NCBI GenBank assembly: GCA_017303755.1
Contig: JAFLBS010000001.1
Coordinates: 1 to 64,000, forward strand
From: Flavobacteriales bacterium
GTDB lineage: Bacteria > Bacteroidota > Bacteroidia > Flavobacteriales > Flavobacteriaceae
Direction of reading: 5' to 3'
Length of the DNA stretch: 64,000 bases
The translations under genes and the position numbers were made by a program. Positions 1 through 64,000 of this stretch are shown here, in pieces. Under the pieces are notes generated by a model. That model was not told where the DNA came from. It ran no database searches and worked only from the letters and a program-made list of their open reading frames with translations. Position 1 is the first letter of the stretch. Every line of letters begins with the position of its first letter.

Positions 1-3000
1 TCTGTCAATCGTTTGCACTTGCATGTTTGACATATCCGTTACTCTGAATCGGTAACCTTGAGCTCCAGCTACTAAATTAGCAAAGATTTGTTGGTTGATG
101 GAAGACAATGTTGAACCACATTGAGCCGTTTGAACTACTGAAATGATTGGTGTACAACCTTCGTCGATGGTTCCATCACAGTTATTATCAATACCATCGT
201 AACATACTTCTGTTGCATTTGGATTAACCGCAGCGTTAGCGTCGTTGCAATCACCACTAACTAGCACATAATTTGCTCCAGGAGAAGTACAAGCAGAAAC
301 TAAAGTTGTTGGATCACCATAAGTATCACCATCGTTATCTGCATACCAATTCAATGGTGTACACAAGGTTACATTCAATGTATAATCTTCAGTTTGACCA
401 TATTCACCACCTGCACATGGATTATCAACACTACCTGAATCTACTGAATATAATTTTTTAATTCTCATTCGAGTCGAACCTGCTAAAGCGCTTGAAGGAA
501 CTGCGATAGTACTAACAGCAGAAGTAGCATCTAATCCGTTTGAATTAGTTACACTACCCGCATTAAAAGTTTCTCCTAAATCAGCAAAATCTCCATCTTG
601 ATTCCAGTCAATAAAGACTCTAAAATTGGTTGTGAAATTACCAGCGGTATTTCCTTTAAGTGTCATAGTATAACTATTTTCAGTAGTAACATTACCAGAA
701 ATTGAAATAAAGTTTTCTAAAGCTGGCGAACCATCAACAGTGTTACTAGAAGTATTGGTTATACCTGCAAAATCAACAGAGGTGATTGGCTCAACATCAA
801 TACTGTATGTGATAGTTGAACAGTAAGGTGCAAAAGGATTAGGTTGAGTGGTAAAGCTCCATTCTGAACATGCAGTAGCGTCACCACCAACAGTAGATTT
901 TGGAACGATTCTCCAATAGTAAGGAGTTGAATAAGCTGGAGCACTTGCATTATAGGTTAATGAAGTAGTATTAGTTACCAATGTTAAAGCTCCTGAAGTT
1001 GTACCGTAATACACATCGTAAGATGTTGGTGCTGGACCAGAAGTTGGAGCAGCCCATGATAAAGCTACAGTTCCAATAGTTACATTGGTTGCTGCGTCAA
1101 CTGGAGCAACATTTGTAGCACATTGCGTTGGATTAGGGTTAACAGTAAGCACACCACTAACACTAGTTGTACCATCCCATGCATTGAAAGGATTTCCACC
1201 ATATACAAATGGTCCACCATTCAATCTGAAACGAGAAGCATAATAATACGTTCCTGGCACTAAAGCTGAACCAATACTAGCTTGGTATTCGTCATTATTT
1301 GAAACATGACCCGCATTGTGAGTAGCTGGAATCCAAGTAGTCCAAGTATTTGGATTTGAATTAGAACCTATTGGGCTAATTCCAATCCATGATTCAATAC
1401 CCGCTGCTTGACCAGAGAAACCTGGTTCAGTATCTGTTAAACCAGCTTCATATACTTGAGCATAAACAGTAGCCGAACCACCCGCTAAAATAGTCGCAGA
1501 TGCTGGAAATTGTAAGTTCACATAATCAGGAGTATCTGTTGGGAACGTAAAACAAGTAATATTTGCCTCCCATCCAATATCAACTAAAGAAGTATCACTA
1601 GTGAAAACAAAAGTTAAAGCACCACTTGCTGAATTAGTAGAAGTTACTACTCCTGGTGAAGTTGTACCAGCATAAGTTCCGATTAACGGATATGTTGCAT
1701 CTGGTCCGTCGTAAATTGATAAACTATCACAACAAGATTCTGTTCCGAATGCTGTAAAAGTAGCTATAACTCCATCACCAACATTAGTCGGAAAAATTGT
1801 AGTTGTAGTATTTAAATTATTTGTATAATTTCCTCCTGCACCACCATTGTCATAGAAAGTGCTTCCACAACCTAAACCAGTTGTAAAAGAAGTTGTAGCC
1901 CATGGACTAAACCCGTCAATTCCACATGATGAACGTACGTGAAGATAGTGTAATGTAGACATACTTAATCCTGAAGCACTAGCAGTTGTTCCTGCAGTAG
2001 GAGTTCCACTACTTGGTGGAGTAGAAGAAGTTGTAACCGCCCACTCATAACCATTAGATGGTGCTGGTGAAGGAGCTACCCATGATAAACTAGCGCTATT
2101 TGATGTAATTGCTGAAACTGATAAGCCAGAAGCAGGCAAACATATTGGCGCAGCTATAATTTCAACTATATAGTCTTCAGTTTCACCCCAAGTGCTATTT
2201 GATGCACCACAAGCTTGAACAGTTGTTAATGCTGAATCATCGCCTCCTCTAATTCTCATTCTTGTATTTCCAAGAGCGGCGCCACTAGGAACCGTAACAT
2301 TAATAACACTAGTTCCGCTAGCTCCTGCATTTCCTGAAGCTAAAAATCCTTCCGAAGCATCAAAGGTACCGTTTTGATCAAAATCAATCCAAACTGCAGA
2401 AAACTGGTTAGTGTCTGAACCTAAAGTAATAGAAACACCTGCAGTAGTTGATTGAGCAATAGTAGGAATCGCTACTGCATTAAAAAAAGTATAATATGGA
2501 GACGCAGAGTTTCCTGAAGTATTATTTAAAGAACCTAAAGAGACATTTGTAATTCCATCACCTGTTCCCGAACCATTTGAATATGTTGGTGCGCAATAAT
2601 CGAATCCTGTTCCTGTAGTAAAAGATTGCTCAACACAACCCGTTGCATCACCATTAGCATTTTTAGGAACAATTTTCCAATAATAGGTTGTATTTGCGGA
2701 TAATAAACCAGGTGAATAAGTTGTTCCTACTTGATTTCCAACAAATGGTGCACCAGCAGAAGATCCAAAATAAACATCATATGATGTTGGTCCACCACCA
2801 CCACTTCCCCAAGAAAGTGTAGCATTTCTAGCTACCCCAGTTGCTGATACCGCTGGAACTAAAGATGCAGCGCAGTTTGGTGGAGTTAAAGAAGCTGCAA
2901 ATACTAACTGAGCGTTAGGTCTGTTAGCGCTTCTTGTTCCTGTACCTGTTGGCGGACTTGTATCAGCTGCCCAGTTCTGGTAAAATTGATTAGAAGCTTG

Positions 3001-3609
3001 AGTATTGTATCTGAACTGTTTACCTGTGCTAGACTCACCACTTCCGCCACCTGTAGCATTAGTCTCTACAATAACTTCGAGGTTATTTGATCCTCCAGTA
3101 TAATTGAAAGTTGTTGACAAAGGTAAATCAACCCAAGTATTCGCTACAAAAGTTGATGGAGAAAGAGTTACTGGCCCATAAACTAAAGTTGCACCAGTAG
3201 TTTCTGTTGCATAAGTTGATGTTGCGGTAAAAGTTGTGGTTCTTTCCTTCATGTAAACTCTAACATCAGTAGATGCTCCAGGAGAAGAAACAGAGTTCAA
3301 ATAAAATCGAACATTAGTAATAGTTCCTGTTGATCCAATCTGAGCTGGAGTGTAAATCATCGCTGCTCTTTCATAGCCAAACCATGATGCTAATGGTTGT
3401 CTGACTGAACCCGAATTTGTATTTGCCGCAGGTATGGTTACCGTTGTTTGGGCAAATGAAAAACCTGTACAAATCATCAATAACGAAATCATCAATAATC
3501 TGAATGTTTTAGAAAAACTTGATGTTGGAACACCTACATCAAGAATTTCTTTCTTGTTTGCTGAACTCCTTCCAGTAAACAAAGAATTGTAGTTTAAATT
3601 CATATTCAT
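1..3609 (-). CDS. Giant secreted multidomain protein (FN3, GEVED, CUB-like, MopE-type motif), 3' end cut
   Basis: The frame is open from an ATG at 3609 to the window edge, so at least 1203 residues are present and the C-terminus is missing. The N-terminus has about 35 polar residues and then a hydrophobic stretch (LLMISLLMICTGFSFAQ, roughly residues 38-54), an unusually late signal peptide; a start at 3603 is also possible. Recognisable parts, by rough residue: beta-rich N-terminal domain 55-240, FN3 260-320, GEVED domain 335-483 (ends in GETEDYIVEI), FN3 490-555, CUB-like domain 575-685 (CGSTFYDNGGAGG), a beta domain 690-815, FN3 835-915, second GEVED 920-1085 (GQTEDYTL), and a MopE-type putative metal-binding motif near 1110-1145 (YADNDGDTYGD, GDCND, GIDNNCDGTIDEGC). 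Such proteins are normally T9SS cargo or adhesins. The sorting domain would lie beyond the window and was not seen. Confidence 0.85.
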   Translation of the reverse strand, partial: MNMNLNYNSLFTGRSSANKKEILDVGVPTSSFSKTFRLLMISLLMICTGFSFAQTTVTIPAANTNSGSVRQPLASWFGYERAAMIYTPAQIGSTGTITNVRFYLNSVSSPGASTDVRVYMKERTTTFTATSTYATETTGATLVYGPVTLSPSTFVANTWVDLPLSTTFNYTGGSNNLEVIVETNATGGGSGESSTGKQFRYNTQASNQFYQNWAADTSPPTGTGTRSANRPNAQLVFAASLTPPNCAASLVPAVSATGVARNATLSWGSGGGGPTSYDVYFGSSAGAPFVGNQVGTTYSPGLLSANTTYYWKIVPKNANGDATGCVEQSFTTGTGFDYCAPTYSNGSGTGDGITNVSLGSLNNTSGNSASPYYTFFNAVAIPTIAQSTTAGVSITLGSDTNQFSAVWIDFDQNGTFDASEGFLASGNAGASGTSVINVTVPSGAALGNTRMRIRGGDDSALTTVQACGASNSTWGETEDYIVEIIAAPICLPASGLSVSAITSNSASLSWVAPSPAPSNGYEWAVTTSSTPPSSGTPTAGTTASASGLSMSTLHYLHVRSSCGIDGFSPWATTSFTTGLGCGSTFYDNGGAGGNYTNNLNTTTTIFPTNVGDGVIATFTAFGTESCCDSLSIYDGPDATYPLIGTYAGTTSPGVVTSTNSASGALTFVFTSDTSLVDIGWEANITCFTFPTDTPDYVNLQFPASATILAGGSATVYAQVYEAGLTDTEPGFSGQAAGIESWIGISPIGSNSNPNTWTTWIPATHNAGHVSNNDEYQASIGSALVPGTYYYASRFRLNGGPFVYGGNPFNAWDGTTSVSGVLTVNPNPTQCATNVAPVDAATNVTIGTVALSWAAPTSGPAPTSYDVYYGTTSGALTLVTNTTSLTYNASAPAYSTPYYWRIVPKSTVGGDATACSEWSFTTQPNPFAPYCSTITYSIDVEPITSVDFAGITNTSSNTVDGSPALENFISISGNVTTENSYTMTLKGNTAGNFTTNFRVFIDWNQDGDFADLGETFNAGSVTNSNGLDATSAVSTIAVPSSALAGSTRMRIKKLYSVDSGSVDNPCAGGEYGQTEDYTLNVTLCTPLNWYADNDGDTYGDPTTLVSACTSPGANYVLVSGDCNDANAAVNPNATEVCYDGIDNNCDGTIDEGCTPIISVVQTAQCGSTLSSINQQIFANLVAGAQGYRFRVTDMSNMQVQTIDR

Positions 3610-3740
3610 TTTTTTAAAAATTAATTACTTAAAGTTAAGCTATTGTTAATTAAAAACGTCATTTTTTCGATAAAGAACAAAAATACACCGACAAAAAGCT
3701 CAATTTAACAATTTTGCAAAAGCATACTTCATAAAATAAA

Positions 3741-3768
3741 AAAACCTCTTCAGTTACGAAGAGGTTTT
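3741..3768 (-). terminator. Rho-independent terminator after the rpoBC-DUF3467 operon
   Basis: The 10-bp stem AAAACCTCTT/AAGAGGTTTT has an 8-nt loop. Read on the minus strand it is followed by a T-rich run. It lies 19 bp past the stop of the DUF3467 gene. Confidence 0.85.
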
Positions 3769-3786
3769 TAATACAATGTATTTTAA

Positions 3787-4098
3787 TTATGCTTGACCCG
3801 CTGGACCAAAATTTAAAGGAATCTGAGGTTGATCGGATTCTTTGATTTCGCCATGCGTAGTTTCAAATCGGTGAATGTTTTCTTTTAAAGCTCCTAGCAA
3901 ACGTTTAGCGTGTTGCGGAGTTAAAATAATTCTAGATTTGACTTTTGCTTTTGGAACTCCAGGCATAATCGTTACAAAATCCAATACAAATTCTGATTGA
4001 GAATGGTTGATGATTGCCAGATTGGAATAAATTCCTTCTGCTGTTTTCTCATCCAATTCAATGTTGATTTGTCCTTGTTGTTGATTTGAATCGCTCAT
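3787..4098 (-). CDS. DUF3467 family protein
   Basis: This 103-residue soluble protein has no signal peptide or membrane segment. The body (INIELDEKTAEGIYSNLAII, FVLDFVTIMPG, ILTPQHAKRLLGALKENI) matches the DUF3467 family, which I know mainly from Bacteroidota, where it commonly sits directly after rpoC. The start ATG at 4098 is 2 bp from the rpoC stop, so it is co-transcribed with and probably translationally coupled to rpoC. A strong terminator follows. Its function is unknown; the fixed linkage suggests a role tied to transcription or growth, which is inference. Confidence 0.85.
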   Translation of the reverse strand: MSDSNQQQGQINIELDEKTAEGIYSNLAIINHSQSEFVLDFVTIMPGVPKAKVKSRIILTPQHAKRLLGALKENIHRFETTHGEIKESDQPQIPLNFGPAGQA

Positions 4099-4100
4099 AA

Positions 4101-7100
4101 TTAATAGATATATTCTTCTTTACTTGCCATCATTTCGTTGTAATCGTCTTTTGAACCAACGATGATGTTGTCGTAATCACGCATACCTGTACCTGCTGGA
4201 ATTCTATGACCAACAATTACATTTTCTTTCAATCCTTCTAAAGTATCTACTTTACCAGCAACTGCTGCTTCGTTTAATACTTTGGTAGTTTCTTGGAACG
4301 ATGCTGCCGAGATGAATGATTTAGTTTGTAGCGAAGCTCTTGTAATACCTTGCAGTACTGGAGTTGCTGTAGCTGTAATAACATCACGAGCTACTACTAA
4401 ATTTTTATCATTACGTTTTAACAACGAATTTTCATCTCTTAATTCACGCGGAGAAATGATTTGACCTGGTTTAAGATTTTCTGAATCGCCAGCATCTTCA
4501 ACCACTTTCATTCCGTATAATTTATCGTTTTCTAAGATAAAATCACTCGTATGGATCAATTGCTCTTCTAAGAATAATGTATCTCCTGGATCTTGCACTT
4601 GAACTTTACGCATCATTTGACGAATAACTACTTCAAAGTGTTTGTCGTTGATTTTTACCCCTTGCAAACGGTATACTTCTTGAATTTCATTTACCAAATA
4701 CTGTTGAACAGCAGAAGGACCTTGAATTCTTAAGATATCTTCTGGAGTAATAGCACCATCAGACAATGGAACACCCGCTTTTACGAAGTCATTTTCTTGA
4801 ACTAAGATTTGACTTGATAATTTAACTAGGTATTTTTTAATCTCACCAAATTTAGATTCGATTACAATTTCACGGTTACCTCTTTTGATTTTTCCGAAAG
4901 AAACCACACCATCAATTTCAGATACAACTGCTGGATTTGAAGGATTACGAGCTTCTAACAACTCGGTAATTCTTGGTAAACCTCCTGTGATATCTCCCGC
5001 TTTTGAAGAACGACGAGGAATTTTAACTAAAACTTTACCAGCCTTAATTTTTTCTCCATCTTCTACCATAAGGTGCGCACCAACTGGTAAGTTGTACGAA
5101 CGAATTAACTCGCCATCTTTACCGTAAATCAATAAAGTTGGAATTAATTTTTTATTTCTACCTTCCGAAATTACTTTTTCTTGGAAACCTGTTTGTTCGT
5201 CAATTTCAACTTGGAACGATTGTCCTTGTTCTAAATCTTCGTATTCAATTTTTCCTGTAAATTCAGAAATAATTACCCCATTATATGGATCCCATTTACA
5301 AATAGTTGCTCCTTTCTCAACTACATCACCATCTTTTACGCTGATTGCAGAACCATAAGGAATGTTATGAGTACTTAATAAGATACCGGTTTTAACATCG
5401 ATTAATTTTAACTCTGTTGAACGAGAAACTACGATATCTACTTTGTTTCCATCGCCGTCTTCACCAACTACTGTTTTTAAATCTTCGATTTCAAGTTTAC
5501 CTCCAAAACGAGCTACAATGCTAGACTCTTCAGAAACACCACCCGCAACACCACCGACGTGGAATGTACGAAGTGTCAACTGTGTACCTGGCTCACCGAT
5601 TGACTGTGCAGCAATTACACCGACAGCTTCTCCTTTTTGAGTCATTTTACCTGTCGCTAAGTTTCTTCCGTAACATTTAGCACAAATACCTTTTTTAGCT
5701 TCACATGTAAGCGGCGAACGTACTTCTACTTTTTCTACAGGCGATTCTTCAATATTTTTAACAATAGATTCTGTAATTTGCTCACCTGCGTGAACTAATA
5801 CTTCAGAATTTAATGGATTGATCACATCTTGTAATGCTACACGTCCAAGAATTCTTTCACCTAATGTTTCAACAATTTCTTCGTTTTTCTTTAAAGCTGA
5901 AACTTCAATACCTCTTAATGTACCACAATCAACTGAATTTACGATAACGTCTTGAGAAACGTCGTGTAATCTTCTCGTTAAGTATCCAGCATCTGCTGTT
6001 TTAAGAGCCGTATCGGCAAGACCTTTACGAGCACCGTGAGTTGAGATGAAGTATTCTAAAATCGAAAGACCTTCTTTAAAGTTCGAAAGAATCGGGTTTT
6101 CAATAATTTCACCACCACCAGCAGTTGATTTTTTAGGCTTAGCCATCAAACCACGCATACCAGTTAACTGACGAATTTGTTCTTTAGATCCACGCGCTCC
6201 AGAATCAAGCATCATATACACCGAGTTGAAACCTTGTTGGTCTTCTCTAATGTTTTTCATTGCTAATTCTGTCAATTGAGCATTGGCAGAAGTCCAGATA
6301 TCAATAACTTGGTTGTAACGTTCGTTATTAGTAATAAGACCCATGTTATAGTTCAAAGAAATTCCTTCAACTTGCTCTCTAGCGTCAGCAATCAATTTAT
6401 TTTTTTGCTCTGGAATTCTAATATCACCTAATGAGAATGACAATCCACCTTTGAAAGCGAATTTGTATCCCATATCTTTCATGCTATCAAGGAAAGCTGC
6501 CGTTGTAGGAACATCAGTAACTGCAAGGATTTTTCCAATAATATCACGAAGCGATTTTTTAGTTAATACTTCATTGATGTATCCTGCTGCTTGTGGCACT
6601 ACTTCATTAAATAATACTCTACCAGCAGTAGTTTGAATGATTTTGTATACTAATTCTCCGTTTTCATTAAAATCTTTAGCTCTAATTTTCACACGAGCGT
6701 TCAATTCAACTCTTCCTTCATTTAAAGCAATATTACATTCTTCAGCTGAATAGAATGTCAAGCCTTCACCTAAAATTTTCATTTCTGGTGTAGTCAATCG
6801 TTCTTTGGTCATATAGTAAAGACCTAATACCATGTCTTGAGAAGGAACCGTAATTGGAGCACCATTCGCAGGATTCAAGATATTATGCGAAGCCAACATT
6901 AACAATTGAGCTTCTAAAATAGCTTCTGGTCCAAGTGGCAAGTGAACTGCCATCTGGTCACCATCGAAATCCGCGTTGAACGCCGTACACACTAATGGGT
7001 GTAATTGGATTGCTTTTCCTTCAATCAATTTAGGTTGGAACGCTTGAATACCTAAACGGTGTAATGTAGGAGCACGATTCAGTAATACTGGGTGACCTTT

Positions 7101-8408
7101 GATTACGTTTTCAAGGATATCCCAAACAACTGGTTCTTTTTTATCGATTATTTTCTTAGCCGATTTAACTGTTTTAACGATTCCTCTTTCGATTAATTTA
7201 CGAATAACGAATGGTTTGTATAGTTCAGCCGCCATATCTTTTGGAAGTCCACATTCGAATAATTTCAATTCTGGACCAACAACAATTACCGAACGAGCTG
7301 AATAATCAACACGTTTTCCTAATAAGTTTTGACGGAAACGACCTTGCTTACCTTTTAACGAATCAGAAAGTGATTTTAACGGACGGTTAGATTCTGTTTT
7401 AACAGCAGAAGCCTTACGTGTATTATCGAACAATGAATCTACTGATTCTTGTAACATACGTTTTTCATTACGTAAGATAACTTCTGGAGCTTTAATCTCC
7501 ATTAATCGTTTCAAACGATTATTACGGATGATTACTCTACGGTACAAATCGTTCAAATCAGAAGTTGCAAAACGACCTCCATCAAGTGGAACTAACGGAC
7601 GTAATTCTGGTGGAATAACCGGAATTACTTTTAAAATCATCCATTCTGGACGGTTTTCTCTGTTTAAGTTCGACTCACGGAAGGACTCAACCACTTGAAG
7701 TCTTTTTAACGCTTCTGTTTTTCTTTGTTTAGAAGTTTCATTGTTGGCTGCATGACGCAAGCTGTATGATAATTCATCTAAATCAGTTCTAGCTAATAAA
7801 TCCATGATACATTCAGCACCCATTTTGGCGATGAATTTATTTGGATCATTATCATCTAAATATTGATTTTCCATTGGAAGAGTATCTAAAATATTCAAAT
7901 ATTCTTCTTCTGTCAAAAAGTCCAAACGATTTAGTTCATCACCATCTACATTTTTAGCAATACCTGCTTGAATTACCACGTATCTTTCGTAGTAAATAAT
8001 CATATCTAATTTCTTAGATGGTAAGCCAAGAATATATCCAATTTTGTTTGGAAGTGAACGGAAATACCAGATGTGAGCGATTGGCACAACAAGATTGATG
8101 TGACCAACTCTATCACGGCGTACTTTTTTCTCAGTAACTTCTACACCACAACGGTCACAAACGATTCCTTTGTAGCGAATTCTTTTATATTTACCACAAG
8201 CACATTCGTAATCTTTAACTGGACCGAAAATACGCTCACAGAAAAGACCATCACGTTCTGGTTTGTGGGTTCTATAGTTGATTGTTTCTGGTTTTAAAAC
8301 CTCACCTTTTGATTCTGCTAAGATGGACTCAGGAGATGCTAATCCGATTGTAATTTTATCGAATCTTTTTATGGTGTTTTTTTCTTTATTATTTCTATTA
8401 TTCATCAT
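4101..8408 (-). CDS. rpoC: DNA-directed RNA polymerase subunit beta'
   Basis: The product is 1435 residues, normal for Bacteroidota beta'. It forms the catalytic cleft of RNA polymerase together with RpoB. The N-terminal zinc finger (CACGKY ... CDRCGV) lies near residues 69-88. The Mg-binding catalytic loop NADFDGDQM is near residues 473-481. The bridge-helix/trigger-loop region ([20 protein letters not shown]) is near 720-745 and the second zinc site ([13 protein letters not shown]) near 905-920. The reading frame is intact with no insertions of note. It lies 103 bp downstream of rpoB and is followed 2 bp later by DUF3467. Two adjacent ATGs (8408, 8405) are possible starts. Confidence 0.99.
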
Positions 8409-8450
8409 AGTTTCTACTATTGATTTATTGAAATTCTTTTTTAGTATTCA

Positions 8451-8501
8451 GTCTCAGTCACAGTTTTCAGTCGCAAAAACTGATAACTGCGACTGTGACT
8501 G
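8451..8501. repeat. Low-complexity CAGT/CTGAAAACTG-type repeat with hairpin potential between rpoB and rpoC
   Basis: The rpoB-rpoC spacer contains nested CAGTCACAG, CAGTCGC, AAAACTG and CTGTGACTG words. CAGTCACAG (8455-8463) pairs with CTGTGACTG (8493-8501), and CAGTCGC (8468-8474) with GCGACTG (8489-8495). Low-complexity strings of this kind are, from general familiarity, frequent in flavobacterial intergenic DNA. There is no T-run, so it is probably not a terminator. Confidence 0.6.
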
Positions 8502-8511
8502 TTAACTTAAT

Positions 8512-11500
8512 TTATTCTTCTAATCGGATGTCTAAACCAAGACCTTTTAATTCATGCATTAATACATTGAATGACTCAGGTAATCCTGGTTCTGGCATAG
8601 TTTCACCTTTTACGATAGCTTCGTAAGTTTTAGCTCTACCAATAACGTCATCTGATTTTACTGTTAAGATTTCTCTTAAAGTACTCGAAGCACCATAAGC
8701 TTCAAGAGCCCAAACCTCCATCTCTCCAAAACGTTGACCTCCAAATTGAGCTTTACCTCCAAGTGGTTGTTGCGTAATCAATGAGTAAGGTCCGATAGAA
8801 CGTGCGTGCATTTTATCATCAACCATGTGACCTAATTTAAGCATGTAAATTACACCCACAGTTGCTGCTTGATGGAAACGCTCTCCAGTTCCACCATCAT
8901 AAAGATAAGTGTGACCGAATCTAGGAATTCCAGCTTCGTCTGTCAAGTCATTGATTTGATCTAAAGTTGCCCCATCAAAGATTGGTGTAGCGAATTTTCT
9001 ACCTAATTTTTGACCTGCCCATCCAAGAACCGTTTCATAAATCTGACCGATGTTCATACGTGATGGTACTCCAAGTGGGTTCAACACGATATCAACTGGT
9101 GTTCCATCTTCTAGGAATGGCATATCTTCTTGACGAACGATACGAGCTACAATACCTTTATTTCCGTGACGTCCTGCCATTTTATCACCCACTTTCAATT
9201 TACGTTTCTTAGCGATGTAAACTTTGGCTAGTTTTAAAATTCCGGCTGGTAATTCGTCTCCAACAGTAATGGTAAATTTCTCTCTTCTTAAAGCACCTTG
9301 TAAATCATTTAATTTGATTTTATAGTTGTGAATTAAGTCGTTTACCAAACGGTTAGTTTCGTCGTCAGCAACCCATTGTCCTTTGGTTAAATGTGCAAAA
9401 TCTTCTACTGCATAAAGCATTTTTTGAGTATATTTTTTACCTTTTGGAAGAATTTCTTCTCCTAAATCGTTCAATACACCTTGCGAAGTTTTACCATTTA
9501 CTATGTTGAATAATTTTTCAACTAATTTGTCTTTTAATTCAACAAATTTCGTTTCAAATTCCATTTCTAGTTCTGCCAAATCGTCTTTGTCTTTGGTACG
9601 CTTACGTTTATCTTTTACAGCTCTAGCAAATAATTTTTTATCTAAAACTACACCGTGTAATGATGGAGACGCTTTTAATGAAGCATCTTTTACATCACCC
9701 GCTTTATCTCCGAAGATGGCTCTTAATAACTTCTCTTCTGGAGTTGGATCTGATTCTCCTTTTGGTGTAATTTTTCCGATTAGAATATCGCCTGGTTTTA
9801 CTTCGGCACCAATTCTAATCATTCCGTTTTCATCTAAATCTTTAGTAGCTTCTTCAGAAACGTTTGGAATATCGTTCGTTAATTCTTCGTTACCTAATTT
9901 AGTATCTCTCACTTCCAATGAATAATCATCGATGTGGATTGAGGTAAAGATATCATCACGAACTACTTTCTCAGAGATTACGATTGCATCCTCGAAGTTG
10001 TATCCTTTCCATGGCATGAACGCTACTTTAAGGTTTCTTCCTAATGCTAATTCTCCGTTTTGAGTTGCATATCCTTCACAAAGAACTTGACCTAATTTTA
10101 CTCTATCACCTTTTCTAACGATAGGTTTCAAGTTGATTGAAGTACTTTGATTCGTTTTTCTAAATTTGATTAACTGATACGTTTTTTCATCCGCATCAAA
10201 GCTCACCATTCTTTCTTCTTCCGTACGATCGTATTTGATAGTGATTTTATCAGCATCAACGTATTCAACTGTACCGTTTCCTTCTGCATTAATCAATACT
10301 CTTGAGTCAGACGCTACTTGTTGTTCTAATCCAGTTCCTACAATTGGAGCTTGTGGACGTAACAACGGAACTGCCTGACGCATCATGTTTGATCCCATCA
10401 ACGCACGGTTCGCATCATCATGCTCTAAGAACGGAATCAACGAAGCCGAAATCGAAGCGATTTGGTTAGGTGCAACGTCTGTATAATGAACAACATTTGG
10501 TTCAACCACTGGGAAATCACCTTCTTCACGAGCAATAACTTTATCAGCTGTGATGTTTCCTTTATCATCCATTTCGATGTTTGCCTGAGCAATCATCTTA
10601 CCTTCTTCTTCTTCAGCACTAAGGTAAATTGGCTCAGAAACTAAGTCAACTTGACCGTTGGTTACTTTACGATACGGAGTTTCGATGAATCCCATTCCGT
10701 TTACTTTAGCGTAAACACCAAGTGACGAAATAAGACCGATGTTTGGTCCTTCAGGAGTTTCAATCGGACATAAACGACCGTAGTGCGTGTAGTGAACGTC
10801 ACGTACCTCGAAACCTGCTCTCTCTCTAGATAAACCTCCAGGTCCAAGTGCTGATAAACGACGTTTGTGAGTAATCTCTGCTAATGGATTCGTTTGATCC
10901 ATGAACTGAGATAACTGGTTAGTACCAAAGAAAGAGTTAATTACAGATGATAATGTTTTAGCATTAATCAAATCGATAGGTGTAAACACCTCGTTATCTC
11001 TAACGTTCATTCTTTCGCGAATGGTTCTAGCCATACGAGCCAAACCAACTCCGAATTGAGCTGATAATTGCTCACCAACTGTACGTACACGACGGTTTGA
11101 TAAGTGATCAATATCATCAATCTCTGCTTTAGAGTTGATTAATTCGATCAAATATTTTACAATTGTAATGATATCTTCTTTCGTTAAAACTTGTTTTTCC
11201 ATAGGAATATCCAAGTTTAACTTTTTGTTCATTCTGTAACGACCTACTTCACCTAAGTTGTAACGTTGGTCAGAGAAGAACAATTTATCTATAATACCGC
11301 GAGCGGTTTCTTCATCAGGCGGTTCTGCATTACGCAACTGACGGTAAATGTGCTCAACGGCTTCTTTTTCAGAGTTAGTTGGGTCTTTTTGTAACGTATT
11401 GTGGATAATAGCGTAATCTGCTTGGTTGTTATCCTCTTTGTGTAATAAGATTACTTTTACGTCAGCATCGATAATTTCTTCTACGTTGTCTTTATCTAAA

Positions 11501-12324
11501 ATCGTATCACGATCTAAGATAATTTCGTTACGTTCGATAGAAACTACTTCACCTGTATCTTCATCAACGAAATCTTCATGCCAAGTATTCAAGACACGCG
11601 CCGCTAATTTTCTACCGATGTATTTTTTAAGACCTGTTTTTGAAACTTTGATTTCTTCTGCAAGGTCAAATATTTCAAGTATATCTTTATCTCTTTCAAA
11701 ACCGATGGCTCTGAAAAGAGTAGTAACTGGTAATTTTTTCTTTCTATCAATGTATGCGTACATCACATTATTGATATCAGTTGCAAATTCGATCCAAGAA
11801 CCTTTGAAAGGAATTACTCTCGCCGAATATAATTTTGTACCATTGGCATGGAACGACTGACCAAAGAACACACCAGGAGATCTGTGCAACTGAGAAACTA
11901 CAACTCTTTCTGCACCATTGATAACGAATGTACCACTTGGAGTCATGTAAGGAATAGTACCTAAGTAAACATCTTGAACAATAGTTTCAAAATCTTCGTG
12001 CTCAGGATCTGTACAATATAATTTCAAACGCGCTTTAAGAGGTACACTATAGGTTAAACCTCTTTCAATACACTCTTGAATAGTATATCGTGGTGGATCT
12101 ACAAAATAGTCTAAGAATTCTAAAACGAATTGGTTTCTTGTATCTGTTATTGGAAAGTTTTCCATGAAGGTGTTGTATAAACCTTCGTTGCCTCTTTCGT
12201 CAGATTTCGTTTCTAATTGGAAGAAATCTTTAAAAGATTTTACCTGTACATCCAGAAAATCTGGGTAATTAGGTATATTTTTTGTCGAGGCAAAATTCAA
12301 TCTTTCAGTCTGATTTGTTATCAT
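8512..12324 (-). CDS. rpoB: DNA-directed RNA polymerase subunit beta
   Basis: The product is 1270 residues, the size expected for Bacteroidota RpoB, the core polymerase subunit that binds the nascent RNA and is the rifampicin target. Family signatures are present: the rifampicin-region segment ([20 protein letters not shown] and [14 protein letters not shown]), the [14 protein letters not shown] block, and the C-terminal [20 protein letters not shown] motif. The ATG at 12324 is chosen; the codon before it is TTG. The upstream spacer from rplL is 257 bp and holds a hairpin. The gene order rplL-rpoB-rpoC is the standard one. The frame is intact. Confidence 0.99.
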
Positions 12325-12521
12325 CAATGGACAAAATTTTGATTTAAAAAAAGTAATTTTTGTGTAAAAACACTGATTGTTGTATACTTTCTTTTAATTA
12401 AACAATACATCTTTAAAAATGAACAAAGTACCAGTACATTTTCTTTCTTCGTATTGATTAAATGCTTTTCGTATGTAAATTATGGGATAATAAAACTGGA
12501 TAATTTTATTATACGAAAAAT

Positions 12522-12559
12522 GGTTTAGGTCATTGAGTGTTCAACTCAAGACCTAAACC
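12522..12559 (-). terminator. Hairpin with U-rich tail between rplL and rpoB (attenuator-like)
   Basis: A long stem, GGTTTAGGTC (12522-12531) with GACCTAAACC (12550-12559), is extended by TTGAGT/ACTCAA. On the minus strand it is followed by ATTTTTCG. It sits just after rplL and 200 bp ahead of rpoB, the same place as the partial terminator known between rplL and rpoB in E. coli. It would tune ribosomal protein against polymerase expression; that role is inferred. Confidence 0.7.
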
Positions 12560-12581
12560 TAGTTCTAAAACTGAAGTATTG

Positions 12582-12956
12582 TTATTTTAACTCTACTACA
12601 GCTCCAGCTTCTTCTAAAGATTTTTTAAGACCTTCAGCCTCTGCTTTAGAAACACCTTCTTTGATGTTAGCAGGAGCACCGTCTACCATATCTTTTGCTT
12701 CTTTTAACCCTAAACCAGTTAATTCTTTAACCGCTTTAACTACTGCTAATTTAGAAGCTCCAGCATCTTTTAATACTACTGTGAATTCTGTTTGCTCTTC
12801 AGCTGCAGCACCATCACCAGCACCACCAGCAGCAACTACTACCGCAGCAGCAGCAGGCTCGATACCATACTCATCTTTTAATATTGTTGCTAAATCATTA
12901 ACTTCTTTTACAGTTAAGTTAACTAATTGTTCTGCGAATTGTTTTAAATCTGCCAT
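12582..12956 (-). CDS. rplL: 50S ribosomal protein L7/L12
   Basis: This 124-residue stalk protein recruits translation factors to the large subunit. It has the N-terminal dimerisation helix ([23 protein letters not shown]), the Ala/Gly-rich hinge near residues 37-52, and the conserved C-terminal domain ([35 protein letters not shown]). It lies directly downstream of rplJ, as its L10 partner requires. The hairpin that follows the gene probably reduces readthrough into rpoB. Confidence 0.98.
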
Positions 12957-13011
12957 TTTTTCTATCGTTTAAAATGTTCTTTTAATTTATTTTTGTTATT
13001 AAGTGCGTTAA

Positions 13012-13515
13012 TTACTCAGCAGCTGCTTCACCTTTAGATTCTGCATTGTTTAAAAGTGCAGAAATAATGCGTTTCGCTGGAGATTGAAGTAATCCGATGA
13101 TTTCTCCAATAACTTCTTCTCTAGATTTGATTGCAACTAAGCTATCTAAAAGGTTATCACCAATATAAATTTCGTTATTGATGAAAGCACCTTTCAACAA
13201 AGGCTTATCACTTTTCTTTCTAAAGTCTTTAATAATCTTAGCTGGTCCGTTAGCTACTTCAGAAATGAAGATAGATGAATTTCCTTTTAAGATTGAAGGA
13301 AGGTCACCATAATCATTAGTAGAAGCTTCCATTGCTTTTTCAAGCAAAGTGTTTTTTACCACTTCTAATTTGATTCCAGCTTTGAAACAAGCTCTTCTTA
13401 GGTTTGATGTTGTTTCAGCATCTAAACCAGAAGTATCTGCAATGTATACTACATTTGATTCAGCCAACTTTGCAGTTAAATCTTCTATCGCGATTGATTT
13501 TTCTTCTCTAGTCAT
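13012..13515 (-). CDS. rplJ: 50S ribosomal protein L10
   Basis: This 167-residue protein anchors L7/L12 dimers to the ribosomal stalk. It shows the typical N-terminus (MTREEKSIAIEDLTAKLAES), the central VKNTLLEKAM and LLKGAFIN segments, and a C-terminal helix (LLQSPAKRIISALLNNAES) that binds L7/L12. It lies between rplA and rplL in the conserved order. In other bacteria L10 represses its own operon through the leader; no such leader was recognised here. Confidence 0.97.
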   Translation of the reverse strand: MTREEKSIAIEDLTAKLAESNVVYIADTSGLDAETTSNLRRACFKAGIKLEVVKNTLLEKAMEASTNDYGDLPSILKGNSSIFISEVANGPAKIIKDFRKKSDKPLLKGAFINNEIYIGDNLLDSLVAIKSREEVIGEIIGLLQSPAKRIISALLNNAESKGEAAAE

Positions 13516-13538
13516 AATAAAATATGTTTAACTACCAA

Positions 13539-14228
13539 TTATACCGCTTTAGGATCTAAAGCAATAGCAGGACTCATAGTACTTGACAAGTGAATTGACT
13601 TGATGTAAGTACCTTTCGCTGCAGTTGGTTTCATTTTGATTAATGTTTGAATAATTTCGTGAGCGTTGTCAACGATTTTGTCCGCTTCGAAAGAAATTCT
13701 TCCGATACCAGCATGAACAATACCAGTTTTATCCACTTTAAAGTCGATTTTACCCGCTTTTACCTCAGCAACAGCTTTACCAATTTCCATAGTAACTGTT
13801 CCTGTTTTAGGGTTTGGCATTAAACCTCTAGGACCTAATACACGTCCTAATGGACCTAATTTACCCATGATAGCTGGCATAGTGATGATCACATCAACAT
13901 CTGTCCAACCGTCTTTAATTTTTTGAAGGTAATCGTCTAAACCTACGTAATCAGCTCCAGCAGCTTTTGCTTCAGCTTCTTTATCTGGAGTAACTAAAGC
14001 TAATACTTTAGTATCTTTACCAGTTCCGTGAGGAAGAGTTACAACACCTCTTACCATTTGATTTGCTTTTCTTGGATCAACTCCTAGACGAACAGCAATA
14101 TCTACTGACTCATCAAATTTTGCAGAAGCAACTGATTTCAATAAAGATGAAGCATCTTTTAATGAATACAATTTGTTCTTCTCAATTTTTGAAGCAGCTT
14201 CTTTTTGTTTTTTTGTCAATTTTGCCAT
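13539..14228 (-). CDS. rplA: 50S ribosomal protein L1
   Basis: This 229-residue protein binds 23S rRNA at the L1 stalk and helps release deacylated tRNA. Hallmarks are [21 protein letters not shown] near residue 40, [18 protein letters not shown] near 128-145, and the C-terminal [17 protein letters not shown]. It starts 8 bp after the rplK stop and is clearly in the same operon. L1 is an autogenous repressor of rplKA in E. coli; a binding site was not identified here. Confidence 0.98.
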
Positions 14229-14236
14229 TTCTTACC

Positions 14237-14677
14237 TTATTTTAGAGGAGAATCTCCAGTTACAGTTATACCCATAGATCTAGCTGTTCCAGCAATCATG
14301 CTCATAGCAGATTCAATAGTGAAAGCATTTAAATCAGTCATCTTGTCTTCGGCGATAGCTTTAATTTGATCCCAAGTTACGTTAGCAACTTTTTTTCTGT
14401 TTGGCTCGCCTGAACCAGATTTTAATTTAGCAGCATCCAATAATTGAATTGCAGCAGGTGGAGTTTTTACAACAAAATCAAACGATTTGTCTTTATACAC
14501 GGTAATTTGTACCGGTAATACTTTGCCAGGTTGATCTTGAGTTCTAGCATTAAATTGCTTACAAAACTCCATGATGTTAACCCCAGCAGCTCCCAAAGCA
14601 GGTCCAACCGGTGGCGACGGGTTCGCAGCACCTCCCTTTACTTGTAGTTTAACTACTTTACTAACTTCTTTAGCCAT
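14237..14677 (-). CDS. rplK: 50S ribosomal protein L11
   Basis: This 146-residue protein forms the GTPase-associated centre with 23S rRNA. It has the Pro-rich N-terminus ([26 protein letters not shown]), the [10 protein letters not shown] linker and the RNA-binding C-terminal domain ([18 protein letters not shown]). It lies between nusG and rplA in the universal secE-nusG-rplK-rplA order. Confidence 0.98.
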
Positions 14678-14743
14678 TTCTTAAAAATTTAGCACATCTA
14701 TCAATTGGAAGCGATTGATGTGATTATTAATATGTAACAAAAA

Positions 14744-15295
14744 TTATACTTTTTCAACTTGCATAAAACTCAATTCAAGAGGTGTTTTTCTTCCGAAAAT
14801 TTTCACCATAACTTCAAGTTTACGCTTTTCTTCATTAATTTTTTCAATAGATCCGTTGAATCCGTTGAAAGGACCATCAACTACTTTAATTACTTCACCA
14901 ATAGTGAAAGGAATAGATTGATTGTCTGTATTTACCGAAAGCTCATCCACTTTACCTAACATTCTGTTTACTTCAGAAAGTCTCAATGGCACAGGATCAC
15001 CTCCTTTAACTTCACCTAAAAATCCAATCACACCTGTAATTGACTTGATAATGTGTGGTATTTCACCAACAAGATTAGCTTCAATCATTACATAACCTAG
15101 AAAATACACTTTATCTTTCGATATTTTCTTCCCATCACGCACTTGAACTACTTTTTCAGTAGGAACAAGAACCTGAGATATGTAATCACCCATACCTAAT
15201 CTATGTATTTCGGTCTCGATATAAGATTTAACCTTATTTTCTTGACCGCTTACAGCTCTTACAACGTACCACTTTTTTAAATTATTATCAGCCAT
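14744..15295 (-). CDS. nusG: Transcription termination/antitermination factor NusG
   Basis: The product is 183 residues. The NGN domain begins KKWYVVRAVSGQENKVKSYI and binds RNA polymerase. The C-terminal KOW domain (IPFTIGEVIKVVDGPFNGFN, about residues 127-147) contacts Rho or ribosomal protein S10. It begins 12 bp after the secE stop, so the two are co-transcribed. It is the housekeeping NusG by context rather than a LoaP or UpxY specialised paralogue. Confidence 0.97.
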   Translation of the reverse strand: MADNNLKKWYVVRAVSGQENKVKSYIETEIHRLGMGDYISQVLVPTEKVVQVRDGKKISKDKVYFLGYVMIEANLVGEIPHIIKSITGVIGFLGEVKGGDPVPLRLSEVNRMLGKVDELSVNTDNQSIPFTIGEVIKVVDGPFNGFNGSIEKINEEKRKLEVMVKIFGRKTPLELSFMQVEKV

Positions 15296-15307
15296 TTTGT
15301 AATGTGA

Positions 15308-15505
15308 TTAACCTTTAAGTAAATTAAAAAAACCTGCAATTGCTTTAGTGAAAAATTCATCAACACCCCAAGTCAATAGAGCAAATATTATTGAAAATAA
15401 AGCTACTATTATAGTGTATTTTTGAACCTCAGCCCATTCTGGCCAAGTAACATTTGTTTTTAACTCTTCAAATGCTTCCGAAAAATAATTTAAAATTTTT
15501 GACAT
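15308..15505 (-). CDS. secE: Preprotein translocase subunit SecE
   Basis: This 65-residue single-span form is typical of most bacteria. It has an amphipathic helix (FSEAFEELKTNVTWPEWAEVQ), whose TWP motif is the SecE signature, and one membrane helix (YTIIVALFSIIFALLTWGV). SecE is an essential part of the SecYEG channel. A longer reading frame reaches back to 15550 but would run into tRNA-Trp, so the ATG at 15505 (MSKILNYF) is chosen. Confidence 0.95.
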   Translation of the reverse strand: MSKILNYFSEAFEELKTNVTWPEWAEVQKYTIIVALFSIIFALLTWGVDEFFTKAIAGFFNLLKG

Positions 15506-15520
15506 TTTATATTTTATTAG

Positions 15521-15591
15521 CACGGGCGGGAGGATTCGAACCACCATCAACGGTTTTGGAGACCGCTATTCTACCCTTGAACTACGCCCGT
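15521..15591 (-). tRNA. trnW: tRNA-Trp (CCA)
   Basis: A 71-nt cloverleaf. The acceptor stem is ACGGGCG/CGCCCGT with discriminator G. The anticodon stem GCGGT/ACCGT encloses loop CTCCAAA, giving anticodon CCA. The T arm contains GGTTCGAATCC. It lies between tuf and secE and ends 15 bp before the secE ATG. Confidence 0.97.
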
Positions 15592-15602
15592 TCATTAAAA
15601 AC

Positions 15603-15629
15603 CAGTGTCGCTCATTGCAAACGACACTG
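15603..15629 (-). terminator. Hairpin terminator after tuf
   Basis: The 8-bp stem CAGTGTCG/CGACACTG has an 11-nt loop. On the minus strand it is followed by GTTTTTAATG. It lies between the tuf stop and trnW, so downstream trnW-secE expression depends on partial readthrough or another promoter. Confidence 0.75.
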
Positions 15630-15651
15630 ATTGTATTTATTTAATTAGAAA

Positions 15652-16839
15652 TTAATCTAAGATTTCAGTTACCTGACCAGCACCTACTGTTCTACCACCT
15701 TCACGGATAGCGAAACGTAGACCGATGTTCAAAGCAATAGCACTTAACAAAGAAACTTCAATAGTTAAGTTATCACCTGGCATTACCATCTCTACACCAG
15801 CTGGTAAGCTAATGATACCTGTTACGTCAGTTGTACGTACGTAGAACTGAGGACGGTAGTTATTGTGGAATGGAGTGTGACGACCACCTTCTTCTTTTTT
15901 CAAGATATACACCTCAGCTTTGAATTTAGCGTGTGGTTTTACTGAACCTGGTTTACAGATTACCATACCTCTTTTGATGTCTTCTTTAGCAACACCTCTT
16001 AACAAGATACCAGCGTTATCTCCAGCCTCACCTCTATCTAAGATTTGACGGAACATTTCGATACCAGTTACAGTAGAAGTTAATTTCTCAGCACCCATAC
16101 CGATGATTTCAACTGGATCTCCTGTATTACAAATACCTGTTTCGATACGACCTGTAGCAACAGTTCCACGACCAGTAATTGTAAATACGTCTTCAACAGG
16201 CATCAAGAAAGGTTTGTTAACATCTCTTTCTGGCTCTTGAATCCAGTTATCAACAGCTTCCATCAATTCAATAATTTTTGGAACCCAAGCAGGATCGTTA
16301 TTCAATCCTCCTAGAGCAGAACCTTGAACTACAGGTCCATTATCTCCATCATAATCATAGAAAGACAACAAGTCTCTGATTTCCATTTCTACTAATTCTA
16401 ATAATTCAGCATCATCAACCATATCCACTTTGTTCATGAATACAACGATTCTAGGAATACCTACTTGGCGACCTAAAAGGATGTGCTCACGAGTTTGTGG
16501 CATTGGTCCGTCTGTAGCAGCAACTACTAAGATAGCACCGTCCATTTGAGCAGCACCAGTAACCATGTTCTTAACGTAATCCGCGTGACCTGGACAGTCA
16601 ACGTGAGCGTAGTGACGGTTAGCAGTTTCATACTCAACGTGAGATGTATTAATTGTAATACCTCTTTCTTTTTCTTCTGGAGCATTATCAATTTGATCAA
16701 ATGATTTTGCTTGACAGTAACCTGCATCAGATAATACTTTAGTGATTGCAGCAGTTAATGTAGTTTTTCCGTGATCCACGTGCCCAATTGTACCAATATT
16801 AAGGTGTGGTTTGTTACGATTAAAATTTTCTTTTGCCAT
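15652..16839 (-). CDS. tuf: Translation elongation factor EF-Tu
   Basis: This 395-residue GTPase delivers aminoacyl-tRNA to the ribosome. G motifs are [10 protein letters not shown] (G1, near residue 19), the switch I region [24 protein letters not shown] (G3), NKVDM (G4) and the GSAL region (G5). Domains 2 and 3 follow, with [11 protein letters not shown] and the C-terminal [16 protein letters not shown]. It is embedded between trnT and trnW, the usual Bacteroidota arrangement, and ends in a terminator. Confidence 0.99.
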
Positions 16840-16894
16840 TTTAATTAATTTTAAACTTAGTTATATTTATTAGTGTTCAAATTTTCAAATTTTG

Positions 16895-16966
16895 AGCCAA
16901 TGACGGGAATTGAACCCGTGACCTCTTCCTTACCAAGGAAGCACTCTACCCCTGAGCTACACCGGC
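16895..16966 (-). tRNA. trnT: tRNA-Thr (GGT)
   Basis: A 72-nt cloverleaf. The acceptor GCCGGTG pairs with CATTGGC (two G-U pairs), with discriminator U. The anticodon stem CTTCC/GGAAG encloses loop TTGGTAA, giving anticodon GGT. It lies directly upstream of tuf. Confidence 0.96.
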
Positions 16967-16998
16967 AAGGATTGCAAAGTTTCACCAGCAACCTAAGA

Positions 16999-17048
16999 CA
17001 GGCTCAGGATTACAAGCAAGCTTGTGATCCGTAAGGGTGAACCCTTAC
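16999..17048. repeat. Tandem hairpins with a GGCTCAGGAT-type repeat in the tRNA spacer
   Basis: Two adjacent inverted repeats: GGATTACAAGC (17007-17017) with GCTTGTGATCC (17020-17030), and GTAAGGGT (17031-17038) with ACCCTTAC (17041-17048). The first arm resembles the dispersed CTCAGGATGACAAGC word also present near 34629 and 52506. No tRNA can be folded here. Confidence 0.55.
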
Positions 17049-17112
17049 TAAAATTTTTGAATTTAATTTTTATTAAAGTAAACTTTATAAAAATTCTCTT
17101 TCAAAAATTTTG

Positions 17113-17194
17113 TGGGGAGAGCAGGATTCGAACCTGCGAAGATGTAATCAGCGGATTTACAGTCCGCCCTCGTTGGCCGCTTGAGTATCTCCCC
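17113..17194 (-). tRNA. trnY: tRNA-Tyr (GTA)
   Basis: An 82-nt class II tRNA with a long variable arm. The acceptor is GGGGAGA/TCTCCCC with discriminator A. The anticodon stem GCGGA/TCCGC encloses loop CTGTAAA, giving anticodon GTA. Confidence 0.97.
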
Positions 17195-17248
17195 AACTTT
17201 TATACATAATTTCAATAAACAACACCAAGAAAAACCTTGGAATTATTG

Positions 17249-17322
17249 AGCCGATAGAGGGACTCGAACCCACGACCTGCTGATTACAAATCAGCTGCTC
17301 TAGCCAGCTGAGCTACATCGGC
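17249..17322 (-). tRNA. trnT: tRNA-Thr (TGT)
   Basis: A 74-nt cloverleaf. The acceptor GCCGATG pairs with TATCGGC, with discriminator U. The anticodon stem CTGAT/ATCAG encloses loop TTTGTAA, giving anticodon TGT. It is the first gene of the tRNA-tuf operon. Confidence 0.97.
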
Positions 17323-17337
17323 TTATACAATAAAAAA

Positions 17338-17359
17338 AGTCCGCTATTTCTAACGGACT
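17338..17359 (-). terminator. Terminator of hpf
   Basis: The stem AGTCCG/CGGACT has a 10-nt AT-rich loop. On the minus strand it runs straight into TTTTTTTATTG. The promoter of the tRNA-tuf operon abuts its first arm. Confidence 0.8.
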
Positions 17360-17360
17360 G

Positions 17361-17390
17361 CAAATGTAGGGATTTATTTTTTTTATCAAA
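17361..17390 (-). promoter_or_regulatory. Promoter of the tRNA-tuf operon
   Basis: On the minus strand a -33 TTTG (17390-17387) and a -7 TACATTTG (17368-17361) are separated by 18 bp, matching the Bacteroidota consensus TTTG / TAnnTTTG. Transcription would start inside the first arm of the hpf terminator hairpin. Confidence 0.7.
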
Positions 17391-17418
17391 ACATTTTTAT
17401 GAAAAAAATTTTGAATAT

Positions 17419-17715
17419 TTATGCTCTTATTTTTTCTTTTCTTTTCACCAAGAGTCGTTCTAGTGATTCAGCAGCTAATTCAACGGCTTCTTCAAATGAT
17501 TTACACTGTTTTTTTACCACAAAATCATCTCCAGGAACGTGAATTTTCACCTCCACAACTTTATTTTCTTTTTCGCTCGTCTTTTCAACTTTCAAAAAAA
17601 CGTCAGAAGAAACTATTTTATCATAAAATTTTTCCAATTTATCTAATCTTAGTTGCACAAAATCAACTAATTTTCTGTCTACAGAAAAACCAACGGCATG
17701 AACATTTACTTTCAT
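17419..17715 (-). CDS. hpf: Ribosome hibernation-promoting factor / sigma-54 modulation protein family
   Basis: This 98-residue short-form HPF/RaiA protein binds the 30S decoding centre to silence ribosomes under starvation. The fold is visible from MKVNVHAVGFSVDRKLVDFV, KLEKFYDKIVSSDVFLKV and the C-terminal helix SFEEAVELAAESLERLL ending in KRKEKIRA. The ATG at 17715 is preferred; an in-frame TTG lies 6 bp upstream. It begins 31 bp after the xerC stop, so the two may be co-transcribed, and a terminator follows. Confidence 0.9.
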   Translation of the reverse strand: MKVNVHAVGFSVDRKLVDFVQLRLDKLEKFYDKIVSSDVFLKVEKTSEKENKVVEVKIHVPGDDFVVKKQCKSFEEAVELAAESLERLLVKRKEKIRA

Positions 17716-17746
17716 ATTCAAAATTATTTTATGTTAAACAATAGTG

Positions 17747-18637
17747 TTATTTGTTTCTAGGATGTGCATCCCCATATACTTTTTTTAGTTCCGACAAACT
17801 ACTGTGCGTGTATATTTGGGTTGAAGCCAAACTAGAATGCCCTAACAACTCTTTTACTGAATTCAAATCGGCTCCATTATTAAGCATGTGAGTTGCGAAC
17901 GTGTGACGTAATATATGCGGACTCTTTTTTACCTTTTCGGAGACATTACTAAAGTAGTAATTTATTAATCGATACACAAATGAATCGTTCATTTTAACTC
18001 CTTTTAACATTAAAAAAAAATAGTCACTATCTTTAATCACTTCTAATTGAGACCTTTCAGAAAGATATGAATTTATCTGCTTTGAAATAATTGGCAAAAT
18101 CGGCAGAATTCTTTCTTTGTTTCTTTTACCTAAAACTTTTAAAGTTCCGCTGGAGATACTAACATTTTGTATTTTTAAATTAATCAACTCTGTTCTTCTG
18201 ATTCCTGTTGTGTAAAATAAATCGATAATTAGCTTATCTCTTACACCTTCAAAGCCATCAGGATATTTTAATAAATTCAAAACGGCATCAAGTTCTTTTT
18301 CAGAAAAAGGAATTTGAAGTTTCTTGGGAGTTTTTAAGGACTTATGCTTCAACAAAGGACTGGAATCAATTTGTTTGGTTTTTAATAAAAACTTGTAAAA
18401 TGATTTTAACGAAGATACTTTCCTATTTACAGAGCTATTTGAAATTCCATCGTCCACCATAGCTACTATCCAAGTTCTAATCATACTATAATTAACTTCC
18501 TCAAGTGAATCAGTATCGAAATTTGTTTTTAAAAACTCTTGAAAAAAGGTCAAATCATTAACATAGGCATTCACCGTATGAAGAGAATACTTTTTTTCTA
18601 GTTGAAGATAATCTTGAAAAGAGTTAAGATTGCTCAT
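17747..18637 (-). CDS. xerC: Tyrosine recombinase, XerC/XerD type
   Basis: The product is 296 residues, the housekeeping Xer length. The N-terminal SAM-like core-binding domain (NSFQDYLQLEKKYSLHTVNAY) covers about residues 1-90. The catalytic domain has Arg in TTGIRRTELINL, Lys near VLGKRNKER, HILRHTFATHM (His-x-x-Arg), LLGHSSLASTQIYTH (His) and the nucleophile Tyr in QIYTH. Xer proteins resolve chromosome dimers at dif. There are no phage genes or attachment repeats alongside, and the rpsU-xerC-hpf neighbourhood is chromosomal, so a housekeeping role is favoured over a mobile integrase. Confidence 0.88.
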   Translation of the reverse strand: MSNLNSFQDYLQLEKKYSLHTVNAYVNDLTFFQEFLKTNFDTDSLEEVNYSMIRTWIVAMVDDGISNSSVNRKVSSLKSFYKFLLKTKQIDSSPLLKHKSLKTPKKLQIPFSEKELDAVLNLLKYPDGFEGVRDKLIIDLFYTTGIRRTELINLKIQNVSISSGTLKVLGKRNKERILPILPIISKQINSYLSERSQLEVIKDSDYFFLMLKGVKMNDSFVYRLINYYFSNVSEKVKKSPHILRHTFATHMLNNGADLNSVKELLGHSSLASTQIYTHSSLSELKKVYGDAHPRNK

Positions 18638-18670
18638 TATTGATTTTAAATAAAATTGAATAGCGCCGAT

Positions 18671-18695
18671 GAGATTACTTCGTTCCTCGCAATAA
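18671..18695. repeat. Dispersed repeat of the GATTGCTTCGTTCCTCGCAATGA type
   Basis: The word GATTACTTCGTTCCTCGCAA has a short self-complementary core (ATTRC..GCAAT). A relative with the same frame is at 51144-51170. The word is familiar as a common intergenic repeat of Bacteroidota genomes. Confidence 0.6.
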
Positions 18696-18698
18696 AAA

Positions 18699-18741
18699 AA
18701 CCGTTACTAACAAAGTTATAAAACTTTAATTAGTAACGGTT
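18699..18741 (-). terminator. Terminator after rpsU
   Basis: The outer 12-bp stem AACCGTTACTAA (18699-18710) / TTAGTAACGGTT (18730-18741) has an inner AAAGTT/AACTTT pairing. A TTTTT run follows on the minus strand. Confidence 0.85.
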
Positions 18742-18764
18742 AGTATTTTAATCAAAAACTTAGA

Positions 18765-18959
18765 TTAACTCTCTAACGAGTCTCTTAAGTTTTGGATATA
18801 CGCTGCTTTTTGGATTTGAGCTCTTCTGGTTACAGATGGCTTAATGAAAGCTTGACGTGCTCTTAACTGACGAACAGTTCCTGTTTTGTCAAATTTTCTT
18901 TTATAGCGCTTTAATGCTCTATCGATATTTTCTCCGTCTTTAATTGGTATAATTAACAT
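18765..18959 (-). CDS. rpsU: 30S ribosomal protein S21
   Basis: This 64-residue bS21 starts MLIIPIKDGENIDRALKRYKR. A longer frame from 18980 is rejected because it would include the Shine-Dalgarno. bS21 sits by the 3' end of 16S rRNA. In flavobacterial ribosomes it is known to help sequester the anti-Shine-Dalgarno, which is why most genes of this group lack SD sequences. This gene is the exception, with an 8-nt perfect SD, fitting the published proposal that bS21 autoregulates by freeing the anti-SD when it is scarce. Own promoter and terminator. Confidence 0.97.
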   Translation of the reverse strand: MLIIPIKDGENIDRALKRYKRKFDKTGTVRQLRARQAFIKPSVTRRAQIQKAAYIQNLRDSLES

Positions 18960-18967
18960 AATATAGA

Positions 18968-18975
18968 CACCTCCT
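18968..18975 (-). promoter_or_regulatory. Perfect Shine-Dalgarno (AGGAGGTG) of rpsU
   Basis: On the minus strand AGGAGGTG lies 8 nt before the ATG at 18959 and is fully complementary to the anti-SD core CACCUCCU. I noticed no comparable SD elsewhere in the window. Confidence 0.93.
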
Positions 18976-18990
18976 CTCATTTAGTGGGTG

Positions 18991-19020
18991 CAAAAGTAAT
19001 ACATTTTTTGACCCAGACAA
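18991..19020 (-). promoter_or_regulatory. rpsU promoter
   Basis: On the minus strand the -7 box TACTTTTG (18998-18991) lies 19 bp from a -33 TTG (19020-19018). The predicted leader is short (about 25-30 nt) and is dominated by the Shine-Dalgarno. Confidence 0.6.
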
Positions 19021-19033
19021 GCAAAAATTATTT

Positions 19034-19633
19034 TTATTTTACTATTCCTAAGTAAATTGCCTTCTTGATAAGCCCTGCAATATTTTTCACTTGCAATTTG
19101 AAGAATATGTTTTTACGATGCGTTTCAATAGTACCTTTACTAATAAAAAGTTGTTTAGCTATTTCGTCCGTTGTATATTCATTAGCAATTAGTTGTATGA
19201 TTTCTTTTTCACGTGGCGACAATATAGAATGTTTGAATTCAAATGTGTCCATTTCATTTTTTGTCGTTTTAAAATATTTTCCATTTTGTAACACAATCGT
19301 ATTAATTGCTGTTATGAGTTCTTCTTTATCAGTTTCTTTCAATAAATAGCCATCCATATTTTCGAATGTTTGTAAGTTTTCGAACATACTTAAAACCAAC
19401 ACTTTTATTTCAGGATGTGTTTCTTTTACAATTTTAATAAATTCGATTCCGTTAATATCTGGCATTGAGATATCAGAAATAATAATATCTGGCTTACTAA
19501 ACTTTATTTTTTCTAAGGCCGATTTCGCATTATTCTCAACAAATAAAATAGAAAAATTACTCTGGGTAGAAAACACCGAAACCATACCATCTAAAAACAT
19601 CTGATGATCGTCGACTAATCCTATTGTTATCAT
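19034..19633 (-). CDS. Response regulator, NarL/FixJ (LuxR) family
   Basis: The product is 199 residues. The receiver domain starts MITIGLVDDHQMFLDGM (acidic pocket DD), with phospho-acceptor Asp in IIISDISMPDINGIEF and the conserved Lys in YLLKETDKEEL. The C-terminal LuxR-type helix-turn-helix reads LSPREKEIIQLIANEYTTDEIAKQLFISKGTIETHRKNIF. The ATG at 19633 is preferred over the upstream one at 19663, which lies inside the kinase gene. It starts 4 bp after the kinase stop, so the pair is an operon and the kinase is the likely cognate partner. Confidence 0.93.
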   Translation of the reverse strand: MITIGLVDDHQMFLDGMVSVFSTQSNFSILFVENNAKSALEKIKFSKPDIIISDISMPDINGIEFIKIVKETHPEIKVLVLSMFENLQTFENMDGYLLKETDKEELITAINTIVLQNGKYFKTTKNEMDTFEFKHSILSPREKEIIQLIANEYTTDEIAKQLFISKGTIETHRKNIFFKLQVKNIAGLIKKAIYLGIVK

Positions 19634-19637
19634 ACTT

Positions 19638-21560
19638 TCATAATTGTGATATTGGAATATCAATTGTAACTACTGTACCTTTTCCTATACAACTTTCAAT
19701 AGCATAAACTGCTTTTACTGAAGACAATCGTTCATCAATATTGCTCAATCCAATTCCTTTTCTATCATCTCTATTAAATCCGCTTCCATCATCTTCGACT
19801 ATGATGTTAAAAAAGTCATCATGCATAGTGAAATTTAAAAAAACCGTTTTGGCTTTAGCATGTTTCGACACATTGCTAAGTAACTCTTGAATTACTCGAT
19901 AAATTTGATGTTTCGCAGACTCTTTAATTTTATTAATCGAATTGGGCGGAAATACTACTACTTCAACCTGAAACTCATCTCTGTTTTCATAGTCGTTCTT
20001 TAAATCCATTAAAAGATGTTCAAGATTTTTATCTTTCAAAGAATTCAAACTCAAATTATGCGAAATCAATCTCAAATCAGCGAAAGCTTTTGACATCTTC
20101 AACACAACAGCATCAATTTTCTCGCTTTTCAATTCAGAGTTGTATTGGGCTAGTTCTAATTTTATTCCTGCTAAAGCACCGCCAATTCCATCGTGAATTT
20201 CTTTAGCAACTCTATTCCGTTCTTGATCTTGACCTTCAACCAAACCAACAATTCGTTTTAATTCCTTTTCCTGTTCCAATCGAATCACTTCTTGTTTGTG
20301 AATCTCGTTTTCTTTATCTAAAATTATCTTTTGAGTTTTAATTCTATTCTTAAAAAAAAGCAGCGCTAAAAGCAAAGCTGTAATAATGAATAAACCAACT
20401 ACGAAAGTCCATTTCCTTCTATCCATTTCGATAATTTTCTCTTTGGTTAACAACTGAATTTTTAGATTCTTTTTATCCACTTGATATTTCGTTTGGATTT
20501 CATTAAAATCTCTGTTCTTTTTTTCAGTAAAAATACTATCCGACAACTTATACTGTTTGTTTTTAAATACGAGCGCATTTTTAAAGTCTTCTTTTAAAAA
20601 ATAGGTTTCAGAAAGGGTTTTGTATAAGTTCAACAGTTGATCAGAATTAACATTCTTGTTTGACTGATGCAATGCTAATTGATAATACGTCAAAGCCTTT
20701 TCATATTGCTTTTCTTTTCTGAAATATCCTCCGAAGTTAAAATTCAGGTAGAACAACAATGAAGTATCGTTTAGTAGTTGCTGAATCTTTTTAGCACTCG
20801 ACAAATGTTTGTACACTTTAAGCAAATCACTATTATTGTTACCACTTAAATACAATTCACTTAAATTGATATGAAGACTAAATTCTGAATACAAATCTTT
20901 AGATTGTTGCGATAGTGTAAGTGCTTTATTATAATATTTTATGGACTTTTGGACGTCTTTTTCTGAAAACAAGACAGCGCAATTCATGTACCCTTTGATA
21001 AGTTCATTGTACAGCGAATGTTTTTCGGCATTGCTAATGTTTTCGTTGTAATAACTTAAACTTTTAAGAGTATCCTTTTGCCTTAAATAAAGATTACCAA
21101 GATTGATTAAAACCCGTGATTTACTTTCTGGAATTTTATTTCTATCTGCAATTTCAAGCGCTTTCAAATACTTACTCAACGCTACTTCAAACTGATTCTC
21201 ATCAAACGCAATTGTTCCTAATTGGTTGTAGCTCAATGCTGAAATTTTATGAAACTTGGATTTATAAGAATAATTAAGAGCTTTTATAAGATGTCTTTTC
21301 GACTCATTTGTATTCTTTTTCAAATAATGATAATAACCCAAATTATAGAGTGACCGGGCAATTAAAGAGTCATTTTTTAAGACTAAACTTTTTTTGTAAG
21401 CTCTTTTAATATAATGATAAGCAGAGTCAGAATTTGTAGATAAGTATCCAGAAAACAACTGAATGTCTTTTTCGACACTTTGCGAAACAACTTGGGCTTT
21501 TAGTTGACAAAAAGTCACCAACAAAAACAATGTTATAATTTGTATACCATTCTGTTGCAT
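19638..21560 (-). CDS. TPR-containing sensor histidine kinase (HisKA_3)
   Basis: The product is about 640 residues. A hydrophobic N-terminus (IITLFLLVTFCQLKA) is followed by about eight TPR-like repeats to residue 365, then a membrane helix (WTFVVGLFIITALLLALLFF, near 386-405), a coiled coil, the HisKA_3 phospho-acceptor (RVAKEIHDGIGGALAGIKLEL) and a HATPase domain (QELLSNVSKHAKA; EDDGSGF; GIGLSNIDERL). This is the standard Bacteroidota architecture of a periplasmic TPR sensor; the ligand is unknown. The in-frame codon at 21566 is TTG, so the ATG at 21560 is used. A -7 box ends 3 bp before it. Confidence 0.9.
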   Translation of the reverse strand: MQQNGIQIITLFLLVTFCQLKAQVVSQSVEKDIQLFSGYLSTNSDSAYHYIKRAYKKSLVLKNDSLIARSLYNLGYYHYLKKNTNESKRHLIKALNYSYKSKFHKISALSYNQLGTIAFDENQFEVALSKYLKALEIADRNKIPESKSRVLINLGNLYLRQKDTLKSLSYYNENISNAEKHSLYNELIKGYMNCAVLFSEKDVQKSIKYYNKALTLSQQSKDLYSEFSLHINLSELYLSGNNNSDLLKVYKHLSSAKKIQQLLNDTSLLFYLNFNFGGYFRKEKQYEKALTYYQLALHQSNKNVNSDQLLNLYKTLSETYFLKEDFKNALVFKNKQYKLSDSIFTEKKNRDFNEIQTKYQVDKKNLKIQLLTKEKIIEMDRRKWTFVVGLFIITALLLALLFFKNRIKTQKIILDKENEIHKQEVIRLEQEKELKRIVGLVEGQDQERNRVAKEIHDGIGGALAGIKLELAQYNSELKSEKIDAVVLKMSKAFADLRLISHNLSLNSLKDKNLEHLLMDLKNDYENRDEFQVEVVVFPPNSINKIKESAKHQIYRVIQELLSNVSKHAKAKTVFLNFTMHDDFFNIIVEDDGSGFNRDDRKGIGLSNIDERLSSVKAVYAIESCIGKGTVVTIDIPISQL

Positions 21561-21563
21561 ACA

Positions 21564-21571
21564 CAAATATA
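21564..21571 (-). promoter_or_regulatory. Candidate -7 box of the two-component operon, almost touching the ATG
   Basis: TATATTTG on the minus strand matches TAnnTTTG and ends 3 bp before the ATG at 21560. That implies a leaderless or nearly leaderless message. No convincing -33 was seen. Confidence 0.4.
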
Positions 21572-21608
21572 CCTGTTTTATGGTATGATTTTACCTATAC
21601 AATTAAAA

Positions 21609-21616
21609 TAAATTTG
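21609..21616 (+). promoter_or_regulatory. Candidate -7 box for the 21657 gene
   Basis: TAAATTTG matches TAnnTTTG and lies 40 bp before the ATG at 21657. It is divergent from the kinase promoter. No clear -33 TTG at the expected spacing. Confidence 0.45.
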
Positions 21617-21656
21617 TGTAATAAATTAAACGAAAATTAACCAACAACAATAAATC

Positions 21657-22067
21657 ATGAAAAAAATTACCCTTCTTTTTTTACTGTTTTCTTCTATCTC
21701 TCTTTGGTCTCAAACAGGAGGTAATGGTGGAAACACAAACAACGGAAACAACGGAAACAATACCAATACGGGCAGTGGAGGAACTACAATTTTAGGTTCA
21801 GGAGGCGGAACAGGAATTGAAAATATCTCAACTTATCCAAACCCTGCTGGACAAAACTTAACCATTTCAACTATCGACTCATCGGCTAGCATTAGTGGAT
21901 ACAGTATCCAGAATTCAAGTCAGGTTGCAGTTCTATCACAAAGCACAAGTCTTGTTAATAGCGTTACAGTTGACGTAAGTAGCCTGCCACAAGGAACATA
22001 TACACTCCATGTATTTATCAACAATGACAGAAACAACCCTGTAGTCAAACAAATTGTAAAACAATAA
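21657..22067 (+). CDS. Small secreted protein with T9SS type A sorting domain
   Basis: The product is 136 residues. The signal peptide is MKKITLLFLLFSSISLWSQ, followed by a Gly/Asn/Thr low-complexity stretch (residues 20-50: GGNGGNTNNGNNGNN and similar). The rest is a single Por_secre_tail-like domain (ENISTYPNPAGQNLTIS near 54; LPQGTYTLHVFINN near 110; ending VVKQIVKQ). There is no catalytic domain, so the mature product would be little more than a flexible linker and the sorting signal. It is divergent from a two-component system; a regulatory link is possible but unproven. Confidence 0.85.
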   Translation: MKKITLLFLLFSSISLWSQTGGNGGNTNNGNNGNNTNTGSGGTTILGSGGGTGIENISTYPNPAGQNLTISTIDSSASISGYSIQNSSQVAVLSQSTSLVNSVTVDVSSLPQGTYTLHVFINNDRNNPVVKQIVKQ

Positions 22068-22237
22068 AAATGGAAACAACTAAAGAGTACCGATGGATTT
22101 GTTTGCTTTATGTTTACAGGCAAAGAAAAGAACCAATTTTGTTAATAATGAAAAGTGATTACTTTCAATTGCATAGTAATTACATGGCGTAATCCGAAAA
22201 GCCATAAGAGAGTAGGAATTTATTAAATACAATCACA

Positions 22238-24541
22238 ATGAAAAAAATTATTTTGTTTTTATTGTTCCTGTTATCTTCATTTACATCTGATGCATTTGAA
22301 GAAAATTGGAAAACTGATGAAAGTCTTATCAACCCAATTGAGATTAGTAATGTTACTGTAACGGCAGTTTGTAACACGCCAACAAGTATAACTTATACTT
22401 ATAAGATTGACTTATGTGACATATATCTTCCTACTAATAATTTTCATGTATACATAAGTCCTGAGCCAGGAAACACATGGAGTTATGTTGGAAACGCAAC
22501 TCAAGTTGGAGCCAATGATTATCTTTTCACTGTAACACAAAATCTAAGCGCATCTTTAAATCCTGGCTCTTGGGTGATGACAGGAAATTATGGCAATATT
22601 AATCCCGCTTTAATTCAACCAGGAAACGGAACAACTTATTGTTCAGCTAGAAAGCTTTTTAATATGCCTGCTCCAACAGGAAATTGTTTGACGTGCCCAT
22701 GGATACAAACAGTTCGATTATTCGACAATAGTTACATCAACAACACAGGATCATCACCAAACAATTATTCAGACTACACTTCTAATTGTATTCCATTACT
22801 TGAAACAGCATTTCCTCAAATTAACATTACTCCCAATCAGCCAAATGTTTTTGTTGCTCTTTTAATAGACTTAGATGGAAATGGAATATTTAATGCTGGA
22901 GATTTCTTTTCCACACTTTTAGTAAACAACGAAATAGGTATAACCTTATTAAATGAAGTTACAAATGGCACTATTACAGGTGGGGAATTAGTTCGGGTAA
23001 TAGTTAGCAACACACCCATTACTTTATCAAACAATATTCCAACCTGTGGAGAAGCCGAAGATTATAGAATATGTTGTACCGCATTACCTACTACTATTAC
23101 AGCTACTGTAGGTAATGAACAAGTAGACATTACTAACACTTTAACAGCAACGATTCCTTGTGGAGAAAACTGCATTACATTAAGTGCAACAAACATTACT
23201 GATGCTGTTTACAACTCTTCTGATCCTGTACTAACTAGTTTAACAGGTTCGTTTTGCTTGCCAAACGGCAGCTCACTTTCAAGTTTTACTGCTACAATAA
23301 CTGGAACTGATTCTTGCGGCAATCCTTATTATCAAGAAGTGCTTGTTAATGTTGATCAAAACTGTTGCACAGATGTTCCTTACATAGAACCATTTTGGAG
23401 TCATCCAGATTGCCCAGATGTTGTATGTGATGCAGATAAATGGCCAATAAATGTATTAAGTGCAAATGGAACACCTATTACAACAGCTGGAGGAGTTTCT
23501 ATTGTATGGACAAATACTACTGCAAATCCGAATATTGTAATCAATGGTGATTGGGTATATGCTAGTGAGGATGAAACATGGCAAGTAGTAATTACTTATC
23601 CTAATGGCTGTATTTATACTGCAACCTATACAGAGGATTGTTGTGAAGATGATGTTCATATAGAAGCAATCATTTGTCCAACCCAAGAACAACTTAGTTT
23701 ATTACAGAGTCAAGCAAGAGCTAGCTCAGCTACAATGAATTCATCAGATTTAAAAGTTTTGGACGATTATATAGAATTATCAAAGGAAAGTTGTGATCCT
23801 TGCGATATTGGATATGTTTTAATTCATCTTGTAGACGCTAATGGTAATCCAATTGATGCTTCTCAATATACAATAGTTTGGTCGGATATGGGCTCAGGAA
23901 CTATGAGACAGATACCCGTAAACACGAGTGTCTCTGTAACTGTTTCATCAAACAATGAAGATTGTATATATGTTGATGAATTTTTCTATCAATGTGATGA
24001 TAACCCTTGTCTCAACTTCACTGCTCCAACTAATCTACAAGTGGGTGGCATAATTGGAACAACTCTGATGTGGGATGCGGTTCCTGGCGCGACACATTAT
24101 GTGGTGAGTTCTCCTGGCGCTGTTCCCCAAATAAATTGCAGATGTGAAACTCCAATTTCTATGGCTCCAATTACAACTACAAATACTACTTTGGCCTTAC
24201 CGTCTGGTCTAGTAAATAAATGCTTTGTATGGATGGTAACAGCGTATTGTTCTGACGGAACTGCTGCAACTTCAGTACAAGCTTGTTATAACGGAAAAGG
24301 GAAAGATGAATTTGTAAGTATATCGCCCAATCCAAGTGGTGGTCGATTTAAAATTAACACAGAAGAATCGATTGATGGTGTAATTGAAATATCTGACTTA
24401 TATGGTGTTGTGATTTACAAACATGAATTCAAAAACCAACAAGAGTTTGATATTTTTATGGAAGACAGACCAATAGGAATCTACGTTGTAAAAGTGTACA
24501 CTAACGACAAAGTTCATACAACCAAAATAATCAAAAACTAA
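22238..24541 (+). CDS. Cys-rich GEVED-domain protein with T9SS sorting domain
   Basis: The product is 767 residues with signal peptide MKKIILFLLFLLSSFTSDA. A GEVED domain ends near residue 280 (IPTCGEAEDYRICC). Several Cys-bearing Ig-like segments follow (CGENCITLS, DSCGNPYYQE, TYTEDCCEDDVHIEAIICP), then an FN3-like module near 640-720 (LQVGGIIGTTLMWDAVPGATHY). The C-terminal type A sorting domain (SISPNPSGGRFKIN, IYVVKVYTNDKVHTTKIIKN) covers about 695-767. It is predicted to be exported by T9SS and anchored at or released from the surface. The ligand is unknown. Same strand as the small T9SS gene, with a 170-bp spacer. Confidence 0.88.
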   Translation: MKKIILFLLFLLSSFTSDAFEENWKTDESLINPIEISNVTVTAVCNTPTSITYTYKIDLCDIYLPTNNFHVYISPEPGNTWSYVGNATQVGANDYLFTVTQNLSASLNPGSWVMTGNYGNINPALIQPGNGTTYCSARKLFNMPAPTGNCLTCPWIQTVRLFDNSYINNTGSSPNNYSDYTSNCIPLLETAFPQINITPNQPNVFVALLIDLDGNGIFNAGDFFSTLLVNNEIGITLLNEVTNGTITGGELVRVIVSNTPITLSNNIPTCGEAEDYRICCTALPTTITATVGNEQVDITNTLTATIPCGENCITLSATNITDAVYNSSDPVLTSLTGSFCLPNGSSLSSFTATITGTDSCGNPYYQEVLVNVDQNCCTDVPYIEPFWSHPDCPDVVCDADKWPINVLSANGTPITTAGGVSIVWTNTTANPNIVINGDWVYASEDETWQVVITYPNGCIYTATYTEDCCEDDVHIEAIICPTQEQLSLLQSQARASSATMNSSDLKVLDDYIELSKESCDPCDIGYVLIHLVDANGNPIDASQYTIVWSDMGSGTMRQIPVNTSVSVTVSSNNEDCIYVDEFFYQCDDNPCLNFTAPTNLQVGGIIGTTLMWDAVPGATHYVVSSPGAVPQINCRCETPISMAPITTTNTTLALPSGLVNKCFVWMVTAYCSDGTAATSVQACYNGKGKDEFVSISPNPSGGRFKINTEESIDGVIEISDLYGVVIYKHEFKNQQEFDIFMEDRPIGIYVVKVYTNDKVHTTKIIKN

Positions 24542-24561
24542 TTGTTAAGTTGGTTAATTTT

Positions 24562-24595
24562 AAAAGCCGATTGAATTGAATTTCAATCGGCTTTT
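24562..24595. terminator. Bidirectional terminator between convergent genes
   Basis: A perfect 14-bp stem, AAAAGCCGATTGAA/TTCAATCGGCTTTT, with a 6-nt loop serves both the 22238 gene and the 24599 gene. Confidence 0.9.
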
Positions 24596-24598
24596 TCT

Positions 24599-25483
24599 TT
24601 ATTCAAAAAAGAATTCGGTTTCATAACTTAGCTGAGCGTTTGGGTTGTACAAACTCTCAACTTTTGTTCTTTTATTAAAATAATTATTTGGTAAAATTTC
24701 GTAAGCCTCACTTATAATCGCCTGTGAATCTACATTCTTTGAATGTTTCAAAGTAAATACATTTCCACTACAATAATTTTCCGAACAAATAATACGTAAC
24801 ACTCTTTTAGTATAGGAAAGCTCCAGCAATTTATTCCAAGTATCAATTGCATTAGAATAATCATAATTAACTACAGTTCCGTCTGGTTTTTGCATTGAAG
24901 CTAAATTATTATCAGCATAGGTATAAGTGTACAAATCTATAATCACTCCATCTAAATCATTATCATATCCTGCTGAAATCACATTGTCGTTCTCATCAAA
25001 ATTCAATATCATTCTGTTAGAAACTACCGCATTTGGATCATTGTAGGGCAAATTCAGACGCTCACAATACACTATACTAGCGCTTTGATGAATGAATCTA
25101 TAATTTAGCGATCCTCCATCTAAATAATACCTCTGAGCTCCAATTATTCGGTTTTGATTATCATAGAAATAATTATCTTGATAACTATTTGATAATTCTG
25201 TATGAGTCAATAAACTGTTAGAGTAAAAGTATTTTTGAACTGTAATTGCTGGGCCACTACTAATATTATTCACAAAATCTTCAAATGACTCAGAATGCAG
25301 CTTGCCATCTGCTAAAATACCAGTAGTAACTCTTTTATAATCTGCCAAATTACTATCATCATAATCTAAAATTGAAGTTACTTCATAACCAATAATATCA
25401 TCATTAGCCGATGTTTCATTATCATCATTAGAACACGATGTCAAAAAAAGTGTTAGTAGTAAAATACTGCTTATTTTTTTCAT
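24599..25483 (-). CDS. Putative lipoprotein
   Basis: The product is 294 residues. The lipoprotein signal MKKISSILLLTLFLTSC is followed by SNDDNETSANDD, the acidic +2 tail common in Bacteroidota surface lipoproteins. The body has repeated Asp-Tyr/Asn-Asn motifs (YFYDNQNRIIGAQRYY, LNFDENDNVISAGYDND, YTYADNNLASMQKPDG) reminiscent of degenerate YD/RHS-like repeats. I do not recognise a named family. It is a single gene convergent with the T9SS protein and has its own upstream region. Function unknown. Confidence 0.8.
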   Translation of the reverse strand: MKKISSILLLTLFLTSCSNDDNETSANDDIIGYEVTSILDYDDSNLADYKRVTTGILADGKLHSESFEDFVNNISSGPAITVQKYFYSNSLLTHTELSNSYQDNYFYDNQNRIIGAQRYYLDGGSLNYRFIHQSASIVYCERLNLPYNDPNAVVSNRMILNFDENDNVISAGYDNDLDGVIIDLYTYTYADNNLASMQKPDGTVVNYDYSNAIDTWNKLLELSYTKRVLRIICSENYCSGNVFTLKHSKNVDSQAIISEAYEILPNNYFNKRTKVESLYNPNAQLSYETEFFFE

Positions 25484-25603
25484 AGTTTTTGATTTGTTAT
25501 ACCCAATTAACGCTTTAAATTGAAAGAAAGTATTTTAATGAATGTTAAAATTTCTTCTGAACTAAGTCTTTTAATCAATATTCATATTACCAAAAACAAA
25601 AAA

Positions 25604-25633
25604 AGCCAAGCAATAATTTCTATCGCTTGACTT
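25604..25633 (-). terminator. Terminator after the acyl-CoA dehydrogenase gene
   Basis: Stem AGCCAAGC/GCTTGACT extended by AATAA/TATCG-type pairs. On the minus strand it ends in GGCTTTTTTTG. Confidence 0.75.
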
Positions 25634-25658
25634 TATATTTATACTTTTTTATTGCTGA

Positions 25659-26831
25659 CTAATGCTTTACTGCAGGTTTGTAATCTTGATTGTCAATAAT
25701 CATTTTTGATAAAATTTCTTTTAGAATTTCAGAAGTTCCTCCGCCAATCGGACCCAAACGGCTGTCACGCATCAAACGAGCCAAAGGATATTCTTCCATA
25801 TAACCATAACCACCTAACATTTGTAAACAACTGTAAATGGTTTCATCGGCCACTTTTGTCGATTTTAATTTAGCCATAGTTGCTTCTTTCACCACATATT
25901 CTCCTTTATCTAATCGAGCCACAGCAGCGTAATTGAATACTTTACAATGCTCAACATCAGTAGCATGTTCAACCATAGTATGTCGTAATGCTTGAAACTT
26001 ATTAATCGTTGTTCCGAATGCTTCGCGTTGCGACATATATTCTAAGGTGTAATCAATCGCATATTCAGCTCTAGCATGAGCATTGATTGCCATAACCAAT
26101 CGTTCTAACGCAAAATGTTGCATAATATAAGCGAATCCTTTTCCTTCTTCACCCATTAAATTTTCTAGTGGAATTTCAACATCTTCAAAAGCAATTTCTG
26201 CTGTATCGGATGCTCTCCAACCTAATTTATCCAATTTTGTAGCTGATATTCCTTTAGTCGAAGTATCCACTAAAAAAATACTAATTCCTTTATTTCCAAG
26301 TTCGGGATTTGTCTTAGCTGCAACTACATAGTAATCGGCATATACTCCATTAGTTATGAATGTTTTGGAACCATTAACAATGTATTTATCTCCTTTTTTT
26401 ACTGCTGTTGTTCGCATCCCAGCTACATCACTTCCACCAAAAGGTTCAGAAATACACAAGGCTCCAATTTTATCACCTGAAATACTTGGTGCAAGGTATT
26501 CTTGTTTGATGCGTTCATCACCTTCAGCATGTAAATGCGTCATGGCCAAATACGAATGCGCCCACATTGCAGCGGCAAAGCCAGATGATTTTATTTTTTG
26601 CAATTCTTCTAAAAAAATTACGGTGTAAAACAAATCCAAATTCAATCCGCCGTACGCTTCAGGATATCGAATTCCGAAAAAACCCATTTCTCCAAACTTT
26701 TTCCAAATGAAACGTTCAATCGTACCTGATTTTTCCCATTTTTCAATGTGAGGCACCACTTCTTTTTGCAAAAAGTCGCGTAAACTTGCTCTAAATAATT
26801 GATGTTCTTCTGTGAAATATAATGAACTCAT
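25659..26831 (-). CDS. Acyl-CoA dehydrogenase
   Basis: The product is 390 residues, the usual length for this FAD flavoenzyme, which oxidises acyl-CoA to trans-2-enoyl-CoA. N-terminal helical domain to about residue 115, then the FAD/substrate beta domain (ALCISEPFGGSDVAGMRTTA; NGSKTFITNGVYADYYVVAA). The C-terminal helical domain has REAFGTTINKFQALRHTMVE and LQMLGGYGYMEEYPLARLMRDSR followed by GPIGGGTSEILKEILSKMI. The substrate chain length cannot be told from sequence. It stands alone between terminators, without an adjacent ETF or hydratase. Confidence 0.93.
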   Translation of the reverse strand: MSSLYFTEEHQLFRASLRDFLQKEVVPHIEKWEKSGTIERFIWKKFGEMGFFGIRYPEAYGGLNLDLFYTVIFLEELQKIKSSGFAAAMWAHSYLAMTHLHAEGDERIKQEYLAPSISGDKIGALCISEPFGGSDVAGMRTTAVKKGDKYIVNGSKTFITNGVYADYYVVAAKTNPELGNKGISIFLVDTSTKGISATKLDKLGWRASDTAEIAFEDVEIPLENLMGEEGKGFAYIMQHFALERLVMAINAHARAEYAIDYTLEYMSQREAFGTTINKFQALRHTMVEHATDVEHCKVFNYAAVARLDKGEYVVKEATMAKLKSTKVADETIYSCLQMLGGYGYMEEYPLARLMRDSRLGPIGGGTSEILKEILSKMIIDNQDYKPAVKH

Positions 26832-26866
26832 ATAGTTGAAATTATTTTAAAATTCTGTTGATTTTT

Positions 26867-27757
26867 TCAGAATTCCAAATATAAGGCAATTATTTTTATT
26901 TTATCGTTAGGCATTTCCTTTATTTTTGTTAAATCATCAATTTTTAGATCACCATTCATACTTCGATAGGAAACGATATTTTTTGAAATGGGATAACGGA
27001 AATACGGAAATTGACCTAACTCTTTTATAGAAGCTTGGTTGATGTTGATTTTCTTCGGATTAGGTTTACTGATGATGGCAAACTGCTGATTGAGTTTTTC
27101 GATTACTTCGGGAGATAATCCCCAAATATCATTCATTTGTTCCATCGATACAAAATTGCCATAGATTTCTCTTTGCTTTAAAATTCGGTCTGAAATGGCA
27201 TCTCCTATTCCGTAGACTTTCATCAAATCGTCTTTGGTGGCCAAATTAATATCGATGACAATCACTTTTTGTTTAACATTATCCTTTTTTTTAGAATAAT
27301 CTATCCAATTTGATTTTGATTGAAATGTGGATTGTTTGTTATTCACCCAATCCGGAAATTTAAAAAAAGGTTTCATTGTTTTTAAAAGCGAATCGGAAAC
27401 GCCAGTTATTTTTTGAAACTCTTCAGCCGAATTGACAAACTTATTTTGTTTTCGAAACGCTAACAATCGATCGATTTGTTCGACTGACATTCCGAGTTTA
27501 TATCCTTTAAAATCAGTAATAAAATTCGGATTGAAAGGATACATTTTATAGGAAGAATCGGGTTGATTTTGTTTTAACGAATCCAGCTCAATTTGCAAAG
27601 CAAGCCATTGTTCCTTTTCAGGATTGGTTTTAGATGCAGAAGAAAAATCGAGAAAATAATACGCTAATTGAAGCAGAAGAATCAGAATAAACAACAGCAA
27701 AATTCCATTACGTTGTTCTTTGGTAAACACCAAATACGAAGGGATTTTTTTAGGCAT
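26867..27757 (-). CDS. Membrane-anchored helix-hairpin-helix (ComEA-like) protein
   Basis: The product is 296 residues with a positively charged N-terminus, one membrane helix (GILLLFILILLLQLAYYFL, residues 19-37), and three HhH-like segments: near residue 90 (GMSVEQIDRLLAFRKQNKF), near 172-225 (IDINLATKDDLMKVYGIGDAISDRILKQR, the clearest ComEA-type motif) and near 237 (ININQASIKELGQFPYFRYPI). ComEA proteins bind incoming DNA during transformation. Flavobacterial homologues of this layout are common but uncharacterised, so DNA binding outside the cytoplasm is inference. Confidence 0.8.
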   Translation of the reverse strand: MPKKIPSYLVFTKEQRNGILLLFILILLLQLAYYFLDFSSASKTNPEKEQWLALQIELDSLKQNQPDSSYKMYPFNPNFITDFKGYKLGMSVEQIDRLLAFRKQNKFVNSAEEFQKITGVSDSLLKTMKPFFKFPDWVNNKQSTFQSKSNWIDYSKKKDNVKQKVIVIDINLATKDDLMKVYGIGDAISDRILKQREIYGNFVSMEQMNDIWGLSPEVIEKLNQQFAIISKPNPKKININQASIKELGQFPYFRYPISKNIVSYRSMNGDLKIDDLTKIKEMPNDKIKIIALYLEF

Positions 27758-27885
27758 ATACTATAAATTTTGGCTTTAATATTTCAAATGTAGCAAAAAA
27801 AGCAATCAAAATTTAAATTGAGGACTGAAAGTTAAGGGTTAACAAACCTCAAATAGTTCAGAAATTGAAATTTCAAAAAAAGAAA

Positions 27886-27924
27886 AACCCTAATAATTGC
27901 AGTCTAACTACAAGAATTAGGGTT
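27886..27924 (-). terminator. Terminator after the NSS transporter operon
   Basis: The 9-bp stem AACCCTAAT (27886-27894) / ATTAGGGTT (27916-27924) has a TTTTT run on the minus-strand side. It lies 28 bp past the small MetS-like gene. Confidence 0.7.
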
Positions 27925-27951
27925 GTATAAAATAAATTCTCGTAAAGTATC

Positions 27952-28101
27952 CTATTGACGATTCACTTCATCGTCATTATCAGAATAGGAATCCTCCTCG
28001 GGTTTTGGTGGCGTTGTTAAAACTTTCCAAAAGAAAAACCCTGTTATACATGTAATTACAGTAAGCGTAACTACCATCATGATAAGTGCTGTTGTGTTCA
28101 T
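27952..28101 (-). CDS. MetS-like small subunit of the NSS transporter
   Basis: This 49-residue protein starts MNTTALIMMVVTLTVITCIT, forms one membrane helix to about residue 25 (GFFFWKV), and ends in a short acidic cytosolic tail (PPKPEEDSYSDNDDEVNRQ). This matches the MetS family (small partner of the MetP methionine/alanine importer of Corynebacterium) in size and layout. Its ATG overlaps the stop of the transporter gene by one base (TAATG), which shows translational coupling. The gene is easy to miss because of its length. Confidence 0.78.
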   Translation of the reverse strand: MNTTALIMMVVTLTVITCITGFFFWKVLTTPPKPEEDSYSDNDDEVNRQ

Positions 28102-29678
28102 TATATAAATCTCCCTTCTTTAATTCGTTTTTTGTAAGCAACATAAACTAAATATGCAATGGCAATCCAAAGCAATAACAGTCCGATTCTAGATACATTC
28201 AAATACCACATTTGCTCGTTTAAACTAGCAATTACAGTAGCATCAGTAGATGCCGCAATTTTTTCGTACAGGACTTTATTGGTCATTTTATCCCATATTT
28301 CAGGCAAACTTCCTATAAAAACCGCTCCTAAAAACAGCGGAGTCACAAATTTGATAATAAACTTATAAATTGTTGGCACCTTAATATCAGCGCCATCCGT
28401 AATTTCTTTCCATCCTTTTTTCATACCAAAAACCCAAGCAAATAAAATGATTTCAAATAGAGCAAACACCACCAATGAAACTGTTCCTGCCCAATAGTCG
28501 TATTCATCAAAGACACCATAATTAAAAAACAAAACGGTTGGTAATCCTAATAAAAATACAATTAAACCAAAAGTATACGCTCCTTTTCTAGTACTCCATC
28601 CAAACTCATCTTTTAGGAATCCCATCACAGGCGTTCCCATAGCCAAAGAAGAAGTTATTCCCGCAAAAAACAACAAGCCAAACCAAGCTACTCCAGCAAC
28701 TACAGCTAATACTGGCCCCCATTGTTGAAACAAATACGGTAATGTTTTAAATCCTAAACCTAACCCACCTGAAGAAGTTAACTCAACTACTTTATCAACA
28801 CCCAAATAACCTACAGCAATAGGTATTAAAATTGAAGAACCTAAAACTACTTCAACAAATTCATTCATCCAACCAGCACTCATAGCATTTAAAGCAATAT
28901 CATCTTTAGATTTTACATACGATGCATAACATTGAATAGATCCCATTCCTACTGAAAGGGTAAAGAATATTTGACCTGCAGCAGCTAACCACACTTTGGC
29001 CGACCAAATTGTATCAAATTGTGGAGTCCAAAGAAAATTTAAACCTTCAAAACCCGAAAAAATCGCTCCATCTTCTCCAGCTTTGAGTGTAATGGCTTTG
29101 TACGCTAAAAACACTCCAAAAATAATCAATAACGGCATTCCAATTTTGGCAACTTTTTCTACTCCACCGCTCAATCCTTTTGACAAAATCCATGTATTCA
29201 AAAGCAAACAAATGATCCAAAATATAAAAGGTTCAGCAGTAGTTAACGAAACATAATTTCCAAAAAATGCAGCCACTTGATCTTGTGATTGACCTGAGAA
29301 CGATCCTGCTATTGAGTGCCAAACCCATGATAGTGTCCATGATTCTAGATAACAATAATAAGCGGCAACGGCAACATTGGTAAATATTCCAAATACACCT
29401 ACGTATTTCCAAAAGGCTTTTTTATCCATAGAACCTACTATAAATGGTGTAGAGTGATGTCCTCTGTTACCACCAAAACGGCCCGTACTCCATTCAACAA
29501 AAAGCAATGGAATACCCATTAATAAAAAACAAACTAAATAAGGGATAATAAATGCTCCTCCTCCATTTTGAACGGCTTGAACTGGAAATCTAAGAAAGTT
29601 CCCCAAGCCAACGGCATTACCAGCCATTGCCAAGATTAAACCTATTCTAGAACCCCATGATTCTGCTTTTTGTGTCAT
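28101..29678 (-). CDS. Neurotransmitter:sodium symporter (NSS) family amino-acid transporter
   Basis: The product is 525 residues with about 12 membrane helices. The NSS signature is clear: WGSRIGLILAMAGNAVGLGNFLRFP in helix 1, including the unwound substrate/Na+ site, followed by NGGGAFIIPYLVCFLLMGIPLLFVEW. SVGMGSIQCYASY corresponds to helix 6. It imports amino acids with Na+. With the adjacent MetS-like subunit, methionine or alanine uptake as in MetP is a reasonable guess, but the substrate is not shown by sequence. It has its own promoter and the operon ends in a terminator. Confidence 0.93.
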   Translation of the reverse strand: MTQKAESWGSRIGLILAMAGNAVGLGNFLRFPVQAVQNGGGAFIIPYLVCFLLMGIPLLFVEWSTGRFGGNRGHHSTPFIVGSMDKKAFWKYVGVFGIFTNVAVAAYYCYLESWTLSWVWHSIAGSFSGQSQDQVAAFFGNYVSLTTAEPFIFWIICLLLNTWILSKGLSGGVEKVAKIGMPLLIIFGVFLAYKAITLKAGEDGAIFSGFEGLNFLWTPQFDTIWSAKVWLAAAGQIFFTLSVGMGSIQCYASYVKSKDDIALNAMSAGWMNEFVEVVLGSSILIPIAVGYLGVDKVVELTSSGGLGLGFKTLPYLFQQWGPVLAVVAGVAWFGLLFFAGITSSLAMGTPVMGFLKDEFGWSTRKGAYTFGLIVFLLGLPTVLFFNYGVFDEYDYWAGTVSLVVFALFEIILFAWVFGMKKGWKEITDGADIKVPTIYKFIIKFVTPLFLGAVFIGSLPEIWDKMTNKVLYEKIAASTDATVIASLNEQMWYLNVSRIGLLLLWIAIAYLVYVAYKKRIKEGRFI

Positions 29679-29709
29679 AGTAACTGAGTTTATGATTGGT
29701 TATGATTTT

Positions 29710-29739
29710 CAAAGATATTAAAATTGGGATAAAATCAAA
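29710..29739 (-). promoter_or_regulatory. Promoter of the NSS transporter operon
   Basis: On the minus strand a -33 TTTG (29739-29736) and a -7 TATCTTTG (29717-29710) are separated by 18 bp; the ATG follows 31 bp later. Confidence 0.7.
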
Positions 29740-29758
29740 TTTTATGATAAAGTATTTG

Positions 29759-29983
29759 TCATAAATCAAAAACGGAACTTCGTTTGGCCCGAATTAAATC
29801 TTTTAGTTTTATCCAAAATGCTAAGGTTAGATACACGCCAAACCAAAGTCCGACAGTAACAAATGAAATGTAAATAAAAAACAAACGCACATTAGTTGCC
29901 CGCATTCCTAACTTATCGGCTAAGCGTGAAGACACGTGAAAACCGTGTTTTTCAAAAAATAATTGAATGTTGCGAATCATCAT
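29759..29983 (-). CDS. PspC-domain small membrane protein
   Basis: This 74-residue protein has the PspC core: SSRLADKLGMRATNVRLFFIYISFVTVG..GVYLTLAFWIKLKD, that is, an amphipathic helix, one or two membrane segments and a basic end. In enterobacteria PspC senses membrane stress with PspB; stand-alone copies in Bacteroidota have no assigned role. Two consecutive ATGs (29983, 29980) are possible starts. It lies 20 bp after the DUF2851 gene and is probably co-transcribed with it. Confidence 0.75.
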   Translation of the reverse strand: MMIRNIQLFFEKHGFHVSSRLADKLGMRATNVRLFFIYISFVTVGLWFGVYLTLAFWIKLKDLIRAKRSSVFDL

Positions 29984-30003
29984 TTTTCATTTTCTCAAAG
30001 ATA

Positions 30004-31272
30004 TTAATTTTTAATCAATTCCAAACCAATCGCACAGCGCAAACATTTTTTATGATTGCAGTATTCGTTTTTAAGTTGCAGAAGTGCTTGCGATTGAAAT
30101 GCATTATTAGCTTCCATTCCGAAAAAAGTAAACTTATCAATGATAGTGTTTTTCTCAGCAACTATGTGACTGATCCATTCTATTAACTGTTCGGATTCGT
30201 CTTTTCCCAAACTTTTAGCGTAAGCAAATTTTATTGGAATTAGGGTATTGATGATGATTAAATCGATGAACGCCTTTGACAAATACTTCTCCTTCTTCGG
30301 ACTCACTTTTTCAAAAGTAAAATGTGTTTTCCAATACGACGAAACTGAAACTTCAAAGAGTTTGTAAATTGAGACTACTGATTCAGCAGCAATAATTTTG
30401 GAGAATAAATTACGGTGCAAATGATACAACATGCAAAATTGAGCCAAACGAATGGTAGGAAAATTATCAGGTCGGTGTTTGAAAAATTGAATCGGTTCAA
30501 TAAGAATTGGCTTTATTTTATATTTCAACACTAAATAATCAAACCACGATTGTAACTCTTTGACGTACTGATCTTCTGGATTTGTTGGAAGTAAATGTGC
30601 CTGACCAAATAGTAATGCTTCCAAATACGAAACCTCTAACGATTCTTTTCTAATGACGGAAAACGGAATGGATTTTGCCACTTTTAAAAAAATGTCACCA
30701 TTCGTATTCAATCCAAAATTCTTGGCTAATAAACAAAATAAAACGGCTTCCCAATCATTTTCTGTTTCAGACAACAACTCTTGTATTGGTAATGATTTTC
30801 GTTCCAATCGTTCTAAAAACAATCGTTCCAACCAATTGGAAAGCACAAACTCATTCACATTCTTAATTTGTTTTTCGCAGTAAATCCATGATTTGGGCGC
30901 AACTAAATTTTGGTATTTGATGAGTTCATCTGAAGCTACGTATTTTTTTAATTCTAAAACCGGAATTTCGGAATTGTCTTTTCTGAAAATGGGTGCGTCG
31001 TGTTGCCAAACGACATGCAAAATTACGTTATTGTAATTGTCGTCTTTTTCGTGGTGATGTAAGTACCAATCGGAGGATTTAATGTGAATTTCGATATTTC
31101 CAGCCCATTTTTGATTACTAATAACAATCTGAGCATTAAAAAAATCAGGTCCAGCATTTTGAAGGTAATTTCCACAATGAATAATGGAAATGGGCTCGCC
31201 TTGTTGTGTAATTAGATTAGAAAAATCGAATTTCTTGTACAACCAGATGTAATGGATAAAATCTTCTCTCAT
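30004..31272 (-). CDS. DUF2851 family protein
   Basis: The 422-residue soluble protein starts MREDFIHYIWLYKKFDFSNL and contains LQNAGPDFFNAQIVISNQKWAGNIEIHIKSSDWYLHHH. The GPDFFNA and EIHIKSSDWYLH blocks with clustered acidic/His residues are the DUF2851 hallmark, and they resemble a nuclease-like active site (inference only). The C-terminus carries CNHKKCLRCAIG, a conserved Cys-rich tail that may bind metal. The family is widespread in Bacteroidota and uncharacterised. It is divergent from the PNGase F-like gene. Confidence 0.85.
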   Translation of the reverse strand: MREDFIHYIWLYKKFDFSNLITQQGEPISIIHCGNYLQNAGPDFFNAQIVISNQKWAGNIEIHIKSSDWYLHHHEKDDNYNNVILHVVWQHDAPIFRKDNSEIPVLELKKYVASDELIKYQNLVAPKSWIYCEKQIKNVNEFVLSNWLERLFLERLERKSLPIQELLSETENDWEAVLFCLLAKNFGLNTNGDIFLKVAKSIPFSVIRKESLEVSYLEALLFGQAHLLPTNPEDQYVKELQSWFDYLVLKYKIKPILIEPIQFFKHRPDNFPTIRLAQFCMLYHLHRNLFSKIIAAESVVSIYKLFEVSVSSYWKTHFTFEKVSPKKEKYLSKAFIDLIIINTLIPIKFAYAKSLGKDESEQLIEWISHIVAEKNTIIDKFTFFGMEANNAFQSQALLQLKNEYCNHKKCLRCAIGLELIKN

Positions 31273-31314
31273 AAAATAATGTGTATGGCTTTGAAAACAC
31301 TAAGATAATAAAAA

Positions 31315-31344
31315 TTGAAATATCACTTTCAAATTTTATATTTG
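31315..31344 (+). promoter_or_regulatory. Promoter of the PNGase F-like gene
   Basis: A -33 TTG (31315-31317) lies 19 bp before a -7 TATATTTG (31337-31344). The ATG follows 18 bp later. Confidence 0.7.
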
Positions 31345-31362
31345 TGAAACAAAATTAGTCTT

Positions 31363-33018
31363 ATGAAAAAACTTATTTTCCTTTTGATGGCACTCGCAAT
31401 TACTAACGCCATTGCTCAAACCAACTACAAAATCACCTACACCAAGAGTTCAAATGGAAGTGTAATAGAAAATCAAGATTTGGTTGTGGTTTTTTCCAAT
31501 GAAACGGAATCGATATTAACATCTGAAAACATCATTAAAGGAAAAGCAACCTTTCCTTACGAGCAAAGTTGGATTAAAGGAATGGAGTATTTTCAAGTTG
31601 CTAATCTAAAAGCCAATCAATCTATTTTTACTAAAGATTCTACTTCTATAGCTAAACAATCTTTTGAATTTAGCAATGAAAAAAGGCAAATTCAAGGTTT
31701 TGTTTGTAAGAAAGCTAAAACCATAATCAACTCAAATACTATTGAACTATGGTATACCAACGATGTAAAAGTGAAAGGTGCGCCAACCATTCTAGGACAA
31801 AATTTAGGTTTGGTTTTGGAAATGGTGCGCAACGGAAATTTTGTAGTTACAGCAACCAAAGTGGAAAAAGTAAAACAGATTCCGTCGTTAAACATTCAAG
31901 AGAAAAGTAAAAAAACTATTGATTTGATTACGTACCGTGATTTACTTTGGAAAAGTCGTTTTACTACTATTTCAGTATTTAAAGAAGAAATCATTAATTT
32001 TTCTGATGCATCGAAAAGCAACGATAGTATTTTGAGATTTGCCAACGGAACCATTATTTTACGAAAGATAAAATTTCCAGAAATTGCTAAAGGAAGTCAG
32101 GTTTTTGTTGATTTGACTGAACAATCCAATGGTGATGCTTACGACAGAACGGGTTCGGTTTTTATGATTCCGATGGACAAAAAAACATCATTCTTAGACG
32201 GTTTGAACAACGGAGCCAAAACGCTTCCAATTTTTGAGAATGGAAATGGAAAGCAGTACCAAGGAATTGTTGCTGATGAAAATTATTCGCCTTTATTAGA
32301 ATTGATGCGTTTTTTCACGCCTTTCGGCATCAAACAATACAACCACATTCAACTCAAGGATAAAACCTGGGAAGAGCAAGTGAATTACCGTCAGGATATT
32401 TCCGAATTGACTTCGGCTTTTAGCGGAAAAGAAATGTATGTTGGAACCTTTATTGGAAATTATGATAAAGGCGGACATAAGGTGAGCATGAACATTACCA
32501 TTCATCCAGAGGAAAACGGAGTTGATAAATCTAATTTAGTACTTCCATTATTTAATACAACCAATGTAATGGAAATGGCGGGACAAGAATACGGCACTTT
32601 ATTCAATTCAGATAAAGGGTTGACACTAACATTCACTTTAAACAAAGACCTTAAAAAAGCACGTTTGCGTTACATCACGACTGGTCATGGTGGCTGGGAA
32701 AACGGAGATGAATTTGTTCCGAAAAAGAACAGCATTTATTTGGATGAAAAAGAAGTGTTTCATTTTACACCTTGGAGAGAAGATTGTGGTTCGTATCGAT
32801 TGTACAACCCAGCTTCAGGGAATTTTCCAAACGGATTGTCTTCGTCGGATTACAGCCGATCGAACTGGTGTCCAGGAATGGTGACCAACCCAATTTACGT
32901 TGATTTAGGCGAATTAAAAGCGGGAACTCATACGCTACAAGTTAAAATTCCGCAAGGTACGCCAGAAGGAACTAGTTTTAGCGCTTGGAATATTTCGGGT
33001 GTTTTGATTGGAGATTAG
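31363..33018 (+). CDS. Secreted PNGase F-like (peptide-N-glycosidase F family) protein
   Basis: The product is 551 residues with signal peptide MKKLIFLLMALAITNAIAQ. The N-terminal part to about residue 170 resembles GLPGLI-type domains (YKITYTKSSNGSVIENQDLV). From about 215 on it resembles the two eight-stranded domains of flavobacterial PNGase F: DAYDRTGSVFMIP, LELMRFFTPFGIKQYNHI and LRYITTGHGGWENGDEFVPKKN. PNGase F removes N-glycans from glycoproteins. Acidic residues occur at the expected regions, but I cannot assign the catalytic Asp/Glu triad with certainty. No T9SS tail is seen, so it is probably periplasmic or released by another route. Confidence 0.8.
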   Translation: MKKLIFLLMALAITNAIAQTNYKITYTKSSNGSVIENQDLVVVFSNETESILTSENIIKGKATFPYEQSWIKGMEYFQVANLKANQSIFTKDSTSIAKQSFEFSNEKRQIQGFVCKKAKTIINSNTIELWYTNDVKVKGAPTILGQNLGLVLEMVRNGNFVVTATKVEKVKQIPSLNIQEKSKKTIDLITYRDLLWKSRFTTISVFKEEIINFSDASKSNDSILRFANGTIILRKIKFPEIAKGSQVFVDLTEQSNGDAYDRTGSVFMIPMDKKTSFLDGLNNGAKTLPIFENGNGKQYQGIVADENYSPLLELMRFFTPFGIKQYNHIQLKDKTWEEQVNYRQDISELTSAFSGKEMYVGTFIGNYDKGGHKVSMNITIHPEENGVDKSNLVLPLFNTTNVMEMAGQEYGTLFNSDKGLTLTFTLNKDLKKARLRYITTGHGGWENGDEFVPKKNSIYLDEKEVFHFTPWREDCGSYRLYNPASGNFPNGLSSSDYSRSNWCPGMVTNPIYVDLGELKAGTHTLQVKIPQGTPEGTSFSAWNISGVLIGD

Positions 33019-33070
33019 TCAGAAGGCAGTAATCAGAGGGCAGAACGCAGATTTTAGAATGCAGAAAAAA

Positions 33071-33105
33071 GAAAAGAGTCAGGATAGTGTATCTTGACTC
33101 TTTTC
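33071..33105. terminator. Bidirectional terminator between convergent genes
   Basis: A 16-bp stem (one G-U), GAAAAGAGTCAGGATA/TATCTTGACTCTTTTC, has a 3-nt loop. Before it (33020-33070) is a run of GCAG-type low-complexity words. Confidence 0.9.
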
Positions 33106-33127
33106 TCTATATTCTATTTTCTGTTCT

Positions 33128-34489
33128 CTATTTTATAGAACCAATAATATCGTATTTAGTGATGATGTGGTGTTTACCATTCTCTAAATCCACTAAAACG
33201 GCTTGATTGTCTTTGGTGAATAATTTTGACACTTCTTCTATAGGTGTTCCTAGTTTTACAATTGGATACGGTTTACCCATTACTTCTTTAATCGGTTTAT
33301 CGGCTACATTTTTATCTGAAACATAACTTTGGAACAAGTCGGTTTCGTCTACAGAACCAACAAAACCGTTGATATCAATAACTGGAATTTGAGAAATTTT
33401 ATATTTACGCATACGGTCAATGGCGTGAGAAACCAATTCTTCTGTACGAACTACAACCAATGATTTATCGATATGATCTTTGATTACGTCTTCTGCTTTA
33501 GTGATTTCTTCATCAAGGAAACCACGTTCACGCATCCAATCGTCATTGAACATTTTTCCAACGTAACGACTTCCTGAATCGTGAAAAAGTACCACAACCA
33601 CGTCGTCTTTGGTGAAATGTTCTTTTAATTGATGTAACCCTTTAATACAAGAGCCAGCAGAATTACCAACAAAAATCCCTTCCTCTAAAGCGATTCTTCG
33701 TGTAAAAACGGCAGCATCTTTATCCGTCACTTTAGTAAAACCATCAATTAAAGAGAAATCAACGTTTTTAGGAAGAATGTCTTCTCCGATTCCTTCAGTA
33801 ATGTACGAATAGATTTCGTTTTCGTCGAAGATTCCTGTTTCGTGGTATTTTTTGAATACAGAACCGTAAGTATCAATTCCCCATATTTTAATATTTGGAT
33901 TTTTTTCTTTTAGGTATTTAGCCACACCCGAAATGGTTCCGCCTGTTCCTACTCCAACCACAAAATGCGTTACTTTTCCGCTGGTTTGTTCCCAAATTTC
34001 AGGTCCGGTTTGTTCGTAATGAGCCGTTGCATTGGAAGGATTATCGTATTGGTTGACGTACCAAGAATTTGGAATTTCGGTAGACAATCGTTTAGAAACC
34101 GAATAATATGAGCGTGGATCGGTTGGTTCGACGTCGGTTGGACACACCACTACTTTGGCTCCAACAGCACGAAGAATATCCATTTTTTCTTTGGATTGTT
34201 TATCGGTAATTACAAAAATACATTTGTAGCCTTTTACGATGGCAGCTAAGGCTAATCCCATTCCGGTATTTCCAGAAGTTCCTTCGATGATGGTTCCGCC
34301 GGGTTGTAATCGACCGTCGGCTTCGGCATCTTCTACCATTTTTAGCGCCATTCGATCTTTTACAGAGTTTCCTGGGTTGAACGTTTCGACTTTGGCTAGT
34401 ACCAATGCGTCGATACCTTCAACTACTTTGTTTAGTTTTACTAAAGGCGTGTTTCCGATAGTTCCTAATATATTTTCTGAATAATTCAT
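33128..34489 (-). CDS. Cystathionine beta-synthase-like PLP enzyme with C-terminal CBS domains
   Basis: The product is 453 residues from MNYSENILGTIGNTPLVKL. The PLP fold-type II domain has the Schiff-base Lys in NPGNSVKDRMA (near residue 42), the phosphate loop GTSGNTGMGLALAA, the VGTGGTISGVAKYL motif, and SAGS near the C-end. Two CBS domains follow (about 325-453: SHAIDRMRKYKISQIPVIDINGFVGSV; VGKPYPIV-type segment near 405). It condenses serine or O-acetylserine with homocysteine or sulfide; the CBS pair argues for cystathionine beta-synthase. The upstream start at 34540 is rejected because the promoter -7 box falls inside that extension. Confidence 0.88.
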   Translation of the reverse strand: MNYSENILGTIGNTPLVKLNKVVEGIDALVLAKVETFNPGNSVKDRMALKMVEDAEADGRLQPGGTIIEGTSGNTGMGLALAAIVKGYKCIFVITDKQSKEKMDILRAVGAKVVVCPTDVEPTDPRSYYSVSKRLSTEIPNSWYVNQYDNPSNATAHYEQTGPEIWEQTSGKVTHFVVGVGTGGTISGVAKYLKEKNPNIKIWGIDTYGSVFKKYHETGIFDENEIYSYITEGIGEDILPKNVDFSLIDGFTKVTDKDAAVFTRRIALEEGIFVGNSAGSCIKGLHQLKEHFTKDDVVVVLFHDSGSRYVGKMFNDDWMRERGFLDEEITKAEDVIKDHIDKSLVVVRTEELVSHAIDRMRKYKISQIPVIDINGFVGSVDETDLFQSYVSDKNVADKPIKEVMGKPYPIVKLGTPIEEVSKLFTKDNQAVLVDLENGKHHIITKYDIIGSIK

Positions 34490-34509
34490 TTTGTTTGTGT
34501 TTGCGACAA

Positions 34510-34540
34510 CAAAGATATTGATAATAATATGGTTTTGCAA
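34510..34540 (-). promoter_or_regulatory. Promoter of the cystathionine beta-synthase-like gene
   Basis: On the minus strand a -33 TTG (34540-34538) and a -7 TATCTTTG (34517-34510) are separated by 20 bp. The ATG is 20 bp downstream, at 34489. Confidence 0.7.
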
Positions 34541-34572
34541 GAATGGTTATTTTGCTCCTGTAGATCACACTC

Positions 34573-34678
34573 TAACCCTGATGGGAGAGAAAATCCTTTT
34601 TATTGCTATCAGAAATCATTCGACTGCGCTCAGGATGACAAGCAATAAAAAGATTGCAACGAACAGCAGGAAAATGGA
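34573..34678 (+). ncRNA. Diverged copy of a structured repeat/RNA element, with an apical dispersed repeat
   Basis: It starts TAACCCTGATGGGAGAG and ends GATTGCAACGAACAGCAGG. These ends align with the termini of the 143-nt elements at 50072 and 59645 (TAGCCCAGATAGYARTG ... ATAGCTGG). AATCCTTTTTATTGC (34592-34606) pairs with GCAATAAAAAGATT (34642-34655). The tip contains a second hairpin from the TTCGACTGCGCTCAGGATGA repeat. Lacks the GACCAACGGA loop of the other two. The + strand is assumed by analogy. Confidence 0.5.
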
Positions 34679-34712
34679 TTACAAGGAAGCCCAAACCATT
34701 ATGTTCCTAAAA

Positions 34713-36632
34713 CTATTGGAAGAAATCCCACACCAATCCGAAGCGCACCATAAAGTCGCGGTACGGATAATTAGGTGCAGAGTAAAATTTATTTCCTGTA
34801 AAACCTGAGTTAAAATGTTCGGCTTTCAGGAAAATTCGAGCTTGACGGATTCGGGCATTAACGAAGAAATCAAGCATAGGAAAACTTCCAATTTTGGTTT
34901 CAGTTTGCACGAATGATTCGCCCAAAAGCGGATTGTAATTATTGGCAAAATAACTGGTGAAATAATTGAATGTGATTCCGGTTTGCAAGAACATCGCTTT
35001 TTTGAAGAAATGATTGGAATAGTACAAAGTATTTCGGGTAGTTAACTCGGGAACATTGAGAACATTGTCTTCTTGCGTTACTTTTTGGTATAAAATGGTA
35101 TTATCAAGTGCCCATTTTTTGTATTTAATTTCTTTGTTGACTTTTAAAGAAAGATAATTGATCGATTTGTCGTATTGTTTTGGAGTTACGCTGATGGTAT
35201 CACTATTGGGATTATCATCACTAAAAAACAAATAATCGTTGAGCAACATTGCTTTTAGGGATGCGTTTACCCATTGGGTTTTAGCATCAACAGAAAAGGA
35301 ATTGATTTTCTCGTTTTTGAAACTATTGAACCAATTGTAAGTTACATACGAACTTTGGTGTAAGATGTAATTGTTGTCTGGGATTTTACTCAAATTTTGG
35401 TATTGAAATTCTATGGCATTTTTGTCGTTTACTTTGTAGCTAGCATTGGCTGTTAGTTCAGAAAACGTCTGATTTGAAATTGCTTTTTTGATGAGTAAAT
35501 TTCCTTTGATTTTATTTTTATCGTAAAAATATTGGCCACCAAGTGCAGTTACTCGTTCTTGAATTTTGGCAGGAATAATTATGTCATTGATGATCCAATT
35601 AGCATCATAATAGTGCTTGTAAAAATAATCTTCAACAAATGCTTTTACATTTCCGAGAAGATTACTTTTAAAGGATAATCCAACGTGATTGAACATTTTT
35701 CTGAATCGAACGCGGTCGTTAATTTCACCATCACGATAGGACTCACCAAAACGTTTTACCGCCACTTGATTAATGGTAACCGATTGAACCGTTTGGTAGA
35801 ATTCGTAGTACTTATTTTCGTAATTGAATTGATGAGTTAGTATTAAGTTATTCTCTGATTCTTTTTTATTGATTCTAAAATTATGGTCAATAAAAACTCT
35901 TTTCCCTTTTAGAAACGATTTAGCATCTGTGAAATACACTTGAAAACGTGCTCTATTGTTAAAAGCCGCGTCTTCACCTTCAAAGTCACTGATGGTTGTT
36001 ATTCCGCCATTTTCTCCATTCAAAAGATCTTGTCCTGTAAAATGGAAGTTGGCAAAGTAGCGTTTGTTTTTGGTAAAATAACTTGATGTAAACTTGAAAT
36101 TTCCAGCACTTGATAATTGATTGATGTATTTGCCTAGAGATCGTAAACCTTTATAACCTATCGAAAAATTGAATCGTTCAGACGTATTTAATGTTATTAA
36201 AGCATCTACATTTTGCCCTTGCTCCATTACGGTTTTAAAATACAATTCGGTTAAAGGAGTAGCTACTGAGTAGTATTTAATATCGGAAGGTTGGTAGAAA
36301 TTGAAATGTTTGGCTTTGAATCCGAACTCGGGATATGGGCTGACTTGATTTAATCCAAAATCAAGAACTGTGTAAGTTTGACCTTCATTAGCAAATGGAA
36401 GTAATCCGAAAGTATCTTTCCGCAAATAGTTGTATTTATAATCGCTTTGGATTGTTAAGGAAGTGTCTACGTAGGTTGTATCTCTTTCGATAGAATAAAT
36501 TCTATATTGATCGTTTCTTGCTTTAGGCGCTTTGTTTTCTTTGGATTCTTTGCCTTCGCTTCTTTGTTGTGTTTGGGCAGAGATGAAGAACGGCAAAAGG
36601 CCTAAAAAATAAAGAAAGATTTTTTTGTTCAT
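34713..36632 (-). CDS. Putative outer-membrane porin (Porin_10 family)
   Basis: The product is 639 residues. The signal peptide is MNKKIFLYFLGLLPFFISAQ, followed by a charged linker (QQRSEGKESKENKAPKARND) and a long series of amphipathic beta strands with alternating aromatic residues (FNFSIGYKGLRSLGKYI, KRYFANFHFTGQDLL, YYEFYQTVQSVTINQ) ending in a Phe-rich last strand (FMVRFGLVWDFFQ). This pattern is typical of the Bacteroidota putative porin family. The substrate is unknown. It lies downstream of the S8 protease gene on the same strand, separated by a terminator and its own -7 box. Confidence 0.8.
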   Translation of the reverse strand: MNKKIFLYFLGLLPFFISAQTQQRSEGKESKENKAPKARNDQYRIYSIERDTTYVDTSLTIQSDYKYNYLRKDTFGLLPFANEGQTYTVLDFGLNQVSPYPEFGFKAKHFNFYQPSDIKYYSVATPLTELYFKTVMEQGQNVDALITLNTSERFNFSIGYKGLRSLGKYINQLSSAGNFKFTSSYFTKNKRYFANFHFTGQDLLNGENGGITTISDFEGEDAAFNNRARFQVYFTDAKSFLKGKRVFIDHNFRINKKESENNLILTHQFNYENKYYEFYQTVQSVTINQVAVKRFGESYRDGEINDRVRFRKMFNHVGLSFKSNLLGNVKAFVEDYFYKHYYDANWIINDIIIPAKIQERVTALGGQYFYDKNKIKGNLLIKKAISNQTFSELTANASYKVNDKNAIEFQYQNLSKIPDNNYILHQSSYVTYNWFNSFKNEKINSFSVDAKTQWVNASLKAMLLNDYLFFSDDNPNSDTISVTPKQYDKSINYLSLKVNKEIKYKKWALDNTILYQKVTQEDNVLNVPELTTRNTLYYSNHFFKKAMFLQTGITFNYFTSYFANNYNPLLGESFVQTETKIGSFPMLDFFVNARIRQARIFLKAEHFNSGFTGNKFYSAPNYPYRDFMVRFGLVWDFFQ

Positions 36633-36681
36633 CGCTAATGAAATTTAACTTTATAAAGTAGACGTATTAAGTCTAATGCGG

Positions 36682-36689
36682 CAAATATA
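36682..36689 (-). promoter_or_regulatory. Candidate -7 box of the porin gene
   Basis: TATATTTG on the minus strand lies 49 bp before the ATG at 36632 and just downstream of the protease terminator. No clear -33. Confidence 0.5.
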
Positions 36690-36703
36690 CTATAAAAATA
36701 AAA

Positions 36704-36725
36704 AGCGCCTACCATGGCAGACGCT
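36704..36725 (-). terminator. Terminator after the S8 protease gene
   Basis: A 10-bp stem with two non-Watson-Crick positions, AGCGCCTACC/GGCAGACGCT, has a 2-nt loop. A TTTTTATTTTTAT run follows on the minus strand. Confidence 0.75.
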
Positions 36726-36748
36726 CTTAACAATGATTTGTGAGTATT

Positions 36749-38611
36749 TTAGTTTTTTACAAACTTTTTTACGGTTGAAAAACCATCTGTAGTAAATTTA
36801 ACAAAATATACTCCTGTTTGTAAATTAGAAACATCTATAGAATTCGATGAAACTGTTGGATTTGAAACTACAGTTTTACCTGTCAAATCTGTAATTGTAA
36901 TTTCTTTTACATCAAAATTATTTGGATTCGAGAAGTTAATAAAATCTTTAGTCGGAACTGGATATACAAAAAAGCTGTTGTCAGCTGTGAAGTCAACACT
37001 ATTTAAAGTCAGTCCACTGGTAGAAGTCGCAATTAATGTATAATCTTGCGAACCACTTCCGACCAATGTTCCTTTATGACTTACTTGAATAGTGTAGTTT
37101 CCTGGTTCAGCATTAAAAATCTGAACCTTTTCAATATTATCAACATTATTATCAGAATTATTAGTTGCGGCAGCAATTGGATCGTCAGGATCAAGTTTCC
37201 AAGGATAATAGGTAGTTCCATCCTTAATAACTTTTAAATCAAGATTATTTCGAAGTCGTGGAGTTCTATTGTCTTCATCATTGATGGCATTTGCTGAACC
37301 TGTTGGATCTGTCCATGAGATTACTACATTGATATCTTGAGTAGAATTGATAGAAAAAGAAGTAGTATAAGTGGAAGTATTTGACAAAGTTAATTCATCA
37401 AATATCGCTGAAGTACCTTTATTAGTGATTATTTCAGCTGCGCCTTGACCATCAGCTAAACCCCAACCAAAAGAGTAGTCAGGCCCAACATCATAACCCG
37501 CTTCTCTAGCAGATTGGCACAACAATCCTCTAACCGAAGCTGATTTCATGAAGGTTGAAGGGTTAAGATTATTATAGTGCTTTTGTAAGAGAACTATCAA
37601 TCCAGTAATTGCTGGAGCGGCCATTGAAGTTCCTTGTAATTCAGTATAAGCAGTATTTGACAAAGAACTAGTAGAAGATACTGCGATTCCTTTTGCAGAA
37701 ATATCAGGTTTAATTCTACCATCATCAGTTGGACCCCAATTACTGAAATCACTCATTATAACATCTTCAGCACCAGTATAACTTAATACTTCATCAACAG
37801 CAGCCACTGTAAGAACATTTTTTGCTGTAGAAGTTCCTGCTAATAAATCATAACCTCCTTTATTACCAACCTGAGTAATATTAAAATCATTTCTATCATT
37901 ACCAGCAGATTTAACTACTTGATAATAAGGAAAAGTATTCATCAAATTATCAATTTCAATTGATTGACTGTTATAATTACCGAAATAATACGTTTGCAGA
38001 CTTCCTGCAATATTTCCATATGAATGATTTGAAACTAAATATCCGCTATTAGCGAAGGAAAACATTTCACTATAATCATTATTCCAATCATAAGATCTAC
38101 CATTTCCTCCATATGCTAAACCTCTTCTAAGTGCATTTACACCTTGTGCTAAAACAGTACCAAAAACATGAGTTGAATGGATATTGTTAGTCGAAGCATT
38201 GTCTCCTAATACTATTCTACCAGCAAATTCAACATGAGTGTCTCTAACTTTTCCTCCGTCCCAAATACCAGCAGTAACACCTTCTCCTGTAACGCTTAGA
38301 CCAAGTGAGCCTCCAGGATACAAACTATTAGCTCGCAAAGTAGCAGAAGAACCTGCATTATCTGTAGCAAAGAAAATTGGAAAACCATCTACAATTCTTT
38401 GTAAAGAAAAACCATCAAAAATGCTAAGATTATTTTTCTTTATATAATCCTGAACATCATTTTGCTGTTTTAACGAATAAGCAGCAATTGTATTTGAGAG
38501 ATGACTAATTGAATCTCTATTTGATTTAGAAATGATAATTTCTCTTTCTTGCAAATTTTGCGAATAAACAAAAGATGTAAAAAGAAAAACAAAAGAGTAA
38601 AGTAGTTTCAT
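36749..38611 (-). CDS. Subtilisin-like (S8) serine protease with T9SS sorting domain
   Basis: The product is 620 residues with signal peptide MKLLYSFVFLFTSFVYS. The S8 triad is Asp in GVTAGIWDGGKVRDTHVEF (near 115), His in NNIHSTHVFGTVLAQG (near 145) and Ser in LQGTSMAAPAITGLI (near 330). An Asn of the oxyanion hole is in VVKSAGNDRNDF. A P-domain-like beta region spans about 410-530, and the type A sorting domain 540-620 (FFVYPVPTKDFINFSNPN, LQTGVYFVKFTTDGFSTVKKFVKN). It is predicted to be exported by T9SS and to digest extracellular protein. It lies just downstream of susD/susC, which suggests a peptide-uptake unit. Confidence 0.93.
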   Translation of the reverse strand: MKLLYSFVFLFTSFVYSQNLQEREIIISKSNRDSISHLSNTIAAYSLKQQNDVQDYIKKNNLSIFDGFSLQRIVDGFPIFFATDNAGSSATLRANSLYPGGSLGLSVTGEGVTAGIWDGGKVRDTHVEFAGRIVLGDNASTNNIHSTHVFGTVLAQGVNALRRGLAYGGNGRSYDWNNDYSEMFSFANSGYLVSNHSYGNIAGSLQTYYFGNYNSQSIEIDNLMNTFPYYQVVKSAGNDRNDFNITQVGNKGGYDLLAGTSTAKNVLTVAAVDEVLSYTGAEDVIMSDFSNWGPTDDGRIKPDISAKGIAVSSTSSLSNTAYTELQGTSMAAPAITGLIVLLQKHYNNLNPSTFMKSASVRGLLCQSAREAGYDVGPDYSFGWGLADGQGAAEIITNKGTSAIFDELTLSNTSTYTTSFSINSTQDINVVISWTDPTGSANAINDEDNRTPRLRNNLDLKVIKDGTTYYPWKLDPDDPIAAATNNSDNNVDNIEKVQIFNAEPGNYTIQVSHKGTLVGSGSQDYTLIATSTSGLTLNSVDFTADNSFFVYPVPTKDFINFSNPNNFDVKEITITDLTGKTVVSNPTVSSNSIDVSNLQTGVYFVKFTTDGFSTVKKFVKN

Positions 38612-38631
38612 AATAAAAATATATATTTCAA

Positions 38632-38639
38632 CAAATTTA
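38632..38639 (-). promoter_or_regulatory. Candidate -7 box of the S8 protease gene
   Basis: TAAATTTG on the minus strand matches TAnnTTTG and lies 20 bp before the ATG at 38611, immediately after the susD terminator. Confidence 0.5.
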
Positions 38640-38671
38640 GAAAAAAAAAGTGTTAAAAATGTTAAAAGAAA

Positions 38672-38699
38672 AAAAAGCTATCCAAAAGGATAGCTTTTT
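38672..38699 (-). terminator. Terminator after susD
   Basis: A perfect 12-bp stem, AAAAAGCTATCC/GGATAGCTTTTT, with an AAAA loop and a T-run on the minus strand. Confidence 0.9.
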
Positions 38700-38720
38700 A
38701 CTATTTTACAAGCTAATTTA

Positions 38721-40301
38721 TTAATAACCAGGATTTTGTTGAATACCTGGATTAGCATTAATTTCATTAATTGGAATAGGCATAGTGTATCTATAATCTC
38801 CATTTGGAATAGATAATGGTGTTCCAGATACAGAATCATCTGTAGCATCTCTTTCCATAGTTTTATTTGCTAAAGTACCTAAACGCTTCAAGTCAATATA
38901 TCTATGACCTTCAAAACACAATTCAAGTCTACGCTCTAATAAGATATCAGCCCACGCCTCTGTTGCATTTGCATAAGTAGGTAATGGTTGAACTCCTAAG
39001 AAATTTCTAGCATCACGAATTTTTTTCAATTCAGATGCAACCGAAGTTGTAGCTCCATTTATATTTCCTTCACTTGCATAGCATTCAGCCAAAATCAAGT
39101 GCATTTCAGATAATCTGAAAACTTTGATGTCATTACGCAATGGAGCGCCAGAAACGTTTTTTCCTGGATATTTATCAATAACAATCACATCGCTTGTAAT
39201 GTAAGCAGGGTCTGTAGCATAGTTAGGATTTAAAATTGAAGTTGGGTCAACATTTGCATAACGTCTGATGTCACCTGGTTTCGAAGCCAAAATATTGAAC
39301 AAGTTTCTACTTACTTCAAACAAAGGAGAACCGTTTGCACTAGAAGAGTTTGTCGTAAATTGAGTTGCAATATTTTCCCAAGTTTGGGCAGGTGGTCTAC
39401 TTAAGGCGAAAATAACTTCACCTCTTTGAGAGTCATTCCACATCTTTCTGTATGGGTTTGTTGAATTATTACCATAAAAAGAATTGTTCCACGCAGCAGT
39501 TCCAGGTCCACCATTCGTAGGTGGATTCGCTGGTACTGGAGTTGCCGCAGTTAAATTAAGACCACTTCCAGAAATAACAGCATTGGCGTATTGTTTTGCC
39601 AAAGGATAGTTTCCTCTGTACAAATACATTCTAGCTCTTAGAGCGTTAATCATATCCTGATTTACAAGAAAATAAGAAGTTGTTGTAGCTGGAAGATTGT
39701 TGATTGCAAAATCTAAATCACTTTCAATTAATGAAAAAATCTCACCATTAGTTGCTCTAGGGAATACATCACTTGCCTCTGCTACGGTAGTCACTAACAT
39801 TGCACCAAGAGCACCGTCGTCAGATAGATCAGTACTGAAATAAGTTTGCAATTGTAAATACGCTAAAGCTCTTAAACCTCTGGCTTGAGCAGCAATAGAG
39901 TTATATGTTGCAAGGTCAGTTGGATTGGTTGGAGTAGGAATATTATTTTCCAACATTCTCAACAGACGATTAACTCTGTTAATTGTCACATATCTACCAT
40001 ACCAAATACCGTCTGCATAACCATCACTTGTGTTTAAAAGAAATCTATGTGTAGTTAAACCTTGACCACCATTACCTCTACCTACACCTGTCTCATCAGT
40101 AAAAATTCCTGTAAAACCAATCTCTGTTGATGTAGACAGAGTAGCATAAGTACCATTTAAGTAGGATTGCATGTCAGCAAGTGTCTTAAGCGAATTCTCG
40201 TTAATTTCACCATCCTGCACAATCTCATAAGCATCTTCACATGAAGTGAAAGTAAACACACTTACAAAAGCAGCTATTAAAACAATTTTTATTTTTTTCA
40301 T
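38721..40301 (-). CDS. SusD/RagB family outer-membrane lipoprotein
   Basis: The product is 526 residues with lipoprotein signal MKKIKIVLIAAFVSVFTFTSC (lipobox TFTSC). SusD helical repeats are present: YATLSTSTEIGFTGIFTDETG, LRALAYLQLQTYF, ALRARMYLYRGNYPLAKQYANAVI. The C-terminal signature is FRLSEMHLILAECYASEGN, followed by DILLERRLELCFEGHRYIDLKRLG. SusD forms the lid of the SusC channel and captures the nutrient. It starts 11 bp after susC. No carbohydrate-active genes are near; the neighbour is a protease. Confidence 0.95.
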   Translation of the reverse strand: MKKIKIVLIAAFVSVFTFTSCEDAYEIVQDGEINENSLKTLADMQSYLNGTYATLSTSTEIGFTGIFTDETGVGRGNGGQGLTTHRFLLNTSDGYADGIWYGRYVTINRVNRLLRMLENNIPTPTNPTDLATYNSIAAQARGLRALAYLQLQTYFSTDLSDDGALGAMLVTTVAEASDVFPRATNGEIFSLIESDLDFAINNLPATTTSYFLVNQDMINALRARMYLYRGNYPLAKQYANAVISGSGLNLTAATPVPANPPTNGGPGTAAWNNSFYGNNSTNPYRKMWNDSQRGEVIFALSRPPAQTWENIATQFTTNSSSANGSPLFEVSRNLFNILASKPGDIRRYANVDPTSILNPNYATDPAYITSDVIVIDKYPGKNVSGAPLRNDIKVFRLSEMHLILAECYASEGNINGATTSVASELKKIRDARNFLGVQPLPTYANATEAWADILLERRLELCFEGHRYIDLKRLGTLANKTMERDATDDSVSGTPLSIPNGDYRYTMPIPINEINANPGIQQNPGY

Positions 40302-40312
40302 ATTTTTATTTT

Positions 40313-43300
40313 TTAAAATTGTACATTAACCCCAAAAGAAATTGTTTTTGGAGTAGGGAATCTACCTAATGCAGTTAATTCACCTGTATCAGCATCAAAA
40401 CCTCTCCATGTTGTCCATGTGTATAAGTTTTCTGCTTGACCGAAAACTCTTAGAGAAGAAATAAATGTCCCTTTTAATAATTTTTTATCAAAATTATATC
40501 CAACTGAAATATTTTTCATTCTGATGTACGAAGCATTTCTTAACCACATATCAGAAAATTCACTTCCTAAATCAAAATTAATAGCAGTTAATGAAGGAAC
40601 ATCTGTGTTAGTATTAGTTGGCGTCCAAGCATTTAACAAATCCGTAGAAATATTATTATCTGGAATGAATGAAGGTGAACTCAACCAAAGTAGAGAATAA
40701 TCAAATCTTTTCACGTCATATGCGTAAGAGAATTGAGAATCAATAAAGAAACCTTTAAAATCAAAGTTGAAACCAAAACCTCCTTGGTAAACTGGCACAT
40801 TGCTCAAACCTGTTCTTCTTCTGTCAGCATCTGTTGGGTTTTCAGTAACATTATCGTTGATATCCAAGAATAACAATTCACCATTATCAGGATTAACACC
40901 TACGTAAGGAACAACATAATATTCATTAACTTGAGACCCTTCTTCCAAAATTGTATCACCTCCCGGTGTACGTTCGATTTCAGTGATTTCGTTCTTGTTG
41001 TAAGAACCATTAGCAAAAAGTTCAAGAGTTATGTTTTCCTTTTTGATAAGTTTATATTTAAGTAATAATTCAATACCGCTGTTTTTAAGTTTTCCTTTGT
41101 TTCCTAACAAAAAAGGACCAATTCCAGGAGCAGCTCCTATGTTATCATCATTAAATAATTGATCTGTTCTTCTATCATAAACGTCAATAGTACCTGAAAA
41201 TCTTGATTTCCATAATTCAAAATCTAAACCTATGTTAGCCATAGTTTGTTCCTCCCATTGAAGGGTATTGTTACCGAACTGAGACAATACATAAGCTCCT
41301 GTATTATCATAACCTGTTCCTGAAGCAACTAAATCCCTTACTAAGTTATTTTGAGTATACAATGGGTTACCACCGAATGGAGGTATACCTAAGTTTTGAT
41401 TACCTTGAATACCATACGAAGCTCTTAACTTTAGCAAACCAAAAGCGCTGTCTTTCATGAAATCTTCTTTATTAATGTTCCATCTTCCACCAACAGACCA
41501 GAAAGTACCCCATTTGAATTCATCAATGAAACGGTAACTTGCATCTCTTCTGATTAATGCATCAAAACCATATTTACTGTCAAAATCATAACCTAATGTA
41601 GCAAAGTATGAGAACGTACCAGCATCCGCTTTAGCTGCCCCGTTTGTTGGTCTTAACGCTGGGTTATTTGCTCCAACATTTGTCCATCCTGTTCCTGCAC
41701 CAAATGAATAGTTTAGTAAATCTAAACCATTTTGCGTATTAGTATTAATAATTCGGTGTGCTTTAACATACTCTGTATAAACGCCAAAGTCTACAGTGTG
41801 CTTATTAGCAAAAACTTTATTGTATTTTATGCTATTAACAGCATTGAAACCAAAATCTCTATCAGTAGTTCTAGTTTCAAAACCACCAAATGGTAATGAA
41901 TTAGTTTCTCTAACAGCAATCGCTAAATATGACCATGGAGCACGAGCAAAGATTCTGTCAGAAACATTATAATCAACACCCACCCTTGCACTGTAAGTTA
42001 TATTTTTTGTCAAATCATAACTCAAACTAGCATTTGATAAAATTTTCAATTCATCAAAACGATTTGGTTGATTTCCTGCTTGTAATAAATCTTGCAACAC
42101 TAATGTAGTATTACCATTATCAAAATTAGTATCAAGTAAATCAAACAATCCTTGTCCGCTACCAGGATACAAATCTGCTGGATAGTATGGCACACCCGTC
42201 AAAGCTCCTTGCAATGGGTTTTGAACAACGTTATTATTAATACCATCATTAGTTTCTTGACCTAATTGGTTACGTCTAGAAAAAGCTATAGTGTTATTAA
42301 ATCCGAATTTGAATTTCTCATTATCACTTTTACCATTGATGTTTGTTCTAAGTGTAAATCTTTTGAAATCAGTATTATTAACAATACCTTTTTGGTCTGT
42401 ATAACTGATTGAAGAAAATTGAGTTAAATTTTTAGACCCAGAAGTCATACTAATGTTGTGAGTCTGAGTAGTTGATTGCCTAAAAAACACATCTCTCCAA
42501 TCAGTAGTAGGAATTGAATTGATTTGAGCATTAGTCAAAGGAACTCCAAAATCAAATCCAAATTCATTATTAAAAACTTGATTTAATCCTTCTGGCGTAG
42601 GAGCACTAACTTGTTGTTGCAAGTATAACAATTGCTGAGAATTCATAATTCCATAATCGTCTTTAGGTAATTCTGAAACCCCATAAGTTGAAGAGTAGTT
42701 AATGGTTAATTTAGAGTCAAATTTACCTGCTTTGGTTTTAATCACAATAACACCGTTAGCACCTCTATTCCCATAGATTGATGTTGCCGCAGCATCTTTG
42801 AGGACCGATATAGTTTCGATATCTTCAGGGTTAATGTTTCTAAAAACCACTGAGTTAGTTGGAACACCATCAACAACATACAATGGCTCCGTAGAACTGT
42901 TGATACTTCCTGAACCTCTAATTAACAAATCAAATTTAGCTGAACCCGGAGAACCTGAAGAGGTAAACACATTCAAACCAGCAGCATTACCCTGCAACGA
43001 CTGCAAAACGGTAATATTGGGTCTATTTGCTAAGGATTCAGAACTTACAGTAACTGAAGCAGCACCCGACTTAGGCTTAGAAGCTGTCTTGTCATACCCT
43101 AAAATAACAACTTCATTCAAAATACTTGATGAAATTTTTAGGGATACGTTTATAACTGTTGACGCACCTACAACTCTTGTCTGGTCTTCCATTCCAATAA
43201 ACGAAAACACCAAAGTTTCTCCTTGTTTTACTTTGATGGCATATTTACCATCCATGTCTGTTTGTACTCCTCTTGTTGTACCTTTCACAACAACATTCGC

Positions 43301-43420
43301 ACCAGGTAAAGTTCCTTTTTCATCAGAAACAACACCAGTAACAGTTTTCTCTTGTGCAAACGAAAACTGCATTGAAAACGCTAATAGAAGCGTAAAAATC
43401 CATTTGAACTTCGATCTCAT
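40313..43420 (-). CDS. SusC/RagA family TonB-linked outer-membrane transporter
   Basis: The product is 1035 residues with signal peptide near MRSKFKWIFTLLLAFSMQFSFAQ. A carboxypeptidase-regulatory-like domain (TVTGVVSDEKGTLPGANVVVKG, residues 26-110) precedes the plug with the SusC hallmarks DPLYVVDGVP-like STEPLYVVDGVPTN and DAAATSIYGNRGANGVIVIKTK (near 205-230). The barrel ends GRFPTPKTISFGVNVQF. It imports large nutrients with TonB energy and forms the channel under the downstream SusD. The substrate is not evident; the adjacent secreted protease hints at peptides. Confidence 0.95.
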   Translation of the reverse strand: MRSKFKWIFTLLLAFSMQFSFAQEKTVTGVVSDEKGTLPGANVVVKGTTRGVQTDMDGKYAIKVKQGETLVFSFIGMEDQTRVVGASTVINVSLKISSSILNEVVILGYDKTASKPKSGAASVTVSSESLANRPNITVLQSLQGNAAGLNVFTSSGSPGSAKFDLLIRGSGSINSSTEPLYVVDGVPTNSVVFRNINPEDIETISVLKDAAATSIYGNRGANGVIVIKTKAGKFDSKLTINYSSTYGVSELPKDDYGIMNSQQLLYLQQQVSAPTPEGLNQVFNNEFGFDFGVPLTNAQINSIPTTDWRDVFFRQSTTQTHNISMTSGSKNLTQFSSISYTDQKGIVNNTDFKRFTLRTNINGKSDNEKFKFGFNNTIAFSRRNQLGQETNDGINNNVVQNPLQGALTGVPYYPADLYPGSGQGLFDLLDTNFDNGNTTLVLQDLLQAGNQPNRFDELKILSNASLSYDLTKNITYSARVGVDYNVSDRIFARAPWSYLAIAVRETNSLPFGGFETRTTDRDFGFNAVNSIKYNKVFANKHTVDFGVYTEYVKAHRIINTNTQNGLDLLNYSFGAGTGWTNVGANNPALRPTNGAAKADAGTFSYFATLGYDFDSKYGFDALIRRDASYRFIDEFKWGTFWSVGGRWNINKEDFMKDSAFGLLKLRASYGIQGNQNLGIPPFGGNPLYTQNNLVRDLVASGTGYDNTGAYVLSQFGNNTLQWEEQTMANIGLDFELWKSRFSGTIDVYDRRTDQLFNDDNIGAAPGIGPFLLGNKGKLKNSGIELLLKYKLIKKENITLELFANGSYNKNEITEIERTPGGDTILEEGSQVNEYYVVPYVGVNPDNGELLFLDINDNVTENPTDADRRRTGLSNVPVYQGGFGFNFDFKGFFIDSQFSYAYDVKRFDYSLLWLSSPSFIPDNNISTDLLNAWTPTNTNTDVPSLTAINFDLGSEFSDMWLRNASYIRMKNISVGYNFDKKLLKGTFISSLRVFGQAENLYTWTTWRGFDADTGELTALGRFPTPKTISFGVNVQF

Positions 43421-43619
43421 ATTAAATTTATTTGAGTTAGTTATTCCGCAAACTTCTTAATAATTTATTAAATAAACAAATAATACTTCGGAATATTATT
43501 TTTTATTTTTGTTAAAAATTTTCAGATGTTTGCTAATGATGTGGTTGAAATACACCCCTTTGATGTAAAAAAAAACAAATGGTTGCGTTAAAAATTGCAT
43601 TTTTATCAAAATTAATTTT

Positions 43620-44219
43620 ATGTTAAAATTAAGATTCTCCGAATATGAATATGAATGCGGCACTGACGAAGCTGGAAGAGGTTGCCTAGCTGGACCTGTA
43701 ACAGCTGCCGCTATACTACTCCCAGAAGATTTTAATTTAGATCTCCTCAATGATTCCAAACAACTTTCTGAAAAAGTCAGAGAAAGACTCAAACCTTTGA
43801 TTGAAGAAAAAGCAATAAGCTTTTCAGTGACACACTTGGAGCCAAAAATAATTGATGAAATCAATATTTTAAATGCTTCTATAAGAGCAATGCAAGAAAG
43901 CATTATTAAACTGAATCCTAATCCTTTATACATTATAGTAGACGGAAATAGGTTCAAACCTGTAAACAATATTCCTTTTAGCACTATTGTAAAAGGCGAC
44001 TCTAAATACATGAGCATTGCAGCTGCTTCCGTTTTAGCAAAAACTTACCGAGATGAATACATGAATACAATTCACGAGGAATATCCTATGTACAATTGGA
44101 AGCAAAACAAAGGTTATCCAACTATAGAACACCGAGAAGCAATTAGAAAATACGGAACAACAAAATACCACCGGATGAGTTTCCGATTATTGCCTGAACA
44201 GCTAAAATTAGATTTATGA
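43620..44219 (+). CDS. rnhB: Ribonuclease HII
   Basis: The product is 199 residues, the usual size. The RNase HII motif [19 protein letters not shown] holds the first catalytic Asp-Glu (residues about 12-13). A further Asp is in [10 protein letters not shown], and [24 protein letters not shown] covers the GDxxxxxIAAASI-type block with the fourth acidic residue. It removes RNA from RNA-DNA hybrids and misincorporated ribonucleotides. It is convergent with lipB, the two stop codons being adjacent. Single gene. Confidence 0.96.
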
Positions 44220-44939
44220 TTACACTGAAGTAGTGTTAAGCGTCATAAATTCAACTTCGAAGAGTTGCGAAAAGTGCTTTATAATTTTTTCTTTGACTTC
44301 AGCTTCATTTACTTTTTCAACACCTAATTCAACTTGTAAAGAAGTAACAGCTTTTCCTTTAATTCCACACGGAATAATGTTATCAAAATAACCTAAATCA
44401 GCATTTACATTTAAGGCAAATCCGTGCATGGTTACCCAACGAGACGCACGAACACCCATGGCGCAAATTTTTCGTGCAAATGGAGTTCCAACATCAATCC
44501 AAACCCCAGTTTCACCTTCACTCCTTACTCCTTTTATATTATACTCTTCTAAAGTCAATATAATAACTTCTTCTAATAAACGTAAGTAATTATGGATATC
44601 AGTAAAAAAATTTTCTAAATCCAAAATAGGATAACCTACAATTTGCCCTGGACCGTGATACGTAATATCTCCACCTCTATTAATTTTATAAAAAGTAGCT
44701 CCTTTTTCAGAAAGCTGCTTCTCTGATAATAACAAATTTGACAAATCACCACTTTTACCCAATGTATACACATGAGGATGCTCAACAAATAAAAAGTAAT
44801 TTGGTGTTTCAACTGACGTCTCTTCTCTTCTATTTTGAATTTTGATATCAACGATTTCCTTGAACAATTGTTCTTGAAAATCCCAAGTTTCTTTGTAGTC
44901 TTTAAAACCTAAGTCAAGTAATTGAATTTTTTTATTCAT
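44220..44939 (-). CDS. lipB: Octanoyl-[ACP]:protein N-octanoyltransferase (lipoate biosynthesis)
   Basis: The product is 239 residues. LipB transfers octanoyl from ACP to lipoyl domains. Motifs: RGGDITYHGPGQIVGYPILDL (near residue 84-105), RSEGETGVWID, KICAMGVRASRWVTMHGFALNVN and IIPCGIKGKAVTSLQVELG, which carries the catalytic Cys and Lys. It begins 5 bp after the stop of the lipoprotein gene upstream and is likely co-transcribed with it. No lipA is adjacent. Confidence 0.95.
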   Translation of the reverse strand: MNKKIQLLDLGFKDYKETWDFQEQLFKEIVDIKIQNRREETSVETPNYFLFVEHPHVYTLGKSGDLSNLLLSEKQLSEKGATFYKINRGGDITYHGPGQIVGYPILDLENFFTDIHNYLRLLEEVIILTLEEYNIKGVRSEGETGVWIDVGTPFARKICAMGVRASRWVTMHGFALNVNADLGYFDNIIPCGIKGKAVTSLQVELGVEKVNEAEVKEKIIKHFSQLFEVEFMTLNTTSV

Positions 44940-44944
44940 TTTGA

Positions 44945-45763
44945 TTATTCTAACTCTACTTCCAAACTCAAACCTTCTGGATTTTCCATGTATTCTTTCA
45001 TATCAAAAAGAATAGTAACCGTTTTACGATCTTCGCTATAAAGTGCATTTGGAATCGACACTTTTTTAACAGCTCTTGGAAATTGATACACAACTTTAAA
45101 ATCCGATTGATCGTAGATTAATTTCATTGATTCTTTCATACTAGCGGCCAATTCCTCCTCTTCTTTTAAAGTTTCAGCATCTTTATTCGAATTATCAACT
45201 GCTAATTTTTGAACTTTCTTTTTAAATATCTTGCCATCAAAAGCATATTCACTAGAGTTGTTTTCTTTCATCATGTCACCTTTATTCCCAACTGATTTAT
45301 TTCCTCCATTCAATGATTTTACTGATTCCATTGGCGACATTAAATCTTTTAAATCGCCAATTGCTTTAAAATCGGTAAACAATGAATAATTGAATATTCC
45401 TTTTTCTTCATTCATGACCATTCGAACACTAAAACTCTCCATTCGTTTGAGTTTTTCTTGTTCTTCTAATGGCAATTTGGCTATACTATCCTGTTTGCTC
45501 GCTAGCAATTCTTTGAAAGTAAATGTACTGTCAATCTCTAATTGTTCTCTTTCGCCTTCTTTATTTTTTTTCTTTTTCTTTTTGGATTTCTTTTCAGTTT
45601 CTGATTTGATAGCACTTCCCATCATCGACATCATTTTAGAACCATCGATTTCGTAGGCAAATTTGCCCGAATTATCTTCATTGAAAATGATTTTTTCTGT
45701 AATGGAACAACTTGACAATGTTACTAAAGCAACTACAACCAATAAGTAATTAAATAATTTCAT
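44945..45763 (-). CDS. Putative lipoprotein, Lys-rich
   Basis: The product is 272 residues with lipoprotein signal MKLFNYLLVVVALVTLSSC. The body starts SITEKIIFNEDNSGKFAYEIDGSKMM; a strongly basic stretch (KSETEKKSKKKKKKNKEGER, residues 55-74) and several acidic/basic helices follow, then a beta-rich C-terminus (DFKVVYQFPRAVKKVSIPN; TVTILFDMKEYMENPEG). No named family recognised. It shares a transcript with lipB. Function unknown. Confidence 0.8.
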   Translation of the reverse strand: MKLFNYLLVVVALVTLSSCSITEKIIFNEDNSGKFAYEIDGSKMMSMMGSAIKSETEKKSKKKKKKNKEGEREQLEIDSTFTFKELLASKQDSIAKLPLEEQEKLKRMESFSVRMVMNEEKGIFNYSLFTDFKAIGDLKDLMSPMESVKSLNGGNKSVGNKGDMMKENNSSEYAFDGKIFKKKVQKLAVDNSNKDAETLKEEEELAASMKESMKLIYDQSDFKVVYQFPRAVKKVSIPNALYSEDRKTVTILFDMKEYMENPEGLSLEVELE

Positions 45764-45778
45764 TTTTTAAAATTTTTC

Positions 45779-45786
45779 CAAAGATA
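45779..45786 (-). promoter_or_regulatory. Candidate -7 box of the lipoprotein-lipB operon
   Basis: TATCTTTG on the minus strand lies 15 bp before the ATG at 45763. No -33 was recognised. Confidence 0.5.
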
Positions 45787-45932
45787 CAAAAAGTTTAACC
45801 TCTAATTAAGGACACCAACAACAAACTTGACACCTTGTTTTTCAAAAATGAAAGAAACAAAACAGATCTAAAATATAAAAAAACAAGGCGCTTACAAAGA
45901 CTCGATGTGTAAAACTAATTAACTATAAAAAA

Positions 45933-45961
45933 CCTGAAACTTGAAACTTGAAACTTGAAAC
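45933..45961. repeat. CCTGAAACTTGAAAC direct repeat upstream of lysS
   Basis: Four tandem units of a 7-mer (ACTTGAA type) follow CCTGAA. It matches the word that encodes the end of nosF at 56642-56665. One TTG of the array falls at the -33 position of the lysS promoter. Confidence 0.75.
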
Positions 45962-45977
45962 AAATAATTTATCTTTG
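45948..45977 (+). promoter_or_regulatory. lysS promoter
   Basis: A -33 TTG (45948-45950, inside the repeat) and a -7 TATCTTTG (45970-45977) are separated by 19 bp. The ATG is 21 bp downstream. Confidence 0.65.
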
Positions 45978-45998
45978 CACACTTAAAAAACAGTATTT

Positions 45999-47687
45999 AT
46001 GCAACTTTCAGAACAAGAAATCATTAGACGAGAAAAACTCAAAGCTCTTCGTGATTTGGGAATCAACCCTTATCCAGCCAATTTGTATCCAGTAACACAC
46101 ACTTCTAAACAAGTGAAGGAACAATTTGAAGAAGGTAAGAAGGTGATCTTGGCTGGAAGAATCATGAGCGACCGTGACATGGGAAAAGCTTCATTTGTTG
46201 AGCTACAAGACAGTGAAGGTCGTATACAGTTGTATTTCAACCGCGACAACATTTGCCCTGGTGAAGACAAAACTTTATACACTCAAGTTTTTAGAAAACT
46301 AACCGATTTAGGTGATTTTATTGGAGTTGAAGGCGAATTGTTTTTAACTAAAGTGGGAGAAAAGTCGGTTCGCGTGGACCAATTTACTTTTTTAAGCAAA
46401 ACATTGCGACCGCTACCATTACCAAAAAAAGACGAAGAAGGTCATGTTTTTGACGCTTTTGTCGACCCAGAATTGCGTTATAGAATGCGTTATGTAGATT
46501 TGGTGGTAAATCCTGATGTTAAGGAAGTATTTGTTAAAAGAACCAAATTATTTACCGCAATGCGGAATTTCTTTAACGATGCGGGTTATATGGAAGTGGA
46601 AACTCCGATATTACAAGCGATTCCAGGTGGAGCTGCCGCACGACCATTCATTACTCATCATAACAGTTTGGATATTCCTTTGTACATGCGAATTGCCAAC
46701 GAATTGTATTTGAAACGATTGATTGTAGGTGGATTTGATGGTGTATACGAATTTTCAAAAAACTTCAGAAATGAAGGAATGGATCGAACGCACAATCCTG
46801 AATTTACAGCAATGGAAATCTATGTAGCCTACAAAGACTACAATTGGATGATGGAGTTTACCGAAAACTTATTAGAACATTGCGCTTTGGCAGTCAACGG
46901 AACGACAGAAGCTACTTTTGGTGATCATAAAGTCAATTTCAAAGCACCGTATGCACGTGTAACCATGACCGATGCCATTAAACAATTTACAGGTTTTGAT
47001 ATTTCTGGAAAAAGTGAAACCGAACTTTTTGACGCTGCAAAATCAATGGGAATTGCTGTGGATGAAACCATGGGGAAAGGAAAATTAATTGATGAGATTT
47101 TCGGAGCTAAATGTGAAGGGAATTTTATTCAACCAACCTTTATAACTGATTATCCAAAAGAAATGTCACCGTTATGCAAATCGCACCGTGACAACCCCGA
47201 ATTGACAGAACGTTTTGAGTTGATGGTATGCGGAAAAGAAATTGCAAATGCGTATTCAGAATTGAATGATCCGATTGACCAAAGAGAGCGTTTTGAAGCA
47301 CAAATGGCATTGGCAGAAAAAGGTGATGACGAAGCGATGTTTATTGACCAAGACTTTTTACGTGCGTTGGAATTTGGAATGCCACCAACATCGGGATTGG
47401 GAATCGGAATGGATCGTTTGATTATGTTTTTAACTAACAATGCATCGATTCAAGAAGTGCTGTTCTTCCCACAAATGCGACCTGAGAAAAAACAAATTGA
47501 ATTGACTGAAGAAGAAAAATTAATTATTAGTTTATTGAAAACTGAAAACAATCAACCTTTAGCTCAATTAAAAGAAAAATCGCAATTGAGTGGTAAAAAA
47601 TGGGATGCTGCTATGAAAGGATTAGCCAAACACGGAATGACCAAAGTTGTGGTAGACGGAGAAAATAAAACAGTGGTTTTGAATTAA
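45999..47687 (+). CDS. lysS: Lysine--tRNA ligase (class II)
   Basis: The product is 562 residues. The N-terminal OB fold binds the anticodon (VILAGRIMSDRDMGKASFVELQD, near 50-72). The class II catalytic core has motif 2 (FRNEGMDRTHNPEFTAMEIY, near 260) and motif 3 (GLGIGMDRLIMFL, near 465). A C-terminal extension of about 60 residues (TEEEKLIISLLKTENNQ to the end) follows the normal end of bacterial LysS; flavobacterial homologues carry similar tails, of unknown role. Single gene with a promoter and a bidirectional terminator. Confidence 0.97.
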   Translation: MQLSEQEIIRREKLKALRDLGINPYPANLYPVTHTSKQVKEQFEEGKKVILAGRIMSDRDMGKASFVELQDSEGRIQLYFNRDNICPGEDKTLYTQVFRKLTDLGDFIGVEGELFLTKVGEKSVRVDQFTFLSKTLRPLPLPKKDEEGHVFDAFVDPELRYRMRYVDLVVNPDVKEVFVKRTKLFTAMRNFFNDAGYMEVETPILQAIPGGAAARPFITHHNSLDIPLYMRIANELYLKRLIVGGFDGVYEFSKNFRNEGMDRTHNPEFTAMEIYVAYKDYNWMMEFTENLLEHCALAVNGTTEATFGDHKVNFKAPYARVTMTDAIKQFTGFDISGKSETELFDAAKSMGIAVDETMGKGKLIDEIFGAKCEGNFIQPTFITDYPKEMSPLCKSHRDNPELTERFELMVCGKEIANAYSELNDPIDQRERFEAQMALAEKGDDEAMFIDQDFLRALEFGMPPTSGLGIGMDRLIMFLTNNASIQEVLFFPQMRPEKKQIELTEEEKLIISLLKTENNQPLAQLKEKSQLSGKKWDAAMKGLAKHGMTKVVVDGENKTVVLN

Positions 47688-47706
47688 AACCGAATCAATA
47701 AAAAGT

Positions 47707-47738
47707 AAAAAGGGAACCCAATTTTGAGTTCCCTTTTT
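47707..47738. terminator. Bidirectional terminator after lysS
   Basis: An 11-bp stem, AAAAAGGGAAC/GTTCCCTTTTT, with a T-run. Shared with the convergent small membrane protein gene. Confidence 0.9.
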
Positions 47739-47743
47739 TTGTA

Positions 47744-48013
47744 TTAATAACCTCCAGATCCGGCTCCTGCTGCCATTGCTGCGGCAAAGATAGATCCAAA
47801 TGCCAAAAAGAGTAAGAACATTAAAGCCAATATAATAGCCAGCCAAATTAGTTGAGCTTTAGCCCAGTTCTGCTTATTAACATTTTGATTTTCTCCAAAG
47901 GCATAAATGAATAGCATCACTAATCCTACTAACGGAATAGCTAAAATTAAAAAAGTGATTAACCACTCTTTTACTGACATTGGTTTTTGGTTTGGGTTTT
48001 CGAATGATTCCAT
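47744..48013 (-). CDS. Small membrane protein, two helices
   Basis: The product is 89 residues. The N-terminus MESFENPNQKPMSVKEW is cytosolic, followed by helices LITFLILAIPLVGLVMLFIYAF and AQLIWLAIILALMFLLFLAFGSIF and an Ala/Gly-rich tail ending GAGSGGY. It resembles the CCC-motif/DUF-type small membrane proteins frequent in Bacteroidota, but the family is not certain. It lies 42 bp after the outer-membrane protein gene, so readthrough from the mbn-type operon is possible. Confidence 0.7.
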   Translation of the reverse strand: MESFENPNQKPMSVKEWLITFLILAIPLVGLVMLFIYAFGENQNVNKQNWAKAQLIWLAIILALMFLLFLAFGSIFAAAMAAGAGSGGY

Positions 48014-48055
48014 AATTAGATGTTTTTAATTGGTTTATTACGGCTAATGTAGAAA

Positions 48056-49015
48056 TTATAAACTATAATTCAAATTAACACTCCATCTATAATTTGCTTT
48101 CACTCTACCATCAGTTAGATTTTGGCTTACTGGCAGCATCGCATTAGCTCCAAAAGAAAATTTCTTTTTCCCAATTTCAAAGCCAATTTTACCAAACAGT
48201 ATGCTTCCTGAAGTTCCTCTGACTATTTGTTTGTGTTGTTTATTATCATCATAAATTTCACCTGCCAGACCCAATTGTGGCGCAAATGAAAATGTATCAT
48301 TTTCGTGCAAGTAGAAAAAAGTTCCTGCATAATTCAGTTGATTTCCGAAGCGATAGTACTTTTGATTTTGCGTTTTAATCACATAATTCAACATCGTATT
48401 CAATCCGATTTTTTTTCTTTTGACAACATATTCTGTAGCAAAGAAATAATCCCAACTTCCGGTTCCGACTTGGTAACTCGGATTTACCGCACCTGAATTA
48501 CTCTCGTTGAATTTACCCGTTGGTGCTTTTACTCCTGCTCCAACTTGCAACGTGTGTACCAAATACGTACTGTCTTTATGTGTTTGATACAATCGATACA
48601 TTCCGAGTACGGTTACATCTCCAATTCCACTGATATTTTGATTTCCATTTGCTGTTTCACGACTGTGAAAATGATACGGAGCCAAAACAGAAACCTGCAT
48701 GTTTTTCACCATTGGTATTCGCGCCCAAAGCTGAACTGTATTGAAATTTTCATTGTACCATGACGAATTACTGTACAACCCATCAGTGCTTTTATAACTT
48801 TGGTTGAAATAGCGAATTCCGATAAAATTAGTATTCAGCATGGATGCAAAACCCATGCTTCCACCACTGGCTGAGCAACCGCAAGCGTCGCAATCATCGT
48901 CTTCTAACAAAGTGTAGTATTGTTTAAATTGATTGGCTTTAGCTAAACTGTCTTTGGAAGTAGCATTTGAAAAGCAACTCATCAAAAGCAGTACATAAAT
49001 TAAACTCTTTTTCAT
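48056..49015 (-). CDS. Outer-membrane beta-barrel (transporter-like) protein with N-terminal Cys cluster
   Basis: The product is 319 residues with signal peptide MKKSLIYVLLLMSCFSNA. Next to it is an acidic Cys cluster, LLEDDDCDACGCSASGGSMG (near residues 37-56), with Cys-x2-Cys-x-Cys, a plausible soft-metal site. The rest is a barrel of alternating strands (NFIGIRYFNQSYKS, MQVSVLAPYHFHSRE, VLGMYRLYQT) ending SVNLNYSL, like the phenol-degradation/transporter superfamily. It starts 4 bp after the MbnH gene, so it is co-translated. A copper-related role is inferred from context and the Cys motif. Confidence 0.78.
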   Translation of the reverse strand: MKKSLIYVLLLMSCFSNATSKDSLAKANQFKQYYTLLEDDDCDACGCSASGGSMGFASMLNTNFIGIRYFNQSYKSTDGLYSNSSWYNENFNTVQLWARIPMVKNMQVSVLAPYHFHSRETANGNQNISGIGDVTVLGMYRLYQTHKDSTYLVHTLQVGAGVKAPTGKFNESNSGAVNPSYQVGTGSWDYFFATEYVVKRKKIGLNTMLNYVIKTQNQKYYRFGNQLNYAGTFFYLHENDTFSFAPQLGLAGEIYDDNKQHKQIVRGTSGSILFGKIGFEIGKKKFSFGANAMLPVSQNLTDGRVKANYRWSVNLNYSL

Positions 49016-49019
49016 CTTT

Positions 49020-50057
49020 TTAATATTCGGCGAATTTAGGATTGGTCAAAAATTCGTTATCGGTTAAGGTGAACAGAAAAGCAATTAGTTTGGATTTTTC
49101 TGTTGTTGACAATGGAATTCCAAGTGTACCATTATTTAAACTTGGATCTAAGTTTTGCGTATTTACTACTCCAGAGCTGTAATGATTCAAGACCGCATCT
49201 AACGTATAAAATCGACCGTCGTGCATGTAAGGAGCGGTTTTTTCGATGTTGCGCAAACTCGGCACTTTGAATTTGTAGCGATCTTGTTCCAATTCGGTTA
49301 CGCGGTAACGACCAACATCATTGACACTTGGATTGATGGGTAAACCATTATTTCGAAACGAATTATCGGTAAAAATATCAGTAGCGTGGCACGAAGCGCA
49401 TTTTTGATTGAAAATAGCATAACCTTCCAACTCGTCTTGTGATAAGGTTCCACCCGATTCATTGCGACGGTATTTATCAAAACGCGAATTGCTTGAAGTA
49501 GCCATAACCATAAATTGGCCCAATGCTTTGAGCATATTTTCGGAATTGATTAAACCATCGGCAAAAGCTTGTTTGTAGAGTTTTTGATATTCGGCATCGT
49601 TTTTCATCATGTTGATGGCTGCCGTAAAATCGCCGTTCATTTCGATTGGGCTAGTAAATGGAATAATCGGTTGTAAATCGAGATGCGTTGTTGCTCCGTC
49701 CCACATAAAAGCGGTTTGGTACGCCAGATTTTGAATGGGCGGCGTGTTTCTGGTTCCGATGGCGTCACCAACGCCGTGACTTACGGAATGACCATGATGT
49801 GTAAAGGCATCTTCTTGAATGTGGCAAAAACCACAAGACACGATTCCGTCGGAAGCCAAACGACCATCGTAGAATAATTTTCTTCCGAGTTCGAATCCTT
49901 TTTCGGTAAGTGGATTATTGGCTAAGTTGTAGGCTAACGGCGGGAAATTACTCGGCACACGATAATCGATTGGAAGATTTTGGTATTCATCGGAATCGTC
50001 GTTAGAGCAACTCCAAAGAAAAGGAATAAGTACTAATGCATAGTGTAGTGTTTTCAT
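49020..50057 (-). CDS. Di-haem MbnH-like peroxidase (MauG/CcpA superfamily), lipoprotein
   Basis: The product is 345 residues with lipoprotein signal MKTLHYALVLIPFLWSC. Two haem c motifs are present: CGFCH near residue 75 and CASCH near 223. Family blocks include LGRKLFYDGRLASDGIVSC, GTRNTPPIQNLAY, MWDGATTHLD, FKVPSLRNIEKTAPYMHDGRF (haem ligand Met/His region) and LDAVLNHYSSG. In the MbnP/MbnH pair, MbnH oxidises a Trp of MbnP to kynurenine to build its copper site. The upstream mbnP homologue makes MbnH function more likely than a plain cytochrome c peroxidase. A structured element separates the two genes. Confidence 0.85.
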   Translation of the reverse strand: MKTLHYALVLIPFLWSCSNDDSDEYQNLPIDYRVPSNFPPLAYNLANNPLTEKGFELGRKLFYDGRLASDGIVSCGFCHIQEDAFTHHGHSVSHGVGDAIGTRNTPPIQNLAYQTAFMWDGATTHLDLQPIIPFTSPIEMNGDFTAAINMMKNDAEYQKLYKQAFADGLINSENMLKALGQFMVMATSSNSRFDKYRRNESGGTLSQDELEGYAIFNQKCASCHATDIFTDNSFRNNGLPINPSVNDVGRYRVTELEQDRYKFKVPSLRNIEKTAPYMHDGRFYTLDAVLNHYSSGVVNTQNLDPSLNNGTLGIPLSTTEKSKLIAFLFTLTDNEFLTNPKFAEY

Positions 50058-50071
50058 AAGCTGTTGTTTTT

Positions 50072-50214
50072 TAGCCCAGATAGTAATGAAAAGCCCGGAG
50101 CGCTTACACCTTTACCATTGCTGGCGAGAGAAAGCGACCAACGGAAGCTTGCTCTTGCCTTACAATGGTTGGTGTAAGAGCGAGGACTTGTAATGAATAG
50201 CTGGATGAGCTTCT
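50072..50214 (+). ncRNA. 143-nt structured element A (candidate RNA / structured repeat)
   Basis: It starts TAGCCCAGATAG and ends ATAGCTGGATGAGCTTCT. GCTTACACC pairs with GGTGTAAG, CCATTG with CAATGG, GGCGAGAG with CTCTTGCC (one G-U), and AGC/GCT closes the loop GACCAACGGA. It aligns gap-free with the element at 59645-59787: termini and apical loop are identical or nearly so, while the stem sequences differ. G-U pairs fall on the + strand, which would make it antisense to the operon. It fills the mbnP-mbnH spacer. Whether it is Rfam Flavo-1 or another family cannot be decided here. Confidence 0.65.
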
Positions 50215-50221
50215 AAAGAAA

Positions 50222-51007
50222 TTAATCGTTGTGAACGTGGTGTACTTCGAACATGTTAGCGATGTTAGCCGTAACCAAAGCCAATTTACTTCCGCCCATG
50301 ACCATTGCGCCATCAGTAAAATTGATTTTGTTCGTTCCATCAGGAAGTTGCGACAAATCGGCCATCAAGTGAATTTGCGGCGTTATTGTAGTACGCACCA
50401 AAGCTTTTTCAGGTAAGTTCACAGTAACTTCAGTGTAGTTGTAATCGGTTCCGGTTTGACCTGTGTGCAACATAAAAGTTGTATCAGTAGTAACGGTTGC
50501 TGAAGTGAAAGTTCCTTCTAAGGCTACAAATTTGTAACCTGCGCTCCATGACCACATCATTCCGGCTGCTTGCGCTTGCGTTAAGAAATCGCCTTGACCT
50601 GTAGCACCTAAATTGAATTGTGCTTGATCCACTCCGATTCCGAATTTAACTTTAGTGTAATTAGCAGCTGGAATGTTTGGTAAATTTAACAACGTAGAAG
50701 CGGCTGTTGCTTCGTCGATGATGAAGTAGCTTTGGCTTTTTGGCACAGTGTAAGTTGAACCGTCTTCTTTAGTTAAAACGATGTTACTTACGATGTATTT
50801 TGCTTTGGTAATTTTTACAGTTTCACCGTTTGAATTTACATACGCAGTGTTGAAAGCCAAATCGGCGTCTTTGTATACATTGTCGAATTCTAATTTTAAG
50901 TTTCCTTCTCCAGTGATTACTTCTGCTGGATCATCGTCGTTAGAACATGAAGAGAATGCGAAAGTGATTGCTAAAGCAGCAATTATAGTTTTTAATTGAA
51001 ATTTCAT
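50222..51007 (-). CDS. MbnP family copper-binding lipoprotein
   Basis: The product is 261 residues from MKFQLKTIIAALAITFAFSSC (lipoprotein signal). MbnP features: LKLEFDNVY start, the central block AAGMMWSWSAGYKFVALEG with the WSW motif whose Trp is the expected kynurenine precursor, TTFMLHTGQTG, and a metal-rich end (MFEVHHVHND). MbnP proteins bind copper once MbnH has modified the Trp. Many occur outside methanobactin operons, as here. The upstream in-frame ATG at 51070 is rejected because it adds residues before a clean signal peptide. The partner gene is next downstream. Confidence 0.85.
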   Translation of the reverse strand: MKFQLKTIIAALAITFAFSSCSNDDDPAEVITGEGNLKLEFDNVYKDADLAFNTAYVNSNGETVKITKAKYIVSNIVLTKEDGSTYTVPKSQSYFIIDEATAASTLLNLPNIPAANYTKVKFGIGVDQAQFNLGATGQGDFLTQAQAAGMMWSWSAGYKFVALEGTFTSATVTTDTTFMLHTGQTGTDYNYTEVTVNLPEKALVRTTITPQIHLMADLSQLPDGTNKINFTDGAMVMGGSKLALVTANIANMFEVHHVHND

Positions 51008-51143
51008 TTTGTGTATTTTTTTATTAATTAATGTTATAGAAATAGTGTGCTTGAAAAGAGAACTTTTCAAACAATTGGGACGCGATTGTCCTGTCCATTC
51101 TTTGGATTGGAATCGAAAACAAATTACTCAACCATCTTAGGTT

Positions 51144-51170
51144 AAGATTGCTTCATTCTTCGCAATGACA
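51144..51170. repeat. Dispersed repeat AGATTGCTTCATTCTTCGCAATGACA
   Basis: Second copy of the word at 18671-18695, with ATTGC/GCAAT able to pair. It lies in the spacer between the Cys-motif gene and mbnP. Upstream in the same spacer is a perfect hairpin, TTGAAAAG/CTTTTCAA (51051-51070). Confidence 0.6.
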
Positions 51171-51548
51171 TTAAGAAATAAAAGTGGGCGGATGAAAAAC
51201 GGAACAACTGTTCAAGTGAAAGTAATGATTGGAATAGTTGTTTCCTACTAAGGAATTAGTATGAAAATAAATTTGTGACACGATAACGGGTTGAAGTTCT
51301 TGGTAAAACAAGACTTCGCTTTCGTGTTTGGAGTTATCTTTTTTATCGGAAGAAATGGGTTTTTCGTCTTCGGAAGCTTTGGCCAATTCTTTCATCAAAT
51401 GACATTTTCCGTTACATTTTAGCTCGGGTTTTTCTTTATTGATACAAAGTTCTTTGGAAATGTACTCATAATTCACCATATAGTCCAAAAACGGTAAAAC
51501 CGGTTTTAGAAGCATGACAAGTGACACAATGAATAACATCTTCTTCAT
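51171..51548 (-). CDS. Small secreted Cys/His protein with CNGKCHL motif (putative copper handling)
   Basis: The product is 125 residues. The hydrophobic N-terminus MKKMLFIVSLVMLLKPVLPF is a signal peptide or anchor. The conserved block is KELCINKEKPELKCNGKCHLMKELAK (Cys-x9-Cys-x3-Cys with His/Met), followed by a charged linker and a C-terminal His-rich strand ending SVFHPPTFIS. Homologues with the CNGKCxL and FHPP motifs are common in Flavobacteria, often near copper or cytochrome genes; none is characterised to my knowledge. First gene of the mbnP-mbnH operon. The -7 box ends 4 bp before this ATG, so the message is leaderless or the true start is the ATG at 51539. Confidence 0.7.
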   Translation of the reverse strand: MKKMLFIVSLVMLLKPVLPFLDYMVNYEYISKELCINKEKPELKCNGKCHLMKELAKASEDEKPISSDKKDNSKHESEVLFYQELQPVIVSQIYFHTNSLVGNNYSNHYFHLNSCSVFHPPTFIS

Positions 51549-51552
51549 GCAG

Positions 51553-51560
51553 CAAATTTA
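51553..51560 (-). promoter_or_regulatory. -7 box of the CNGKC-mbnP-mbnH operon
   Basis: TAAATTTG on the minus strand. Its last base lies 37.5 bp from the centre of the palindrome at 51583-51598, the same distance as for the divergent crp-type promoter. Confidence 0.65.
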
Positions 51561-51582
51561 GCATAAGAAATTGATAGTTTTG

Positions 51583-51598
51583 TATGATTTTGGTCATA
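51583..51598. promoter_or_regulatory. Operator copy 1 (TATGA-N6-TCATA), shared by two divergent promoters
   Basis: TATGATTTTGGTCATA has perfect 5-bp outer arms. Its centre is 37.5 bp from the ends of both divergent -7 boxes, which corresponds to about -41.5 for each, the class II activator position of Crp/Fnr proteins. Confidence 0.75.
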
Positions 51599-51620
51599 AT
51601 TTTAGTATTTTTATAAAAAC

Positions 51621-51628
51621 TAACTTTG
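51621..51628 (+). promoter_or_regulatory. -7 box of the Crp/Fnr-type regulator gene
   Basis: TAACTTTG matches TAnnTTTG. It overlaps the most upstream possible start codon (51626), which argues that translation begins at 51692 instead. Confidence 0.7.
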
Positions 51629-51691
51629 TATCATCAAGTTGTAAAGGCTTTAAAAACAAGCATTCCCAACTTAAATCACTCGGAATCAATC

Positions 51692-52279
51692 ATGCAAATA
51701 GATTTGGATTTACTCTTTACTTGGGGCGCAATTGCAAAAGAATATAAGAAAAATGACATCATTTTGCATGAGGATGAAACAGCCAACTTTTACTATCAAG
51801 TAATAGAAGGTTGTGTGCGAATGTTCAACTCCAATGACGACGGAAAGGAATTTACGCAGGGTTATTTTTGCAGTGGTCAAAGTTTTGGTGAACCGCCTTT
51901 GTTTATTGACGAAAAATATCCTGCAACTGCTGTTGCTTTTCAGGATTGCAAAATTATTAAGTTGTCAAAAGAGAAGTTCTTAAAGATTTTAGACGAATAT
52001 CCATCGATACAAAAACAATTTTTAAGACTGATGGCGCAACGCATTCACAGCAAAGCCAAAACCTCAAAAGACATTATCAATCAGAAACCTGAATTTAGAA
52101 TCATTGCGTTTTTAAATTCAAATAAAAAAGGAAACAGCAATGTAAAAGAATTGGTTCCATTTACACGTCAAGAAATTGCCAATTTCACTGGATTGCGAGT
52201 AGAAACCGTAATCAGAGCATTTGCCAAGATGAAAGCAAGTAAAAAAATCGATATTATCAATCATAAAATTTATTATTAG
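51692..52279 (+). CDS. Crp/Fnr family transcriptional regulator
   Basis: The product is 195 residues from MQIDLDLLFTWGAIAKEYKK. The cyclic-nucleotide-binding-like domain has FYYQVIEGCVRMFNSNDDGKEF and CSGQSFGEPPLFIDEKYPATAVA. The C-terminal winged HTH is FTRQEIANFTGLRVETVIRAFAKMKA. Its recognition helix has E-T-V-I-R where FNR has E-T-I-S-R; E and R contact the GA/TC core in FNR, consistent with the TGA half-site proposed here. The four-Cys Fe-S signature of FNR is absent, so it is not an oxygen sensor of that type; an NO or redox signal is possible. It probably activates itself and its neighbours. Confidence 0.88.
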   Translation: MQIDLDLLFTWGAIAKEYKKNDIILHEDETANFYYQVIEGCVRMFNSNDDGKEFTQGYFCSGQSFGEPPLFIDEKYPATAVAFQDCKIIKLSKEKFLKILDEYPSIQKQFLRLMAQRIHSKAKTSKDIINQKPEFRIIAFLNSNKKGNSNVKELVPFTRQEIANFTGLRVETVIRAFAKMKASKKIDIINHKIYY

Positions 52280-52280
52280 A

Positions 52281-53555
52281 ATGGTTTTTCGGAGTTCGTT
52301 TTGGCTCAAATTTTCATTAATTAATTTACTTATTGTGGCGTTGTTGGGATTGTTAATGCGCTATAAAATCGGGTTTGAGTTTCCGTTTTTTGATCAGAAA
52401 CACTTGCAACATTCCCATTCACACTTTGCTTTTTCGGGTTGGATCAGTCATACTTTGATGGTGCTGATGATTTTATATTTAGAGAAGAAAATAGTCCTTC
52501 GACATGCTCAGGATGACAAAAATAAAAAGAAAACACAGAATCAAATTTTAAAAAAATACAATTCCATTTTAATCGGCAATTTGATTTGTGCCTACGCAAT
52601 GTTAGTGTCGTTTATCATTCAAGGTTACGGATTGATTTCGATTGTTTTTTCTACTTCATCCATCGTAATTGCATTTGTATTTGCATACTTTTTCTTTCAG
52701 GATTTGAAACTGATTCCGAAAGAAGATGCATCGAAAAGCTGGTTTAAAGCAGCGCTTTTTTTCAATGTAATTTCGTCGCTGGGCACATTTGCTTTAGCGT
52801 ACATGATGATGACAAAAAACATTCATCAAAACGAATATTTAGCATCTATTTATTATTACTTGCATTTTCAATACAACGGCTGGTTTTTCTTTGCTTGCAT
52901 GGGTTTATTGATTTCTTTTTTACAACTAAAGGCTTCAGAAAACATCTTTTACTTCAGATCATTCTGGTGGTTTTTTGGTTCGTGTATTCCCGCTTATTTC
53001 CTATCAACACTTTGGTTAGAATTACCCATTTGGGTTTATAGTTTAACTGTAATTGCTGCTATAATTCAAGTGGCAACATGGTTTAAATTTTTAACCCTGA
53101 TTTTAAAAACCAAAAAGGCCTTTTTTGAAAACTTGCCGTTCTTTTTACACTATATTTTACTATTTGTTGGATTCGCTTTGAGTGTCAAATTCGTACTTCA
53201 ATTGGGTTCAACAATTCCGGCTTTGAGCAAACTAGCCTTTGGTTTTAGACCAATTGTAATAGCTTATTTGCACTTGGTTTTGCTTGCGATAATCACTTTG
53301 TTTTTGTTATTTTACATTTACGCCAATAATTTAATTCATAGTAATAAACCAATTAAAAAGGGTGTAATCATATTTTCAATTGGTGTGTTTTTAAACGAAA
53401 TTATTTTAGCTTTTCAAGGTATTGCTTCTTTCAGTTACACCATGATTCCGTGGATTAACGAGCTTCTTTTATTGGCCGCAATTGTCTTAGTAATTGGAAT
53501 TGCAATTACCACTTTCTTCTCTTTAAAAAAAGTTAAAAAGGATACTATTTTATGA
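52281..53555 (+). CDS. Polytopic membrane protein, haem-copper-oxidase subunit I-like
   Basis: The product is 424 residues with about 11-12 membrane helices. His residues lie in positions reminiscent of oxidase/NO-reductase subunit I: QHSHSHFAFSGWISHTLM (near 42-59), SIYYYLHFQYNGWFFFACMGL (near 190-210) and PIVIAYLHLVLLAIITLFLL (near 329-348). It lacks the full canonical set I would need to call NorB or CcoN. It starts 1 bp after the regulator stop, so it is one operon. Residues 72-81 (VLRHAQDDKN) in a cytosolic loop are encoded by a dispersed DNA repeat. Function is inferred to be NO or redox related from the neighbourhood. Confidence 0.65.
   Translation: MVFRSSFWLKFSLINLLIVALLGLLMRYKIGFEFPFFDQKHLQHSHSHFAFSGWISHTLMVLMILYLEKKIVLRHAQDDKNKKKTQNQILKKYNSILIGNLICAYAMLVSFIIQGYGLISIVFSTSSIVIAFVFAYFFFQDLKLIPKEDASKSWFKAALFFNVISSLGTFALAYMMMTKNIHQNEYLASIYYYLHFQYNGWFFFACMGLLISFLQLKASENIFYFRSFWWFFGSCIPAYFLSTLWLELPIWVYSLTVIAAIIQVATWFKFLTLILKTKKAFFENLPFFLHYILLFVGFALSVKFVLQLGSTIPALSKLAFGFRPIVIAYLHLVLLAIITLFLLFYIYANNLIHSNKPIKKGVIIFSIGVFLNEIILAFQGIASFSYTMIPWINELLLLAAIVLVIGIAITTFFSLKKVKKDTIL
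52496..52519. repeat. Dispersed CTTCGACATGCTCAGGATGAC repeat inside a coding sequence
   Basis: It matches the intergenic word at 34619-34642 (ATTCGACTGCGCTCAGGATGA...) and keeps the reading frame open, adding the peptide LRHAQDDK to a cytosolic loop of the membrane protein. Confidence 0.75.
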
Positions 53556-53566
53556 TTCCACTCATA
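53551..53566. promoter_or_regulatory. Operator copy 2 (TATGA-N6-TCATA) upstream of the fasciclin gene
   Basis: TATGATTCCACTCATA overlaps the stop of the preceding gene. Its centre is 36.5 bp before the last base of a weak -7 box (GTACTTTG, 53588-53595). The fasciclin ATG is at 53622. Confidence 0.7.
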
Positions 53567-53621
53567 AAATAACTACTTCATAATTAGGTACTTTGTGGTA
53601 AATAATCAAGTATCAATTATT

Positions 53622-54173
53622 ATGAAAAATTCAATTAAAACATTACTATTAGCTAGTTTGTTGGTTGTAATTGGTTGCAAACAAAATGAAGCTGCAACAA
53701 CAGAAGCAACAGCAACTACTGAAAAACAAGCTGGCGGACAAGAATCTGTGGTCGACGAAACTTCCGTTCCTAACATTGTACAAACTGCGGTTGCAAGTAA
53801 AGACCACACTACTTTGGTTACAGCAGTTAAAGCAGCAGGATTGGTTACCTCGTTGAGCAACGCCGGACCATTTACGGTTTTTGCACCAACAAATGCAGCT
53901 TTTGACAAATTGCCAGCAGGAACAGTTGAAGGATTGCTAAAACCTGAGAAAAAAGGTGATTTGGAAAACATTCTAGGCTATCACACTTACGTTGGAACAC
54001 TAAAAACCGATTATATGCAAGACGGACAAGAGTTTGATATGGTTTTTGGAGGAAAAGTAAAAATCACTAAAAAGGACGATAAAACGTATGTGAATGAATC
54101 TGAGATTGTAGCTTCAATTGAAACTGGAAACGGAATTATTCACGTAATTGGTGATGTTCTCTTACCCAAATAA
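53622..54173 (+). CDS. Fasciclin (FAS1) domain lipoprotein
   Basis: The product is 183 residues from MKNSIKTLLLASLLVVIGC (lipoprotein signal; the upstream TTG/GTG-type extension is rejected). A Thr/Ala-rich linker precedes one FAS1 domain (IVQTAVASKDHTTLVTAVKAAGL; GPFTVFAPTNAAFDKLPAGTVEGLL; LGYHTYVGTLKT; ETGNGIIHVIGDVLLPK). FAS1 domains mediate adhesion. Copies next to NO/denitrification genes are frequent in Flavobacteria and their role is not established. An operator of the proposed regulon lies upstream, so it is probably induced together with ric and nosZ. Confidence 0.88.
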   Translation: MKNSIKTLLLASLLVVIGCKQNEAATTEATATTEKQAGGQESVVDETSVPNIVQTAVASKDHTTLVTAVKAAGLVTSLSNAGPFTVFAPTNAAFDKLPAGTVEGLLKPEKKGDLENILGYHTYVGTLKTDYMQDGQEFDMVFGGKVKITKKDDKTYVNESEIVASIETGNGIIHVIGDVLLPK

Positions 54174-54208
54174 TTATTATTAATTCAGTTGTTTTTCTTT
54201 TAAGAAAG

Positions 54209-54239
54209 AAAGGCGTGAATTGTCGTAATTCACGCCTTT
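54209..54239. terminator. Bidirectional terminator between the fasciclin gene and ric
   Basis: A perfect 13-bp stem, AAAGGCGTGAATT/AATTCACGCCTTT, with a 5-nt loop and a following T-run. Confidence 0.92.
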
Positions 54240-54244
54240 TTCAA

Positions 54245-54976
54245 TTACTCTAAAACGGTAAATCGTTGTTCCAATTCTTTCGCTTTATGAAACAAAATGT
54301 TGTTTTCTAAATGAATGTGCTTGTGCAAATCCTGCTCGTATTCTTTGAGCATGGCAAAAGTCACTTTGTAGGTTTGACAAGCGTCTATTGGCGGATTATA
54401 TTCGTTGCTCAACTCTGAAATTTTTGCAAACAAATTACCTTCGGTTTCGTGATCGTGTTGTAATACTGCAATCGGATTATCAACGGTTCCGAAACCTGGT
54501 TGTTGAATCGTTTCATGATTTTTGATAGCATCCGACATCGTTTTAATAAACGGAAATAGTATTATTTCTTCTTTTTGCAAATGATTGAGTAATTCGGCTG
54601 CACTGATTTTAAATAAATTATTGATTTCAAATAATTCGGGATGCCTTTCACCATGAACCTTACAAAGTTTATCGAGGTACGTCAATAAAATTGGTGTTTT
54701 TTCTTGAATGTAATCGTGATGTGTTTCTAAAATGTAGTCGATTAACAAACTTGGTGAAAAAGATTTAAAATCCATTTCAGAGGAAGAATTAGATTCTAAA
54801 ACAACATTGATTTCGTCTTCTATTTGTTGTACATTCAATCCTTTCGCTTCACAAACTTCGCTTAAGGTTTTATTGCCTTTACAGCAAAAATCAATTTTGT
54901 ATTTTGAGAAAAGAGCAGCAGTTCTGAAGTCGTGTGCTACAAATTCTCCGATTGTGGTTTCGTCTAATGCGTTCAT
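54245..54976 (-). CDS. ric: Iron-sulfur cluster repair di-iron protein Ric (ScdA/YtfE family)
   Basis: The product is 243 residues. The N-terminal ScdA_N/DUF542 domain has TIGEFVAHDFRTAALFSKYKIDFCCKGNKTLSEVC with the Cys-Cys pair near residue 31. The C-terminal hemerythrin-like domain has di-iron His/Glu residues in LETHHDYIQEK, HGERHPELFE, LLNHLQKEEIILFPF, LQHDHETEGNLFAKI and LHKHIHLENNILFHK. Ric repairs Fe-S clusters damaged by NO and oxidative stress. Its promoter carries the same operator at the same spacing as the nosZ operon, in keeping with NO-responsive control. Confidence 0.95.
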   Translation of the reverse strand: MNALDETTIGEFVAHDFRTAALFSKYKIDFCCKGNKTLSEVCEAKGLNVQQIEDEINVVLESNSSSEMDFKSFSPSLLIDYILETHHDYIQEKTPILLTYLDKLCKVHGERHPELFEINNLFKISAAELLNHLQKEEIILFPFIKTMSDAIKNHETIQQPGFGTVDNPIAVLQHDHETEGNLFAKISELSNEYNPPIDACQTYKVTFAMLKEYEQDLHKHIHLENNILFHKAKELEQRFTVLE

Positions 54977-54993
54977 ATTCTTTAAATTTTACT

Positions 54994-55001
54994 CAAAAGT
55001 A
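54994..55001 (-). promoter_or_regulatory. -7 box of ric
   Basis: TACTTTTG on the minus strand, 17 bp before the ATG at 54976. The operator centre is 36.5 bp upstream of its last base. Confidence 0.7.
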
Positions 55002-55022
55002 TTCTAAAGTAGAATCAAAAAA

Positions 55023-55038
55023 TATGAGTTAAATCATA
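55023..55038. promoter_or_regulatory. Operator copy 3 (TATGA-N6-TCATA) upstream of ric
   Basis: TATGAGTTAAATCATA. It lies in the 68-bp gap between the CopD-like gene stop and the ric start. Confidence 0.75.
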
Positions 55039-55044
55039 AACCAA

Positions 55045-55488
55045 CTACAAGCCACCAATTCGAAACAAACTACCTAAAACTACCATTGTGACAGCTATTA
55101 ATGTTACAACCGTGATGAGTAAATACAATAAAGTTGTAGGTTTATCTTGAAGTTTTGGGAACATAAATTTAACTGCTGAAATTGCCATCATAATTGAAAA
55201 AATTAGCAATAGTAACTTAATGCTAATTACTTTTTCGATTGGATTTTGGAATGAAAACCACAGGTCAATTGAAACACCGAAATCATACGACATAATGATT
55301 CCTGTAATCAACAAAACGATTAGCGATGGAATTCCGACAGGTTCAAAATTTTTTCTAAAAAAAGAAATTTCGTCTAACTTTTTGGTCCTGATCGCTTTTG
55401 GAACGTAGCGTAACAATAAAATTAAATGACCGCCAACCCAAATGGTGGCAGCCAGTAAATGCAATAGTAAAACCAGATGATGCTTCAT
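55045..55488 (-). CDS. CopD-like four-helix membrane protein
   Basis: The product is 147 residues with four predicted helices. The start MKHHLVLLLHLLAATIWVGGHLILLLRYVPKA carries His residues in and before helix 1 (LLLHLLAATIWVGGHL), a pattern of the CopD/DUF2269 membrane-cytochrome-like superfamily. Helix 2 is SLIVLLITGIIMSYDFG. Its ATG overlaps the haemoglobin stop (ATGA), so it is coupled to the nos operon. Copper import or haem binding is possible; neither is proven by the sequence. Confidence 0.65.
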   Translation of the reverse strand: MKHHLVLLLHLLAATIWVGGHLILLLRYVPKAIRTKKLDEISFFRKNFEPVGIPSLIVLLITGIIMSYDFGVSIDLWFSFQNPIEKVISIKLLLLIFSIMMAISAVKFMFPKLQDKPTTLLYLLITVVTLIAVTMVVLGSLFRIGGL

Positions 55489-55859
55489 GAAGACAACGTT
55501 TTATACATCATTGCAGCCGAAATATTCAATGCTCTATTTTTGATTTCTTCTGCTTTTTTTCCTTGAAATAATTCGTCAACCGTTTGAATAAACAACTGAT
55601 TCCAATGGTCGAAATGGGTTTTGGTCATTGTACTTTTTTGATGCAATTCTTTGTGTTTTACCATTGGATTTCCCTCATAATTTGCCGAAAAAAACAAGAT
55701 ATTCTCCCAAAAATCATACATCTTTGGCAAATGCAATTCCCAATTGACTTTGGCAACATCAGTAAACAAATAACCAATCACCTCGTCAGTTTTGACTTTA
55801 TCGTAAAACGTATTTACTAATTTTTCAATATCCTTTCGGTGTCTGATGTCGGTTTTCAT
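55485..55859 (-). CDS. Group III truncated haemoglobin
   Basis: The product is 124 residues. It shows the short globin fold of group III: IRHRKDIEKLVNTFYDKV, LHLPKMYDFWENILFFSANYEGNPMVKHKELH (distal pocket Tyr/Trp and CD region), and TKTHFDHWNQLFIQTVDELF, with the proximal His in HFDHW or HKELH. Group III globins are implicated in NO or oxygen chemistry. It follows nosY by 3 bp and is coupled to the CopD-like gene by ATGA. Confidence 0.9.
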   Translation of the reverse strand: MKTDIRHRKDIEKLVNTFYDKVKTDEVIGYLFTDVAKVNWELHLPKMYDFWENILFFSANYEGNPMVKHKELHQKSTMTKTHFDHWNQLFIQTVDELFQGKKAEEIKNRALNISAAMMYKTLSS

Positions 55860-55862
55860 TTT

Positions 55863-56630
55863 TTACAAATCTTTTTTGTTGAACTTTTTTAATGATGTAA
55901 TAAATGGTAGTATTGCCCACAAAGCTAATAATCCAAAAGAAACAATTAATCCGAGCGACGTTCCGAAAAAATCTTTGAAAATTGCTCCAGTATAACCCAT
56001 CATAGCAGAAACATCAAGATGCAATAGAATTTGTATTCGAGCTAAATCAATAGGACTCAAAGCAGTCATTCCTACCATAGCATTCTCGATCGGATAATCT
56101 TGAAATTGAAACAATAAAAACAAAACCAATCCGTCAAAAATTAGAGCAAAAAATAGCCATGTCATTATAGCTATTCCTATTCCTTTGGCTTTATCGCGAG
56201 TTACTATTGAACTTAAAAATGCCAAAGCGGTAAAAATGACGCTGATTAAACATCCTATAGCAATCATCATAAAACCGACACTATCAAATGAGTTGAGTAA
56301 TAACGGGATTCCTGCTCCAATAAAAAAGGCAAAAATCATAGAAAGTGAAAGCCCGAGAAACAAACTGATCCAGATTTTTTTCCTTTTGACGGGTTGACTC
56401 AACAAAAGTTCAATGAACTCGGCACTGTTGTACAAATAGATTGTTGCAAAAAGAATTGAAACCAATGGAACTGTAAATAGAATCACGTTTAATACCGTTA
56501 AAATCCCTTTAGAAGAATTGTCTTCTAAGGCAAATGAACTCCACGACAGTACAGCCAAAACCAAAGTATACGCAATAACAATTTTGCTTTTGAGAATGTC
56601 AAGTAGTATTATTTTGATGATTCGGTTCAT
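55863..56630 (-). CDS. nosY: NosY-type ABC transporter permease
   Basis: The product is 255 residues with about six helices (IVIAYTLVLAVLSWSSFAL; ILTVLNVILFTVPLVSILFATIYLY; IWISLFLGLSLSMIFAFFIG; MIAIGCLISVIFTALAFLSSIV; ITSLKKF end). The NosY hallmarks LLLSQPVKRKKIWISLFLG and SSIVTRDKAKGIGIAI are present. With NosF and NosD it matures the CuZ centre of N2O reductase, probably supplying sulfur. ATGA overlap with nosF. Confidence 0.92.
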   Translation of the reverse strand: MNRIIKIILLDILKSKIVIAYTLVLAVLSWSSFALEDNSSKGILTVLNVILFTVPLVSILFATIYLYNSAEFIELLLSQPVKRKKIWISLFLGLSLSMIFAFFIGAGIPLLLNSFDSVGFMMIAIGCLISVIFTALAFLSSIVTRDKAKGIGIAIMTWLFFALIFDGLVLFLLFQFQDYPIENAMVGMTALSPIDLARIQILLHLDVSAMMGYTGAIFKDFFGTSLGLIVSFGLLALWAILPFITSLKKFNKKDL

Positions 56631-57370
56631 GATACAATTTTGAGTTTCAAGTTTCGCGTTTCAGGTTGTTTTTGCTTTAGAATACTAGCAATGGCTTTTG
56701 AAATTTTGTCTTCGTTGGTTTCTTTTTTTAAATCGGCTACTTTTTTATGAAAATGGACTTCTCCTTCTTGCATGAAAATGATTTCAGTGATTAAATCATC
56801 TAATTCACTTAACAAATGCGAGGTAATCAGTATTAGTTTTCCTTTTTGTTTTTCTTTGATGATTTTTTCCTTCAAAATCTCAGAAGCTAACGGATCTAAA
56901 CCTGCCGTTGGTTCATCTAAAATCAACACATCTGGATTAAATAAAAAAGCCAAAACGGCGCTTATTTTTTGTGTAGTTCCACCCGAAAGTGTTCGCATGG
57001 GTTTATCAAACATTTTTTCAATTTCAAAAGCATGGAGCAAATCTTCGTCTAACGTTTGGTTTGTATTTCTAATTTTTTTAATCATATCGATGATTTGCCC
57101 AATGGTCATGTGATCTGGGTAACGACCAATTTGTGGCATATAGCCGATGTTTTCGCGGTATAAATGTTCTCCTATGACTGATTTCCCATTGAACTCAATT
57201 TCACCACTATCGGGCAAAACCATGCCCAGTATTGATTTTATTAGAGTCGTTTTTCCGCAGCCATTCGGACCGATTAAAGCAATACATTCGCCTTTATCAA
57301 AGGTGAGATTGATGTTTTTTAAGACGTGTTGTTTCCCGAATTTTTTTTCAATATTTTTTACATTTATCAT
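56627..57370 (-). CDS. nosF: NosF-type ABC transporter ATP-binding protein
   Basis: The product is 247 residues. Walker A GPNGCGKTTLIKSIL (near 33), Q-loop YMPQIGRYPDHM, signature LSGGTTQKISAVLAF, Walker B VLILDEPTAGLDP, and switch His in LITSHLLSELD. It energises NosY. The last residues (PETRNLKLKIVS) are encoded by a copy of the CCTGAAAC..CTTGAAAC dispersed repeat, so the C-terminal tail looks acquired from a repeat. Overlaps both nosD and nosY by ATGA. Confidence 0.94.
   Translation of the reverse strand: MINVKNIEKKFGKQHVLKNINLTFDKGECIALIGPNGCGKTTLIKSILGMVLPDSGEIEFNGKSVIGEHLYRENIGYMPQIGRYPDHMTIGQIIDMIKKIRNTNQTLDEDLLHAFEIEKMFDKPMRTLSGGTTQKISAVLAFLFNPDVLILDEPTAGLDPLASEILKEKIIKEKQKGKLILITSHLLSELDDLITEIIFMQEGEVHFHKKVADLKKETNEDKISKAIASILKQKQPETRNLKLKIVS
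56642..56665. repeat. CCTGAAACGCGAAACTTGAA-type repeat forming the 3' end of nosF
   Basis: On the minus strand it reads CCTGAAACGCGAAACTTGAA plus CTC, the same word as the intergenic array at 45933-45961, and is translated as PETRNLKL. Confidence 0.7.
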
Positions 57371-58599
57371 AAGTGCAGTGACTTCATTAAAGGCGTTTTA
57401 TCTATAAAATTATCTGGAGTGATACTCGGCAATACTTTTTCTGATTTATCCAAAAGTGTAATCATAAAACTTCTATACAACAACATAGCTGAAGGTGTTT
57501 TCTCGGTCAAAACAGCAAACAAACTCAACGGATGATACGGCACATCACCAACTCCATTTTTATCCAAATCATAACCTTCGTATTTGTCCCAATAATTACT
57601 GTTGAAGGTGTTTAAAACCAAACTTCCATTGGTACTGATATCGAAAGTATTTTTAAGATAATTATTGTTTACAATTTCGTTTTCCATGCAACTGGCTTGA
57701 ATTTTCATTCCCCAACCATTGGATTCAAATACGTTTTTTTCGACTTTAATGCGCGATGTTCCTTCCATGTAAATTCCGGATGTATTTCGGGCAAATTTGT
57801 TGTTAAAAATATAACTGTCTGCGATTTCTTTGAGTAATAATCCGTAGGCTGAGTCGCCCCAATTTTCTTCAAAATAATTATTGAACATTTTGACGTTTTT
57901 GGTAAACATCACTGCCACACCAGCGCCATTATTTTTGAATACGTTAGTGATATAGGAATCGTCGTTGGAAAACATAAAATGCAAACCATAGCGAATGTTC
58001 TTGTTGGAAATATTGCGCCAAATAATGGATTGCGTTACAAATTCGAAATAAATACCATCGCGATGACCTGTTATTTTATTAGCTGTTATTTGCAGATTAT
58101 CGCATTTCCAGCAATGAATTCCGTTGCCAATGAGTTGTTCTTGCTTACCGTAAGCGCGAATTACGTTGTTTTTAACGATGCAGTTTCTACTGTTTTGCAG
58201 ATAAATTCCGAAGAAATTATTGTCGAGACTATTGTTTTCTATGCGAACAAATGATTTGTCGTAGACTTTGATTCCGCAAGGATCATCAAGTGAAGCATAA
58301 CCCGAATTGATGATTTTAAAACCTTTCACCACAACACTATCCGCATTTATGGAAACAACTTCAAATTGGCGTTGACCATCGAGAATCGGTTGGTTTTTGC
58401 CTAAAAAAACAATTCTCTTATTGATTAGAATATTGCCTTCTTTATACGTTCCTGAGTATACAATAATGGTATCGCCATGAACCGCAACTTCGAGTGCTTG
58501 CTTGATTTTTTTGCATTGAAATTGATTTCCAACTGGAATGGTTTTAGCATTAACAGAAGAAATCAGGAAAAAATACACTATAACGATTAGTCTTTTCAT
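57367..58599 (-). CDS. nosD: NosD, periplasmic copper-centre maturation protein
   Basis: The product is about 410 residues from MKRLIVIVYFFLISSVNA (signal peptide). The body is a right-handed beta-helix of parallel repeats (NNSLDNNFFGIYLQNSRNCIVKNNVI, NNKFARNTSGIYMEGTSRIKVEKNVF, and others), preceded by GDTIIVYSGTYKEGNI and ended by SNYWDKYEGYDLDKNGVGDVPYHP, the NosD signature. The ATG at 58599 overlaps the nosL stop (ATGA) and is preferred over the upstream one at 58626. It works with NosFY to assemble the CuZ site of NosZ. Confidence 0.95.
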   Translation of the reverse strand: MKRLIVIVYFFLISSVNAKTIPVGNQFQCKKIKQALEVAVHGDTIIVYSGTYKEGNILINKRIVFLGKNQPILDGQRQFEVVSINADSVVVKGFKIINSGYASLDDPCGIKVYDKSFVRIENNSLDNNFFGIYLQNSRNCIVKNNVIRAYGKQEQLIGNGIHCWKCDNLQITANKITGHRDGIYFEFVTQSIIWRNISNKNIRYGLHFMFSNDDSYITNVFKNNGAGVAVMFTKNVKMFNNYFEENWGDSAYGLLLKEIADSYIFNNKFARNTSGIYMEGTSRIKVEKNVFESNGWGMKIQASCMENEIVNNNYLKNTFDISTNGSLVLNTFNSNYWDKYEGYDLDKNGVGDVPYHPLSLFAVLTEKTPSAMLLYRSFMITLLDKSEKVLPSITPDNFIDKTPLMKSLHL

Positions 58600-59021
58600 T
58601 GGTACGAATTGAAAACTTGTTCCCAAGTCATTGTCTCAGCTTGTAACAGTTTTTGATATTCTCTTTGAATGATTTCTGATGAGAAAGCGGCACAATTGCC
58701 TCGCATAGGAGAATTAATGGTTCCGCCTTTTAAGAAGAAACTACTCTCTGCGGGAATTAGATTGTTATCTTTTACATAATCGCTTACAAAATAGAATTGG
58801 GTTGGTACGACACTTGATTTTGAAAACTGAATCATGCAAGACACATCATCAAATTTGTAGTGACGTCCTTTTTGGGTGATTAATTCGGCTCCGAATTTTC
58901 CGTTGGCGATGGTCATTTTACAGAAATCGCACGTATCGGAATTGAGTTTTATGGGTTTGGGTTCGTTGGAACTGCACGACACCAAAAGTAAAATAGGTAC
59001 TAATGAAAGAATTGATTTCAT
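58596..59021 (-). CDS. nosL: NosL, outer-membrane/periplasmic copper chaperone lipoprotein
   Basis: The product is 141 residues with lipoprotein signal MKSILSLVPILLLVSC. The copper motif is SDTCDFCKMTIANGKFGAELI (Cys-x2-Cys-x-Met, near residues 30-36), followed by GRHYKFDDVSCMIQF. The Cys/Met motif is the site known to bind Cu(I) for delivery to NosZ. It overlaps the 199-residue membrane protein gene upstream and nosD downstream by 4 bp each. Confidence 0.94.
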   Translation of the reverse strand: MKSILSLVPILLLVSCSSNEPKPIKLNSDTCDFCKMTIANGKFGAELITQKGRHYKFDDVSCMIQFSKSSVVPTQFYFVSDYVKDNNLIPAESSFFLKGGTINSPMRGNCAAFSSEIIQREYQKLLQAETMTWEQVFNSYQ

Positions 59022-59617
59022 GATTCGCTTATTTTCTTTTTATTGAATAAATTGAATTCTTTGTAAACGATAAAAAACAATAAAACTCCACACGCAGTCA
59101 AAAGCCATCCGCCAGTATCAGGAATCGAATAAGCTCCGAAGTTTAGTAATTGTTTATAGCCAATTAACGGCGGTTGATACGCCATTCCGGGAACTTTTAT
59201 GGCCGCATTGGGATCAAGATTGTGACCGTATTCGTAATTCCAGCGGTAAAAATCGATAGCAGCTAGAACCACAAAAACGATATAAAAAATAAAGAATGCT
59301 AGCACCGCTTTTCTTTTGGCGATAAAGAACAACATCAATGAGATGAGAGCAAAACCACCAAAAACATAAGGTAATACTGTAAACTCAAAAAAGTTTTCGG
59401 TGTGTAAAGTTGCCATTCCGATGTAGTGATTGAGACCGTTGATGATTTCTACATCGCCGCCAATTTTGTTAGCGTGTAGTCGGAGTACTAAACCTTCGGG
59501 ATATTGTGGAGCTTCGAGTTGGATTTGCCAAAGAGGAACAAAAAGTGAACCTAAAAATAAGGCAGCAATTATCAATAACATCACTTTGGACAGTATTGAA
59601 ATAGTTGTTTTTTTCAT
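59018..59617 (-). CDS. Four-helix membrane protein of the nos operon
   Basis: The product is 199 residues. Helix 1 is VMLLIIAALFLGSLFVPLW; then a periplasmic segment (QLEAPQYPEGLVLRLHANKIGGDVEIINGLNHYIGM) with His residues; helices ENFFEFTVLPYVFGGFALISLMLFF, AVLAFFIFYIVFVVLAAIDFYRW; an exposed loop with PGMAYQPPLIGYKQL; and a last helix (GGWLLTACGVLLFFIVY). Homologues are a regular part of Bacteroidota nos clusters next to nosZ/nosL. It may be the equivalent of NosB of clade II clusters, but I cannot confirm this. First gene after the structured element, coupled to nosL. Confidence 0.75.
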   Translation of the reverse strand: MKKTTISILSKVMLLIIAALFLGSLFVPLWQIQLEAPQYPEGLVLRLHANKIGGDVEIINGLNHYIGMATLHTENFFEFTVLPYVFGGFALISLMLFFIAKRKAVLAFFIFYIVFVVLAAIDFYRWNYEYGHNLDPNAAIKVPGMAYQPPLIGYKQLLNFGAYSIPDTGGWLLTACGVLLFFIVYKEFNLFNKKKISES

Positions 59618-59644
59618 TACTTTTTTTATTAGTATTGGGATGTC

Positions 59645-59787
59645 TAGCCCAGATAGCAGTGGAAAGCCTTTTGAAGAGGAAAACCAATTTTTGTTGTTTT
59701 TAAAGAGCGACCAACGGAAGCTTTTTAAAAGCGTACAAAAATGGTTTGAAGCAAAAAAGCTTGGAACGTATAGCTGGATTAGCTTCT
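59645..59787 (+). ncRNA. 143-nt structured element B (candidate RNA / structured repeat)
   Basis: It starts TAGCCCAGATAGCAGTGGAAAGCC and ends ATAGCTGGATTAGCTTCT, in gap-free register with element A at 50072-50214. AAACCAATTTTTGT pairs with ACAAAAATGGTTT (one bulge) and TTTTAAAGAGC with GCTTTTTAAAA (one G-U), exposing the same loop GACCAACGGA at the same offset (61 nt). The stems differ from A yet still pair, indicating selection on structure. It fills the gap between nosZ and the downstream nos genes, on the strand opposite to them. Confidence 0.65.
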
Positions 59788-59795
59788 TGAAAAAG

Positions 59796-59828
59796 AAACC
59801 TACAAGGTTATAAAAACCTTGCAGGTTT
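59796..59828 (-). terminator. Terminator after nosZ
   Basis: A 14-bp stem (one mismatch), AAACCTACAAGGTT/AACCTTGCAGGTTT, with a 5-nt loop. A TTTCTTTTTC tail follows on the minus strand. It would limit readthrough from nosZ into the accessory nos genes. Confidence 0.85.
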
Positions 59829-59836
59829 TGAATAAT

Positions 59837-61813
59837 TTATTTGGTTGCTTTTGGCAAATTGGTTCCTAAACTAAACGTTAAAGGAACGCTGCTTCCAGCT
59901 GGAGAAACACGGACGTAGCCTTGCATTTCTTGGTGTAACGCGCTACAGAAATCGGTGCAATACATTGGGAACATTCCTACTCTATTGGGAACCCATTTGA
60001 GAGTTGTTGTTTCACCTGGCATGATTAAAAGTTCGCCGTTGTCGACACCTTTGATGGCAAAACCGTGAGGAACATCCCAATCTTGTTCGAGGTTGGTGAC
60101 GTGAAAATATACTTCATCTCCAATTTTTATACCTTCAATATTATCGGGAGCAAAGTGTGAACGAATGGATGTCATGTACACGTGAACTTGATTTCCTTGA
60201 CGTACTACTTTGGCGTCTTTTTCGCCTTTTGCAACGTATGGATGTTGGTTATCGGCAATTTTATAGAATTTAAGTTGACCATTGTTTCGAATTAGATCGG
60301 CTGGTGCTGCTTGTGCGTAATGCGGTTCACCGATGGTTGGAAAATCGAGAATCATTTCCATTTTATCGCCACTGATGTCGAATATTTGAGCTGATTGTGC
60401 TAATTCTGGACCTGTTGGCAAATATCTGTCTTTAGTAATTTTGTTGTAGGCAACTAGATATTTTCCGAATGGTTTTTTAGAATCACCACCAGGAATACAC
60501 AAGTGACCTACTGAATAATACGTCGGTGCTCTATCGAGAACTTTAAGCGATTTAATATCCCATTTTACTATTTCAGACGATACAAAGAATGTGGTGTATG
60601 CGTTTCCTTTACCATCGAATTCGGTGTGTAATGGACCTAAACCTGGTTTTTGAACTTCACCATGAAGAGCTGCTTCGTATTTTACTACGTTGATTCCGCC
60701 GTAATTTCCATCGAATTTTTTACTTTGGATGGCAGACATTAATTTATCGAAACTAAAAACCGGAATTAAAGCAGCTAATTTTCCTGAACCTACAATGTAT
60801 TCACCAGTTGGATCAACGTCGCAACCGTGTGGCGATTTTGGACATGGAATCATATAACAAATGTCTTTCAGTTCGGCAGCATCAAGTACAAGAACTTCAG
60901 TTTTGATTTCAGATTTTCCGGTATGTGTTTTTTCATTCCAAGTGTTGTGAGCATAACGTACGGCTTGTTTTTTGGCTTTGCCAGCTTTCAGGTATTCTTC
61001 AGCTTTTTTCCAATTGACAGCCATGATGAAATCTTTGTCTTTTTGAGAAGCGTTAACTTCCAATAAGGTATTGGCTTGCTCGGTATTGTAACATGAGAAG
61101 AAGAACCAACCGTGTGATTTACCTTTTCCTGCGTGAGAAAGGTCGAAGTTTACACCAGGAGTTACAATTTGAAATGCCAAATCCATTTCGCCTTCTTTAC
61201 CCACTTTTACAAAACTAATGTGACCTTTAAAGTTTTCTTTATAGGTATTGATGGCTACATCTCCATTAGAATAATCGGCTGGCACACTAAAACGAGTTCC
61301 CGCAACAACGTATTCTGTATTTTCTGTGATGAATGGAGAAGAGTGATTTCCACCACTATTGGGTAATTCTATGATTTCGGCTGTTTTGAATGTTTTCAGA
61401 TCGATACGAGCAATACGTGGTGTATTGTTTGCATTACCAAAAACCCAACGACCGTCAACTTCACCGTTGGTTTGTGATAATTCGGTATGGTGCAAATCAT
61501 CCCAAGGCACAAAACCATGAGACGTGTTTAACATTGGTTTGGTTTCTTCGCTGTAACCCCAACCTTTTTCGGGATCAACTGAAAAAACGGGAATAACTCT
61601 GAATAATCTTCCGCTCGGAAGTCCGTAAACGCTTAACTGACCACTAAAACCACCTGAAACAAAGTTATAAAACTCGTCGTATTTTCCGGGTGCTACGTAG
61701 GCTTTTTCGGCATTACCCGTAGCCGCATCACTCGAATTTTTAGGTTTACACGATTGTAATAATCCAACAACTAGTGCAACAACTACTGTTGCTTGTACAA
61801 ATTTGATTTTCAT
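59837..61813 (-). CDS. nosZ: Nitrous-oxide reductase, clade II
   Basis: The product is 658 residues; it reduces N2O to N2 in the cell envelope. The N-terminus MKIKFVQATVVVALVVGLLQSC is a Sec/lipoprotein-type signal with no twin arginine, the mark of clade II. CuZ His residues are seen in WDDLHHTELSQTNG (near 110), LSHAGKGKSHGWFF, CPKSPHGCDVDPTG, GPLHTEFDGKG, YSVGHLCIPGGD and GEPHYAQAAPADL. The C-terminal cupredoxin has the CuA motif MYCTDFCSALHQEMQG (near 612-627), preceded by VPHGFAIKG. All expected ligands appear intact. It follows a cytochrome c gene and precedes the maturation genes. Confidence 0.98.
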   Translation of the reverse strand: MKIKFVQATVVVALVVGLLQSCKPKNSSDAATGNAEKAYVAPGKYDEFYNFVSGGFSGQLSVYGLPSGRLFRVIPVFSVDPEKGWGYSEETKPMLNTSHGFVPWDDLHHTELSQTNGEVDGRWVFGNANNTPRIARIDLKTFKTAEIIELPNSGGNHSSPFITENTEYVVAGTRFSVPADYSNGDVAINTYKENFKGHISFVKVGKEGEMDLAFQIVTPGVNFDLSHAGKGKSHGWFFFSCYNTEQANTLLEVNASQKDKDFIMAVNWKKAEEYLKAGKAKKQAVRYAHNTWNEKTHTGKSEIKTEVLVLDAAELKDICYMIPCPKSPHGCDVDPTGEYIVGSGKLAALIPVFSFDKLMSAIQSKKFDGNYGGINVVKYEAALHGEVQKPGLGPLHTEFDGKGNAYTTFFVSSEIVKWDIKSLKVLDRAPTYYSVGHLCIPGGDSKKPFGKYLVAYNKITKDRYLPTGPELAQSAQIFDISGDKMEMILDFPTIGEPHYAQAAPADLIRNNGQLKFYKIADNQHPYVAKGEKDAKVVRQGNQVHVYMTSIRSHFAPDNIEGIKIGDEVYFHVTNLEQDWDVPHGFAIKGVDNGELLIMPGETTTLKWVPNRVGMFPMYCTDFCSALHQEMQGYVRVSPAGSSVPLTFSLGTNLPKATK

Positions 61814-61873
61814 AATATATTGAAATTGAAAAACGGTTTATTGCTTTCACCCAATAAACTATTTTGGTTGTTT

Positions 61874-62344
61874 TTATTTTACTCCATCATTTTTACGCAT
61901 GTATTCAAGAATATTTCTGGCTTCATCATCTGCTAGCCCTTGATTTGGCATACGAACTAGGCATATTTCTAATTGCGCTTGCACTTCGGGATCTTTTTCA
62001 ATCATTGGATCGGGATTGGTGATGAAATTCATAATCCATTCTGGTTTCCTTCTTTCGGTTACGCCTTTCCAACCTGGTCCAACTAATTTTTCATCCGTCA
62101 TTTTGTGACAAGAAGTACATTTTACGCCAGCAACATCTTCACCTTTTGTAGCCATTGCTTGATCTAAAGTGGCTCCGAGTTCTACTGTAGAATATTTTCC
62201 TTCACCTCTTTTTGGGTCATAATCAGAAGGGTTTGAAGAACTTTCTTCAGTTGTTGGTTTAGAAAAATCGTCGCTAGAGTTTTCTTTCTTTCCACAAGCA
62301 AAGAATAACGCTAATGAAAGGAGTAGTAAAATTGATTTGTTCAT
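61874..62344 (-). CDS. Mono-haem cytochrome c lipoprotein
   Basis: The product is 156 residues with lipoprotein signal MNKSILLLLSLALFFAC, an acidic Ser-rich linker to about residue 50, a single CTSCH haem motif at 76-80 and a likely axial Met in RMPNQGLADDEARNILEYM. The conserved GPGWKGVTERRKPEWIMNFI segment is usual for this class. It is the first gene of the nosZ transcript and the likely electron donor to NosZ; clade II clusters often carry such cytochromes. The operator and -7 box are directly upstream. Confidence 0.9.
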   Translation of the reverse strand: MNKSILLLLSLALFFACGKKENSSDDFSKPTTEESSSNPSDYDPKRGEGKYSTVELGATLDQAMATKGEDVAGVKCTSCHKMTDEKLVGPGWKGVTERRKPEWIMNFITNPDPMIEKDPEVQAQLEICLVRMPNQGLADDEARNILEYMRKNDGVK

Positions 62345-62371
62345 GATTTTATTTGTTAAAAATTTCTATCA

Positions 62372-62379
62372 CAAATTTC
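62372..62379 (-). promoter_or_regulatory. -7-like box of the cytochrome c-nosZ operon
   Basis: GAAATTTG on the minus strand (consensus TAnnTTTG, first base off). The operator centre is 37.5 bp upstream of its last base. Confidence 0.55.
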
Positions 62380-62401
62380 TGAATAAGAAGAGGTTGATAT
62401 T

Positions 62402-62417
62402 TATGATTGAAATCATA
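62402..62417. promoter_or_regulatory. Operator copy 4 (TATGA-N6-TCATA) upstream of cytochrome c-nosZ
   Basis: TATGATTGAAATCATA is a perfect 7-bp inverted repeat around GA and the most symmetric of the four copies. It resembles an FNR box (TTGAT-N4-ATCAA) with the first base changed. Confidence 0.78.
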
Positions 62418-62505
62418 ACTCATTTTCATTTATTAAACTTTTGTTAAGGATTAAACCTTATTAATTGATTAAAGTCTTATTTTTAAATCACTTAAATTTT
62501 AAAAC

Positions 62506-62940
62506 ATGAGAAAATTAATTGTAGCCGTTGCTTTGGTTGTTGGATTGACAACTTTTGCACAGGGAAAAAAAGGAGATGGAAAAGGAAGAATGACTCCAGA
62601 ACAACAAGTTGAAGTTGTATTAAAAAAAATGACCACTGAATTAAGTTTAGATGCTAAACAACAAGATGAAGTAAAAGCCATTTTGGTTGAGCAATCGAAA
62701 AAAAGAGAAACCAAAAAAGAAGAGTTTAAAGCCCGAAAAGAAAAAGGCGACAAACCTTCTGACGAGGAAATTGCTGCAATGAAAAAAAATCGAATTGACG
62801 AAGAGTTAGCAATGAAAAATAAAATGAAAAAAGTACTTTCAGAAGATCAGTATAAAAAATGGACAGAAGCCAAAAAAGACCGAATAGAAAAATTCAAAGG
62901 AAAAGGAAAAAGAGGAGCAAAACCTGTTGACGGTGAATAA
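62506..62940 (+). CDS. Secreted Lys-rich helical protein (Spy/CpxP-like)
   Basis: The product is 144 residues with signal peptide MRKLIVAVALVVGLTTFAQ. The body is helical, highly charged (Lys/Glu), with TPEQQVEVVLKKMTTELSLDAKQQDEVKAIL and VLSEDQYKKWTEA segments like the LTxxQ helices of Spy/CpxP periplasmic chaperones. The C-terminus is basic (GKGKRGAKP). It starts divergently from the nosZ operon and may share its regulatory gap, but it does not have a -7 box at the operator spacing. Function not proven. Confidence 0.75.
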   Translation: MRKLIVAVALVVGLTTFAQGKKGDGKGRMTPEQQVEVVLKKMTTELSLDAKQQDEVKAILVEQSKKRETKKEEFKARKEKGDKPSDEEIAAMKKNRIDEELAMKNKMKKVLSEDQYKKWTEAKKDRIEKFKGKGKRGAKPVDGE

Positions 62941-62954
62941 TTAAGGATAAATAT

Positions 62955-62985
62955 TTTGTGGTTTGCAAAAAATAAATTAGTTTTG
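62955..62985 (+). promoter_or_regulatory. Promoter of the 63015 gene
   Basis: A -33 TTTG (62955-62958) and a -7 TAGTTTTG (62978-62985) are separated by 19 bp. The ATG is 29 bp downstream. Confidence 0.6.
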
Positions 62986-63014
62986 GTTTCTATTACATAA
63001 AAAAAATCAAAATT

Positions 63015-63353
63015 ATGAAAAAATTATTCTTTACTCTTTCATTACTATTTGCACTTACATTAACGGCTAGTGCTCAAGATAGCAAAATGTCTCCAGAAGC
63101 TTTGGCTAAAAAAGAAGTTTCTACTTTAACTGAATTAGTAGGTTTGACTGATACTCAAGTTGCTGATTTATACAGATTGTTTGAACAAAAATACCAAATG
63201 TTGGCTGACAAGAATCTTTCTGCTGAAAGAAAAGCTGAAGTAAACCGAATTGTAGGTTTGAAATTAGAAGCTACATTGACAGGTGAGCAAAACAAAAAAT
63301 ACGAAGCAGCTAAAGCTACACTTGAAAAAGTAATGACAGAAGCTACTAAGTAA
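63015..63353 (+). CDS. Small secreted helical protein, Spy/CpxP-like
   Basis: The product is 112 residues with signal peptide MKKLFFTLSLLFALTLTASA. The mature part is all-helical: KKEVSTLTELVGLTDTQVADLYRLFEQKY and RIVGLKLEATLTGEQNKKYEAAK contain two LTxxQ-like motifs. It resembles the preceding gene in layout, so the pair may be diverged duplicates. It has its own promoter and ends at a strong terminator. Role unknown; envelope chaperone is a guess. Confidence 0.75.
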   Translation: MKKLFFTLSLLFALTLTASAQDSKMSPEALAKKEVSTLTELVGLTDTQVADLYRLFEQKYQMLADKNLSAERKAEVNRIVGLKLEATLTGEQNKKYEAAKATLEKVMTEATK

Positions 63354-63370
63354 ATAAAATAAACAATTAA

Positions 63371-63399
63371 AAAAGCCCCGACCAAAATCGGGGCTTTTT
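63371..63399. terminator. Bidirectional terminator between convergent genes
   Basis: An 11-bp stem, AAAAGCCCCGA (63371-63381) / TCGGGGCTTTT (from 63388), with a 6-nt loop and a T-run. Confidence 0.92.
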
Positions 63400-63401
63400 C
63401 T

Positions 63402-64000
63402 TTATAGTGTTTTTGCTACTTTATTTACTGCATTTATGGTAAAATCTAAATCTTCATACGATAATGCATCCGTGATGAACCATGTTTCATAGGCAGATGG
63501 TGCTATATAAACTCCTTCATTTAATAATCCATGAAAAAACTTTTTAAAGGTTTCATTATCGCCGTTTTTAGCAGTTTGAAAATCAACCACTGGATGTTCA
63601 TCAAAATGAACTGAAATCATAGAACCCACTCTGTTGATGGTAAAAACGATTTCATTATCAGTTAGTACTTTGCGAATTCCTTTTTCCAAATAAGCTGTTT
63701 TTTCTTCTAATCGGGAGAAAACTTCTGGATTATCATTTAATTCCTGAAGCATTGCTAGACCTGCGGCCATTGCTAACGGATTTCCTGACAATGTTCCGGC
63801 TTGATATACTGGTCCGAGTGGTGCTAAGAAATTCATTATTTCATTCCGAGCAGCAAATGCTCCAACAGGCAAACCGCCTCCGATTACTTTCCCGAAGCAA
63901 ACAATATCGGCTTTGATGTTGAATAACTCTTGAACACCGCCTTTTGCTAATCGGAATCCCGTCATTACTTCGTCAAAAATAAGTAAGGTTCCATTCGCAT
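63402..64000 (-). CDS. hemL: Glutamate-1-semialdehyde 2,1-aminomutase, 5' end cut
   Basis: The frame stays open through the window edge; about 199 C-terminal residues are visible. [15 protein letters not shown] holds the PLP-binding Asp. [25 protein letters not shown] carries the Schiff-base Lys. [21 protein letters not shown] is the GTLSGNPLA signature, and the C-terminal small domain ([20 protein letters not shown]) fits GSA aminomutase rather than other class III transaminases. It makes 5-aminolevulinate for haem, needed by the cytochromes and globin nearby. The start is beyond the window. Confidence 0.95.

Follow-up and report, generated by a model that had tools for sequence, protein, structure and literature searches.

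A palindrome at one exact promoter distance marks a putative conserved control circuit for nitrous-oxide reduction in Flavobacterium

Main finding

A palindrome, TATGA-N6-TCATA, held at one exact distance from the promoter marks what appears to be a conserved N2O-reduction control circuit in Flavobacterium. The same circuit probably also covers the copper supply for N2O reduction, and two inner letters of the palindrome appear to separate it from an oxygen-response circuit. Comparison of loci and genomes established the operators, their spacing, their targets and their co-occurrence with a regulator family. Taken as a whole, these patterns are best explained, with good confidence on our part, by a locally encoded Crp/Fnr regulator acting as a class II activator of the nos-cluster promoters through this operator.

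Genes and operators of the nos locus

The window, by which we mean the whole 64-kb stretch of DNA analysed, carries the following genes:

49020..51004, − strand, mbnP and mbnH (MauG-type), downstream of the 125-aa gene (Pfam MbnP 6.4e-48, CCP_MauG 3.3e-48)
51171..51548, − strand, 125-aa Cys/His-bearing protein, conserved first gene of the divergent promoter
51692..52279, + strand, Crp/Fnr regulator, 195 aa, ATG start, recognition helix TGLRVETVIR
52281..53555, + strand, 424-aa protein behind the regulator, no family match
53622..54173, + strand, fasciclin-domain protein (Pfam Fasciclin 4.3e-30)
54245..54976, − strand, ric/ytfE, di-iron Fe-S repair protein of NO stress (TIGR03652, 231.9 bits, cut-off 204.7)
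55045..59617, − strand, CopD-like protein, Bac_globin, ABC membrane protein and ATPase (nosY/nosF type), nosD, nosL and a 199-aa protein
59837..61813, − strand, nosZ, Sec-dependent (clade II) nitrous-oxide reductase (TIGR04246, 923 bits, cut-off 625)
61874..62344, − strand, cytochrome c protein, first gene before nosZ (Pfam Cytochrom_C 5.3e-7)

Within 55045..59617, Pfam detected Bac_globin (5.6e-7), NosD (3.5e-34) and NosL (1.9e-8) as well as ABC2_membrane_2 and ABC_tran. The CopD-like assignment is weak (Pfam CopD 23 bits, below the cut-off of 32.1), the 199-aa protein belongs to no family, and these minus-strand genes have no operators of their own. Pfam and NCBIfam-type profile searches returned no family match for the 125-aa protein.

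We found four exact TATGA-N6-TCATA palindromes in the window, starting at 51583, 53551, 55023 and 62402, where the initial annotation had placed them, and, as it had also reported, no further copy, even with one mismatch allowed. They serve five promoters, since the copy at 51583 acts in both directions:

51583..51598, Operator 1, common to two divergent promoters, TATGATTTTGGTCATA
51621..51628, + strand, −7 element of the regulator promoter, TAACTTTG, 37.5 bp from the Operator 1 centre, a distance conserved in relatives
51553..51560, − strand, −7 element of the divergent promoter (125-aa gene), TAAATTTG, 37.5 bp from the Operator 1 centre
53551..53566, Operator 2, fasciclin promoter, TATGATTCCACTCATA
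53589..53595, + strand, −7-like element of the fasciclin promoter, TACTTTG, 36.5 bp from the Operator 2 centre
55023..55038, Operator 3, ric promoter, TATGATTTAACTCATA on the − strand
54994..55001, − strand, −7 element of the ric promoter, TACTTTTG, 36.5 bp from the Operator 3 centre
62402..62417, Operator 4, cytochrome c-nosZ promoter, TATGATTTCAATCATA on the − strand
62372..62379, − strand, −7-like element of the cytochrome c-nosZ promoter, GAAATTTG, 37.5 bp from the Operator 4 centre

The first TGA of Operator 2 is the stop codon of the upstream 424-aa protein gene. Operator 4 had been assigned to nosZ, which does lie in its unit, but as predicted from position it drives the cytochrome c gene first, with nosZ behind. 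For the regulator, ATG 51692 is the more likely start because the alternative, TTG 51626, falls inside the −7 box. Allowing up to one mismatch, copy number in the window is unremarkable (shuffled windows average 3.53 copies, and 46 shuffles reach at least 4); what counts is that all four are exact.

Conservation in relatives

The operator recurs upstream of orthologous genes, an outcome that counts for the initial annotation, which had named lack of such conservation as a refutation. In 1.13 Mb from 60 relatives' loci we counted 158 exact sites, against an average of 8.1 for 30 anagram palindromes (TATGA included; next highest 20), and any spacer from 0 to 14 other than 6 gave at most 7. Of 60 regulator rows, 46 had an exact site within 200 bp upstream; for the 125-aa gene this held in 34 of 43 rows, for the fasciclin gene in 47 of 56 (plus 9 with one mismatch), for the cytochrome c-nosZ unit in 29 of 31 (plus 2) and for ric in 16 of 20 (plus 4), the window being counted throughout. 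Rows in which the 200 bp ran off the locus were dropped (1 regulator, 3 ric, 1 cytochrome c, 3 nosZ, 2 nosD, 1 lysS), and L074 (Parvimonas, 27% identity) was excluded from all counts. We detected no exact site within 12 tested genes (positions 100-300) or upstream of nosD (34 rows), nosL (34), nosZ itself (31), copD (12) or lysS (8). The globin gene had an exact upstream site in 1 of 36 rows, and the 424-aa gene had none at up to one mismatch in any of 60 rows, indicating that it has no operator of its own.

The divergent promoter had been described as that of mbnP/mbnH. These genes are indeed downstream of it, but the 125-aa gene comes first and is the conserved target, being found in 42 of the 60 loci, some of which are short, so that a gene missing from the locus need not be missing from the genome. 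We rejected mbnP/mbnH as a conserved target, as the pair occurred in 4 of 60 loci and is lineage-specific. Downstream of the 125-aa gene, all 11 loci examined (12 were chosen, L045 having no 125-aa match) encode two proteins, of 278-303 and 661-708 aa; in L025, the single locus profiled, one is YtkA-like and the other best matches TonB-copper TIGR01778, at 116 bits against a cut-off of 472.

Identity of the regulator

The regulator belongs to the Crp/Fnr superfamily, matching PF00027 (cNMP_binding, 2.8e-21), PF13545 (HTH_Crp_2, 4.2e-8) and PF00325 (6.3e-6), all beyond cut-off, and its best fold matches are CRP chains. It lacks the mark of a cAMP receptor of the CRP type: it scores 60.2 bits on the NCBIfam CRP model (cut-off 266), and the Arg-Ser pair with which CRP binds the phosphate of cAMP, R82-S83, aligns with its Y76-P77, Y76 being invariant in 45 aligned rows. 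An FNR cysteine cluster is also missing, with no Cys among the near-invariant positions of clade I; of the 61 clade I rows, a single one has a Cys within its first 15 aa. As to the haem through which DNR and NnrR are activated by NO, none of the invariant or 90% positions of the 45 rows is a His, and H191 is near-invariant in clade I only. We assigned relatives to clades I, II and III by identity (about 60-100, 53-55 and 32-47%; G090, a partial sequence, counted as II). A tree, which contained no proteobacterial DNR or NnrR, groups clades I and II (97/96), puts L071 with II and leaves III without firm placement. The helix TGLRVETVIR is present in 61/61, 3/3 and 7/7 rows of clades I, II and III (71/71), and in 0/3 Fnr-like rows, which have IGTATESCIR.

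Two paralogues and the inner base pair

An Fnr-like paralogue adjoining ccoI/ccoN occurs in 139 of 149 Flavobacterium genomes; one example, P0002, carries CEQC near its N-terminus. The outer TATGA/TCATA arms are also found, with the same geometry, at cbb3-oxidase promoters, where we propose that this paralogue reads them with A7/T10 inside. TATGA-N6-TCATA as written therefore cannot identify the regulator, and the earlier claim that it defines one regulator's regulon would apply to the sites with T7/A10 inside, which track the regulator family. Of 84 genomes encoding a regulator homologue, 74 had promoter sites of this type, as did 2 of the 65 that lack one; at order level the figures were 50 of 68 regulator-positive and 3 of 128 negative genomes. 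The genomes counted are related to each other, which makes the Fisher test values overstate how independent they are. Ten of the 84 had no T7/A10 promoter site. Such sites were present in G038 and G041, in which no regulator was detected. Of the 139 Fnr-positive genomes, 99 had A7/T10 sites, compared with a single one of the 10 Fnr-negative genomes. Position 7 was A in every one of the 27 ccoI/fnr sites that were parsed from 30 loci. It was T in all 31 cytochrome c sites, all 20 ric sites and 55 of 56 fasciclin sites. The inner bases 7 and 10 thus seem largely to identify which regulator is concerned.

The regulator's own promoter often breaks this rule (position 10 is G in 19/53 and T in 8/53; position 7 is A in 5/53), and in L068, L070 and L071, which are distant loci of clade I, it is of the Fnr type (A7/T10, with one mismatch in L071), so Fnr may act there. 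Together with the common outer arms, these mixed and Fnr-type sites lend something to the possibility, which we regard as doubtful, that both proteins work at nos promoters, the Fnr-like one for low oxygen and the local regulator for NO/N2O, in competition or as a cascade; the near-complete separation of inner bases at structural-gene promoters argues against it. That the paralogue binds the nos operators and the local regulator is incidental is unlikely, even though its helix has the same E-x-x-I-R pattern, it is widespread and associated with TATGA-N6-TCATA sites of the same geometry, and L068, L070 and L071 have A7/T10-type regulator promoters. It is present in 55 of the 65 genomes lacking the regulator family, and of those 55 genomes only 2 have a T7/A10 promoter site and 33 one of the A7/T10 type. 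This co-occurrence, like the position 7 counts, disfavours it as sole reader of the nos sites.

Promoter geometry and genome-wide occurrence

The spacing of the five promoters is fixed, as the initial annotation had it, with the operator centre 36.5 or 37.5 bp from the end of TTTG. In class II Crp/Fnr-dependent promoters the site is centred near −41.5, a position to which this distance may correspond. All five −7-type boxes in the window contain TTTG, the invariant part, though two of them are not the canonical TAnnTTTG, and the canonical form occurs at only 3/56 fasciclin and 3/31 cytochrome c sites. By chance, 5 or more of 8 orientations would carry TTTG at either permitted gap with a probability of 1.5e-7. 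Among the relatives' exact sites, 175 of 316 orientations had TTTG at a gap of 25 or 26 (109 and 66, respectively, against a mean of 2.0 for other gaps). The reading of a Crp/Fnr-type operator with a variant half-site and class II-like spacing, common to the regulator's own and the nos-cluster promoters, is supported by these comparisons. An operator that covers the −33 region might obstruct polymerase, yet repressor sites are improbable given the strict phasing to the −7 element and the equal geometry with which one site faces two divergent promoters (TTTG at gap 25/26 on both flanks in 39 of 158 relatives' sites). Nor did we see by eye, among the rows listed, a TTG −33 element after the sites, as in class II activation.

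The genome-wide scan, which the initial annotation had named as a further check, gave a mixed result. The bare motif is not enriched (13 places in 4.07 Mb versus 11 in the reversed control), which counts against TATGA-N6-TCATA as written being specific; the nine places outside the cluster include five within ORFs and one that overlaps an ORF start. The other four fall within 10.9 kb, where 0.035 are expected from genome density (Poisson P(≥4) = 5.9e-8, for a region picked post hoc). Unlike the bare motif, the motif with promoter spacing is specific: exact oriented placements with TTTG at the promoter gap number eight in the genome, the five described here plus those at ccoN, at a CoA-transferase-like gene and at a SulP-like gene. 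These last three are not nos genes, and two of the sites have mixed inner bases. Chance palindromes in AT-rich intergenic DNA, which the near-equal count in the reversed control might suggest, are rejected as vanishingly improbable by conservation at orthologous promoters, the fixed spacer and the fixed TTTG distance over 60 relatives' loci.

Proposed mechanism and signal

We infer that the regulator binds these sites and activates their promoters. The product of 51692-52279 would be an activator of the Crp/Fnr superfamily, dimeric by analogy, with TATGAYT-NN-ARTCATA as its binding site; the operator near −41.5 would replace the −33 element, and the regulator would contact RNA polymerase as a class II activator. 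From the single operator centred at 51590.5 it would act on its own promoter and on the 125-aa gene heading a copper-linked operon, and the three other operators would turn on cytochrome c-nosZ, ric and the fasciclin gene.

The regulator is probably NO-responsive. NO (or N2O) is the suggested signal because the same operator precedes norCB-type genes with ric, flavohaemoglobin and globin genes in relatives; in L115, sites lie before norCB-type genes and, imperfectly, before nirK (one mismatch, mixed inner bases T7/T10). In another family the same operator type is found at apparent stress genes. Separate searches of the organism's own genome found no orthologue of NorB or of flavohaemoglobin, so that the case for NO depends on ric, the globin gene and the relatives.

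Comparison with known systems

The E. coli CRP operator, TGTGA-N6-TCACA, has the 6-bp spacer seen here, with G rather than A as the second base of the half-site, and both proteins share an E-T-V-x-R helix. The fold match to E. coli CRP is clear (Foldseek E 4e-15), but a TM-score of 0.51 and an rmsd of 12 show the domains to be arranged differently. CRP residues R82-S83 contact cAMP. E. coli FNR shares the class II spacing and the V before the helix Glu, and has the operator TTGAT-N4-ATCAA, which is unused here.

In the accessible text of PMC1274295, DNR (Pseudomonas) and NnrR (alpha-proteobacteria) are Crp/Fnr-family regulators of nir, nor and nos genes, with the operators CTTGATnnnnATCAAG and ctTTGcgnnnncgCAAag; our system would be alike in its Crp/Fnr control of denitrification genes, with TATGAYT-NN-ARTCATA instead. 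The main text of that paper does not contain 'Flavobacter'. It also describes HcpR2, found in Bacteroides, which is likewise Crp/Fnr and nitrogen-oxide linked and differs in its target, hcp, and its motif, GTAACnnnnGTTAC. NssA, NssB and NssC of Wolinella succinogenes are, in the accessible part of PMC11539149, Crp/Fnr proteins tied to clade II nosZ, with the consensus TTGA-N6-TCAA. They share the 6-bp spacer, the half-site is one base apart (TTGA theirs, ATGA here), and the phylum is different.

Significance

In the open-access literature, searched mostly short of full text, we found no described regulator or operator for clade II nosZ of Bacteroidota. Bacteroidota with clade II nosZ are regarded as N2O sinks and as candidates for cutting farm emissions. 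With a defined operator, regulator and target list, control of this sink becomes directly testable. The evidence leaves evenly balanced a broader proposal, that two paralogous Crp/Fnr regulators in one genus may read the same 10 outer bases at an identical place in the promoter and be insulated by one symmetric inner pair (T7/A10 nitrogen-oxide, A7/T10 oxygen), matching TGLRVETVIR versus IGTATESCIR; the nos regulator would then be a dedicated Bacteroidota switch coupling N2O respiration to copper uptake, for which the signal here, no NO reductase having turned up in one search of the genome, may be NO supplied by neighbours, or else N2O. The inner base pair would offer a clean case for how paralogous regulators could stay insulated.

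Operators and promoter geometry

A motif scan of the 64-kb window detected four exact copies of the palindrome TATGA-N6-TCATA (51583, 53551, 55023 and 62402) and none with one mismatch, in agreement with the initial annotation, whose operator positions and centre-to-box distances were correct for all five promoters:

51553-51560, - strand, -7 element TAAATTTG, operator centre 37.5 bp from last G
51621-51628, + strand, -7 element TAACTTTG, operator centre 37.5 bp from last G
53589-53595, + strand, -7 element TACTTTG, operator centre 36.5 bp from last G
54994-55001, - strand, -7 element TACTTTTG, operator centre 36.5 bp from last G
62372-62379, - strand, -7 element GAAATTTG, operator centre 37.5 bp from last G

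The canonical TAnnTTTG is missing in two of the five boxes, and the invariant core is TTTG. In the fasciclin operator (53551-53566), the first arm contains the stop codon (TGA, ending at 53555) of the 424-aa gene before it. Divergent from the nosZ operator is a small protein without a Pfam match (62506-62940); the operator lies 102-172 bp upstream of it in 16/17 loci, and in the window TTTG on this side stands at gap 22, not 25/26.

Genome-wide frequency, proposed earlier as a test, gave a divided answer: the bare motif is at chance across the 4.07-Mb genome (13 places vs 11 for the reversed pattern), while the spaced motif is specific, with eight exact oriented placements having TTTG at gap 25 or 26, five of them in the window. 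Four of the 13 places fall within 10.9 kb (expected 0.035, P = 5.9e-8, for a region picked post hoc); the other nine comprise five within ORFs, one across an ORF start and three promoter-positioned. The three spaced placements outside the window precede ccoN (a family match) and genes that, judging by their sequence, encode a CoA-transferase-like protein and a SulP-like transporter. The sites before the latter two (L098 5109 and L097 4848) are promoter-positioned and have mixed inner bases (positions 7 and 10 of 16).

Conservation in relatives

Scanning named genomes with the window's Crp/Fnr-type regulator (51692-52279, +) yielded 61 loci, of which 60 were used (60-88% identity; Parvimonas, at 27%, was excluded), mostly titled Flavobacterium, the others MAGs. 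One contig titled as a Bifidobacterium breve MAG (L029) carries a Flavobacterium-type nos regulator locus and is probably misbinned or mislabelled. Over 1.126 Mb the 60 loci held 158 exact sites, vs a mean of 8.1 for 30 anagram palindromes (TATGA itself included; runner-up 20) and at most 7 for any other spacer from 0 to 14. When the best site in the 200 bp upstream of orthologues was scored, with the window as one row, it was exact for the regulator in 46/60 rows, the divergent 125-aa gene in 34/43, fasciclin in 47/56, cytochrome c in 29/31 and ric in 16/20. Exact sites were absent inside the 12 genes tested and upstream of nosD (34 rows), nosL (34), nosZ itself (31), copD (12), the 424-aa gene (60) and lysS (8), and one was found upstream of the globin gene in 1/36 rows. 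TTTG occurred at gap 25 in 109 and at gap 26 in 66 of the 316 orientations (mean for other gaps, 2.0), on at least one side of 136/158 sites and on both sides of 39. The expected conservation upstream of orthologues in relatives is thus borne out by site number, promoter position and spacing.

As the conserved divergent target mbnP and mbnH were rejected: they occur in 4/60 loci, vs 42/60 for the 125-aa gene (51171-51548), the conserved partner across the regulator. Its product bears Cys and His and had no family match in profile searches. It has a conserved PxLxCxGKCHL-type motif and heads a copper-linked operon whose downstream genes vary by species. Behind it, proteins of 278-303 aa and then 661-708 aa were encoded in 11/11 other loci examined; of the L025 pair, one is YtkA-like and the other is nearest a TonB copper receptor model, below cut-off. 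Because NosZ is a copper enzyme, we infer that this operon is likely tied to nos via copper supply to NosZ.

Two regulators and the inner bases

Sites with identical arms and geometry precede ccoN and ccoI in the genome that the window comes from (the ccoI site with one mismatch), adjoining the gene for an Fnr-like paralogue with N-terminus MSSKCEQC that is present in 139/149 Flavobacterium genomes (E <= 1e-60). The two groups differ in their inner bases. Among sites picked blind to these bases (27 of 30 ccoI/fnr loci parsed), position 7 was A in 27/27 ccoI/fnr sites, vs T at cytochrome c (31/31), fasciclin (55/56) and ric (20/20); position 10 was T in 24/27, vs A in 31/31, 51/56 and 18/20, respectively. 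The regulator's own promoter was less strict: of 53 sites, 45 had T at position 7, and at position 10 there were 26 with A, 19 with G and 8 with T. At the promoters of distant clade I-like regulators in L068 (~9935), L070 (~9938) and L071 the site is of the A7/T10 type, which suggests a cascade from Fnr to the nos regulator.

Across the 149 genomes, with homologues called at E <= 1e-20, T7/A10 promoter sites were present in 74/84 genomes with the regulator vs 2/65 without, counts that ignore kinship. Of the 65, 55 encode the Fnr-like protein, and these had an A7/T10 site in 33 and a T7/A10 site in 2; the ten with neither protein had them in 1 and 0, respectively. A7/T10 sites were somewhat commoner with the regulator (66/84 vs 34/65). 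Order-wide, again ignoring kinship, T7/A10 sites were found in 50/68 homologue-positive vs 3/128 homologue-negative genomes, or 34/51 vs 3/74 minus the own genus and one tiny-genome family. The recognition helix reads TGLRVETVIR in clades I (61/61 rows), II (3/3) and III (7/7) of the regulator and IGTATESCIR in all three Fnr-like rows; E171, T172, I174 and R175 are invariant over 45 rows, another family included.

We found no paper on this motif, under alternative spellings, in the open-access literature searched. The DNR, NnrR and HcpR2 motifs given in PMC1274295 are unlike it; PMC11539149 quotes an Nss-type consensus of TTGA-N6-TCAA, and PMC8510549 places Flavobacteriales Crp/Fnr homologues near MalR.

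Possible signal and putative targets

Structure prediction gives the regulator a CRP-type fold (mean pLDDT 88), with its two domains set otherwise than in CRP (TM-score about 0.5). The Arg-Ser of CRP, which contacts cAMP, aligns with Tyr-Pro, and the regulator has no N-terminal Cys cluster; from these sequence features, sensing of cAMP or by an Fnr-type cluster is unlikely. Our best guess for the signal is NO. Since NorB had no match in the own genome (a search run without a control) and the flavohaemoglobin search returned reductase-domain matches only, NO made by neighbours, or N2O, is possible.

In relatives, T7/A10 sites precede flavohaemoglobin genes in L108, L109 and L112 (family matches) and L104 (by resemblance). 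In L099-L103 they precede genes for a small membrane-type protein and a globin that stand directly behind clade III regulators, the globin family match being checked in L099. In L115, genes that we assume to be norC/norB-type (the family match of the large subunit is COX1) and ric (a family match) diverge from one bidirectional T7/A10 operator, and the site before nirK (TIGR02376) deviates by one mismatch, its inner bases being mixed. T7/A10 sites also precede nos clusters in another family (L179-L181). In L175-L178 and L182-L186, likewise outside the own family, regulators with TGL[RC]VET[VAT]IR-type helices (several of them encoded side by side as pairs) and sites mostly of the T7/A10 type mark islands that carry genes for catalase HPII and Ku. 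Because similar regulators and sites in this second family also occur at such islands, the operator type is broader than nitrogen oxides.
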